Positions 1-38,507 are shown, numbered from the stretch's first letter. The stretch: 38,507 nucleotides of DNA from Acidimicrobiales bacterium (GCA_036270875.1 DATBBR010000142.1:1-38507), one strand, 5' to 3'. Notes: a model not told the origin generated them from the sequence alone. Made by a program: numbers and translations.

Positions 1-1365
1 CGCTTCGGCGATGTAGCCGGCTACGAGGGGGCCAAGCAGGAGGTCAGCGAGGTCGTCGACTTCCTCGCCCACCCCGACCGCTACGCCCGGGCGGGCGCCG
101 TCGGGCCGCGGGGTGTACTCATGGTCGGGCCTCCCGGCACGGGCAAGACCCTGCTGGCCCGAGCGGTTGCGGGTGAAGCCGAGGTGCCGTTCTTTGCCAT
201 CACCGGCTCGAGCTTCGTCGAGCTGTTCGTCGGGGTGGGGGCGTCCCGGGTCCGGGACCTGTTCGCCACAGCTCGCAAGCGGGCGCCCTCGATCATCTTC
301 ATCGACGAGATCGATGCCATCGGCGGCCGCCGGGGTGCGTCGCTGTTCGCCTCCAACGACGAGCGGGAGCAGACCCTCAACCAGCTGCTGGCCGAGATGG
401 ACGGCTTCGACAAGGACACCGGGGTGGTCGTGCTCGCGGCCACCAACCGACCCGAGATCCTGGACCCCGCCTTGCTGCGCCCGGGCCGGTTCGACCGGAC
501 CGTTGAGATCCCGCTTCCCAACCGGGCCGAGCGGGCCAAGATCCTGGCCGTCCACACCAAGGGACGAAAGCTGGGACCAGACGTCGACCTCGACGTGGTG
601 GCGGGCCTCACGCCCGGCTTCTCGGGCGCAGACCTCGCCAATCTGGTCAACGAGGCTGCCATCGTGGCGGTGCGGGCCGACCGAGAGGTGATCACCGCAG
701 CCGACTTCTCCGATGCCCGCGATCGCATCCTGCTCGGACGCCGCGACGCGTCCAACGCCCTGCTGCCGGACGAGAAGCGAGCCGTCGCCGTGCACGAGGG
801 GGGACACGCCCTGGTGGCGGTGCTCTCGGAGCACGCCGATCCCGTCGCCAAGGTCACCATCCTGCCGTCGGGAATGGCCCTCGGGGTCACCGAGCAGCTG
901 CCGGTCGACGAGCGCCATCTGTATCCCCAGAGCTATTTGCTGGACTCCCTTGCCGTCCGCCTCGGCGGCCGGGCCAGCGAGCTCCTCGTGCTGGGCGAGG
1001 CGTCGAGTGGGGCGAGCAACGACCTCGCTGGCGCCACCGAGCTGGCGACCCGGATGATCCGGGACTTCGGCATGAGTCCCAGGCTGGGCCCGATCGGGTT
1101 CTCGTCTCCGACGCCCAACTACGTGAGCAGTGCCGATGGCCGCGGCCGGCCGTACGCCGAGGGCACCCAGCAGGTCATCGACGAAGAGGTGGAGCGGCTA
1201 CTGCGAGAGGCGGAGGAGCGGGCGACGGGGCTGCTGACCGAGCACCGGCCCGCGCTCGACCGGGTCGTCGAGCTGCTCCTGGAGCGGGAGACCATCGACG
1301 GGAGCGAGGTCGAGCGGGCCGTCACCGCCACTGGGCGTCAGCCAGCTCGAGCCGGCACCGGCTGA
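1..1365 (+). CDS. ftsH: ATP-dependent zinc metalloprotease FtsH (5' end outside window)
   Basis: Membrane-anchored AAA+ protease that unfolds and degrades membrane and short-lived cytosolic proteins. The reading frame is open from base 1, so the N-terminal membrane segments lie upstream of the window; 454 residues are visible. Seen in order: Walker A GPPGTGKT (visible residues 43-50), Walker B IIFIDEID, the second region of homology ending in RPGRFDR, and the M41 peptidase motif HEGGH (H265, H269). The usual family sequence is HEAGH, but the HExxH pattern is intact, and the SNDL motif supplies the third zinc ligand (D341). The short C-terminus stops soon after the last peptidase helices. It converges on the zinc-ribbon gene of the clpP operon, which overlaps its last 168 bases on the other strand. 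The family call is secure; whether this is the main or an accessory FtsH cannot be told here. Confidence 0.96.
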
Positions 1366-1659
1366 CGATCTCCCGGCGGGCGCCGACACGGCCCCGTCGT
1401 CGGCCGTGTCGTCGGGCTCGTGATCGCCGGCCTCGTCATGGTCGGCCTCGTCATCGTGGGCCTCCTCATCGGCCCCATCCTCGGGTTCGCCGGCGAGGTC
1501 GGTCCACCCGGCCCCCGGCTCCGCCCGCCACAAGACCCGACGGTGCTTGGGACCGCCACTCACCGTGAGCCGACCACACGCGCACGTCCGCACGTCCCAA
1601 GGGTGGAGGGAGTCCACGACGTCCCCGCAGACATCGCACCGCGCTGGGCGGCCCGTCAC
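1198..1659 (-). CDS. Small zinc-ribbon protein with acidic tail, coupled to clpP
   Basis: Unknown function. The N-terminus has a compact four-Cys metal site (C8, C11, C26, C28) in the pattern CxxCGD...H..D...CxCG followed by V-x-GG, reminiscent of small zinc-ribbon DUF proteins such as the DUF7695 type (family name from memory, not verified). Residues about 58-85 are an Asp/Glu/His-rich low-complexity stretch. The GTG start overlaps the clpP TGA as GTGA, so the gene is probably translated with clpP; this coupling is the best evidence that it is real. The frame stays open for 168 bases antisense to the 3' end of ftsH, so the last 55 residues may be only weakly constrained. It could be an adaptor or metal-binding partner of the protease; that is inference. 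Confidence 0.68.
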
Positions 1660-2318
1660 GACGCCGCGGCCGCCGCCAGCGCGGCCACACCCCGGCGGGG
1701 CGCGATGATGTCGTCGACGATGCCGTAGGCCCGGGCTTCGTCCGCGGTCATGTAGAAGTCGCGGTCGATGTCGCGCTCGACACGCTCGATCGGCTGGTGG
1801 GTGTGGTGGGCGAGGATCTCGGCCATGCGCCTGGTGGTGGCCAGCGCCTCCTGGAGCTGGATCTCCATGTCGCGTGGCGCCCCTCGGGCCCCGGCCGATC
1901 CCTGGTGGATCATGACCTTGGAGTTCGGCAGCGACGAGCGCTTGCCGGCCGCGCCGCCAGCGAGGATCATGGCCGCCGCCGACATGCCCATCCCCACGCA
2001 GATCGTGGCCACGTCGCAGTGGACGTGCTGCATCACGTCATAGATAGCCATCCCCGCGTAGGCGAGACCGCCCGGCGAGTTGATGTACAGGTAGATGTCC
2101 TTGTCGGGGTTCTCGGCGTCGAGGTACAGGATCTCGGCGATCAAGAGGTTGGCGATCTGGTCATCCACCTCCTGACCGAGGAAGACGATCCGTTCGCGGA
2201 GAAGGAGCGAGTAGATGTCGAATGCCCGCTCGCCGCGTGGTCCGCTGTCGAGGACGGTCGGGATCAGGGATTGGTACGACGCCACGATCACCTCGCTCTC
2301 TGGTGCTGCCGGCGGCAT
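1656..2318 (-). CDS. clpP: ATP-dependent Clp protease proteolytic subunit ClpP
   Basis: Serine peptidase subunit that forms the barrel of Clp proteases and works with a AAA+ unfoldase not present in this window. 220 residues from the chosen ATG. The catalytic triad is complete: Ser113 (VGMGMSAAAMIL, a slight variant of the usual GxAASMG), His138 (VMIHQ) and Asp187 (DRDFYM). The oxyanion region SPGG and PNSKVMIHQ are typical. The ATG at 2318 is preferred over an in-frame TTG at 2351, because the extra residues do not look conserved and overlap the operator region; GTG at 2321 is also possible. No tig or clpX neighbours are seen, so this is probably an accessory paralogue rather than the housekeeping clpP1P2 pair. 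It is divergent from an XRE regulator and a degenerate ClpP homologue, which suggests shared control. Confidence 0.95.
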   Translation of the reverse strand: MPPAAPESEVIVASYQSLIPTVLDSGPRGERAFDIYSLLLRERIVFLGQEVDDQIANLLIAEILYLDAENPDKDIYLYINSPGGLAYAGMAIYDVMQHVHCDVATICVGMGMSAAAMILAGGAAGKRSSLPNSKVMIHQGSAGARGAPRDMEIQLQEALATTRRMAEILAHHTHQPIERVERDIDRDFYMTADEARAYGIVDDIIAPRRGVAALAAAAAS

Positions 2319-2321
2319 CAC

Positions 2322-2373
2322 CGGTGGTTGATACCATACATGCGATACCAAAGGAGAGTTATCATCTTTGATA
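2322..2373. promoter_or_regulatory. Divergent clpP / XRE promoter-operator region
   Basis: Short AT-richer island in a GC-rich context between divergent genes. It contains GATACCA at 2330-2336 and again at 2344-2350 (14 bp apart, so on nearly the same helix face allowing for distortion), and a palindrome TATCA-TCTT-TGATA at 2360-2373. Possible -10 boxes are TATCAT (2360-2365, plus strand) and TATGGT (complement of 2333-2338, minus strand), each embedded in a repeat. The arrangement is what one expects of a small HTH repressor controlling both directions, but binding by the adjacent XRE protein is inference. Confidence 0.5.
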
Positions 2374-2432
2374 TGAGCGAGGGTCGTCGGGCCGGGCGCC
2401 TGTCGACCGCTGCCGAGGGGACCGGTGGCTGA
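2373..2432 (+). CDS. Possible leaderless 19-aa leader peptide before the XRE gene
   Basis: ATG lies exactly 7 nt after the -10-like box TATCAT (2360-2365), the spacing seen at the leaderless starts of this window. The 19-codon frame ends at a TGA that overlaps the GTG start of the XRE gene by 8 nt, so terminating ribosomes could reinitiate there. The peptide (MSEGRRAGRL...) has no recognisable motif. It may simply be a leader transcript; the evidence is position only. Confidence 0.3.
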   Translation: MSEGRRAGRLSTAAEGTGG

Positions 2433-2742
2433 GCGGCGCCATGATCGCTACCTCCCCGGCTTCGGCGACATGGCCCGTCGCCGGCGGGCGCTCGCCGAAA
2501 GCCTGGTGGCGAGGCGGCTGGCGGTGGGAATGTCCCAGACCGAGGTGGCGGCCCGCATGGGAACGTCGCAGTCGGCCGTGGCCCGCCTCGAGTCGGGCCA
2601 GGGCGACGCGCGCCTGTCGAGCCTCGAGCGCTACGCCGCCGCCGTCGACCAGGTCATCGACTGGCGCCTCGGCGAGCCCGACGATGAGCGCGGTGCCGGT
2701 CGGGGCGGTGGTCCCGCACCGGGCCGGAAAGGCGACCGGTGA
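2425..2742 (+). CDS. XRE-family helix-turn-helix regulator
   Basis: 105-residue DNA-binding protein with a single Cro/C1-type HTH: the segment MSQTEVAARMGTSQSAVARL (about residues 36-55) is a textbook XRE helix pair, followed by a LSSLERYAAAV helix as in HigA-like antitoxins and similar repressors. The GTG start at 2425 is supported by a GAGGGG ribosome-binding site at 2415-2420. Its stop overlaps the next gene as GTGA, so it is co-translated with a degenerate ClpP homologue. It is divergent from clpP. Likely role, by inference, is autoregulation and control of clpP through the repeats in between. No toxin-like partner is seen, so a classical toxin-antitoxin pair is not supported. Confidence 0.88.
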   Translation: MAERRHDRYLPGFGDMARRRRALAESLVARRLAVGMSQTEVAARMGTSQSAVARLESGQGDARLSSLERYAAAVDQVIDWRLGEPDDERGAGRGGGPAPGRKGDR

Positions 2743-3290
2743 CCGGACCATCCCCGTTCGGGGAACCGGGCGTGTCGGCCGAACGGGCCCTGCTCGACCG
2801 GAGGATCGTCCTGCTCAGCGGCAAGATCGACTCGGCGCGGGCCAGCGAGGCGGCGGCCACGGTGATGACCTTGGACGCGCTCGGGGACGACCCGGTCGAG
2901 CTTCGGCTCAACGCCGAGTCCGACTCACTGGATGTCGCCTTCACCCTCATGGACACCATCGAGGTGCTCGGCGTCCAGGTCAACGCCACGGTGGCCAGCA
3001 CCGTCGGCGGCACCATCGCCGGTGTGCTCGCCGTCTGCACCAACCGCCGCATCGGCGCCCTGGGGCGGATCCACCTGCGCGAGCCGACGGCCGACTTCTC
3101 GGGGGCGGCGACCGACCTGCACCGGCGGGCAACCGGTCTGGAGACCCAGGTGCGGAGCTACCTGCGCCGGCTGGCCGAGGCGACTGGACAGGCCTTCGAG
3201 CACGTCGAGGCCGACCTGCGTCTCGGGCGGCACCTCACGGCCGAGTCTGCGCTCGGCTACGGCATCGTCGACGAGATCGTCCGCCCGTAG
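2739..3290 (+). CDS. ClpP-like protein lacking catalytic residues (ClpR-like)
   Basis: 183-residue crotonase/ClpP-fold protein. The C-terminal segment LTAESALGYGIVDEIV (166-181) and the central VNATVAST-VGGTIAGVLAV strand-helix region are recognisably ClpP. The catalytic Asp position is Gly163 (RLGRHLTA aligned with the DRDFYMTA of the neighbouring ClpP), and the nucleophile position falls on Gly91 when the hydrophobic pattern is aligned with a four-residue loop deletion; an ungapped alternative would place Ser87 there. His112 (RIHL) is kept. It is therefore probably not a peptidase. Inactive ClpP homologues (ClpR) are known to join mixed ClpP rings in other organisms; that this one pairs with the divergent ClpP is inference. 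Coupled to the XRE gene by GTGA. Confidence 0.85.
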   Translation: MTGPSPFGEPGVSAERALLDRRIVLLSGKIDSARASEAAATVMTLDALGDDPVELRLNAESDSLDVAFTLMDTIEVLGVQVNATVASTVGGTIAGVLAVCTNRRIGALGRIHLREPTADFSGAATDLHRRATGLETQVRSYLRRLAEATGQAFEHVEADLRLGRHLTAESALGYGIVDEIVRP

Positions 3291-3344
3291 CCAGGCCCTG
3301 CTGTCCCCCGGACGGGGGACCCATGGCGGTCAGTCGGCCCGCTC

Positions 3345-3584
3345 CTAGCCCCCGCCCCCGTCGCCGTCCCGGGGACGGAGGTCGATGCGCAGCGTCAGGA
3401 TCCCATCATCGAGCGTCCCCTGGGCGTCCCCGATCATGGCGAAGTCCATGAAGTCGCGCTGGGCCTGCTCGGCGAAGCGCCGCCGCTCGGCGCCCTCGAT
3501 GGGCGGAAGTCCCCGACTTCGCACCGCCGCGGCCCGCTGCCGAAAACGCTCTATCATGGCTTGAACGTCAAGCTCCTCGGGCAT
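3345..3584 (-). CDS. Small conserved-looking protein of unknown function
   Basis: 79 residues, mostly charged and helical: an N-terminal helix VQAMIERFRQRAAAVRSRG, a middle helix with FAEQAQRDFMDFAMIGDA, and a C-terminal strand-like segment GTLDDGILTLRIDLRP before a Gly/Asp-rich end. No metal motif, signal or membrane segment. The ATG at 3584 is chosen because the protein-like composition begins there and a TAGGGT box sits 8 nt upstream on the same strand, which suits a leaderless transcript. It faces the end of the ClpP-like gene, 54 bp away. I do not recognise a family. Confidence 0.7.
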   Translation of the reverse strand: MPEELDVQAMIERFRQRAAAVRSRGLPPIEGAERRRFAEQAQRDFMDFAMIGDAQGTLDDGILTLRIDLRPRDGDGGGG

Positions 3585-3592
3585 TGCGCCAG

Positions 3593-3598
3593 ACCCTA
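3593..3598 (-). promoter_or_regulatory. Leaderless-type -10 box for the 79-aa gene
   Basis: TAGGGT on the minus strand, 8 nt before the ATG at 3584. Same geometry as several other starts in the window. No clear -35 element. Confidence 0.42.
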
Positions 3599-3625
3599 GC
3601 GAGTTCCTGAGCGGCTTCGGAGAGC

Positions 3626-3652
3626 TTGATCGCGAGAGCGGCGGGGTACACT
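3626..3652 (+). promoter_or_regulatory. Candidate promoter of the 61-aa zinc-site gene
   Basis: TTGATC (3626-3631) and TACACT (3647-3652) separated by 15 bp resemble a housekeeping promoter, although the spacing is shorter than ideal. It would start transcription near 3659, 30 nt before the coding region. Confidence 0.4.
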
Positions 3653-3688
3653 GTCGCCACAGCACCTGTCGACACGTGGGAGCGGCTC

Positions 3689-3874
3689 GTGAAGAAGGGA
3701 CGTCACCGGCGCTTCGAAGAGGCACGCACGTTGAAGCTCGGGCAGCAGGGTCAAACCACGGTGCGTGACGCCGACGGCGCTGCCGAGCAGTGCCCGGAGT
3801 GCGGAGCCGACCCTCAGGAGGGCCACGCCTCGTGGTGTCTGGCCGAGGCCGAGGAGCTCGACGAGGAAGCCTGA
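3689..3874 (+). CDS. Small protein with CPEC...HASWC metal-type site
   Basis: 61-residue protein of unknown function. A basic N-terminus (KKGRHRRFEEARTLK) is followed by a Cys cluster CPECGADPQEGHASWC near residues 36-51, which could bind one zinc or iron through three Cys plus His, and an acidic tail. The GTG at 3689 has a good ribosome-binding site (GGGAG at 3678-3682, 6 nt spacing); the frame is open further upstream, but that part overlaps the promoter and does not read like protein. It stands alone between two minus-strand genes. Function is not predictable from the sequence. Confidence 0.66.
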   Translation: MKKGRHRRFEEARTLKLGQQGQTTVRDADGAAEQCPECGADPQEGHASWCLAEAEELDEEA

Positions 3875-3913
3875 CGCCGCAGGTCGGCAGGCCGCCACGG
3901 GCACGTCCGGTGC

Positions 3914-4678
3914 TCAGCGACGGCGGATGGCGGGATGGGGCACGGGTACGGCCGGGTACGCCCTGCCATCGAGGTAGCGGTCGGCGAGGTAGCGGCTCAC
4001 CCGATCGTAGGTTGCCTGCCCCACCAGAGCGATGAGCTCGTCGCGCATCGTGCGGAACACCGGCTCGGCGCCGACGAAGGCGTCGGGGGCCTCGGTGCAC
4101 CACCAGTGGAACTCGGCCCCTCCGGCGCCCCAGTGCCGGCGTTCCCATTGACCGACGGTCGTGGTCACGTGCCCGTCGTCGCCGGCATCGTCCTCGCGGC
4201 GGAGCGGCAGCTGCCAGCACACGTTGGGCTTCAGCTCCATCGGCGGTTGGCGCCGCTCGACGGCAGCCAGGTGCAGCGCACAGCCGGCGCCCCCCGGGAA
4301 ACCCGGCCGGTTCAAGAAGACACAGGCCCCGTCGACGATCCTCGTCGCCAGGTCGCCCGACCGTGTGCGCTTGAGCGCACCCGTCCGCGCTCGATGAGCG
4401 AGCTGCCACTGGTCAGGCCCGAGCGTTGCCGCCGCGTCCTCCACACGGGCCGCGTCCTCCTCGTCGGTGAAGTGGGCGCCGTAGGAGCAGCACCCCTGGC
4501 CCAGCTCCGGAGCGGCCGCGGTCAGGACGCCCTGGCAGCCGCGACCGAAGATGCAGGTCCACGGGCTCAGCAGGAATGTGACGTCGAAGACCCACGTCCG
4601 TTCCTCGTCGGGGTCCTCGAAGCTCACCCACTCGTGAACCCCATCCGGCTGCTTGCCGTTGCGTCTCGATCGGGACAT
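3914..4678 (-). CDS. Cys-rich putative metal/Fe-S binding protein (YkgJ/DUF3109-like)
   Basis: 254 residues with a spaced Cys array: C42 and C48 (TCIFGRGC), CC63-64 (GCCSYGAHF), C119 (CVFLNR), C133 (GCALHLAA), C154 (KPNVCWQLPL) and C194 (WWC). The order, with CxFL, GCxLH and the final CWQLPL, resembles the zinc/iron-chelating YkgJ/DUF3109 proteins; the resemblance is from memory. No membrane segment. ATG at 4678 is preferred over an in-frame GTG at 4687 because TACCGT sits 7 nt before the ATG, fitting a leaderless transcript. The gene follows the radical SAM gene on the same strand with a 61-bp gap, so it could be read through from that operon or transcribed alone. Role unknown; a redox or metal-handling partner is possible. 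Confidence 0.82.
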   Translation of the reverse strand: MSRSRRNGKQPDGVHEWVSFEDPDEERTWVFDVTFLLSPWTCIFGRGCQGVLTAAAPELGQGCCSYGAHFTDEEDAARVEDAAATLGPDQWQLAHRARTGALKRTRSGDLATRIVDGACVFLNRPGFPGGAGCALHLAAVERRQPPMELKPNVCWQLPLRREDDAGDDGHVTTTVGQWERRHWGAGGAEFHWWCTEAPDAFVGAEPVFRTMRDELIALVGQATYDRVSRYLADRYLDGRAYPAVPVPHPAIRRR

Positions 4679-4685
4679 CACGGCC

Positions 4686-4691
4686 ACGGTA
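4686..4691 (-). promoter_or_regulatory. Leaderless-type -10 box for the Cys-rich gene
   Basis: TACCGT on the minus strand with 7 nt to the ATG at 4678. It suggests the Cys-rich gene has its own start of transcription in addition to any read-through from the radical SAM gene. Confidence 0.42.
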
Positions 4692-4739
4692 GTCGTACCC
4701 GTCGCAGTCGGACGGTATCTGGGGCGGTTTTCCCCGTCG

Positions 4740-6176
4740 TCAGTCGGACAGCCGGCCGAGCGAGCCGAACTGACCGGCGGTCGGCTCCGCGCAGCAGAAC
4801 CACGGCTCGGTCAGGCGAGGTCGATGCGATCCCGATCGAGCGCCGACGAGAGCCGCCGCGTCATCGGCGCAGCCCGCGCCCTCGTCGTGGCGTCCGCCGT
4901 TCATCGCCTCGCTGATGGCCTGCCGGATTCGCACGTAGCTGGTCCCCACGGCCTCGTCCTCGGCGGCGGCCCGCTCGGCGATCGAGGCCAGGTCGGCTTG
5001 AAGGGCGTCCACCCGAGCATCGGGTGAGCGCCACGTGTAGCTGAGGAGATCGGGGTCGTAGGGGCCGAGCGGCTCTTGGACGTCGTCGAGGATCAAGGAG
5101 CCTCGGGGTACGAGCAGCCTGATGCTGTACTGGACCGCGTCGACGTTGGGGACCAGGTCGTTGCGGGCGACAAAGTCCACGATGTCCGCGATGTCATGCA
5201 TCGACGTCCAGGGCGTGAAGGGCAGCCACGATGGACGGATCTCGATCCCGTGGGCGCGCAGGATCTCGACCGCCTCGGCGGCCTGGGCGGCCGTGTGCCC
5301 CTTGTCCAGGCGGGCGAGGATCTCGTCGTTCACGGATTCGAACGCCGACACGACGAACAGGCACCCGGCGGACGCCATCTCGTCCCAGATCCCGCGGAGG
5401 GCGAGGATGTGCTCGACCTTGGTCGTGCAGTCGAAGGTGAGCTGCGGGAAGCGCTCGTGCATGGCGCGCACCACCCTGAGCGAGTGGTGCGGGCCGTTGA
5501 GGAAGTCGGGGTCGCCGAAGGTGATGTGCCGTGCGCCCATGCCCACCAGGTTGGCGACGTCGGCGACGACGACGTCCTCGCCCACGAGACGTGTGCGGCC
5601 GTCGTAGACGACCGGCACGGGGCAATGGCGACAACGGTGTGCGCAGCCGTGGCTGGCCTCGACATAGCCGACCGGGCGCTCCTCCCCGTCGACGGCCAGG
5701 CGCGCATAGCGATCGAGGGGCGGCAGCAGGTGACGGGCCGGCGTGGAGAACCTGCCCCTGCCCAGCTCGACGGTGACCGGGCTGGGGTCGGGGCGGCCCT
5801 CAGCCGCCAACTGGGCGACCCAGGCGAGGAGGGCAGGCTCGTACTCGCCGGCGATCGCCCGGTCTGCGAGGCCGGCGACGGCGGGGTCGGCCGCCATCGG
5901 TGCATACAGGCCGTAGAAGCACAGCGGCAGCTCCGGGCGGCGCTGCCGCACCGCGGCGGCGGCGGCCACCGCCAGCCGCATGGCGGTGTGCATGGGCACC
6001 GAGAAGGCCACCGCATCGGCCCAGTCCACCGCCTCGGGCGCCAGCTCGTCCCACTGCTGCACCGACAGGTCAAGACAGCGCGCCTCGTGGCCGGTGCGCG
6101 CCAGCGCTGCAGCGGGAGAAGCGACATGGAGGGGCTGATGGCCCAGCTCGTAGGTGGACACGAGCAGCACTCTCAC
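4740..6176 (-). CDS. B12-binding-domain radical SAM protein with CCAEP tail
   Basis: 478 residues. The N-terminal third (about 1-130) reads like a cobalamin-binding Rossmann domain (RVLLVSTYELGHQP, AVAFSVPMH, LCFYGLYAPM), although a canonical DxHxxG motif is not seen. The radical SAM core starts at residue 170 with CAHRCRHC (C178, C182, C185) for a [4Fe-4S] cluster, followed by ITFGDPDFLNGP and further barrel strands. After about residue 430 there is a tail ending in WFCCAEPTAGQF (C461-C462). From memory this matches the CUAEP/CCAEP-tail radical SAM (seleno)protein family; here both codons are TGC, so it is the Cys form. The GTG at 6176, 10 bp after the ATP-grasp stop, gives the natural MRVLLVSTYE start. 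Operon with the ATP-grasp gene. Substrate unknown. Confidence 0.9.
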   Translation of the reverse strand: MRVLLVSTYELGHQPLHVASPAAALARTGHEARCLDLSVQQWDELAPEAVDWADAVAFSVPMHTAMRLAVAAAAAVRQRRPELPLCFYGLYAPMAADPAVAGLADRAIAGEYEPALLAWVAQLAAEGRPDPSPVTVELGRGRFSTPARHLLPPLDRYARLAVDGEERPVGYVEASHGCAHRCRHCPVPVVYDGRTRLVGEDVVVADVANLVGMGARHITFGDPDFLNGPHHSLRVVRAMHERFPQLTFDCTTKVEHILALRGIWDEMASAGCLFVVSAFESVNDEILARLDKGHTAAQAAEAVEILRAHGIEIRPSWLPFTPWTSMHDIADIVDFVARNDLVPNVDAVQYSIRLLVPRGSLILDDVQEPLGPYDPDLLSYTWRSPDARVDALQADLASIAERAAAEDEAVGTSYVRIRQAISEAMNGGRHDEGAGCADDAAALVGARSGSHRPRLTEPWFCCAEPTAGQFGSLGRLSD

Positions 6177-6186
6177 TCCGGCCACG

Positions 6187-7425
6187 CTAACCGTCGCCCT
6201 GCTCGTCATCTACGACGCGCACGCCGAGGTGGGCGTGCGCCCGGCGAAGACTGGCCTCGACCTCCTCGGCGGTATCGCCCTTGGCGAACAGGAAGCCGAG
6301 GTAACGGTCTCCTTCGGGGAGCGGACGGACCGGCCGGCCCGGCGCGATAGAGATGTCCAGGCCCGTGATGCCCGGCACCCGGAGGGCCTCCTCCTGACCG
6401 GACACGCCCTCCAGGCGACCTCGGGCGGGGATCGGGAGCATCATCACCCCTGCCGCCCGCTGCTCGCGGGAGAGCCCGTCGAGGGGCATGCCCAGGGCGT
6501 GGGCCACGATGAGCCGCTCGAGACTGAGGCCGACCCCGAACGACAGCGAGCGGGAGCACAGACCGCCGATCGAGCGGGCCGCGACCTCGATCAGCCACGC
6601 GGTCCCGCCCTCGGTGCGCAGCTCGACGTGGACCGGCCCCTCGACCAGACCCATGGCAGCGCAGGCGGCGGCCGCCGTCCGCTCCACTGCGGCCACGGCT
6701 GACGGTGCCAGCCGGGACGGGGTGACGTAGATCGTCTCCTCGAAGTACGGCCCCTCGAGCGGATCCGGCTTGTCGAACACGGCCAGGGTCTCGAGCACAC
6801 CGCCTCGGAGCAGCCCCTCGACCGCCACCTCGGCGCCGGGAACAAAGGTCTCCACGAGGAGGCGACCACGGGGGTCCTCACCAGCATCGGCCGCGATGGC
6901 CCTGACCCGGTCGCCGGCGAGCTTGGCTCCCGGCGGGTCGTCCGCCCTGATGACGCCGCGGCTGGCCGACAGGGACGTGGGCTTGATCACGCACGGGAAT
7001 CCGACCGTTGCCGCCGCCGCGGCGACGTCCTCGTCCGGCCCGACGCTGGCGAACCGAGGCTGCACAACGCCGGCGGCGGCCAGGGTCTCCCGCATGGCCA
7101 GCTTGTCCCTCGTCGCCATCACCGCGTCGGGGGGGTTGTGGGGCAGGCCCAGGTCGCCGGCAGCCATGGCCGCGGCGAGGACCCCCTGGTCGTCGACGGC
7201 GACGATGCCATCGATCCGGCGCCGGCGGGAGAGGGCGACGATGGACGCCGCGGCCGCCTCCGGGCGCCGCAGGTCGATCTGGAGGAACGTGTCCTTCATG
7301 ATGTCGGCCAGCACCTGGCGGCGCTCCGAGGCCACGACCACCTCGGCGCCGACCTCGGCGGCGGCGGCGAGAAAGTCGCTGGCCCGGTAGGTGGCCGTGG
7401 GAAGGATCAGGAGAAGGCGAGCCAC
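6187..7425 (-). CDS. ATP-grasp domain ligase
   Basis: 412-residue ATP-grasp enzyme of the carboxylate-amine/thiol ligase type. N-terminal Rossmann-like pre-ATP-grasp domain (ARLLLILPTATYRASDFLAA), then a central domain with the adenine-site lysine strand GFPCVIKPTSLSASRGV, the LLVETFVPGAEVAVEG segment, and the metal site LIEVAARSIGG. It probably activates a carboxylate as acyl-phosphate and joins it to an amine; the substrate cannot be read from the sequence. GTG start at 7425. First gene of an operon with the CCAEP-tail radical SAM gene, and divergent from nfuA across only 56 bp. A -10-like CATGAT box on its strand lies 6 nt before the start and overlaps the nfuA box. Confidence 0.92.
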   Translation of the reverse strand: MARLLLILPTATYRASDFLAAAAEVGAEVVVASERRQVLADIMKDTFLQIDLRRPEAAAASIVALSRRRRIDGIVAVDDQGVLAAAMAAGDLGLPHNPPDAVMATRDKLAMRETLAAAGVVQPRFASVGPDEDVAAAAATVGFPCVIKPTSLSASRGVIRADDPPGAKLAGDRVRAIAADAGEDPRGRLLVETFVPGAEVAVEGLLRGGVLETLAVFDKPDPLEGPYFEETIYVTPSRLAPSAVAAVERTAAAACAAMGLVEGPVHVELRTEGGTAWLIEVAARSIGGLCSRSLSFGVGLSLERLIVAHALGMPLDGLSREQRAAGVMMLPIPARGRLEGVSGQEEALRVPGITGLDISIAPGRPVRPLPEGDRYLGFLFAKGDTAEEVEASLRRAHAHLGVRVVDDEQGDG

Positions 7426-7430
7426 GGATC

Positions 7431-7437
7431 TATCATG
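7431..7437. promoter_or_regulatory. Compact bidirectional promoter, ATP-grasp operon / nfuA
   Basis: TATCAT on the plus strand (7431-7436) and CATGAT on the minus strand (7432-7437) occupy almost the same bases. The first lies 7 nt before ATG 7444 and the second 6 nt before the ATP-grasp GTG at 7425. Both fit the leaderless spacing seen elsewhere here, so one AT-rich heptamer may start transcription in both directions. Confidence 0.45.
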
Positions 7438-7443
7438 TGGACG

Positions 7444-7485
7444 ATGACACCTCAGCCGAGGCTACCGTCAGGGGTGAAGACATGA
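7444..7485 (+). CDS. Possible leaderless 13-aa leader peptide before nfuA
   Basis: ATG is 7 nt after TATCAT, as in leaderless genes. The 13-codon frame (MTPQPRLPSGVKT) ends in a TGA that overlaps the nfuA ATG as ATGA, so nfuA could be translated by reinitiation as well as from its own GGGGTG site. No Cys codons or other obvious sensing motif; it contains three prolines. Real translation is not proven by the sequence. Confidence 0.38.
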   Translation: MTPQPRLPSGVKT

Positions 7486-8138
7486 GCTCGCAGCAGACAC
7501 CTGAGTTCCAGCCCGTGCTGAAGGTCAGCGACCAGGCTCGCGGCATGGTGCTCGACGTCCGGGGCCAGGAGACCGACGGTGATCGCCTGGCCCTCTGGCT
7601 GGAGGTCAGCGGCGTCGCCGGCTCCAACTACACCTATGACATGTACTTCCAGGCGGCGGTGGACGCTGGTCCCGACGACCTGGTGCAGCACGACGACGAG
7701 CTCACCATCGTGATCCCCGAGGCCAGCGTGGACAAGATCCGCGGCGCAACACTCGACGTGAGCGGCGCCGGCGATGACGCGGGGATGGTCATCATCAACC
7801 CCAACTCCCCGCCCCCCTCGGGCAGCCCGGCCATGGGTGACAGGCCACCGGCGGACCTGAGCGGCGACGTCGCCCAGCGAGTGGTCGCCGTCCTCGACCG
7901 CCAGATCAACCCGAGCATCGCCTCCCACGGAGGCCGGGCCGACCTGGTGGCCGTGGAGGACTCCACCGCCTATCTCCGCCTGAGCGGCGGCTGCCAGGGC
8001 TGCGGGCTGGCCAAGGTCACGCTGAGCCAAGGCATCGAGGTGGCGATCACCGACGCAATTCCGGAGGTGACGTCGGTGGTCGACGTCACCGATCATGCCA
8101 GCGGCGACAACCCCTACTTCGAGCCGGCCAAGAAGTAA
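7482..8138 (+). CDS. nfuA: Fe-S cluster carrier protein NfuA-like
   Basis: 218 residues with two domains. The N-terminal part (about 10-110) resembles an A-type/HesB scaffold that has lost its Cys ligands, as in E. coli NfuA. The C-terminal NifU-like domain (about 125-205) carries the cluster motif CQGC (C171, C174) in LRLSGGCQGCGLAKVTLSQG. It would receive and hand over [4Fe-4S] clusters to target enzymes. The ATG at 7482 has GGGGTG (7470-7475) upstream; an in-frame GTG at 7437 lies at the promoter box and is unlikely. It is divergent from, and shares a promoter region with, the ATP-grasp/radical SAM operon, whose radical SAM enzyme needs such a cluster; a functional link is inference. Confidence 0.93.
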   Translation: MSSQQTPEFQPVLKVSDQARGMVLDVRGQETDGDRLALWLEVSGVAGSNYTYDMYFQAAVDAGPDDLVQHDDELTIVIPEASVDKIRGATLDVSGAGDDAGMVIINPNSPPPSGSPAMGDRPPADLSGDVAQRVVAVLDRQINPSIASHGGRADLVAVEDSTAYLRLSGGCQGCGLAKVTLSQGIEVAITDAIPEVTSVVDVTDHASGDNPYFEPAKK

Positions 8139-8206
8139 GGAGCATTCACCACAAGCACGCGGCGACGCGCCCCGTTTGATGGTGCATCGCGGCGCCACCG
8201 GGGTCC

Positions 8207-8212
8207 TAGTCT
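8207..8212 (+). promoter_or_regulatory. Leaderless-type -10 box of the D,D-carboxypeptidase gene
   Basis: TAGTCT, 6 nt before the GTG at 8219. There is no convincing ribosome-binding site in front of this GTG, which favours a leaderless transcript. Confidence 0.48.
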
Positions 8213-8218
8213 TGGCCG

Positions 8219-9406
8219 GTGGATCTGTGGGCGGTCAGGCGCCACTACGTCGTCGCGCTGCTGGGGCTTCTGGCCGCCATGCTCTCGGCCGCAGCATCGG
8301 GACCGCAGGTCGCGTACGCGGCGGAGCCGCCTCCGCCGGCCCCCGCTCCCGCACCTCCCGCCCTGCCTCCGCCAGGTACCCCCGGCTTGGCTCCTCCGCT
8401 CGGGCCGAGAGCCTGGGTCGTCGTCGACGCCGACACGGGCAACGTGATCACTGCCGCTGACGACCACTCGCCCATGCGCCCCGCCAGCATCAGCAAGGTG
8501 CTGACGGCGATCATCGCCGCCCAGCACCTGCCACCGGACGCCGTGGTGCCCGTCAGCCCCGTGGCCGCCGGCGCCGAGTCGGTGAACCTGGGCATGAAGG
8601 CGGGACAGGTCTGGAGCTTCACCGACACGCTCCACGCCATGCTCATGCTCTCGGCGAACGACGCGGCCACTGCCCTGGCCGAGAGGGTCAGCGGCTCACG
8701 AGAGGCGTTCGTGAACGAGATGGCGCGCACGGGAGCCGCCCTGCATCTGGTCGACCACCCTGTCCTGCGCGACCCCGCAGGGCTCGACGACCAGTTCTCC
8801 GTCCTCGGGGGGAACTTCGTCTCCGCCTACGACCTTGCCGTCATCGCCCGCACGGCCCTGGCTATCCCCGAGATCCGCCAGATCGTAGACCTGCCCGAGT
8901 ACCGGTTCACGGCGCCCGACGGGGTGGTCCACGTTATCCGCAACGTCGACCGAGGCTTGGAGCTGTACCCAGGCGCCATCGGCATCAAGACCGGCTACAC
9001 GAAAGCGGCGGGGAACACGTTCATGGCCGCTGCGACCCGCAACGGGCGGACGATGCTGGCGGTCGTCCTCCAGTCGCCGGACATCTACCGCTCGGCGAGC
9101 GCGCTCCTCGACGTGGGCTTCGCCACCCCGGTGGCCAGGGAGACGCGGGTCGACCACCTGCCTGCGCTCTCGACGTCGGCGCCGGCATCGGCGGCCACGA
9201 CGGAGCCGGTCACCCGGCGGGCCGCGCGCAGCCTGGCGGTGGCTCCGGCCCACGGTGCCGGTCTCTTCGACGGGTTGGTGCGTGACACCGTTCTCGCCGT
9301 GGCCGCGACCATTCTCGTGCTGGCCGCCGTCGTGGTGGTGCTCCGGCGTCGAGCGGTACGGCGCCGACGGACGCGCTTGGGGCCGCTGGCGACACGGCGC
9401 TACTAA
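8219..9406 (+). CDS. D-alanyl-D-alanine carboxypeptidase (S11 family, DacA-like)
   Basis: 395-residue secreted penicillin-binding protein that trims the terminal D-Ala of peptidoglycan pentapeptides. A signal peptide covers residues 1 to about 35 (hydrophobic core VVALLGLLAAMLSAAA, likely cleavage after AYA), followed by a Pro/Ala-rich linker. Active-site motifs are all present: SISK (S90-K93), SAN (S145-N147) and KTG (K257-G259). A C-terminal transmembrane helix (about 355-377, VLAVAATILVLAAVVVVL) and an Arg-rich tail anchor it in the membrane, replacing the amphipathic helix of E. coli PBP5. GTG start with a TAGTCT box 6 nt upstream. It precedes the prepilin peptidase by 9 bp, but that gene seems to have its own promoter. 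Confidence 0.94.
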   Translation: MDLWAVRRHYVVALLGLLAAMLSAAASGPQVAYAAEPPPPAPAPAPPALPPPGTPGLAPPLGPRAWVVVDADTGNVITAADDHSPMRPASISKVLTAIIAAQHLPPDAVVPVSPVAAGAESVNLGMKAGQVWSFTDTLHAMLMLSANDAATALAERVSGSREAFVNEMARTGAALHLVDHPVLRDPAGLDDQFSVLGGNFVSAYDLAVIARTALAIPEIRQIVDLPEYRFTAPDGVVHVIRNVDRGLELYPGAIGIKTGYTKAAGNTFMAAATRNGRTMLAVVLQSPDIYRSASALLDVGFATPVARETRVDHLPALSTSAPASAATTEPVTRRAARSLAVAPAHGAGLFDGLVRDTVLAVAATILVLAAVVVVLRRRAVRRRRTRLGPLATRRY

Positions 9407-9409
9407 TCT
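9404..9409 (+). promoter_or_regulatory. Leaderless-type -10 box of the prepilin peptidase gene
   Basis: TAATCT begins on the TAA stop of the preceding carboxypeptidase gene and ends 6 nt before the GTG at 9416. Confidence 0.42.
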
Positions 9410-9415
9410 GCGGCG

Positions 9416-10030
9416 GTGGCCGCGTTGCTGGTGGGCGCCTGTGCCGCGGGTGGGCTGGGTGCCGGATCCCTCGTGCACCGCGGCCGTCCGTACACAGAGC
9501 TGTCGACGGCGACGTTGTTCGCGGCAGCAGGCGCGCGGTTCGGGCTCGCCGCCGTCCTTCCTGCCTACTGCCTCTTCTTCGCGGCCCTGGTGACGCTGGC
9601 CGCCATCGACGTGGAGCAGCGGCTGATCCCGAACCGTGTCCTGCGCCCCGCCCTGGCCCTGACGGTGCCGCTGCTGGGCGGAGCGGCAATAGTCGACGGC
9701 GCCGGTCAGGCCGCGCTCGATGCCCTCGTGGGTGGCGCCCTGGCCTTCGCCGCTCTGGCTCTCGTGCACCTGGCCCAGCCCCGGGGCCTCGGCTTCGGCG
9801 ACGTTCGGCTGGGTGGTTTCATCGGCCTCTACCTGGGCTGGCTCGGCCTCGGTGAGGTCGTCGTGGGACTGGTGCTCGGGTTCCTGCTCGCCGCCCTCGC
9901 CGGGCTGGTTCTGATGGCGGCGACGGGCAGGGGCTTGATGGTGCGGCTGCCCTTTGCTCCCTTTCTCGGCGCCGGCGCCGTGCTCGCCGTGCTCTGGGGC
10001 GGTCCGCTCGCCCGCGCCTGGTCGGGCTGA
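9416..10030 (+). CDS. Prepilin peptidase, A24 family, short form
   Basis: 204-residue polytopic membrane aspartyl protease that would cleave type IV pilin-like leader peptides. The two catalytic aspartates are visible: D65 in [12 protein letters not shown] and D129 in the GxGD motif [11 protein letters not shown]. Several hydrophobic segments span the length. The N-terminal cytosolic methyltransferase domain with its Cys pairs, found in full PilD/GspO proteins, is absent, as is usual in actinobacterial forms. No pilin genes are in the window; in mycobacteria a similar gene also sits beside the aro cluster, so the position is a conserved feature and not evidence of a local pilus locus. GTG start. 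Confidence 0.9.
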
Positions 10031-10070
10031 TCGCCCACGGCTGTCACGGCCGACGGCGGGGACCCACCGG

Positions 10071-10076
10071 TACATT
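10071..10076 (+). promoter_or_regulatory. Leaderless-type -10 box of the shikimate operon
   Basis: TACATT, 7 nt before the aroC GTG at 10084, with no purine-rich ribosome-binding site between. Probable start of the aroC-aroK-aroB-aroQ transcript. Confidence 0.52.
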
Positions 10077-10083
10077 GGGCTCT

Positions 10084-11271
10084 GTGCTGCGCTTCCTCAC
10101 CGCCGGGGAGTCCCATGGACAGGCGCTGGTCGTCGTCGTCGAGGGGCTTCCTGCCGGCCTGCCCATCACGGTGGAGGAGGTGCAGGGTGAGCTGGCCCGG
10201 CGGCGGCTCGGGTATGGCCGGGGCCCTCGGATGCGGTTCGAGGCGGACGAGGTGACCCTGCTCGGAGGCATCCGCCACGGCCGGACGCTGGGCTCCCCGG
10301 TGGCCATCGTGATCGCCAACACCGAGTGGCCGAAGTGGTCGGAGGAGATGTCGCCGGGACCGGGCGCGCCCTCCAGGGTGCTGACCCAGCCGCGGCCCGG
10401 TCATGCCGACCTGGCGGGCATGCAGAAGTACGGCTTCGACGACGCCCGTGACGTCCTCGAGCGGGCATCGGCGCGCGAGACGGCCGCTCGTGTCGCCGCC
10501 GGCACCTGCGCCAAGGCCCTGTTGGCCCGACTCGGGATCGAGGTGCTCAGCCACGTGGTGGCCGTGGGGTCGGTCGAGGCTCGAGCCGGCGCCCGGCCCG
10601 AGCCCGGTGACCTGCCTCGCATCGACGCCTCACCGCTCCGGTGCTTCGATCCCGAGGTGGAGCAGGCCATGGTGGCCGAGGTCAAGGCGGCGGCCAAGGT
10701 CGGCGACTCACTGGGCGGCGAGGCCGAGATCCTGGCCTACGGCGTCCCGGTCGGGCTCGGGAGCCACGTCCACTGGGACCGCAAGCTCGACGGACTTCTG
10801 GCGCAGGCCCTGATGAGCATCCAGGCGGTGAAGTCCGTGGGCCTCGGGGACGGCGCCGACCTGGCCGCCAAGCGGGGCTCGGAGGCGCATGACGCCATCG
10901 CGTGGGACGCCGATTCCGGTGCCTACTGGCGCGAGACAACCCGGGCCGGTGGAGTGGAAGGCGGCATGTCCACCGGGGGCCTCCTGGTGGCCAGGGTGGC
11001 CATGAAGCCGTTGGCCACGCTCAACCGGCCCGTGCTCAAGACCGTCGATGTCGTCTCGAAGGAAGAGACGCTCTCGTTCAAGGAGCGCACGGACGTCACC
11101 GCCGTGCCCGCCATGGGCGTGGTGGCCGAGACCATGGTGGCGCTCACCCTGGCCGGGGAGGCGCTGCGGAAGTTCGGGGGCGACTCGCTGGACGAGGTGC
11201 GGCGCAATCGCGACGCCTACCTGGCCAGCCTGGGCGAGTCGGTGTCGCCGGTCGGTGCCGGGGATGGCTGA
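10084..11271 (+). CDS. aroC: Chorismate synthase
   Basis: Last step of the shikimate pathway: converts 5-enolpyruvylshikimate-3-phosphate to chorismate with reduced FMN as cofactor. 395 residues, normal length. Starts [12 protein letters not shown], with the conserved GESHG region, [12 protein letters not shown], the [11 protein letters not shown] region, and the GGMSTG segment near residue 295-300. GTG at 10084 is chosen over TTG at 10075 because family members begin directly with [11 protein letters not shown] and a TACATT box sits 7 nt upstream. First gene of the aro operon; its last 8 bases overlap aroK. Confidence 0.97.
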
Positions 11272-11785
11272 GCACATCTTCATCGTGGGGATGATGGGAT
11301 CCGGGAAGACGACGATCGGTCGGCTCCTCGCCAAGCGGCTCGGGTGGCGTCATCTCGACAGCGACGAGCAGGTGGGGCGGGACACCGGGCAGACGGTTCC
11401 GGAGATCTTCGCCCAGCGGGGCGAGCCGGCCTTTCGCGCTGCCGAGGCGCGCGCCCTCGCCGCCGCTGCCGTCGCTGACACGCCAACGGTGGTCTCGGTG
11501 GCCGGCGGCGCCGTGCTCGATCCAGACAATCGTCACGTGCTGCGGCGCGGTGGTGTGGTGGTCTGGCTGTGGGCCCCGGTGGAGACGCTGGCCCAGCGCG
11601 TCGGCGATGGTGCCGGGCGGCCGCTGCTCGGCGACGACCCTGCCGCCGCCCTCCGCCACCTGTACGCCGAGCGGCGCCCCGTCTACCAGGACCTGGCCCA
11701 GGCCGTCGTGGACGTCGACGGCGTCGACGTCCGTACTGTGGTTGATCGGGTGCTCGCCGCCCTGCCATTGGACACGCGTCGATGA
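11264..11785 (+). CDS. aroK: Shikimate kinase
   Basis: Phosphorylates shikimate at O3 using ATP. 173 residues, typical. Walker [10 protein letters not shown] (residues 9-17), the [11 protein letters not shown] substrate segment (DxD type), FRAAEARAL with the shikimate-binding Arg, the VAGGAV loop, and the RPLL lid region. The ATG lies 8 nt inside the end of aroC and the stop overlaps aroB as ATGA, so the three genes are translationally coupled. Confidence 0.96.
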
Positions 11786-12813
11786 TCCGGGTCCCGGTCT
11801 CGCTCGGGGACCGGTCCTACGAGGTGCTGGTCGGTCCGGGCGCTCGTCATCGTCTGCTCGAGGTACTCCCCGCCGGCGTTGACCGCGCTGCGGTGGTCAC
11901 CCAGGCCGCGGTCGACGTGGCCGTCGATCCCGGTGTGGAGTGGAGTCCGTTCCTGATCGGCGAGGGGGAGGGGGCCAAGAGCCTCGCCAGCGTCGAGGAG
12001 CTGTGCCGGGGATTCGCCCGCTGGGGCCTCACTCGCGCCGATGTCGTCGTTGCCGTCGGCGGCGGGGTGGTCACCGACGTGGCCGGCTTCGCCGCGGCCA
12101 CGTACCACCGCGGCGTCCCCGTGGTGCATGTGGCCACCACCCTGCTGGCCCAGGTGGACGCCGCCATCGGCGGCAAGACCGGCGTCAACATCCCCGAGGG
12201 CAAGAACCTGGTTGGCGCCTTCTGGCAGCCCGCCGCAGTCCTGTGCGACACCGAGGTGCTCGAGTCCCTGCCCCCGCGGGAATACCAGAGCGGGCTCGGT
12301 GAGCTGGCCAAGTACGCATTCCTTGGTGCCGAAGGGCTCGCCGACCTGCCCCTCGCCGAACGAGTGGCGCGCTGCGTGGAGATCAAGGCCGAGGTCGTCG
12401 CAGCCGACGAGAAGGAGGCAGGCCGGCGAGCCGTGCTCAACTACGGCCACACGTTGGCCCACGCCCTCGAGACGCTCGCCCCCGACATCGGCGCGGATCT
12501 CCGCCACGGCGAGGCCGTCGGCATCGGGCTCGTGTTCGCCGCCCTGCTGGCCCGACGGCTGGGGAGGATCGACAGCGAGCGGGTGAGGGACCATCGGCGG
12601 GTGGTGGAGGGGTACGGCCTTCCCGTCGAGCTCCCGGCCGAAGCCGACGCGGGCCGGCTGATCGACCTCATGGCGAGGGACAAGAAGGCGACCACCGGCC
12701 TCACCTTCGTGCTCGACAGCTCCCGGGGTGTCGAGCTCGTTCGGGGTGTCGATCGCTCCGACGTTCGAGCGGCCCTGGCGGACATGGACAAGGTCGGCGG
12801 CGAGGCCCGATGA
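11782..12813 (+). CDS. aroB: 3-dehydroquinate synthase
   Basis: NAD- and metal-dependent cyclisation of DAHP to 3-dehydroquinate, second step of the pathway. 343 residues. Visible are VAVGGGVVTDVAGFAAATYHRG (NAD-binding and core), TLLAQVDAAIGGKTGVN, the zinc-site segment NYGHTLAHALE and RHGEAVGIG. Coupled to aroK (ATGA) and to aroQ (ATGA). DAHP synthase, shikimate dehydrogenase and EPSP synthase are not in this window. Confidence 0.97.
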   Translation: MIRVPVSLGDRSYEVLVGPGARHRLLEVLPAGVDRAAVVTQAAVDVAVDPGVEWSPFLIGEGEGAKSLASVEELCRGFARWGLTRADVVVAVGGGVVTDVAGFAAATYHRGVPVVHVATTLLAQVDAAIGGKTGVNIPEGKNLVGAFWQPAAVLCDTEVLESLPPREYQSGLGELAKYAFLGAEGLADLPLAERVARCVEIKAEVVAADEKEAGRRAVLNYGHTLAHALETLAPDIGADLRHGEAVGIGLVFAALLARRLGRIDSERVRDHRRVVEGYGLPVELPAEADAGRLIDLMARDKKATTGLTFVLDSSRGVELVRGVDRSDVRAALADMDKVGGEAR

Positions 12814-13274
12814 CATCACCGCTCCTGCTCCTGCTCTCGGGCCCCAACCTCGACCTGCTGGGCGAACGCCAACCCGAGCTCTACGGGCGGGCCACGCTGG
12901 CGGAGCACGTCGACACTGCCGAGACCGCAGCCCGTCGCCACGGGCTGGCCCTGGAGCACACCCAGTCCAACCACGAGGGCGTGCTCGTCGACGCCATCCA
13001 CGAGGCGCGCCACCGGGCCGCCGCCATCATCATCAACGCCGGTGCCCTGACCCACTACGCCTGGTCGCTGCACGACGCCCTGGCCAGCTTCGACGGGGTG
13101 GTCATCGAGGTGCACCTGTCGCATCCCAACGCCCGAGAGCCCTGGCGGCACGTCTCGGTCGTGGCGCCGGTCGCCGACGGCTCCATCGCCGGCTTCGGCG
13201 GCCTCGGCTACGAGCTCGCCGTCGACGCCGTGGCCCGGATCCTCGCCGCCCGTTCGGATGCGGGCCGGGTATGA
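12810..13274 (+). CDS. aroQ: 3-dehydroquinate dehydratase, type II
   Basis: Dehydrates 3-dehydroquinate to 3-dehydroshikimate; type II enzymes are dodecamers that work through a Tyr/Arg pair. 154 residues. Motifs are LSGPNLDLLGERQPELYG with the catalytic Tyr, the QSNHEGVLVDAIHEA segment, INAGALTHYAWSLHDAL, VEVHLSHPNAREPWR (here IEVHLSHPNARE) and the C-terminal GFGGLGYELA. ATG overlaps the aroB stop. End of the aro operon; a new promoter appears 37 bp downstream. Confidence 0.97.
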   Translation: MTSPLLLLLSGPNLDLLGERQPELYGRATLAEHVDTAETAARRHGLALEHTQSNHEGVLVDAIHEARHRAAAIIINAGALTHYAWSLHDALASFDGVVIEVHLSHPNAREPWRHVSVVAPVADGSIAGFGGLGYELAVDAVARILAARSDAGRV

Positions 13275-13310
13275 CGGGCGCCGCCCGGGGGCGGCGACGC
13301 CCTCAGCGCC

Positions 13311-13316
13311 TAGAGT
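13311..13316 (+). promoter_or_regulatory. Leaderless-type -10 box upstream of pepQ
   Basis: TAGAGT followed after 7 nt by GTG 13324, which opens a 13-codon frame. Transcription from here would give pepQ a leader of about 212 nt that contains the large inverted repeat. Confidence 0.4.
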
Positions 13317-13323
13317 CGAGCGC

Positions 13324-13365
13324 GTGAGGGGACGCCGGCAGGTGTTCGACGAGAGGTGGAGCTGA
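13324..13365 (+). CDS. Possible leaderless 13-aa micro-ORF upstream of pepQ
   Basis: GTG 7 nt after TAGAGT; reads MRGRRQVFDERWS and stops at 13365. A second small frame begins at GTG 13366 directly after it and runs to 13536, where its TGA overlaps the pepQ ATG as TGATG; that second frame is dominated by the inverted repeat. Position is the only evidence. Confidence 0.25.
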   Translation: MRGRRQVFDERWS

Positions 13366-13407
13366 GTGACGAGACAGACGGCCGGGGCGACGCTGACGAG
13401 ACCTCCT

Positions 13408-13481
13408 CTGTTCCACATTTGGTCGAAAGTGGGCGTTGCGGCCGAGGGCGCGGCACCCCATTTCGACCAAAGGTGGAACAG
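13408..13481. repeat. Long imperfect inverted repeat (26-nt arms, 22-nt spacer)
   Basis: The arms 13408-13433 and 13456-13481 are reverse complements with about three mismatches; each contains the cores TGTTCCAC and TTTGGTCGAAA (or complement). The arms are clearly AT-richer than the surrounding DNA. No T-run follows, so it is not an intrinsic terminator. It may be a small mobile-element remnant (MITE- or REP-like) or an RNA hairpin in the pepQ leader. The gap 13275-13535 contains nothing else recognisable apart from the promoter box and micro-ORF. Confidence 0.85.
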
Positions 13482-13535
13482 CACGACGATCACCGGTTCC
13501 GTCGACGGGCCGGCGCGTCGGGATGCAGCAGCGTG

Positions 13536-14651
13536 ATGACGGACACCGCCACCATGCCGCCGATGGATGTGGCCGCCCGCCTCCCCCGGTTGCGGGAGCG
13601 ACTCAGCGACGCTGGCTGCGACGCCCTGGTCGTCACCAACCTGTCCAACGTCGGGTACCTGACCGGGTTCACCGGCTCGGCCGGCATCCTCCTGGTCACG
13701 CCGGGAGACGCTGTCCTGGTCACTGACGGGCGCTACAAGACCCAGTCCCAGGAGCAGCTGGCGGCGGCCGGAGTGGACGCCCGCGTCGAGATCGGTGGCG
13801 TGGCGGCCCAGCTGGAGGCCCTCACCACCGCAGCCCGGGGAGTCGGTCGGGTGGGCCTCGAGGCAACCGACGTCACCTGGTCCCGTCAGCGGAGGTTCGC
13901 GGCCGAGGTGTTCAGCGGGGCCGAGCTGGTGCCGACCGAGGGCGTCGTCGAGGACTTCCGCCGGGTGAAGGACGCGGGAGAGCTGGCCCGCATGGAGGCG
14001 GCGGCCGGCATCGCCGACGCCGCCCTGGCCGAGGTGAGGGGCCTGCTGGCCGAGCGGGTGACCGAGGCCGATCTGGCCCTGGAGCTCGACTTCGCCATGC
14101 GCCGGCTCGGCGCTGCCGGCAGCTCCTTCGACACGATCGTGGCCGCCGGACCGAACGGGGCCAAGCCGCACGCCCGTCCCTCGGCCCGGCGGATCGAGGC
14201 GGGCGAGCTGGTGGTGATCGACTTCGGTGCCATCGTCGACGGGTACTGCTCGGACATGACCAGGACGCTGTGGGTCGGAGATCTCGGGGCGGGCGTCGCC
14301 GGCCGCATGGTCGAGGTGGTGGCCGCCAGCCAGGCCGCGGGCGTGCAGGCGGTGCGGGCCGGCGCGTCGTGCGCCGACGTCGACGAGGCCTGCCGCGAGG
14401 TGATCGCAGAGGCCGGTTGGGCCGACGCCTTCCTGCACTCGACCGGCCACGGCGTCGGGCTCGATATCCACGAAGCGCCGTGGGTGGCGTCGACGTCCAC
14501 TGATAGCCTCGAGGCGTCCTCGGTCGTCACGGTGGAGCCGGGCGTGTACCTCCCCGATACCGGCGGGGTCCGCATCGAGGACACCGTCGTGGTCACTCCC
14601 GATGGCTGCCGAGCATTGACCAAATCGCCTAAGGACCTCATCACCACATGA
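13536..14651 (+). CDS. pepQ: Xaa-Pro peptidase, M24 family
   Basis: Metallo-aminopeptidase that removes N-terminal residues preceding proline or cleaves Xaa-Pro dipeptides. 371 residues: an N-terminal creatinase-like domain (about 10-130, [21 protein letters not shown]) and the C-terminal pita-bread fold with all five metal ligands, in [19 protein letters not shown] (two Asp), [13 protein letters not shown] (His), VEPGVYL (Glu) and VRIEDTVVV (Glu). The frame is open 180 bases further upstream, but that part runs through the inverted repeat and does not look like protein; ATG 13536 fits the family start. The gene symbol follows the mycobacterial neighbour and the exact specificity is uncertain. 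Stop overlaps efp as ATGA. Confidence 0.92.
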
Positions 14652-15211
14652 CCGTCTCGACCAACGATCTCAAGAACGGCATGACCCTCGACCTTTCCGA
14701 GGGGCTGGTCTCCGTGGTCGAGTTCCAGCACGTGAAGCCAGGCAAAGGCGGCGCTTTCGTGCGGACCAAGCTGAAGAACGTGCGAACCGGCGCCGTGCTG
14801 GAGCGGACCTTCCGCGCCGACGAGAAGGTCGAGCAGGCGCTTATCGACAAGCGCGAGATGCAGTACCTGTACCGCGACGGAGAGCAGTACGTGTTCATGG
14901 ACACCGCCTCCTACGATCAGCTCCACGTCGAGGCGCCGGCCCTTGGTGACTCGGCCCGTTTCATCAAGGAGGGGGACTCGGCGGTCCTCTCGCTCTATGA
15001 CGGCGAGATCGTCGGGGTCGACCTGCCCGCGGCCGTGGAGCTGACAGTGTCCGAGACCGAGCCGGGCCTGCAGGGCGACCGGGTCTCGGGCGCGCGCAAG
15101 CCGGCCACGCTCGAGACGGGTCTCGTCGTCTCGGTGCCTCTGTTCGTCAACACTGGCGACCGCATCAAGGTCGACACCCGCTCCGCCGAGTACCTCACCC
15201 GAGCCCAGTAG
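14648..15211 (+). CDS. efp: Elongation factor P
   Basis: Binds between the P and E sites and rescues ribosomes stalled on polyproline. 187 residues with the three OB-like domains. The tip loop reads KPGKGGAF, with the conserved Lys at the modification position; no lysylation genes (epmA/B) are in the window, so its modification state is unknown. C-terminal signature region [24 protein letters not shown]. Coupled to pepQ (ATGA) and followed 6 bp later by nusB, as in mycobacteria. The nearby carboxypeptidase and nfuA products contain Pro-rich segments that could need it. Confidence 0.97.
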
Positions 15212-15217
15212 CGTGCG

Positions 15218-15628
15218 ATGAGTGTCGGCACCCGCCGCGCGGAGCGCGAGCGGGCCCTGTCGCTCCTCTACGAGGCGGAAGCCAAGGATCTGCGCGCCGC
15301 CGCCCTCCTGGCCCAGCTCCCCGTGTCGCCCGAGCCCTTCGTCGTGGACCTGGTGACCGGTGTCGACGGCCACCGCGACCGCATCGACGAGCTCATCAGC
15401 CGGCACGCCATCGACTGGACGCTGGACCGCATGCCCGCCGTCGATCGCAGCATCCTGCGACTCGGAGCCTATGAGCTGCTCGAACGCCCGGACATCCCGG
15501 TGGGAGCGGTGATCTCCGAGGCGGTCGAGCTGGCCAAGCGGTACTCGACGGACGAGTCGGGACGATTCGTCAACGGCATGTTGGCGAGCATCGCGTCCGA
15601 GACCCGTCCAGCGAGCGCGTCCGACTGA
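15218..15628 (+). CDS. nusB: Transcription antitermination protein NusB
   Basis: Helical RNA-binding factor of the rRNA antitermination complex with NusE (S10). 136 residues, standard. Motifs: RRAERERALSLLYEAE at the N-terminus, IDWTLDRMPAVDRSILRLGAYELL, VGAVISEAVELAKRYSTDESGRFVNGMLASI. Starts ATG 6 bp after efp. The -10 box of the pyr operon begins at its stop codon. Confidence 0.96.
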   Translation: MSVGTRRAERERALSLLYEAEAKDLRAAALLAQLPVSPEPFVVDLVTGVDGHRDRIDELISRHAIDWTLDRMPAVDRSILRLGAYELLERPDIPVGAVISEAVELAKRYSTDESGRFVNGMLASIASETRPASASD

Positions 15629-15634
15629 TAAGCT
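15629..15634 (+). promoter_or_regulatory. Probable -10 box of the pyr operon
   Basis: TAAGCT (within TGATAAGCT) directly after the nusB stop. It predicts a start of transcription near 15641, so the RNA would begin almost exactly at the PyrR-binding hairpin. The -35 region is not clear. Confidence 0.45.
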
Positions 15635-15644
15635 CCTGGTCTGA

Positions 15645-15675
15645 CCGTGAAGTGGGTCCCGTGAGGCCTGCACGG
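15645..15675 (+). promoter_or_regulatory. PyrR-binding RNA hairpin of the pyr leader
   Basis: Matches the known PyrR site (consensus ARUCCNGNGAGGYU). Upper stem G54-G55-G56-U57-C58 pairs with G65-G66-C67-C68-U69 (last two digits of positions), closing the hexaloop CCGUGA, which fits CNGNGA. A purine-rich 5' internal bulge (15650-15653) separates it from a lower stem CCGTG (15645-15649) / CACGG (15671-15675). This is the architecture known for Bacillus and mycobacterial sites. PyrR with UMP would bind here. A GGAGG ribosome-binding site begins only 6 nt downstream, at 15681. Confidence 0.85.
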
Positions 15676-15692
15676 ACAGTGGAGGAAGACTC

Positions 15693-16262
15693 TTGGCCGA
15701 GCGAGAGCGGCACCTGACGCCCCCCCGGAGGGGCGTTTTTGTTGCCCGGGCCCAGGTGATGACGGCCGAGGACGTGCGTCGGGCCCTGACCCGAATCGCC
15801 CACGAGGTCATCGAGCGCAACCGGGGCCTCGAGCGCGTGGCCCTCGTCGGGCTCCAGACGGGCGGGGCGCCCCTGGCCCGCCGGTTGGCGGCGATCCTCG
15901 AGGAGATCGAGGGGACCGCAGTGCCGATGGGCAGCCTCGACGTGGCCTTCTACCGCGACGACATCGGGCTGCGACCGGTGCTGCCGGAGGCGGTGACGAG
16001 CATCGACTTCGAGGTGTCGGGCCGGGTCGTCGTGATGGTCGACGACGTCCTTTTCACGGGCCGCACCGTACGGGCCGCGCTCAACGCGCTCAACGACTAC
16101 GGGCGGGCCCAGGCCGTGCAGCTGGCGGTGATGGTCGACCGGGGCCATCGTGAGCTGCCCATCCGCCCCGACTACGTCGGGAAGAACCTGCCCACCCGTC
16201 GTGACGAGCTGGTCGATGTGAGCGAGGAGGGCGTGGTCATCGGCGATCTGGTGGGCCGGTGA
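15693..16262 (+). CDS. pyrR: Bifunctional pyr operon regulator / uracil phosphoribosyltransferase PyrR
   Basis: UMP-sensing RNA-binding protein with weak uracil phosphoribosyltransferase activity. 189 residues from the TTG. PRPP loop VVMVDDVLFTGRTVRAAL, then VQLAVMVDRGHRELPIRPDYVGKNLPT, both family hallmarks. The TTG at 15693 has an ideal ribosome-binding site (GGAGG at 15681-15685, 7 nt spacing). An in-frame ATG at 15759 would give MTAEDVRRALTRIAHEV, but B. subtilis PyrR has about ten more residues before the equivalent helix, so the upstream start is favoured. Either way the intrinsic terminator lies between the ribosome-binding site and ATG 15759. First gene of the pyr operon; stop overlaps pyrB as GTGA. 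Confidence 0.94.
   Translation: MAERERHLTPPRRGVFVARAQVMTAEDVRRALTRIAHEVIERNRGLERVALVGLQTGGAPLARRLAAILEEIEGTAVPMGSLDVAFYRDDIGLRPVLPEAVTSIDFEVSGRVVVMVDDVLFTGRTVRAALNALNDYGRAQAVQLAVMVDRGHRELPIRPDYVGKNLPTRRDELVDVSEEGVVIGDLVGR
15717..15740 (+). terminator. Intrinsic terminator inside the first codons of pyrR
   Basis: Stem ACGCCCC (15717-15723) / GGGGCGT (15730-15736), six-base loop, then TTTTT (15736-15740). This is the only convincing GC-stem plus T-run terminator in the window. It lies 24 nt after the TTG start of pyrR, so ribosomes translating pyrR would cover it and loss of translation would expose it. Confidence 0.8.
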
Positions 16263-17224
16263 CGGGATCGGTCAACGGGCCGGTGACGACCGCTCGCCAC
16301 CTTCTCTCGATCGCCGATCTCGGTCGGGACGGGATCGAGGAGGTGATGCGGGTCGCAGATTCGTTCGTCGAGGTCGGCCAGCGCGCCATCCCCAAGGTGC
16401 CAGCGCTGCGGGGCAAGACCGTCGTGTCGCTGTTCTGCGAGGACTCGACCCGGACCCGGTTGTCGTTCGAGACGGCGGCCCGGCGGCTCTCGGCCGACAC
16501 CATGAACTTCTCGGCATCGTCGTCCTCGTTGAGCAAGGGCGAGTCGCTCCGGGACACCGTCGAGACGATCGACGCCATGGGCGTGCACGCGCTCGTCGTC
16601 CGCCACCCCTCCGCTGGCGTGCCCTGGCAGGTCGCCTCGTGGGTGTCCGCCTCGGTGATCAATGCCGGCGACGGGTGGCACGAGCACCCCACCCAGGCCC
16701 TCCTCGACTGCTACACGATCCGCCAGAGCGTCGGGTCCGACCGGGCCTTCGAGGGTCTCCGCGTCGCCATCGTGGGTGACGTGAAGCACAGCCGGGTGGC
16801 GCGATCGAACATCGTCGCCTTCTCCACTCTTGGCGCCGAGGTGACGGTCGTGGCGCCTCCGACACTGCTGCCGCCGTCGCTCGCAGGGTGGCCGGTCGTG
16901 GTGAGCCACGACCTGGACACGGTGCTGCCCAAGTCCGATGTGGTCTACCTGCTGCGGCTCCAGTCCGAGCGGGCCACGGAGTCGCTTCTTCCGTCGGTGC
17001 GCGAGTACACCGCCGGCTACGGGTTGACCAGGGCTCGAGGCCGCCTGCTGGCCGAGCGGGCCCTGGTGATGCACCCCGGACCCATGAACCGCGGTGTCGA
17101 GATCGCCGCCGAGCTGGCGGCGCTGCCCAACTCCCTCGTCACCCGCCAGGTCGCCAACGGCGTCGCCGTGCGCATGGCCGTGCTGTTCCTGCTCTTGGGC
17201 TCGGGGGCAGACCTTGGCGCGTGA
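16259..17224 (+). CDS. pyrB: Aspartate carbamoyltransferase catalytic subunit
   Basis: Joins carbamoyl phosphate and aspartate to N-carbamoyl-aspartate. 321 residues. Carbamoyl-phosphate loop FCEDSTRTRLSFETAARRL, the SSLSKGESLRDT loop supplying Ser and Lys from a neighbouring subunit, HPTQALLDCYTI, and HPGPMNRGVEI are all present, so the enzyme should be active. No regulatory subunit PyrI is present, as expected for this lineage. Starts GTG within the pyrR stop; the 3' end overlaps pyrC by 11 nt. Confidence 0.97.
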   Translation: MTGSVNGPVTTARHLLSIADLGRDGIEEVMRVADSFVEVGQRAIPKVPALRGKTVVSLFCEDSTRTRLSFETAARRLSADTMNFSASSSSLSKGESLRDTVETIDAMGVHALVVRHPSAGVPWQVASWVSASVINAGDGWHEHPTQALLDCYTIRQSVGSDRAFEGLRVAIVGDVKHSRVARSNIVAFSTLGAEVTVVAPPTLLPPSLAGWPVVVSHDLDTVLPKSDVVYLLRLQSERATESLLPSVREYTAGYGLTRARGRLLAERALVMHPGPMNRGVEIAAELAALPNSLVTRQVANGVAVRMAVLFLLLGSGADLGA

Positions 17225-18506
17225 GCTCGTGGTCCGCGGGGGCAGGGTGGTCGACGCCACCGGGGAGCGGCGGGCCGACGTGGCCGTGGCCGACGGCGCG
17301 GTCGTGGCCGTCGAGGCCGATCTCGAGCCGTCGTCGGATGCCGTGGTGCTCGATGCCGGCGGCTGCGTCGTGGCCCCGGGGCTGGTGGACCTCCACACCC
17401 ATCTGCGCGAGCCCGGGCGGGAAGAAGCCGAGCGGGTCGAGAGCGGCGCTCGCGCCGCTGCCCTGGGCGGCTACACCGCCGTGGTCGCCATGCCCAACAC
17501 CGATCCGCCGATCGACTCCGTCGCCGTGGTTCGCCAGGTGCTCGACCTCGGCGCAACGGCGGCGGCCGATGTCGCCGTGGCCGGGGCCATCACCGTTGGC
17601 CGGGAGGGCGAGCGCCTTGCTCCCCTGGCCGAGATGGCTGCCCTCGGCGTGCGCCTCTTCACCGACGACGGCACCGGCGTGCAGGACGCCCGGCTCATGC
17701 GGCGGGCCCTCGAGTACGCCTCGGCGCTCGACGTCGTGCTGGCCCAGCACTGCGAGGAGTCCCGGCTGGCTGCCGGCGGGCAGATGCACGAGGGAGAGTG
17801 GTCCAGTCGCCTCGGCGTTCCCGGCATCCCGGCCGCCGCCGAGGAGCTGATGGTCTATCGCGACATCAGCCTGGCCCGGCTCACCGGGGCCCGCGTCCAC
17901 CTTCTCCATGTGTCCACCGCCGCCTCGGTCGCGATGGTGGAGGCGGCCAAGGCCGAGGGTCTGCCCGTGTCGGCCGAGGCGGCTCCGCACCACCTCTGCC
18001 TCACCGACGCCGAGCTGGCCGGCTATGACCCCGTGTTCAAGGTGAACCCGCCGCTGCGGGGCCCGTCGGACGTGGCCGCCGTGCGCGCCGGGCTCGCCAA
18101 CGGTGCTCTCGACGCCATCGCCACCGACCACGCCCCCCACCCCCAGGAGGCCAAGGAGGCTCCCTTCGACGCCGCGCCACCGGGGATGATCGGCTTGGAG
18201 ACGGCACTGGCGGTGGCCCTCCACGAGCTGAGTGGCGTGCTGTCGATCGCCGCCATCATGGCCCTCCTGTCCTGGCGTCCGGCGCAGATCGCAGGGCTCT
18301 CGGCCGACCACGGTGGGCCGATCGCGCCCGGGACCTCCGCCAACCTGTGCGTGATCGACCCCCGGGCCACCTGGGTCGTCGACCCCGCCCGGATGGCCAG
18401 CCGGAGCCGTAACACGCCGTTCGCCGGACGCCGCCTGACCGGGCGCGTGCGGCACACCGTGTACCGGGGTGAGCCCGTCGTCATCGACGGGGAGGCCCAG
18501 CGGTGA
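17214..18506 (+). CDS. pyrC: Dihydroorotase
   Basis: Zinc amidohydrolase that closes N-carbamoyl-aspartate to dihydroorotate. 430 residues, type I. Metal ligands are in place: HxH in DLHTHLREPG, HCEES, LLHVSTA and the catalytic Asp in ATDHAPH; MPNTDPP is a further signature. It is therefore an active enzyme and not the PyrX-type inactive homologue. The start is uncertain: TTG 17214 (MARELVVRGGRV, with GGGGGCAG just upstream) fits the family N-terminus; GTG 17229 is the alternative. Stop overlaps carA as GTGA. Confidence 0.95.
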   Translation: MARELVVRGGRVVDATGERRADVAVADGAVVAVEADLEPSSDAVVLDAGGCVVAPGLVDLHTHLREPGREEAERVESGARAAALGGYTAVVAMPNTDPPIDSVAVVRQVLDLGATAAADVAVAGAITVGREGERLAPLAEMAALGVRLFTDDGTGVQDARLMRRALEYASALDVVLAQHCEESRLAAGGQMHEGEWSSRLGVPGIPAAAEELMVYRDISLARLTGARVHLLHVSTAASVAMVEAAKAEGLPVSAEAAPHHLCLTDAELAGYDPVFKVNPPLRGPSDVAAVRAGLANGALDAIATDHAPHPQEAKEAPFDAAPPGMIGLETALAVALHELSGVLSIAAIMALLSWRPAQIAGLSADHGGPIAPGTSANLCVIDPRATWVVDPARMASRSRNTPFAGRRLTGRVRHTVYRGEPVVIDGEAQR

Positions 18507-19576
18507 GCGACGCCCTCCTCGTGCTCGCCGACGGCGCCGTGTTCGAGGGCGAGACGGTCGGCGCCGCTGGGCGCGGAGGGGTCGCCACGGGCGAGGTGGT
18601 GTTCAACACGGTGATGAGCGGCTACCAGGAGGTCGTCACCGACCCGTCGTACGCAGGTCAGGTGATCGCCTTCACCTATCCCCACATCGGCAACTACGGC
18701 GTGGCTCCCGAGGATGACGAGAGCCGCCGGCCGTGGTGCCGGGGTGTCGTGGTGCGCGACCTGGCGACCCGGCCCAGCAGCTGGCGCTCCGTCGAGAGCT
18801 TGGGCGGCTTCCTGGAGCGGCACGGCGTCCCCGGCATCGCCGGCATCGACACCCGGCGTCTCACCCGCCACATCCGAGAGGCGGGCGCGCTGCCGTGCGC
18901 CTTCGGTCCCGCCGACGAACAGACGCTGCTGGCGGCGGCCCAGGCCGAACCCGGCACCGAAGGCGTCGACCTGGCGACCGCGGTCACCACCCCGGAGCCC
19001 TACGAGGTCGGTGACGGGCCCCTCCGCGTGGTGGCCTACGACTTCGGCATCAAGCGGGCGATGCTGCGCCGGCTCGGGGCCATGGCCCGCGTGCAGGTGG
19101 TCCCGGCCACGACGCCGGCCGAGGAGGTGCTGGCCGACCGGCCCGACGGCGTCCTGCTCTCGAACGGGCCGGGCGACCCGTCAGCGCTTGGTTACGCGGT
19201 GGACACCATCACTTCCATGCTCGGAGAGGTGCCGGTGTTCGGGATCTGCCTCGGTCACCAGCTCCTGGCCACCGCGCTGGGCGGGCGCACCTACAAGCTG
19301 ACGTTCGGGCACCACGGAGGCAACCACCCCGTGCGCCGGCTCACCTCGGACAGTGTCGAGATCACCAGCCAGAACCACAACTACGCGGTCGCCGAGGGCT
19401 CCGTGCCCGGCGCCGATGTCACCCACGTCAATCTCAACGACGGGGTCGTCGAGGGATTGCGCAGCCGCGAGCTGGCCGCATTCGGGGTGCAGTACCACCC
19501 CGAGGCCGGTCCGGGACCACACGACGCGGAGTACCTGTTCGAGGAGTTTCGTCTCCTCATGGAGGCGGGCCGCTGA
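18503..19576 (+). CDS. carA: Carbamoyl-phosphate synthase small (glutaminase) subunit
   Basis: Releases ammonia from glutamine and channels it to CarB. 357 residues: the N-terminal CPSase domain ([38 protein letters not shown]) and a class I glutamine amidotransferase domain with the nucleophile in [11 protein letters not shown] and the catalytic His/Glu in [16 protein letters not shown] start within the pyrC stop; TGATG overlap with carB. Confidence 0.97.
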
Positions 19577-22500
19577 TGCCCCGCCGCGACGACCTGTCGT
19601 CCATCCTCGTCATCGGGTCGGGTCCCATCGTGATCGGCCAGGCGTGCGAGTTCGACTACTCCGGCACCCAGGCGTGTCGCGTCCTCGTCGAAGAGGGCTA
19701 CCGGGTCGTGCTGGCCAACTCGAACCCGGCCACGATCATGACCGATCCGGAGTTCGCCCATCGCACCTATGTGGAGCCGCTGGACGTCGACGTGCTGGCC
19801 GCCATCATCGAGCGCGAGCGCCCTGACGCCGTCCTCGGGACCCTGGGAGGCCAGACAGCCCTCAACCTGGCCGTGGGCCTCGTCGAGCGGGGGGTGCTCG
19901 AGCGCTTCGGTGTCGAGCTGATCGGCGCCAGCGCCGAGGCCATCCACACCGCCGAGGACCGCGAGCGCTTCAAGGCGGCGATGACAGAGATCGGCCTCTC
20001 CGTCCCTCCGTCGGGTTTCGCCTACAACCTCGAAGACGCGCTCGGTGTCGCCCGGGAGATCGGCTTCCCGCTCATCGTGCGCCCGTCGTTCATCCTCGGT
20101 GGCGCGGGCACGGGCATCGCCCACGACCTCGACAGCTTCCGCGCCTTGGCCCGGACCGCCCTCGCCACCAGCCCCATCTCGGAGATCCTCATCGAGCGAT
20201 CCATCGCCGGTTGGAAGGAGTATGAGCTCGAGGTCATGCGCGACAGGGTGGACAACTGTGTCGTCGTGTGCTCGATCGAGAACCTCGATCCAATGGGTGT
20301 CCACACGGGCGACTCGATCACGGTTGCTCCGATCCAGACGCTCGCCGACGTCGAGTACCAGAGGATGCGCGACGCCGCGTTTGCCTGCATCCGTCGCATC
20401 GGGGTGGAGACCGGAGGCTCCAACATCCAGTTCGCCGTCGATCCGGAGCGCGGCGACATGGCCGTGATCGAGATGAACCCGCGCGTGTCGCGCTCGAGCG
20501 CGTTGGCCTCCAAGGCGACGGGGTTCCCCATCGCCAAGATCGCCGCCCGGTTGGCTGTCGGCTACACGCTGGACGAGATTGCCAACGACATCACGCGCGA
20601 GACACCCGCCAGCTTCGAGCCCACCATCGACTACGTCGTGACCAAGGTCCCGCGCTGGGCGTTCGAGAAGTTCCCCGGGATCCCCGATGCCCTGGGGACC
20701 AGCATGCAGTCGGTGGGCGAGGCCATGGCGATCGGCCGCACCTTCCCCGAGTCGCTGCAAAAGGCGCTCCGTTCTCTCGAGCACGGCCGCTGGGGCCTGA
20801 ACTGCGACCCAGGCGAGACGATGCTCGACTCGCTCTCCGACGACGAGCTCGTCCGGCGGGCGTCGGTGGCGACACCGGATCGGCCCTTCCAGCTGGAAGC
20901 GGCGTTGCGCCGCGGCATCGGAGCCGAACGCCTGGCCTCGGCCACCGGTGTCGACGAATGGTTCCTCGGCCAGATCGGGCGCATCGTGGCGGAGCGCCAG
21001 CGCCTGGCCGGCCGCCGTGTCGGGGACATGGCCCGTAGCGACTGGCGGCGGGCGAAGAGGCTGGGATTCGGCGACGCGCAGCTGGCGCGGCTGCTCGGCT
21101 CGACCGATGATGCCGTTCGCGGCGCCCGCCTGGCTGCCGGCGTACGACCGACGTTCAAGACCGTCGACACGTGTGGCGCCGAGTTCGAAGCGGCGACGCC
21201 GTACCACTACTCGACCTACGAGGACGAGGACGAGGTCCGGCCCAGCCGCCGGCCGACAGTGATCGTGCTCGGCTCGGGGCCCAACCGCATCGGCCAGGGG
21301 ATCGAGTTCGACTACTGCTGCGTGCAGGCGAGCTTCGCCCTGCGCCAGGCCGGCTACGAGACCGTCATGGTCAACTCCAACCCGGAGACCGTCTCGACGG
21401 ACTACGACACCAGCGACCGCTTGTACTTCGAGCCCGTGGGAGAGGAGGAGGTTCGCAACGTCATCGAGGCGGAGCAGGCAGCCGCCCAGGCGGGCGGAGA
21501 CGTCGTGGGGGTTGTCGTGAGCCTCGGCGGCCAGACGCCGCTCAAGCTGGCGGGACGGCTACCCCGTGAGCTGGTGCTGGGCACGAGCCCGGACGCCATC
21601 GACCTGGCCGAGGACCGCGAGCGCTGGAGCGCGTTGTGCGCCCGGCTCGAGATTCCCCAGCCCGCGGGGGCCACGGCGACGTCGGTCGACGAGGCCCTGG
21701 CCGTGCTCGACCGGATCGGCTACCCGGCCCTGCTGCGTCCCAGCTATGTGCTCGGGGGCCGGGCTATGGAAATCGTCTACGACGAGCCCGGCCTGCGCCA
21801 CGCCATGGCTGCTCTGGCACCGTTCGGGGGAACGGGCGCGGCAGGCTCCCTCGGGCGCGAGGGTGGGCTGTCGGCGGAGCGGCCAGTGCTGGTGGACCGG
21901 TTCCTCGAGGACGCCGTCGAGGTGGACGTGGACGCCGTGCGCGACCGCACCGGCGAGATCGTGATCGGTGCCGTGATGGAGCACGTCGAGGAGGCCGGGG
22001 TGCACTCGGGCGACTCGGCGTGCGTGATCCCACCGCCCACGCTGCCCACGTCGACGGTGGAGGTCATCGAGAGCTACACCCGGGCCATCGCCGACGCCCT
22101 CGACGTCCGGGGGCCGGTCAATGTCCAGTACGCGGTCAAGCAGGGGCAGGTGTTCGTGATCGAGGCCAACCCGCGGGCCAGCCGCACGGTGCCGTTCGTG
22201 GCCAAGGCCACCGGCGTGGCCCTCGCCAAGGTGGCGGCGCGGGTCATCGTGGGGGCCACGCTCGCCGAGCTGCGAGCCGAGGGGCTGCTGGCGTCGCCGG
22301 GTGGCGGCGATCGCGTGAGCGTGAAGGAGGCGGTACTGCCCTTCGAGCGGTTCCCGGACGTCGACACGCTGCTGGGACCGGAGATGCGCTCGACCGGAGA
22401 GGTGATGGGCGTCGACCGGACCTTCGGCCTCGCCTTCGCCAAGAGCCAGATGGCGGCCGGGGCCCGCCTTCCGGACGCGGGCGCCGTGTTCCTGTCGCTG

Positions 22501-22920
22501 GCCGATCGGGACAAGGCGGCTGGCCTGGGCGCCGCCGTTCGCTTCGTCGAGCTCGGCTTCTCGCTCGCCGCCACGGCCGGAACGGCCGCGTTCCTCGAGG
22601 AGCACGGCGTGCCCGTCGAGACGATCGTCGCCAAGGTGGGGGATGTCAGGAGCGGAGGCCACAGCGAGGGCGTCGACGCCGTCGAGCTCATCGCCAGCGG
22701 CAAGGTCAAGCTCGTCGTGAACACCCCACGGGGCCGGGGGCCGCGCGCCGACGGCGCCTACATCCGCACCACGGCCAGCGTGCACGGCGTGCCCTGTCTG
22801 ACCACGGTGGCGGCGGCGCGCGCCGCGGCCGCCGGGATCGCCGACTGGGCGGGCACCCCGTTGACGGTGCGTTCGCTGCAGGAGCTGCACCAAGGCGACC
22901 AGCTGCGGCTGCCGTTGTGA
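19576..22920 (+). CDS. carB: Carbamoyl-phosphate synthase large subunit
   Basis: 1114 residues, full length. Two homologous ATP-grasp halves, each beginning with the VLGSGPxxIGQG/A-type loop ([21 protein letters not shown] near residue 10; [19 protein letters not shown] near 565), then a C-terminal MGS-like allosteric domain (about 970-1110; [35 protein letters not shown]). It makes carbamoyl phosphate from bicarbonate, ammonia and two ATP for both pyrimidine and arginine synthesis. A modest insertion around residues 740-765 (Gly/Ala-rich, [13 protein letters not shown]) interrupts the second half just before its conserved [13 protein letters not shown]. Its TGA overlaps pyrD as GTGA. Confidence 0.98.
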
Positions 22921-23849
22921 GACGGTCCCGCCCGCCGGTCGATCTCGCCACGATGGTCGGCTCGCTGGCGCTTCCCAACCCGATCATGACGGCCTCGGGG
23001 ACCTCCGGCCACGGAGCGGAGCTGGCTCCGTATGTGGAGCTCGGGTCGCTCGGGGCCGTGGTCGTCAAGTCGCTGTCGGCCGAGCCCTACCCCGGCAACC
23101 CGGCCCCCCGGGTGCACGGCACGACCACCGGGATGCTGAACAGCGTCGGCCTCCAGGGCCCGGGCGTGGAGTCGTGGCTGGAGCGCGAGCTGCCGCCGCT
23201 GCTCGCGACAGGCGCCAGAGTTGTCGCCAGCATCTGGGGACAACGGGTCGAGGACTTCGCCAAGGCGGCGACCATGTTGGCCGAGGCTCCACCCCAGGTG
23301 GTTGCGATCGAGGTGAACGTGAGCTGTCCCAACCTCGAGGACCGCAGCCGGATGTTCGCCCATTCGCCGACGGCCACCGCCGAGGCGGTGTCGGCCAGCG
23401 CTGCTGGCGACCGGCCCCGCTGGGTGAAGCTGAGCCCCAACGTCACCGACGTGCGCGAGATCGCCGGTGCCGCACTGGCCGCCGGAGCCGAGTCGCTCAC
23501 CTTGGTCAACACCGTGCTGGGTCTGGCCATCGATCCCGAGACCCGCGCCCCGCGCTTGGGCGCGGGTGGTGGTGGGCTCTCCGGGCCGGCCATCCACCCG
23601 ATCGCCGTGCGCGCCGTGCACGACTGTCGCGCCGCATTTCCCGCAGCGTCCATCGTCGGTGTCGGCGGGGTGACGCGGGGGACCGACGCCATCGAGCTGC
23701 TGCTCGCTGGAGCCGCCGCCGTCCAGGTCGGCACGGCCACCTTCGCCAACCCCCGGGCTCCGGCGCGCGTGCTCGCCGAGGTGGCCCGGTGGTGCCAGGA
23801 GCACCGGGTCCCCCGTGTCACCGAGCTGATCGGAGCGGCCCATGGCTGA
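22917..23849 (+). CDS. pyrD: Dihydroorotate dehydrogenase, class 1B-like catalytic subunit
   Basis: FMN enzyme that oxidises dihydroorotate to orotate. 310 residues. The base is Cys137 in IEVNVSCPN, which marks class 1, unlike the Ser-dependent membrane class 2 enzyme of mycobacteria. [41 protein letters not shown] and [28 protein letters not shown] are typical of 1B proteins. The 1B enzyme normally works with PyrK, an FAD/[2Fe-2S] subunit that passes electrons to NAD; no pyrK is in this operon. The GTG at 22917 overlaps the carB stop; the 3' end overlaps pyrF by 8 nt. Confidence 0.94.
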
Positions 23850-24528
23850 ACCCGCGCGCGAGCACCTCGCCCTTGCCCTCGACGTCGACGACCTCGACGT
23901 CGCCCTCAGCATGGCCCGTCGTCTCGAGCCCTGGTTCTCCGTCGCCAAGGTGGGTCTGGAGCTGTTCGGGGCCGTGGGCCCCCGCGCTGTCGACGAGCTC
24001 GTCGGGCTTGGCTTCCCAGTCCTCCTCGACCTCAAGTTGCACGACATCCCCACCACGGTGGGTCGGGCCGCCCGGGCGCTCGGTCGACAGGGCGTGCGCT
24101 ACCTCACCCTCCACGCGCAGGGCGGCACCTCGATGCTGCGGGCCGGGGTGGAGGGCTTGGCCGAGGGCGCGGCGACGGTAGGGGCGAGCGCGCCGTCAGC
24201 CCTGGGGGTGACCGTGCTGACCAGTGTTCGAGAACCGGCCGAGGGCGTCGTCGAGGAACGCATCCTCGCCGCCCTGGAGGCGGGGTGCGGTGGCGTGGTG
24301 TGCGCCGCCGAGGACATCGGCACGGCCAAGCGGCTCGCTCCGCAACTGCTCGCCGTGGTCCCCGGCATCCGACCGGCGGGGACGGCGCGCGACGATCAGG
24401 CCCGAGCCGCCACACCGAGGACCGCGTTGAACGCCGGAGCCGACCTGCTCGTCGTCGGCAGGGCGGTGACCGCCGCCGATCACCCCGAGTCGGCGGCCGA
24501 AGCGCTGGCCAGCTCTCTGGGCGGATAA
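23842..24528 (+). CDS. pyrF: Orotidine 5'-phosphate decarboxylase
   Basis: Decarboxylates OMP to UMP. 228 residues, the short E. coli/Bacillus type rather than the longer mycobacterial form. The catalytic DxKxxD array is in VLLDLKLHDIPTTV; LALDVDDLDVALSMARRL at the N-terminus, VVPGIRPAGTARDDQ and LLVVGRAVTAADHPESAA at the phosphate site. ATG lies inside the end of pyrD. pyrE (orotate phosphoribosyltransferase) is missing from the operon and must be elsewhere. Confidence 0.96.
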   Translation: MAEPAREHLALALDVDDLDVALSMARRLEPWFSVAKVGLELFGAVGPRAVDELVGLGFPVLLDLKLHDIPTTVGRAARALGRQGVRYLTLHAQGGTSMLRAGVEGLAEGAATVGASAPSALGVTVLTSVREPAEGVVEERILAALEAGCGGVVCAAEDIGTAKRLAPQLLAVVPGIRPAGTARDDQARAATPRTALNAGADLLVVGRAVTAADHPESAAEALASSLGG

Positions 24529-24565
24529 ACCGGCCGCTCTGACGACGACCCCTGTCCGGTGGCGC

Positions 24566-24571
24566 TATGGT
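24566..24571 (+). promoter_or_regulatory. Leaderless-type -10 box of mihF
   Basis: TATGGT followed by exactly 7 nt and the ATG at 24579. No ribosome-binding site in between. Confidence 0.52.
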
Positions 24572-24578
24572 GCGCGGC

Positions 24579-24899
24579 ATGCCTCGCCCCCCCTCTCTGT
24601 CACCGGATCAGCGCCAGGCCGCCCTGGAGAAGGCGGCCGCTGCCCGTCGAGCGCGGGCGGAGCTGAAAGAGAAGCTCAAGATGGGCTCGCTCAGCCTCGA
24701 GGAGTTGCTCGAGCAGGGCGGGCAGAACGACACCGTTGGGAAGATGAAGGTTATCTCCGTCCTGGAGTCGCTTCCCGGTCTGGGCAAGGTGAAGGCCCGC
24801 CGGATGATGGAGGACATCGGGATCAGCGAGTCCCGCCGCGTGCAGGGTCTCGGCGTCAACCAGCGAGAGGCCCTGCTTCGGGAGACCGCCCGCTCCTGA
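24579..24899 (+). CDS. mihF: Integration host factor, actinobacterial type (mIHF)
   Basis: 106-residue nucleoid-associated protein specific to actinobacteria, unrelated in fold to E. coli IHF. The N-terminal helix SPDQRQAALEKAAAARRARAELKEKLKMG is followed by the H2TH-like DNA-binding segment VISVLESLPGLGKVKARRMMEDIGISESRRVQGLGVNQREALL. ATG 24579 (MPRPPSLSPDQR) is preferred to ATG 24567, which lies inside the -10 box. Upstream of gmk as in mycobacteria and streptomycetes. It compacts DNA and affects global transcription. Confidence 0.95.
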   Translation: MPRPPSLSPDQRQAALEKAAAARRARAELKEKLKMGSLSLEELLEQGGQNDTVGKMKVISVLESLPGLGKVKARRMMEDIGISESRRVQGLGVNQREALLRETARS

Positions 24900-24904
24900 T
24901 CGTC

Positions 24905-25432
24905 GTGATCTCCGGCCCGGGAGGGGTCGGCAAGAGCACCGTCGCCGAGCGCCTTGCCAGCGCAGACCCGGCGCTGTGGTTGAGCCGGTCGTGGACCACG
25001 CGGCCGCGCCGCCCGGGGGAGCGTGAGGACGCCTACTGCTTCGCCGATCGCGCCGCCTTCGAGTCCCGGCTGCAGCAGGGGGGCTTCCTCGAGTCCGCGT
25101 CGTACCTCGGGCACCTCTACGGCACGCCCACACCGGACGCCCCGCCGGGCCAGGACGTGCTGCTGGAGATCGACGTGCAGGGGGCCCGGCAGGTGCGGGA
25201 GGCCGACCCGGCGGCGGTCGTCATCCTTCTGGTCGCCCCCTCGCCCGAGGCCCAGGGCGAGCGGCTACGGGCCCGGGGTGACGACGACGAGCACGTCGCC
25301 CGCCGGCTGGAGCTGGCGGCCCGGGAGGAGGCCGAGGGCCGTCGGATCGCCGATCACGTGGTCGTGAACGACTCCGCAGATCGGGCCGTGGGGGAGCTGC
25401 TCGGTATACTGGGGGCCCATCGCGGTTCCTGA
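24905..25432 (+). CDS. gmk: Guanylate kinase
   Basis: Phosphorylates GMP/dGMP to GDP/dGDP. 175 residues. P-loop ISGPGGVGKST right at the N-terminus, SRSWTTRPRRPGEREDAYCF GMP-binding region, LEIDVQGARQV, and the basic lid. The only standard start near the P-loop is GTG 24905 (MISGPGGVGKST), which makes the N-terminus unusually short; there is no good ribosome-binding site, but it follows the mihF stop by 5 nt, so coupling is likely. GDP output links to the riboflavin (GTP) pathway downstream only in a general way. Confidence 0.95.
   Translation: MISGPGGVGKSTVAERLASADPALWLSRSWTTRPRRPGEREDAYCFADRAAFESRLQQGGFLESASYLGHLYGTPTPDAPPGQDVLLEIDVQGARQVREADPAAVVILLVAPSPEAQGERLRARGDDDEHVARRLELAAREEAEGRRIADHVVVNDSADRAVGELLGILGAHRGS
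25405..25410 (+). promoter_or_regulatory. -10 box for rpoZ inside the end of gmk
   Basis: TATACT, the best match to a consensus -10 hexamer in the window. It predicts initiation near 25418 and a leader of about 40 nt before rpoZ. Confidence 0.5.
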
Positions 25433-25456
25433 GGAAGCGCGCCCCGAAGGAGTCAC

Positions 25457-25726
25457 ATGGCCGACCGCCGCAGCACGATGATGGACCCCCCCGTCGAGGA
25501 CCTGCTCGACAAGGTCGACTCGAAGTTCACCCTGGTGACGCTGGCCGCCAAGCGGGGCCGCCAGATCAACTCGTACTTCAACCAGCTGGGGGACGGGTTG
25601 GGCGCCATCGTGCCGCCCCAGGTCACGTCGGTCTCGCGCAAGCCGCTGTCGATCGCGCTCGAAGAGATTGCGGTCAGCAAGATCGTCTACGTCCGCCCCG
25701 AGGACGTCGAGGAGGCGGTCAAGTAG
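25457..25726 (+). CDS. rpoZ: RNA polymerase omega subunit
   Basis: Small subunit that helps assemble beta-prime. 89 residues. MDPPVEDLLDKVDSKFTLVTLAAKRGRQINSY is the standard omega core with the KRGRQIN signature; the C-terminal KPLSIALEEIAVSKIVY is also typical of actinobacterial omega. ATG with an excellent GAAGGAG ribosome-binding site 5-6 nt upstream, in contrast to the leaderless genes nearby. Confidence 0.97.
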   Translation: MADRRSTMMDPPVEDLLDKVDSKFTLVTLAAKRGRQINSYFNQLGDGLGAIVPPQVTSVSRKPLSIALEEIAVSKIVYVRPEDVEEAVK

Positions 25727-25754
25727 CCGCCCGGCCGGCGGAGGGGCCGACGGG

Positions 25755-26990
25755 ATGACGACGGGGGACGCGGGCGGGACCTCACCCGCGCTGTCGGGCC
25801 GGCGTGTCGTCCTCGGTGTCACCGGCGGCATCGCCGCCTACAAGGCGGTGGAGCTGTGCCGGCGCCTCGTGGACGCCGGGTGCCACGTCGTGCCCGTGCT
25901 GTCCGAGGACGCCACCCGCTTCGTGGGCGAGGTGACGTTCTCCGCCCTGGCGTCGGAGCGGGTGCGCTCCTCGCTGTGGGAGGACGCGGACCCGATTCCC
26001 CACACCCGACTGGGGCAGACGGCCGATCTGATCGTGGTAGCCCCGGCGACGGCCAGGCTGATCGGTCGCTATGCCCACGGGCTGTCCGACGACCTGCTGA
26101 GCGCCACGCTCCTGGCCACCCGGGCCGAGGTGGTGCTGGCGCCGGCCATGCACACCGAGATGTGGGAGCACCCGGCCGTGCAGGAGAACCTGGCGATCCT
26201 CCGCCGGCGGGGCGTGCGGGTGGTCGAGCCTGACGTCGGTCGCCTGGCCGGCGGCGACGTCGGTGCCGGTCGCCTGGCCGAGCCCGGGACGGTGCTGGCC
26301 GCCATCGCCGAGGCGCTGACGGGGGTAGCAGGCGACATGCTGGGGCTGCGCGTGTTGGTGAGCGCCGGAGGCACGCGGGAGCCCATCGACCCGGTCCGTT
26401 TCATCGGGAACCGCTCGTCGGGCAAGCAGGGTCACGCCCTGGCCGACGAGGCGGCGCGCCGCGGGGCGTCGGTCACGTTGGTGACGACGACCGGACGGCC
26501 TGTGGCGCGAGGTATCGACGTCGTGCCCGTCGAGACGGCGATGGAGATGGAGACGGCGGTGCTGGAGCGCAGCGACGACGCCGAGATCCTCGTGATGGCC
26601 GCGGCGGTGGCGGACTTCCGGCCCAAGTCGGTCGCCGACAACAAGCTCAGCAAGGCTGACGGGGTGCCCGAGATCGTGCTCGAGCCGACTCCTGACATCC
26701 TGGCCACACTCGGCCGCCGGAGGCGGCCCGGTCAGACCCTCGTCGGCTTCGCGGCCGAGACGCGCGACGCCGTCGCCCGGGCCGCGGCGAAGCTGGCGGA
26801 CAAGGGCATCGACCTCATAGTGGCGAACGATGTCTCCGCTCCAGGCGTCGGGTTCGAGCACGACACCAATGCAGTCGTCATCATCGCCGACGACGGGAGC
26901 GAGCACGAGGTCCGCTTGACAGACAAACAGACGGTGGCCCGCGCCGTGCTCGATGCCGTGGTCGCCCGCCGGGCAAGGAGATCGAAATGA
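25755..26990 (+). CDS. coaBC: Bifunctional phosphopantothenoylcysteine decarboxylase / synthase
   Basis: Two steps of coenzyme A synthesis: CoaB joins 4'-phosphopantothenate and cysteine with CTP, CoaC decarboxylates the product with FMN. 411 residues. CoaC domain about 20-190 ([34 protein letters not shown]); CoaB domain about 200-400 ([41 protein letters not shown]). At the position of the E. coli CoaC active-site Cys (ACGDxGxGR) this protein reads AGGDVGAGR; mycobacterial CoaBC, as I recall it, also lacks the Cys there. ATG 25755 has GGAGGGG 8 nt upstream. Stop overlaps metK as ATGA. Confidence 0.95.
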
Positions 26991-28183
26991 GCAGCCGCTA
27001 CACCTTCACCTCGGAGTCGGTGACCGAGGGTCACCCGGACAAGATGGCGGACCAGGTCTCCGACGCCGTCCTCGATGCGATCCTGACCGACGACCCCAAC
27101 GGCCGGGTTGCCTGCGAGACGCTCCTCACCACCGGGCTGGTGGTGGTAGCCGGCGAGATCACGACCATGGGGTACGTCGACATCGCCCGACTGGTGCGGG
27201 ACACGGTGTGCAGCGTGGGCTACGACCGCGAGTCCTACGGCTTTGACGGTCACACCTGCGGGGTCGTCGTGTCCATCGACGAGCAGTCCACCGACATCGG
27301 CCAGGGCGTGACCTCGGCGTGGGAGCTGCGCTCCGGCAAGGGGGGCGAGGACCAGCTCAACGCCCAGGGCGCGGGGGACCAGGGCATGGTCTTCGGCTAC
27401 GCCGCGGACGAGACACCCGACCTCATGCCCCTGCCCATCTGGTTGGCGCACCGGTTGGCCCACCGTCTGTCGGAGATCCGCCGGGCCGGCGTGCTGCCGT
27501 ACCTGCGCCCCGACGGCAAGACCCAGGTGACCGTCGAGTACGAGAACGACCGCCCCATCCGGCTCGACACCGTCCTCATCTCCACCCAGCACCAGCCGGG
27601 GATCGATCTGGACACCCTGCTCCTGCCCGACCTGCGGGAGCACGTGATCCACCCGTTGCTTCCGACCGATCTCGACGTCGACACGATGAACGTGCTCGCC
27701 AACCCGACGGGCCTGTTCGAGCTCGGGGGCCCCCACGCCGACACGGGCCTCACGGGCCGCAAGATCATCGTGGACACCTACGGTGGCGCGGCTCGCCACG
27801 GCGGCGGCGCCTTCTCGGGCAAGGACCCGAGCAAGGTCGACCGGTCGGCTGCCTACGCCGCCCGGTGGGTGGCCAAGCACATCGTGGCCGCGGGTGCCGC
27901 CCGCCGGTGCGAGATCCAGGTGGCCTACGCCATCGGGGTGGCGCGGCCCGTGTCGGTCATGGTCGAGACCTTCGGTACCGAGACCGTGGACCCGGCGGCC
28001 ATCGTGCGCACGGTCAGGGAGGTGTTCGACCTCCGGCCGGCGGCCATCATCCGCGACCTCGACCTCTTGCGACCCATCTATCGGCGCACCGCCGCCTATG
28101 GCCACTTCGGCCGCCCGGACAAGGAGTTCACCTGGGAGGCCACCCCGCGCCTCGAGGACGTGAAGCTGTCGTTGGGCCTGTAG
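26987..28183 (+). CDS. metK: S-adenosylmethionine synthetase
   Basis: Makes SAM from methionine and ATP. 398 residues. [25 protein letters not shown] at the N-terminus, [12 protein letters not shown], and [23 protein letters not shown] (phosphate-binding loop) are diagnostic. ATG overlaps the coaBC stop. No SAM riboswitch-like leader is seen, which agrees with its position inside an operon. SAM made here is used by RsmB downstream and by the radical SAM enzyme at 4740-6176. Confidence 0.98.
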
Positions 28184-28197
28184 GCAATCGGAGCATC

Positions 28198-28246
28198 GCC
28201 GGCCAGGAAGGCCGGCCCGGGAGGCCGGCCGGCCAGGAAGGCCGGC
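28198..28246. repeat. Two tandem GC-rich hairpins between metK and priA
   Basis: GCCGGCC-AGGAA-GGCCGGC occurs at 28198-28216 and again at 28228-28246, a 30-bp period. Each is a perfect 7-bp stem with a 5-nt loop. No T-run follows. The middle part GGCCGGCCCGGGAGG (28210-28224) recurs in inverted orientation three times downstream of priA. Confidence 0.8.
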
Positions 28247-28278
28247 CCCAGGAGTCGGCCGATCGCCGGGTCGTCCGG

Positions 28279-30024
28279 GTGCTGCCCGACGTGGCGGGCA
28301 TCGACCGCCCATTCGACTACGCGGTCCCGCCGCAGTTCGACGACCGCATCTCGGTGGGGGCGCGAGTCAGGATCGTCCTCCACGGCCGACGCGTCGGCGG
28401 TTGGGTCGTGGCAGATCGCGTCAGGCCGCCTGAGGGGGTCGTGCTGCGGCCCATCGCCGGGGTGACCGGCCTGGGCCCCGCCGCAGACGTGGTGGAACTG
28501 GCCGGCTGGGCGGCATGGCGCTGGGCGGGGCGCACTGGTGCGTTCCTGGCCACGGCATCCCCGTCGAGAGCACTTCGCGAGCTGCCCGAGCCAGCTCGGA
28601 GCGACGCTCCTCGGCACACTGCGGTGCCGGCGGGGGAGCTGGAGGAAGGCGTCGTCGCCGAGGCCATGGCGCACAGGCGCTCCGTCGTCCGGCTGCCTCC
28701 GGCGGCGGACCCCTTCCCCCTCGTCGAGACGGCGGTCGCCGACCGCGCCGGCGACGAGGGTGCCCTGGTGGTGGTGCCGAGCCAGGACTGGGCGGCCCGC
28801 ACCGCCGACCGGCTCGGTCGCCGCGGTCACCCGGTGGCGCTGCTGCCCGCCAACTGGGCGGAGGCCGCCGCCGGCGGCCGGGTGGCCGTCGGCACCAGAT
28901 CGGCGGCGTGGGCTCGCGTCCCGAAGCTCTCGCGCGTGGTCGTGCTCGACGCCCATGACGAGGCGCACGGCGAGGAGCGGGCCCCGACGTGGAACGCCTG
29001 GGTCGTGGCGGCCGAGCGGGCGGCGCGGTGCGCCGCCTCGTGCCTGCTCGTCTCGCCCTGCCCCACCCTCGAGGAGCTGGCCTGGGGTCGGCTCGTCACC
29101 GGGTCCCGCCGGGCGGAGCGGCAGGGATGGGCGACGCTCGAGGTGGTCGACCGCCGGAAAGAGGACCCGAGGTCGGGTCTGTTCTCCGAGCGGCTCGTGA
29201 TGATCGCCCGGGCGGCGGGGGCGTCGGCCGCCGAGCGGGTGGTATGCGTGCTCAACCGAACGGGCCGCGCCCGGCTGCTCGCCTGCAGCGCCTGCGGTGA
29301 GCTGGCTCGCTGCGAGCGGTGCCAGGGCCCGCTGGCGGAGGCCGATGTCGGCGACCTGCTCCGATGCCGGCGCTGCGGTCAGGAGCGTCCGAACGTCTGC
29401 GCCGCCTGTGGGTCACGGCGGTGGCGAGCCCTCCGCCCCGGCGTGGCGAAGGTCCGGGACGAGCTGGAGGCGCTGGCGGGAATGCCCGTCGGTGAGGTGA
29501 GCTCGCGGACCGCCGACGCCAACCTCGACGCCGCGGTGCTCGTGGGTACCGAGGCCGTCTTGCACCGCCTTCGGGGGGCGGGGACGGTCGTCTTCCTCGA
29601 CTTCGACCAGGAGCTGCTGGCTCCCCGGTACCAGGCCAGCGAGCAGGCCCTGGCGCTCCTGGCCCGCGCCTCGCGCCTCGTCGGGGGTCGAGGGCGCGGT
29701 CGGATCATCGTCCAGACGCGGTTGCCGGGCAACGAGGTGATCGACGCCGCCCTCCACGCCGACCCCGGGCGTCTGGCCGCCGTCGACGCCGAGCGGCGGT
29801 CGGCCCTCGGACTGCCCCCGGCCACCGCCCTGGCCCTCCTTTCGGGCCCGTCGGCCGAGCGCTACGCAGCGGCGCTGGACACTCGGGCGGTCGACGTGCT
29901 CGGCCCCGACGATGGGCGCTGGCTCGTCCGGGCGCCTGATCATCGGGTCCTGTGCGACGCGCTGGCCGCCGCGCCGCGTCCGACGGGGCGCCTGCGCGTC
30001 GAGGTCGACCCGCGCCGGGCGTAG
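28279..30024 (+). CDS. priA: Primosomal protein N' (PriA), helicase-motif-deficient form
   Basis: Replication-restart protein. 581 residues. The N-terminal 3'-DNA-binding domain is recognisable (GIDRPFDYAVPPQF, GARVRIVLHGRRVGGWVV). A zinc-binding domain with eight Cys is intact (ACSAC, CERCQ, CRRCGQ, CAACGS, about residues 337-375). The Walker A motif GxTGSGKT expected after residue 150 is absent, and the DEEH box is replaced by LDAHDEAHGEE, so helicase activity is unlikely. As I recall, mycobacterial PriA is similarly degenerate. The start is GTG 28279 (MLPDVAGIDRPFDY), the first usual start codon after metK in this frame; the ribosome-binding site is poor. Confidence 0.9.
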   Translation: MLPDVAGIDRPFDYAVPPQFDDRISVGARVRIVLHGRRVGGWVVADRVRPPEGVVLRPIAGVTGLGPAADVVELAGWAAWRWAGRTGAFLATASPSRALRELPEPARSDAPRHTAVPAGELEEGVVAEAMAHRRSVVRLPPAADPFPLVETAVADRAGDEGALVVVPSQDWAARTADRLGRRGHPVALLPANWAEAAAGGRVAVGTRSAAWARVPKLSRVVVLDAHDEAHGEERAPTWNAWVVAAERAARCAASCLLVSPCPTLEELAWGRLVTGSRRAERQGWATLEVVDRRKEDPRSGLFSERLVMIARAAGASAAERVVCVLNRTGRARLLACSACGELARCERCQGPLAEADVGDLLRCRRCGQERPNVCAACGSRRWRALRPGVAKVRDELEALAGMPVGEVSSRTADANLDAAVLVGTEAVLHRLRGAGTVVFLDFDQELLAPRYQASEQALALLARASRLVGGRGRGRIIVQTRLPGNEVIDAALHADPGRLAAVDAERRSALGLPPATALALLSGPSAERYAAALDTRAVDVLGPDDGRWLVRAPDHRVLCDALAAAPRPTGRLRVEVDPRRA

Positions 30025-30176
30025 CGGCGTCCTCTGCATGCCGTCCTCCCGGGCCGGCCTAGGCGCTCCGCGCCGGCGGCGTCCTCTGCCGGCCGTCCTC
30101 CCGGGCCGGCCTAGGCGCTCCGCGCCGGCGGCGTTCTCTGGCGGCCGTCCTCCCGGGCCGGCCTAGAGTGCTCCCG
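30024..30176. repeat. Three tandem 52-bp GC-rich repeats upstream of def
   Basis: Units start at 30024, 30076 and 30128, each beginning GCGGCGTYCTCTG and containing CCTCCCGGGCCGGCC (30045, 30097, 30149). Copies 1 and 2 are nearly identical; copy 3 diverges after GGCCGGCCTAG and runs into the def start. The repeats fill the whole priA-def gap. They abut with no spacers, so this is not a CRISPR array. Confidence 0.92.
30164..30169 (+). promoter_or_regulatory. Leaderless-type -10 box of def within the last repeat
   Basis: TAGAGT, 7 nt before GTG 30177. In repeat copies 1 and 2 the same place reads TAGGCG, which lacks the final T of TANNNT. It probably drives def-fmt-rsmB. Confidence 0.5.
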
Positions 30177-30695
30177 GTGGCAATCCTTCCGATCAGGACC
30201 TTCGGCGACCCGGTGCTCAAGCAGCGCACGCCCGAGGTCGAGACCGTCGACGAGTCCATCGCCCGCCTCGTCGACGACATGATCGAGACCATGCGGGCGG
30301 CCCCCGGCGTGGGGCTGGCCGCTCCCCAAGTCGGCGTGCAGAAGCGGCTGTTCGTCTACGACGTCGGCGACGGGCCCCGCGCCGTGATCAACCCCGTGAT
30401 CTCCGTCCATCAGGGCGAGTGGACCTACGACGAGGGGTGCCTCTCGGTGCCCAGCCTGTTCTGGCCCATCGTCAGGCCCAGGCAGGTGCACCTGCGAGGC
30501 CGCGACCTCGACGGCCACGAGGTGTCGATCGAGGCCGACGAGCTGCTGGCCCGGGTGTTCCAGCACGAGGTGGACCACCTCGACGGCCTGCTCCTCTTGG
30601 AGCGCCTCGACAGCGAGCAGCGCAAGGAGGCCATGCGCACGTTGCGGGAGCGCACCCTGAGCCTGCCCGGCAACGGGCGGCCGGCCGGCCGCTAG
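30177..30695 (+). CDS. def: Peptide deformylase
   Basis: Iron/zinc enzyme that removes the formyl group from the N-terminal methionine of new proteins. 172 residues. All three motifs: GVGLAAPQVG, EGCLSVPS and HEVDHLDG. GTG 30177 (MAILPIRTFGDPVL) is preferred over GTG 30168, which lies in the promoter box; family members start close to IRxFGDPVL. Followed 7 nt later by fmt, the enzyme that adds the formyl group to initiator tRNA. Confidence 0.96.
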   Translation: MAILPIRTFGDPVLKQRTPEVETVDESIARLVDDMIETMRAAPGVGLAAPQVGVQKRLFVYDVGDGPRAVINPVISVHQGEWTYDEGCLSVPSLFWPIVRPRQVHLRGRDLDGHEVSIEADELLARVFQHEVDHLDGLLLLERLDSEQRKEAMRTLRERTLSLPGNGRPAGR

Positions 30696-30702
30696 GGGCG
30701 CC

Positions 30703-31578
30703 CTGGCCCGGCTCGTCTTCCTCGGCACCCCGGAGATCGCCGTGCCGGCGCTCCGGGCCCTGGTCGGCGCCGGCCATGACGTCGCCCTGGTCGTCAGCCG
30801 ACCGGACCGGCGCCGGGGTCGGGGACCGCAGCTGAGCCCCAGCCCGGTGAAGGCCGCGGCCGTGGAGCTCGGCCTCCCGGTGAGCGCCAAGGTCGACGAC
30901 GTGCTGGGCGTCGGGGCCGAGCTGGGCGTGGTGGTGGCCTTCGGCCGGCTCGTCAAGCCCCACGTGCTGGCCCACCTGGACATGGTCAACGTCCACTTCT
31001 CGCTCCTCCCCCGATGGCGGGGGGCGGCGCCCGTCGAGCGGGCAATCATTGCCGGCGACGCCGAGACCGGCGTGTGCCTCATGGCACTGGAGGAGGGACT
31101 CGACACCGGCGACGTCTACGCCTGCGAGCGCGTCACCATCGGGTCCGAGGAGACGGCGGACGAGCTCCGGCAGCGGCTGACCGAGGTCGGGACCCAGCTG
31201 CTCGTGACGGCGCTCGAGCAGGGCCGGGAGAGCCTGCCGACACCGCGCCCGCAGACCGGCGAGCCGACCTACGCGGCCAAGCTCGATCCCGCCGAGCTCG
31301 CTCTGGACTGGACCCGACCGGCTGTCGAGCTCCACCGGTTGATCCGCGTGGGCCGGGCCTGGACCACGGTGCGGGGCCGACGCCTCGAGGTGGTCCGGGC
31401 GCGGGTGGCGGACGGCGCAGCTTCGGGACCGCCGGGCCGCCTCGACGGAGTGATCGTGGCGACGGGCGAAGGCAAGCTGGAGCTGGTGGAAGTGAAGCCG
31501 GAGGGCCGCGGCGTCGTCCCCGCTGACTCGTGGCTTCGAGGCGCCCGCCTGGCGGGCGGGGAGGTTCTCGGCTCGTGA
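30703..31578 (+). CDS. fmt: Methionyl-tRNA formyltransferase, apparent CTG start
   Basis: Formylates Met-tRNAfMet with 10-formyl-tetrahydrofolate. 291 residues from CTG. Catalytic Asn, His and Asp lie in VNVHFSLLPRWRGAAP and LDTGDV; the C-terminal OB-like domain follows after about residue 200. The conserved N-terminal strand ARLVFLGTPEIAVPAL is encoded upstream of the first standard start codon (GTG 30742, which would cut it off). The only codon that fits in frame after the def stop is CTG 30703, with AGGGG 4 nt upstream. Either CTG is used or translation is coupled from def in an unusual way. Stop overlaps rsmB as GTGA. Confidence 0.93.
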   Translation: MARLVFLGTPEIAVPALRALVGAGHDVALVVSRPDRRRGRGPQLSPSPVKAAAVELGLPVSAKVDDVLGVGAELGVVVAFGRLVKPHVLAHLDMVNVHFSLLPRWRGAAPVERAIIAGDAETGVCLMALEEGLDTGDVYACERVTIGSEETADELRQRLTEVGTQLLVTALEQGRESLPTPRPQTGEPTYAAKLDPAELALDWTRPAVELHRLIRVGRAWTTVRGRRLEVVRARVADGAASGPPGRLDGVIVATGEGKLELVEVKPEGRGVVPADSWLRGARLAGGEVLGS

Positions 31579-32717
31579 GCGTGTCCGCCTCCCCCACGAC
31601 GTCGAGAGGGCTGGCCCTGGACGCGCTGGTGCGCATCGAGCACGGCGCCTACGCCAACCTGGTGCTCCCCGGCCTGCTCGGAAGGAGCGGGCTGTCGAGA
31701 CGGGACCGGGCCTTCACGACCGAGCTCGTCTACGGAACGACCCGTATGCGGCGGGCGTGCGACTGGCTGCTGAGACCTCACGTCCACCGATCCCTCGATG
31801 ACGACGTCCAAGCCGCGCTGCGACTCGGCGCCTACCAGCTGGCCGTGGCGGGCACGTCGCCACACGCCGCCGTGGCTGCCACGGTCGATGTCGCTCCGTC
31901 GCGGGCGCGGGGGCTCGTCAACGCCGTGCTGCGCAAGGTGGCAGCCGCCCTGCCGCCCGAGTGGCCCGACCTGGCGACCGAACTGAGCTATCCGGACTGG
32001 GTGGTCGAGCGCCTCACGAACGATCTCGGCGAGTCGGCGGCCGTGGCCGCGCTGGCGGAGATGAACCGTCCCGCCGTGGCGGCGGAGCGAGACGACGGCT
32101 ACGTCCAGGACCAGGCGTCGCAGTGGGTGGCGGCGCTGGTAGAGGCGGGGCCCGGAGACAGGGTGGCCGACCTGTGCGCGGCGCCCGGTGGCAAGGCAAC
32201 GGCCATGGCCGCCGGCCTTCCGTCCATCGTGGTTGCGGGCGACGTGCGAGAGGCGCGGGCTCGCGTCGTCAAGGCCAACGCTGCCCGGCTCGGGTTGCCC
32301 GGCGTCGCCGCTGTCGTCGCCGACGCACGGTCGGCGCCCGTTGCCCCGGCGGCCTTCGACCGTGTGCTCGTCGACGCGCCATGCTCGGGCTTTGGTGCGC
32401 TGCGCCGGCGCCCTGACGCCCGCTGGCGCGTCGCGCCGGACGACGTCGACCGGCTGGCGGAGCTGCAGCGTCAGCTCCTCGAGAGCGCCGCCGGTTGCCT
32501 GCGCCCCGGCGGGACTCTCGTGTACAGCGTGTGCACGATGACGAACGCTGAGACTGGGGCGATCGACGAATGGCTGGCCGACCGGCATCCGGAGCTCGTG
32601 GCACTCGAGCGGCCCGGTGAGCCGTGGGCGGCACGGGGACGCGGCGCGCTGCTCCTTCCCCAGGCCGCCGGCACCGACGGCATGTACCTCCTGCGGCTCC
32701 GCTGGCGCCAGCCCTAG
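31575..32717 (+). CDS. rsmB: 16S rRNA m5C967 methyltransferase RsmB/Fmu, shortened
   Basis: NusB-type N-terminal domain (about 10-130, SRGLALDALVRIEHGAYANLVL) joined to a SAM-dependent m5C methyltransferase. SAM loop DLCAAPGGKAT, motif IV Cys in VDAPCSGFGALRRRPD and motif VI Cys in YSVCTMTNAE are all present. 380 residues, shorter than the roughly 430-450 usual: between MNRPA and VQDQASQW only about a dozen residues remain where E. coli RsmB has a longer LRVN-type RNA-binding subdomain. GTG start within the fmt stop. Confidence 0.93.
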   Translation: MSVSASPTTSRGLALDALVRIEHGAYANLVLPGLLGRSGLSRRDRAFTTELVYGTTRMRRACDWLLRPHVHRSLDDDVQAALRLGAYQLAVAGTSPHAAVAATVDVAPSRARGLVNAVLRKVAAALPPEWPDLATELSYPDWVVERLTNDLGESAAVAALAEMNRPAVAAERDDGYVQDQASQWVAALVEAGPGDRVADLCAAPGGKATAMAAGLPSIVVAGDVREARARVVKANAARLGLPGVAAVVADARSAPVAPAAFDRVLVDAPCSGFGALRRRPDARWRVAPDDVDRLAELQRQLLESAAGCLRPGGTLVYSVCTMTNAETGAIDEWLADRHPELVALERPGEPWAARGRGALLLPQAAGTDGMYLLRLRWRQP

Positions 32718-32724
32718 TCGCCGG

Positions 32725-32730
32725 TAGGCT
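32725..32730 (+). promoter_or_regulatory. Leaderless-type -10 box of rpe
   Basis: TAGGCT, 8 nt before ATG 32739 (2 nt before ATG 32733, too close). It favours the second ATG as the leaderless start. Confidence 0.4.
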
Positions 32731-32738
32731 CGATGGCG

Positions 32739-33410
32739 ATGATCCGGATCGCTCCGTCAATCCTCGCGGCCGACTACGCGGCCCTGAGCGACGAGGTGGC
32801 GAGGCTGGGCGACGAGGTCGACTGGCTCCACGTCGACGTGATGGACGGCCATTTCGTGCCCAACCTCACCATCGGGCCACCGGTCGTGGCCGCGCTGCGG
32901 CGGCGCACGGAGCTCTTTTTCGACTGCCACCTGATGATGACCAACCCGGGCGACTTCCTCGAGGCCTTTCGGCAGGCGGGCGCCAACCACTGCACCGTGC
33001 ATGTCGAGGCCGGCGACACCGAGTCGCTCATCGGCGAGATGCGCGCGCTCGGGCTCAGCGTCGGACTGGCCGTGAATCCCGAGACGCCGTTCGAGGCCTT
33101 CGCCAGCTATCTCGACCGGCTCGATCTCATCCTGCTGATGACGGTCCACCCCGGCTTCGGCGGGCAGTCCTTCATCTCCGAGGTGATGCCCAAGGTCGAG
33201 CGCACCCGAGCCGAGCTCGACCGCCGGCGCCTGGCCGTGGCCATCGAGGTGGACGGCGGCATCGAGTCCCACACCCTGCCGGTCGCTGCCCGCGCCGGGG
33301 CCGAGGTGTTCGCCGCCGGCACCGCCATCTTCGGTCAGGACGATCCCCAGGAGGCGGCCCGTCTCCTCCAGCGCGCCGCCGAGGGAGAGCACGAGCGAGC
33401 CGGCCGGTGA
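32739..33410 (+). CDS. rpe: Ribulose-phosphate 3-epimerase
   Basis: Interconverts ribulose-5-phosphate and xylulose-5-phosphate. 223 residues from ATG 32739; ATG 32733 adds two residues. TIM barrel with metal and acid/base residues in IAPSILAADYA, VDVMDGHFVPNLTIGP, DCHLMMTNP, VHPGFGGQSF and EVDGGI. Its substrate ribulose-5-phosphate is also the RibBA substrate two genes on, which may explain the company it keeps here and in other actinobacteria. Stop overlaps the next gene as GTGA. Confidence 0.96.
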   Translation: MIRIAPSILAADYAALSDEVARLGDEVDWLHVDVMDGHFVPNLTIGPPVVAALRRRTELFFDCHLMMTNPGDFLEAFRQAGANHCTVHVEAGDTESLIGEMRALGLSVGLAVNPETPFEAFASYLDRLDLILLMTVHPGFGGQSFISEVMPKVERTRAELDRRRLAVAIEVDGGIESHTLPVAARAGAEVFAAGTAIFGQDDPQEAARLLQRAAEGEHERAGR

Positions 33411-33883
33411 GCCGGCCGCTGACGGCGAAGGTGCTCACGGTCTCCGACGGCGTCGCTGCCGGCACGCGCGAAGACCGGTCGGGCCGAGCCCTCGCCGACC
33501 GACTGGCCGCCGCCGGCTTCGCGGTGACCGACCGCCGGGCGGTGGCCGACGGGGTCGAGCCGGTCTCCGACGCCCTGCGCCGCCTGGCGACGGACTTCGA
33601 GGGTCTCGTCGTCACCACGGGAGGGACGGGCTTCGCGGCGCGCGACCTGACCCCGGAGGGCACCCGGGCGGTGCTCGACCGTGACGCTCCCGGCCTGGCC
33701 GAGGCCATGCGACTGGTGAGCCCCCGCGGCCGCCTCTCGAGGGGAGTGGCCGGAACGCTCGGGCGCTGCATCGTGCTCAACACCCCCGGATCGCCGGCCG
33801 GGGCGGTCGAATGCGTGGACGCCGTGCTCGACACGCTGCCGCACGCCCTCGACCTTCTGGCCGGCCGTCCCACCGAACACTAG
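33407..33883 (+). CDS. MogA/MoaB-family molybdopterin biosynthesis protein
   Basis: 158 residues. The MoCF signature TTGGTGFAARDLTPEGT (about residues 66-82) and an N-terminal KVLTVSDGVAAGTREDRSG, typical of MogA/MoaB proteins that adenylylate molybdopterin before metal insertion. The DLTPE motif suggests an active enzyme. It is inserted, with GTGA coupling, between rpe and ribD; no other molybdenum cofactor genes are nearby. MogA and MoaB cannot be told apart safely by eye. Confidence 0.9.
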   Translation: MSRPLTAKVLTVSDGVAAGTREDRSGRALADRLAAAGFAVTDRRAVADGVEPVSDALRRLATDFEGLVVTTGGTGFAARDLTPEGTRAVLDRDAPGLAEAMRLVSPRGRLSRGVAGTLGRCIVLNTPGSPAGAVECVDAVLDTLPHALDLLAGRPTEH

Positions 33884-33906
33884 ACTGAGCGGTCAAGAGA
33901 CACGTC

Positions 33907-34950
33907 ATGCGAGACGAAGCAGCCATGCGGCGGGCGGTCGAGCTGGCGGCTTCCGTCCGCACCCAGACCTCGCCCAACCCCTGGGTGGGGTGCGTGATCG
34001 TGTCCGGTGCCTCGAGCTTCGAGGGCGCCCACCAGGGCCCGGGCCAGGCCCACGCCGAGGCCGCAGCCCTGGCCGCGGCGGGGGAGGCGGCGCGGGGAGC
34101 GACCCTGTACTGCACCCTGGAGCCGTGCTCACACGTCGGTCGGACCGGGCCGTGCGCCGATGCCATCGTCGCTGCCGGAGTCTCCAGGGTGGTCGTGGGT
34201 GTCCTCGACCCTGATCCCCACGTCTCCGGCCAGGGGCTGGCCCGCCTGCGCCAGGCCGGGATCGACGTCGCGGTGGGGGTCGGGGCCGTCGCCGTCGAGG
34301 AACAGCTCGCCCCCTACCTCAGTCACCGCCGGACCGGCCGGCCCTGGGTGGTGCTGAAGCTGGCGGCGACCCTCGACGGGCGGGTGGCTGCGCCCGACGG
34401 CAGCAGCCGGTGGATCACCGGTCCCGAGGCCCGCGCCGACGCCCATCGACTCAGGTCAGAGAGCGACGCCGTCCTCGTGGGTGCCGGGACGGTGCGGGCC
34501 GACGACCCCGAGCTCACGGTGCGCCTGGAGACGGGCCCCCAGCCCGAGCGACAGCCGCTGCGCGTGGTGCTGGGGCGGGCGCCGGCGGACGCGAAGGTCC
34601 GTCCGGCGCTGGAGCTGACCGGCGACCTCGGCCAGGTGCTCGAGGATCTCGGTCGTCGGCAGATCCTCCAGGTTCTCGTCGAGGGAGGGCCGACGGTGGC
34701 CCACGACTTCCACGCCTCGGGGCTGGTCGACCGCTACGTCGTGTACGTGGCGCCCGCGCTCCTCGGCGGCTCGGACGGGCGCCCGGTGTTCGACGGTCCC
34801 GGTGCTCCCACGATCGGCGGGCTGTGGCGCGGGCGCCTGCGGTCGGTCGAGCGGCTCGGCGAGGACCTCCGCATCGAGCTCGCACCCCCCGGCAACCCGC
34901 CCGGCGCTCCCGCCGAGGCGGCCCTGGCCGGGGTCGAGGCGGGGGGGTAG
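33907..34950 (+). CDS. ribD: Riboflavin biosynthesis deaminase/reductase RibD
   Basis: Bifunctional enzyme for the second and third steps from GTP. 347 residues. The N-terminal cytidine-deaminase-like domain has zinc ligands in HAEAAAL and EPCSHVGRTGPCADAI; the C-terminal reductase domain (about 145-330) contains VLKLAATLDGRVAAPDGSSRWITG and VEGGPTVAHDFHASGLVDRY. ATG 33907 gives MRDEAAMRRAVELA. A TAGACT box (33881-33886) on the preceding stop codon could be a promoter with a short leader. No FMN riboswitch is present in the 23-bp gap. Confidence 0.95.
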   Translation: MRDEAAMRRAVELAASVRTQTSPNPWVGCVIVSGASSFEGAHQGPGQAHAEAAALAAAGEAARGATLYCTLEPCSHVGRTGPCADAIVAAGVSRVVVGVLDPDPHVSGQGLARLRQAGIDVAVGVGAVAVEEQLAPYLSHRRTGRPWVVLKLAATLDGRVAAPDGSSRWITGPEARADAHRLRSESDAVLVGAGTVRADDPELTVRLETGPQPERQPLRVVLGRAPADAKVRPALELTGDLGQVLEDLGRRQILQVLVEGGPTVAHDFHASGLVDRYVVYVAPALLGGSDGRPVFDGPGAPTIGGLWRGRLRSVERLGEDLRIELAPPGNPPGAPAEAALAGVEAGG

Positions 34951-34957
34951 GCGCGAC

Positions 34958-35578
34958 GTGTTCACCGGCATCGTGGAGGAGCTCGGGCGGGTGCGGGAGC
35001 GAGATGGCGGGCGTCTGGTGTTCGAGGGCCCGCTCGTGTCCGAGGACGCCCGGGTGGGCGACTCGATCGCCGTCAACGGCTGCTGCCTCACCGTGACGGC
35101 GACGGGCGAGGGCTGGTGGACCGCAGACGCCGTCGAGGAGACGTTGTCCCGGACCAACCTCGATCGCCTCGCTCCCGGTGATCCGGTGAACCTCGAACGG
35201 CCGGTGCGGCTGTCGGACCGCCTGGGCGGCCACCTCGTCCAGGGACACGTGGACGCCGTCGGGACGATCCTGGAACCGGCCCCGGCGCTGCGCGTGAGCG
35301 CTCCTGCGGCCGTGCTCCGCTACGTGGTCGAGAAAGGATCGATCACCGTGGATGGGGTCAGCCTCACCGTGGTGGAGGTGACGGCGGACGGCTTCAGCGC
35401 CGCCATCGTGCCCCATACGGTTCGTGCCACGACGCTCGGGCACAGGAGGCCCGGTGAGCCCGTGAACCTCGAGATCGACGTGATCGCCAAGTACACCGAG
35501 CGCCTGCTGGCGGGCGGCGCGACCACGGCCGGCCCGGGAGGGCGGCCCTATTGTCCAGCCGAGCGGGGAGGTCCCTGA
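34958..35578 (+). CDS. ribE: Riboflavin synthase alpha subunit
   Basis: Dismutates two 6,7-dimethyl-8-ribityllumazine molecules to riboflavin (also called ribC in some genomes). 206 residues made of two similar barrels, with the paired motifs starting FTGIVEELG and HLVQGHVDAVG, the NGCCLTV loop and the matching DGVSLTV loop in the second half. The GTG at 34958 gives MFTGIVEELG, exactly the family start; a G-rich run upstream can serve as ribosome-binding site. 7 bp after ribD, 1 bp before ribBA. Confidence 0.96.
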   Translation: MFTGIVEELGRVRERDGGRLVFEGPLVSEDARVGDSIAVNGCCLTVTATGEGWWTADAVEETLSRTNLDRLAPGDPVNLERPVRLSDRLGGHLVQGHVDAVGTILEPAPALRVSAPAAVLRYVVEKGSITVDGVSLTVVEVTADGFSAAIVPHTVRATTLGHRRPGEPVNLEIDVIAKYTERLLAGGATTAGPGGRPYCPAERGGP

Positions 35579-35579
35579 C

Positions 35580-36800
35580 ATGCCCATGGCCCGGATCGAC
35601 GACGCCATCGCCGCGATCGGTCGCGGCGACATGGTCGTCGCGGTCGACGACGAAGATCGGGAGAACGAGGGCGACCTCATCATGGCGGCCGAGGCGGTCA
35701 CGCCCGAGAAGATCGCCTTCTTCCTGGCCCACACGTCGGGCCTCATCTGCGTCCCCATGACCGGTGATCGTCTCGATCAGCTCGACCTGCCGCTGATGGT
35801 GACCTCCAACACCGAGTCGCAGCGAACCGCCTTCACCGTCACCGTCGACTACCGCCACGGCACCACCACGGGCATCTCGGCAGCCGACCGGGCGGCCACC
35901 ATCAAGGCGCTGATCGACCCCGGCACCCGGCCTGGCGACATGGCCCGTCCGGGCCACATCCTGCCCCTGCGCTACCGACCGGGAGGCGTGCTCAAGCGCG
36001 CCGGTCACACCGAGGCGGCCGTCGACCTGGCGCGCGCCGCCCACCTGTACCCGGCGGCGGTGCTCTGCGAGGTCGTCAACGCCGACAAGACCGGCATGGC
36101 CCGGCTGCCGGAGCTCGAGCGCTTCGCCAGGGAGCACGACCTGCTCGTGATCTCGATCGCCGACCTCATCCATTACCGCCGGCAGAAGGACAAGCTGGTT
36201 CGGCGGGTCAGCGAGGCACGGATCCCGACCAGCCACGGCGACTTCACCTGCTTCGCCTACGAGTCGGTGCTCGACGAGGAGCAGCACCTGGCCCTGGTGC
36301 GGGGCGCGGTCCAGGGCGAGGACAACGTGCTCGTGCGCGTGCACAGCGAGTGCCTCACCGGCGACGTGTTCGGTTCGTTTCGCTGCGACTGCGGCACACA
36401 GCTCGAGGCCGCGCTGCGCCTCATCGCCCAGGAGGACCTCGGCGTGGTGGTCTACCTGCGGGGACACGAAGGCCGGGGCATCGGGCTCAAGCACAAGCTG
36501 CGGGCCTACACGCTCCAGGAGCAGGGCCGGGACACCGTCGACGCCAACGTGGAGCTGGGGCTGCCGGTGGACAGCCGCGAGTACGGTATCGGAGCCCAGA
36601 TCCTCGTCGACCTGGGTATCACGACCATGCGCCTGATGACCAACAACCCAGCCAAGTACGGCGGCCTGGAGGGGTTCGGCCTCGACATCGTCGAGCGGGT
36701 CCCCCTCGAGTCGTCACCCAACCCGGAGAACATCAAGTACCTCCGGGCCAAGCGGGAGCGCATGGGCCATCTGATCGAGGGGCTCGATGACGTCCTTTGA
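35580..36800 (+). CDS. ribBA: 3,4-dihydroxy-2-butanone-4-phosphate synthase / GTP cyclohydrolase II
   Basis: Supplies both precursors of riboflavin. 406 residues. RibB domain 1-200 with [20 protein letters not shown] and the [11 protein letters not shown] signature; RibA domain 205-400 with the zinc site [15 protein letters not shown] and [18 protein letters not shown]. Both halves look active. ATG has GGGAGG 8 nt upstream (35566-35571). The 3' end overlaps ribH by 14 nt. Confidence 0.97.
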
Positions 36801-37329
36801 GCACACCGCGCCCGCGGGTCGCGCCCTCGAGGACAGCCCGGCCGGTGGGGCAGCGTACGTGGGGCGGCTCCGGGGCGACGGGCTGCGGGTCGCCCTGGCG
36901 TGCAGCCGGTTCAACCGGCTGGTGACCGACCGCCTGCTCGACGGCGCGTACGACGGCCTTGTCCGCCACGGGGTGGACGCATCGTCGATCACCGTGGCCT
37001 GGGCGCCCGGAGCGTTCGAGCTGCCGCTCGTCGCCCGGCGGTTCGCCGCGTCCGGCGAGGTCGACGCCGTGGTCTGCCTCGGCGCGGTGATCAGGGGCGC
37101 CACTGACCACTACGTGCACGTGGCCGGTCAGTGCGCGGCGGGACTGCAGCGGGCGCAGCTGGACACCGGTGTGCCGGTCCTCTTCGGAGTGCTCACGACC
37201 GACACGATCGAGCAGGCCATCGAGCGGGCCGGCACCAAGGCGGGGAACAAGGGGTTCGACTCGGCCCTCGCCGCCATCGAGATGGCAGACCTCCTACGAC
37301 AGCTGCCGAAAGGTGGCGGCGCGTCGTGA
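36787..37329 (+). CDS. ribH: 6,7-dimethyl-8-ribityllumazine synthase
   Basis: Condenses the RibBA and RibD products; forms icosahedral or pentameric assemblies. 180 residues with a longer than usual N-terminus (about 30 residues before the conserved [21 protein letters not shown]). [32 protein letters not shown] with the catalytic His, and [23 protein letters not shown] are standard. The ATG lies within the end of ribBA. Confidence 0.96.
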
Positions 37330-37355
37330 GCAGCCGCCTGATGGAGAGCAAGTAG
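37326..37355 (+). CDS. Possible 9-codon linking ORF between ribH and hisG
   Basis: GTG overlaps the ribH stop (GTGA) and its TAG shares one base with the hisG GTG (TAGTG). It reads MSSRLMESK. It could carry terminating ribH ribosomes to hisG. GGAG at 37343-37346 inside it is the likely hisG ribosome-binding site, so the frame may be incidental. Confidence 0.22.
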
Positions 37356-38230
37356 TGCTGCGCCTCGTCCTCCCCAAGGGCTCGCTGGAGCGGGCGACGC
37401 TCGAGCTGTTCGCCGCCGCCGATCTGGCCGTCGGGCGGAGCTCGGACGTGGACTACCGAGCCTCGATCGACGACCCCCGCATCGACGAGGTGCGCATCCT
37501 GCGGCCCCAGGAGATTCCCCGGTACGTCGCCGACGGGCTGTTCGACCTCGGGGTGACCGGGCGCGACTGGATCGAGGAGACCGGCGCCGAGCTCGTGTCG
37601 CTGGGTCGCCTCGCCTACTCCAAGGCCAGCCGCAACCCGGTCCGGGTGGTCCTGGCCGTCGAGGAGGACTCGCCGGCGCAGAGCGCCAAGGAGCTCGCCC
37701 CCGGGTCTCGGGTCTCGACGGAGTACCCGGAGCTGACCCGACGGTTCCTGCTCGAGCAGGGTGTCGAGGCCGACATCCGCCTGTCGTACGGTGCGACCGA
37801 GGCGAAGGTGCCAGACATCGCCGACGCCGTCGTCGAGATCACCGAGACGGGCAGGGCCCTGCGGGCGGCGGGGCTTCGCATCATCGACACTCTCCTCGTG
37901 TCGCACACCGAGCTCGTCGCCAACCCCGCCGCCGTCGCCGACCCGCAGAAGGCGCACGCCATGGCCCAGCTCCACACCCTCCTCGAAGGCGCGCTCGACG
38001 CGCGGGGCATGGTGCTGGTCAAGCTGAACGTCGGCGCCGGCGACCTCGACGCCGTGATCGGCCTGCTGCCCTCGATGCGGTCGCCCACCGTCTCCAAGCT
38101 CTTCGGCGAGGACAGCTACGCGGTCGAGACGGTGGTCCCCAAGACGGAGATCAACGTCCTCATCCCGGCCCTGCGCGACCGCGGCGCGAGCGACATCCTC
38201 GAGCTGGCGCTGTCCAAGATCGTCCCCTGA
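37355..38230 (+). CDS. hisG: ATP phosphoribosyltransferase, long form
   Basis: First and feedback-controlled step of histidine synthesis. 291 residues, with the C-terminal ACT-like regulatory domain (about 215-290; KLNVGAGDLDAVIGLLPSMRSPTVSKLF), so it should be a histidine-inhibited hexamer that needs no HisZ. LVLPKGSLERATLELF, GLFDLGVTGRDWIEE and the PRPP loop DIADAVVEITETGRALRAAGL are present. The GTG at 37355 gives MLRLVLPKGSL. hisE, often next to hisG in actinobacteria, is not here. The stop overlaps the next ATG (TGATG). Confidence 0.96.
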   Translation: MLRLVLPKGSLERATLELFAAADLAVGRSSDVDYRASIDDPRIDEVRILRPQEIPRYVADGLFDLGVTGRDWIEETGAELVSLGRLAYSKASRNPVRVVLAVEEDSPAQSAKELAPGSRVSTEYPELTRRFLLEQGVEADIRLSYGATEAKVPDIADAVVEITETGRALRAAGLRIIDTLLVSHTELVANPAAVADPQKAHAMAQLHTLLEGALDARGMVLVKLNVGAGDLDAVIGLLPSMRSPTVSKLFGEDSYAVETVVPKTEINVLIPALRDRGASDILELALSKIVP

Positions 38231-38478
38231 TGCCAGGGCGGGCGACGCCGGGACCGGGTGAGCGGGCCGAGGGCAGCGTGGCGACCTTCGACGAGGAGCG
38301 GGGCCTGGGGACCGTGGTGACCGACGACGGCCGCTTCCTCCCCTTCCACTGCACGGCCATCGACGACGGCAGCCGCACCATCGCCGTGGGGACCAGGGTC
38401 GCCTTCAGCGTGGTGGCCGGCCACCTCGGTCGCTGGGAGGCGACGGGCCTAGCCTCCTGTCCCCCCTGTCCCTCCTGA
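38230..38478 (+). CDS. Cold-shock-domain-like small protein
   Basis: 82 residues, translationally coupled to hisG by TGATG. After a short Gly/Pro-rich start (about 12 residues) the sequence EGSVATFDEERGLGTVVTDDGRFLPFHCTAI follows the cold-shock OB-fold pattern (GxVxxFDxxxGxGxV), and GTRVAFSVVAGHLGRWEATGL completes the barrel. The usual aromatic RNP1 motif KGFGFI is replaced by RGLGTVV, so nucleic acid binding may differ from classical Csp proteins. Short Cys/Pro-rich end. The remaining 29 bases of the window show no feature. Confidence 0.82.
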   Translation: MPGRATPGPGERAEGSVATFDEERGLGTVVTDDGRFLPFHCTAIDDGSRTIAVGTRVAFSVVAGHLGRWEATGLASCPPCPS

Positions 38479-38507
38479 CTCCGGCGCTCCTGTGTCCGGG
38501 CCCGATC

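What the first reader, a model, noticed from the sequence alone, without database searches (positions are those of the whole stretch)
4740..7425. ATP-grasp ligase plus CCAEP-tail B12/radical SAM enzyme: candidate undescribed modification pathway
Two genes in one operon, 10 bp apart: an ATP-grasp ligase and a radical SAM protein with CxxxCxxC (C178, C182, C185), a cobalamin-domain-like N-terminus, and a C-terminal tail with CCAEP (C461-C462). The tail matches, from memory, a CUAEP/CCAEP-tail family in which many members are selenoproteins. A conserved vicinal Cys/Sec pair at the far end suggests a redox or metal site used in catalysis. Ligase plus radical SAM pairs often build small natural products, cofactors or peptide modifications. 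No product is evident here, and no precursor peptide was seen nearby.
Basis: partly seen in the sequence, partly recalled or inferred. Interest (0 to 1): 0.78.

Follow-up and report, generated by a model that had tools for sequence, protein, structure and literature searches.

The report
Selenoprotein-type radical enzyme with peptide ligase
This is a conserved but uncharacterised three-gene unit, made of an iron-sulfur carrier, an amino-acid ligase and a radical enzyme with a cysteine/selenocysteine tail, that is sister to the enzyme that builds the arsenic antibiotic arsinothricin but lies away from arsenic genes, so it probably makes an unknown small peptide-like metabolite.

Summary
Window 4740-6176(-) encodes a radical SAM protein of NCBIfam NF040546 (CUAEP/CCAEP tail; 559 bits, cut-off 500). 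It lies 10 bp downstream of an ATP-grasp of the L-amino acid ligase type. In 95 tailed members E, W, C, E and P of the tail are invariant; the second Cys is UGA (Sec) in 40 loci, with SECIS-like hairpins, and SelB or tRNA-Sec occurs in 13 of 14 such genomes. The window copy uses Cys.

Where the ligase is not beside the radical SAM gene, it was found elsewhere in 23 of 25 genomes.

The nearest characterised relative is ArsL (arsinothricin), which moves the 3-amino-3-carboxypropyl group of SAM onto As(III). Both form one clade and share a C-terminal CC tail. Flanks of about 100 CUAEP loci hold no arsenic genes beyond weak ArsR hits in one, and Cys-type genomes can lack SelD, so neither arsenic nor selenium is indicated as product element.

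Best guess: ArsL-like chemistry on another substrate, then dipeptide ligation. The family is known by name only; the pathway appears undescribed.

The parts
4740..6176 (-). CUAEP/CCAEP-tail radical SAM protein, 478 aa from the GTG start (489 aa from the ATG at 6209)
   Evidence: NF040546 559 bits, cut-off 500; open reading frame; start chosen from homologues
5622..5645 (-). CxxxCxxC [4Fe-4S]/SAM motif (C178, C182, C185)
   Evidence: invariant in 51 aligned homologues
4782..4811 (-). C-terminal tail TEPWFCCAEP with C461-C462; the codon of C462 (4791-4793) is the Sec (UGA) position in homologues
   Evidence: tail columns E, W, C, [C/U], E, P invariant in 95 loci, 40 of them U; AF2 pLDDT about 90 over residues 451-470
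6187..7425 (-). ATP-grasp ligase of the L-amino acid ligase type
   Evidence: ATP-grasp_4, ATPgrasp_N and LAL_C2 above cut-off; best solved relatives BL00235 and BacD by profile and by fold
7485..8138 (+). Nfu-type Fe-S carrier (A-type-like N domain plus NifU domain with CxxC), divergent; the ORF is open from a GTG at 7437
   Evidence: PF01106 NifU, TIGR03341 partial score; within 700 bp of the ATP-grasp in 87 of 98 loci
3914..4687 (-). Cys-rich DUF3109-like protein directly downstream of the radical SAM gene; accessory, found in only about 8 loci
   Evidence: PF11307 E 6e-4, below cut-off; homologues in the same place in L062, L085, L090, L091, L095, L109, L129; conserved cysteines

Best explanation
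The unit is Nfu + ATP-grasp + CUAEP radical SAM. Shown by sequence: the three genes form a conserved, co-occurring module, and the radical SAM protein is sister to ArsL. Inferred: the radical SAM enzyme, kept supplied with [4Fe-4S] clusters by the Nfu protein, cleaves SAM at the C-gamma-S bond as ArsL does. [quoted passage not shown] The resulting non-protein amino acid is then joined to a second amino acid by the ATP-grasp ligase, giving a dipeptide-like metabolite. The accepting atom is unknown; gene context argues against a dedicated arsenic pathway and against selenium as an obligatory constituent.
For: The second-best NCBIfam model after NF040546 is ArsL (281 bits, E 2e-83; the third has 50 bits). 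CUAEP and ArsL form one clade, support 100, apart from other B12-type radical SAM proteins. They align over their length, and C461-C462 are among 29 positions shared by both but not by the outgroup. ArsL is reported to form a C-As bond with the ACP group of SAM (PMC8552651, PMC12159101). The ATP-grasp's closest solved structures are dipeptide-forming L-amino acid ligases. ArsL-type clusters of Alicyclobacillus, Priestia, Klebsiella and Pantoea also carry an ATP-grasp of this superfamily, but from a separate clade, so both radical SAM families are independently paired with such ligases. Co-occurrence of radical SAM and ATP-grasp over 396 genomes is 23/1/10/362, Fisher p 2e-28 (phylogeny not corrected). 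Nfu lies within 700 bp of the ATP-grasp in 87 of 98 loci, in divergent, tandem or convergent order; in L069 and L083 Nfu stays beside the radical SAM gene while the ligase is elsewhere; genome G032 has two copies of all three. The tail is modelled with high confidence after a low-confidence linker.
Against: CUAEP proteins fail the ArsL cut-off (281 against 450) and lack the third tail Cys of RCCLKC. No arsenic genes in the flanks beyond weak ArsR hits in one locus. SAM cleavage mode cannot be read from sequence. Ten genomes, one of them a single contig, have the ATP-grasp, nearly all with Nfu beside it, without a CUAEP match, so the ligase can work without this radical SAM protein, or that gene was lost. 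The Nfu may be the cell's general Fe-S carrier: many genomes of the same order have one without the other two genes.
Confidence: 0.42

Rival explanations
1. The Cys-Cys/Sec tail is a redox pair or hydrogen-atom donor. The enzyme generates an ordinary 5'-deoxyadenosyl radical on an organic substrate, and the tail quenches or reduces the product radical, as dithiol pairs do in ribonucleotide reductase or thioredoxin reductase. The ligase then couples the product.
For: Repeated Sec/Cys exchange at one position (14 changes, at least 5 forced by supported branches) is typical of redox-active or nucleophilic sites. The best fold match is AprD4, a diol dehydratase radical SAM enzyme (Z 26).
Against: The nearest family, ArsL, has its CC tail in the same place, and that tail is reported to serve arsenite binding (recalled from the abstract of Yao et al. 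2024, not read here). Sec as a soft ligand is equally plausible.
Confidence: 0.22
2. It is a cobalamin-dependent radical SAM methyltransferase of class B, and the ligase uses the methylated product.
For: The N-terminus has a marginal B12-binding match (31.9 bits, cut-off 32.1). Cobalamin enzymes MgmA, OxsB and TsrM follow AprD4 closely in fold comparison (Z 23-24).
Against: No DxHxxG motif (some cobalamin radical SAM enzymes also lack it). The highest fold match is AprD4, which to my knowledge has a vestigial B12 fold. It groups with ArsL, whose reported reaction needs no cobalamin to my knowledge.
Confidence: 0.12
3. It is a dedicated arsenic pathway: an ArsL-like enzyme making hydroxyarsinothricin or a close relative, ligated to a dipeptide, with arsenic uptake and export genes elsewhere in the genome.
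For: ArsL is the closest characterised relative, and ArsL clusters of four plasmids also have ATP-grasp genes.
Against: tblastn with ArsM, ArsR, ArsB, permease, ArsC, ArsH, ArsN1, ArsQ and MFS queries found essentially no homologue in about 100 flanks (only weak ArsR hits in one locus, L098), whereas all five RCCLKC loci examined sit among arsenic-related genes.
Confidence: 0.1
4. The Nfu/ATP-grasp pair is the real unit, in Fe-S supply or thiol chemistry, and the radical SAM protein is merely one client that travels with it.
For: The ATP-grasp, nearly always beside Nfu, occurs in 10 genomes without the radical SAM gene and stays beside Nfu in most genomes where the radical SAM gene has moved. 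Other Fe-S clients are seen near some loci: lipoyl synthase, MoaA, aconitase, CDGSH protein.
Against: 23 of 24 genomes with the radical SAM gene have the ATP-grasp, against 10 of 372 without. In L069/L083 Nfu stays with the radical SAM gene and not with the ligase. The divergent member L034 is a long branch in both the radical SAM and the ATP-grasp trees, as if they changed together.
Confidence: 0.14

Closest known systems
NCBIfam NF040546, CUAEP/CCAEP-tail radical SAM (seleno)protein
   Same: Full-length match above the curated cut-off, same tail, same CxxxCxxC motif
   Different: Nothing beyond the name was found: no paper in the held library mentions the family, and I found no description of the module with Nfu and the L-amino acid ligase
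ArsL (NF040542, RCCLKC tail), arsinothricin biosynthesis
   Same: Sister clade, about 33% identity, conserved CC tail, 29 shared positions absent from other B12-type radical SAM proteins; some ArsL clusters also contain an ATP-grasp
   Different: Below the ArsL cut-off; tail is CC/CU-AEP without the third Cys; about 50 residues longer at the C-terminal end; no arsenic gene context; linked to Nfu
L-amino acid ligases BL00235, BacD, RizA (LAL family)
   Same: Closest solved structures by sequence profile and by fold; ATP-grasp_4, ATPgrasp_N and LAL_C2 domains
   Different: About 25% identity; a family-specific conserved motif FDKPDPLxGPYFEETIYVTPS; substrate unknown
NfuA (Fe-S cluster carrier)
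   Same: A-type-like N domain plus NifU domain with CxxC
   Different: Scores 87 against the NfuA equivalog cut-off of 269; linked to the ligase and radical SAM genes

Membership tests
CUAEP/CCAEP-tail radical SAM protein (NF040546) | Whole-protein score at or above the curated cut-off (500 bits) | tested here: met
   559.4 bits
CUAEP/CCAEP-tail radical SAM protein (NF040546) | C-terminal C-[U/C]-A-E-P tail | tested here: met
   FCCAEP at residues 460-465; invariant in homologues apart from A/S
CUAEP/CCAEP-tail radical SAM protein (NF040546) | Many members are selenoproteins (UGA at the second position) | tested here: met
   40 of 96 tailed loci have in-frame TGA; SECIS-like folding, z -1.34 against -0.11 in Cys members, p 3e-7; SelB or tRNA-Sec in 13 of 14 Sec-type genomes. 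The window copy itself is Cys
ArsL (NF040542) | Score at or above the curated cut-off (450 bits) | tested here: not met
   281 bits
ArsL (NF040542) | RCCLKC C-terminal tail | tested here: not met
   Tail is WFCCAEP; CC shared, third Cys absent
ArsL (NF040542) | Arsenic gene context | tested here: not met
   No ars homologues beyond weak ArsR hits in one of about 100 flanks
ArsL (NF040542) | SAM cleaved at C-gamma-S, ACP transfer to arsenite | not testable with these tools
   Needs enzyme assay
L-amino acid ligase (ATP-grasp) | ATP-grasp domains with LAL C-terminal domain | tested here: met
   ATP-grasp_4 95 bits, ATPgrasp_N 52, LAL_C2 62, all above cut-off; best fold match 3vot, TM about 0.80
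L-amino acid ligase (ATP-grasp) | Forms a dipeptide from two amino acids | not testable with these tools
   Needs enzyme assay
Cobalamin-dependent radical SAM methyltransferase | B12-binding domain that binds cobalamin | tested here: inconclusive
   Pfam 31.9 against 32.1; no DxHxxG
NfuA | Equivalog cut-off of TIGR03341 (269 bits) | tested here: not met
   87.5 bits; NifU domain with CxxC present

The most novel reading that the evidence does not exclude
A widespread chromosomal pathway in which an ArsL-like enzyme, often a selenoprotein, makes a carbon-heteroatom bond between the 3-amino-3-carboxypropyl group of SAM and an element other than arsenic, and a dedicated L-amino acid ligase turns the product into an unknown dipeptide metabolite.
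Probability: 0.3. Interest if true: 0.88.

Novelty: new variant of a known kind. Interest (0 to 1): 0.68.

Why it matters
[quoted passage not shown] If this sister family does so too, ACP-radical chemistry would be far more widespread, found in Actinomycetota, Chloroflexota, Gemmatimonadota, Rokubacteria, Nitrospirota and Acidobacteriota, and would act on a new substrate. The tail offers a natural Sec/Cys comparison at one presumably catalytic position. The ligase and Nfu genes give concrete partners, so the unknown product becomes searchable by reconstituting three proteins.

Tried and rejected
Arsenic cluster: searched about 100 flanks with 25 query proteins from five ArsL/RCCLKC loci and T. 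roseum; no ars genes beyond weak ArsR hits in one locus. Selenium as the product element: Cys-type genomes G016 (one contig), G220, G347, G172 and G080 have no SelD match, so the module occurs without selenophosphate synthesis. ATP-grasp of CUAEP modules as a sister of the ATP-grasp in ArsL clusters: not supported, separate clades (100/100) and only 22-29% identity. Homologues without ATP-grasp as a refutation: rejected, the gene lies elsewhere in the genome in 23 of 25 cases. Precursor peptide: not searched systematically; the LAL-type ligase makes it less expected. Neighbours such as an ABC ATPase and DUF169 were recurrent, but ABC ATPases are a large generic family and DUF169 was not followed. 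Literature: no held paper mentions CUAEP, CCAEP (in this sense) or RCCLKC; two papers by Haft and colleagues on selenoprotein neighbourhoods are not held, so I cannot say whether they mention it.

Full report
OBSERVATION. The two ORFs are as stated. The tail codons are TTC TGC TGC GCG GAG CCG: this copy is Cys-Cys although its genome has SelB, tRNA-Sec and SelD.

FAMILY AND TAIL. I collected 101 distinct loci: 24 from a search of 396 genomes of the phylum (flanks), 80 from the named genome collection and Thermomicrobium roseum, less four duplicates. The named set keeps the 80 best of more than 500 matches and so leans towards close relatives, and some loci are near-identical, so counts are not independent. 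In 95 tailed loci E, W, C, E and P of the tail are invariant and the second Cys position is Cys or Sec (40 Sec). The 46 bases from the UGA fold better than shuffles in Sec members and not in Cys members (mean z -1.34 against -0.11, p 3e-7). SelB or tRNA-Sec was found in 13 of the 14 Sec-type genomes examined (one of the 13 has only a partial SelB match plus a borderline tRNA-Sec; the exception is 78% complete). On the tree Sec and Cys change places 14 times, at least 5 of them forced by supported branches. The position is therefore a functional one where Cys can stand in for Sec.

THE MODULE. The ATP-grasp gene is directly upstream in 59 of 92 loci with usable flank and within 10 kb in 10 more. 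Of 25 genomes where it was not in the flank, 23 have it elsewhere. Over 396 genomes the two genes occur 23 together, 1 radical SAM alone, 10 ATP-grasp alone, 362 neither (Fisher p 2e-28; phylogeny not corrected; the radical SAM count includes partial matches at contig ends and the divergent G080 copy). The unexpected finding is the third gene: a divergently transcribed Nfu-type Fe-S carrier. Of 53 loci with ATP-grasp and more than 3 kb upstream, 52 have it, and it lies within 700 bp of the ATP-grasp in 87 of 98 ATP-grasp loci. Orientation varies (77 divergent, 7 tandem, 3 convergent), so the linkage survives rearrangement. In L069 and L083 Nfu stays next to the radical SAM gene while the ligase lies elsewhere. 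Genome G032 has two copies of each gene. The divergent member L034 keeps all three, and its radical SAM and ligase are both long branches. Ten genomes have the ATP-grasp, nearly all with Nfu beside it, without a CUAEP match, including G331, a single contig, so the dependence is one-sided.

RELATION TO ArsL. The next best profile is ArsL (281 bits; third best 50 bits). CUAEP and ArsL proteins form one clade with support 100 against other B12-type radical SAM proteins of the phylum, and ArsL is itself one clade. They align over the core and end in a CC tail (FKRCCLKC in ArsL, TEPWFC[C/U]AEP here). ArsL is reported to join the 3-amino-3-carboxypropyl group of SAM to As(III) (PMC8552651; PMC12159101). 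From memory, not read here, Yao et al. 2024 found that the RCCLKC tail takes part in arsenite binding. ArsL-type plasmid clusters of Alicyclobacillus, Priestia, Klebsiella and Pantoea also contain an ATP-grasp, but those ligases form a separate clade. Independent pairing of two related radical SAM families with amino-acid ligases is what one would expect if both make an amino acid. ArsL membership is not claimed: its cut-off, tail and arsenic context are not met.

LIGASE AND STRUCTURE. The ATP-grasp profile best matches the L-amino acid ligase BL00235 (3vot, E 1e-62), then BacD, and its AF2 model (pLDDT 91) gives the same family first. The radical SAM model has pLDDT 94; a low-confidence linker (431-450, about 60) is followed by a tail modelled at about 90, which suggests that the tail docks on the core. 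The best fold match is AprD4 (Z 26), followed by cobalamin enzymes MgmA, OxsB and TsrM (Z 23-24).

MECHANISM. Shown: family, tail conservation, Sec use in relatives, three-gene linkage, relation to ArsL, ligase family. Inferred: Nfu loads or reloads the [4Fe-4S] cluster; the radical SAM enzyme makes an ACP radical and adds it to a soft atom held by C461 and C462/Sec; the ligase couples the product. The accepting atom is open. Arsenic genes are not near, and Cys-type genomes without SelD suggest that selenium metabolism is not required.

NOVELTY. The radical SAM family has a curated name but no function that I could find in the held literature; a 2026 review of prokaryotic selenoproteins showed no entry for it under the terms I searched. 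The module and its link to ArsL appear undescribed, with the caveat that two relevant papers could not be read.

Noticed in passing
L137:2442-3674, L138:2483-3706, L139:7715-8779, L140:7461-8777: ArsL/RCCLKC plasmid clusters of Alicyclobacillus, Priestia, Klebsiella and Pantoea carry an L-amino acid ligase-type ATP-grasp, often with an MFS transporter, ArsM, GTP-binding protein and aquaporin; this hints at arsinothricin-containing peptides.
   Followed up: partly
L034:7314-9843 (G080): Divergent version of the module in the same order as the window: tail SEAWFCCAAPPR, radical SAM below the NF040546 cut-off (306 bits), ligase about 34% identical, Nfu present; long branches in both trees.
   Followed up: partly
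L148:6437-7489, L036:7920-8936, L065:2705-3859: MoaA gene near Nfu/ATP-grasp in about 7 loci.
   Followed up: no
L072-L080 and L065/L067, downstream of the radical SAM gene: Lipoyl-synthase-like radical SAM gene and pyruvate dehydrogenase E1 follow the module in Chloroflexota; pyruvate dehydrogenase E1 also lies near several Acidimicrobiia loci.
   Followed up: no
L092:6235-7227 and relatives in 16-23 loci: DUF169 protein recurs about 3 kb upstream of the radical SAM gene.
   Followed up: no
L153:9810-10766; L166:906-3227: Homocysteine S-methyltransferase and cobalamin-independent methionine synthase next to the ATP-grasp/Nfu pair in single loci.
   Followed up: no
window 3914-4687: Cys-rich DUF3109-like protein with several invariant cysteines directly downstream of the radical SAM gene in about 8 loci.
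   Followed up: partly
L093, L112: Records titled Bifidobacterium breve MAG group with Acidimicrobiia in the trees; the titles are probably wrong.
   Followed up: no
window 26987-28183, 10075-13274, 19576-23849, 34189-36800: The rest of the window is core metabolism: SAM synthetase, chorismate and dehydroquinate synthases, carbamoyl-phosphate synthase, dihydroorotate dehydrogenase, riboflavin genes.
   Followed up: partly
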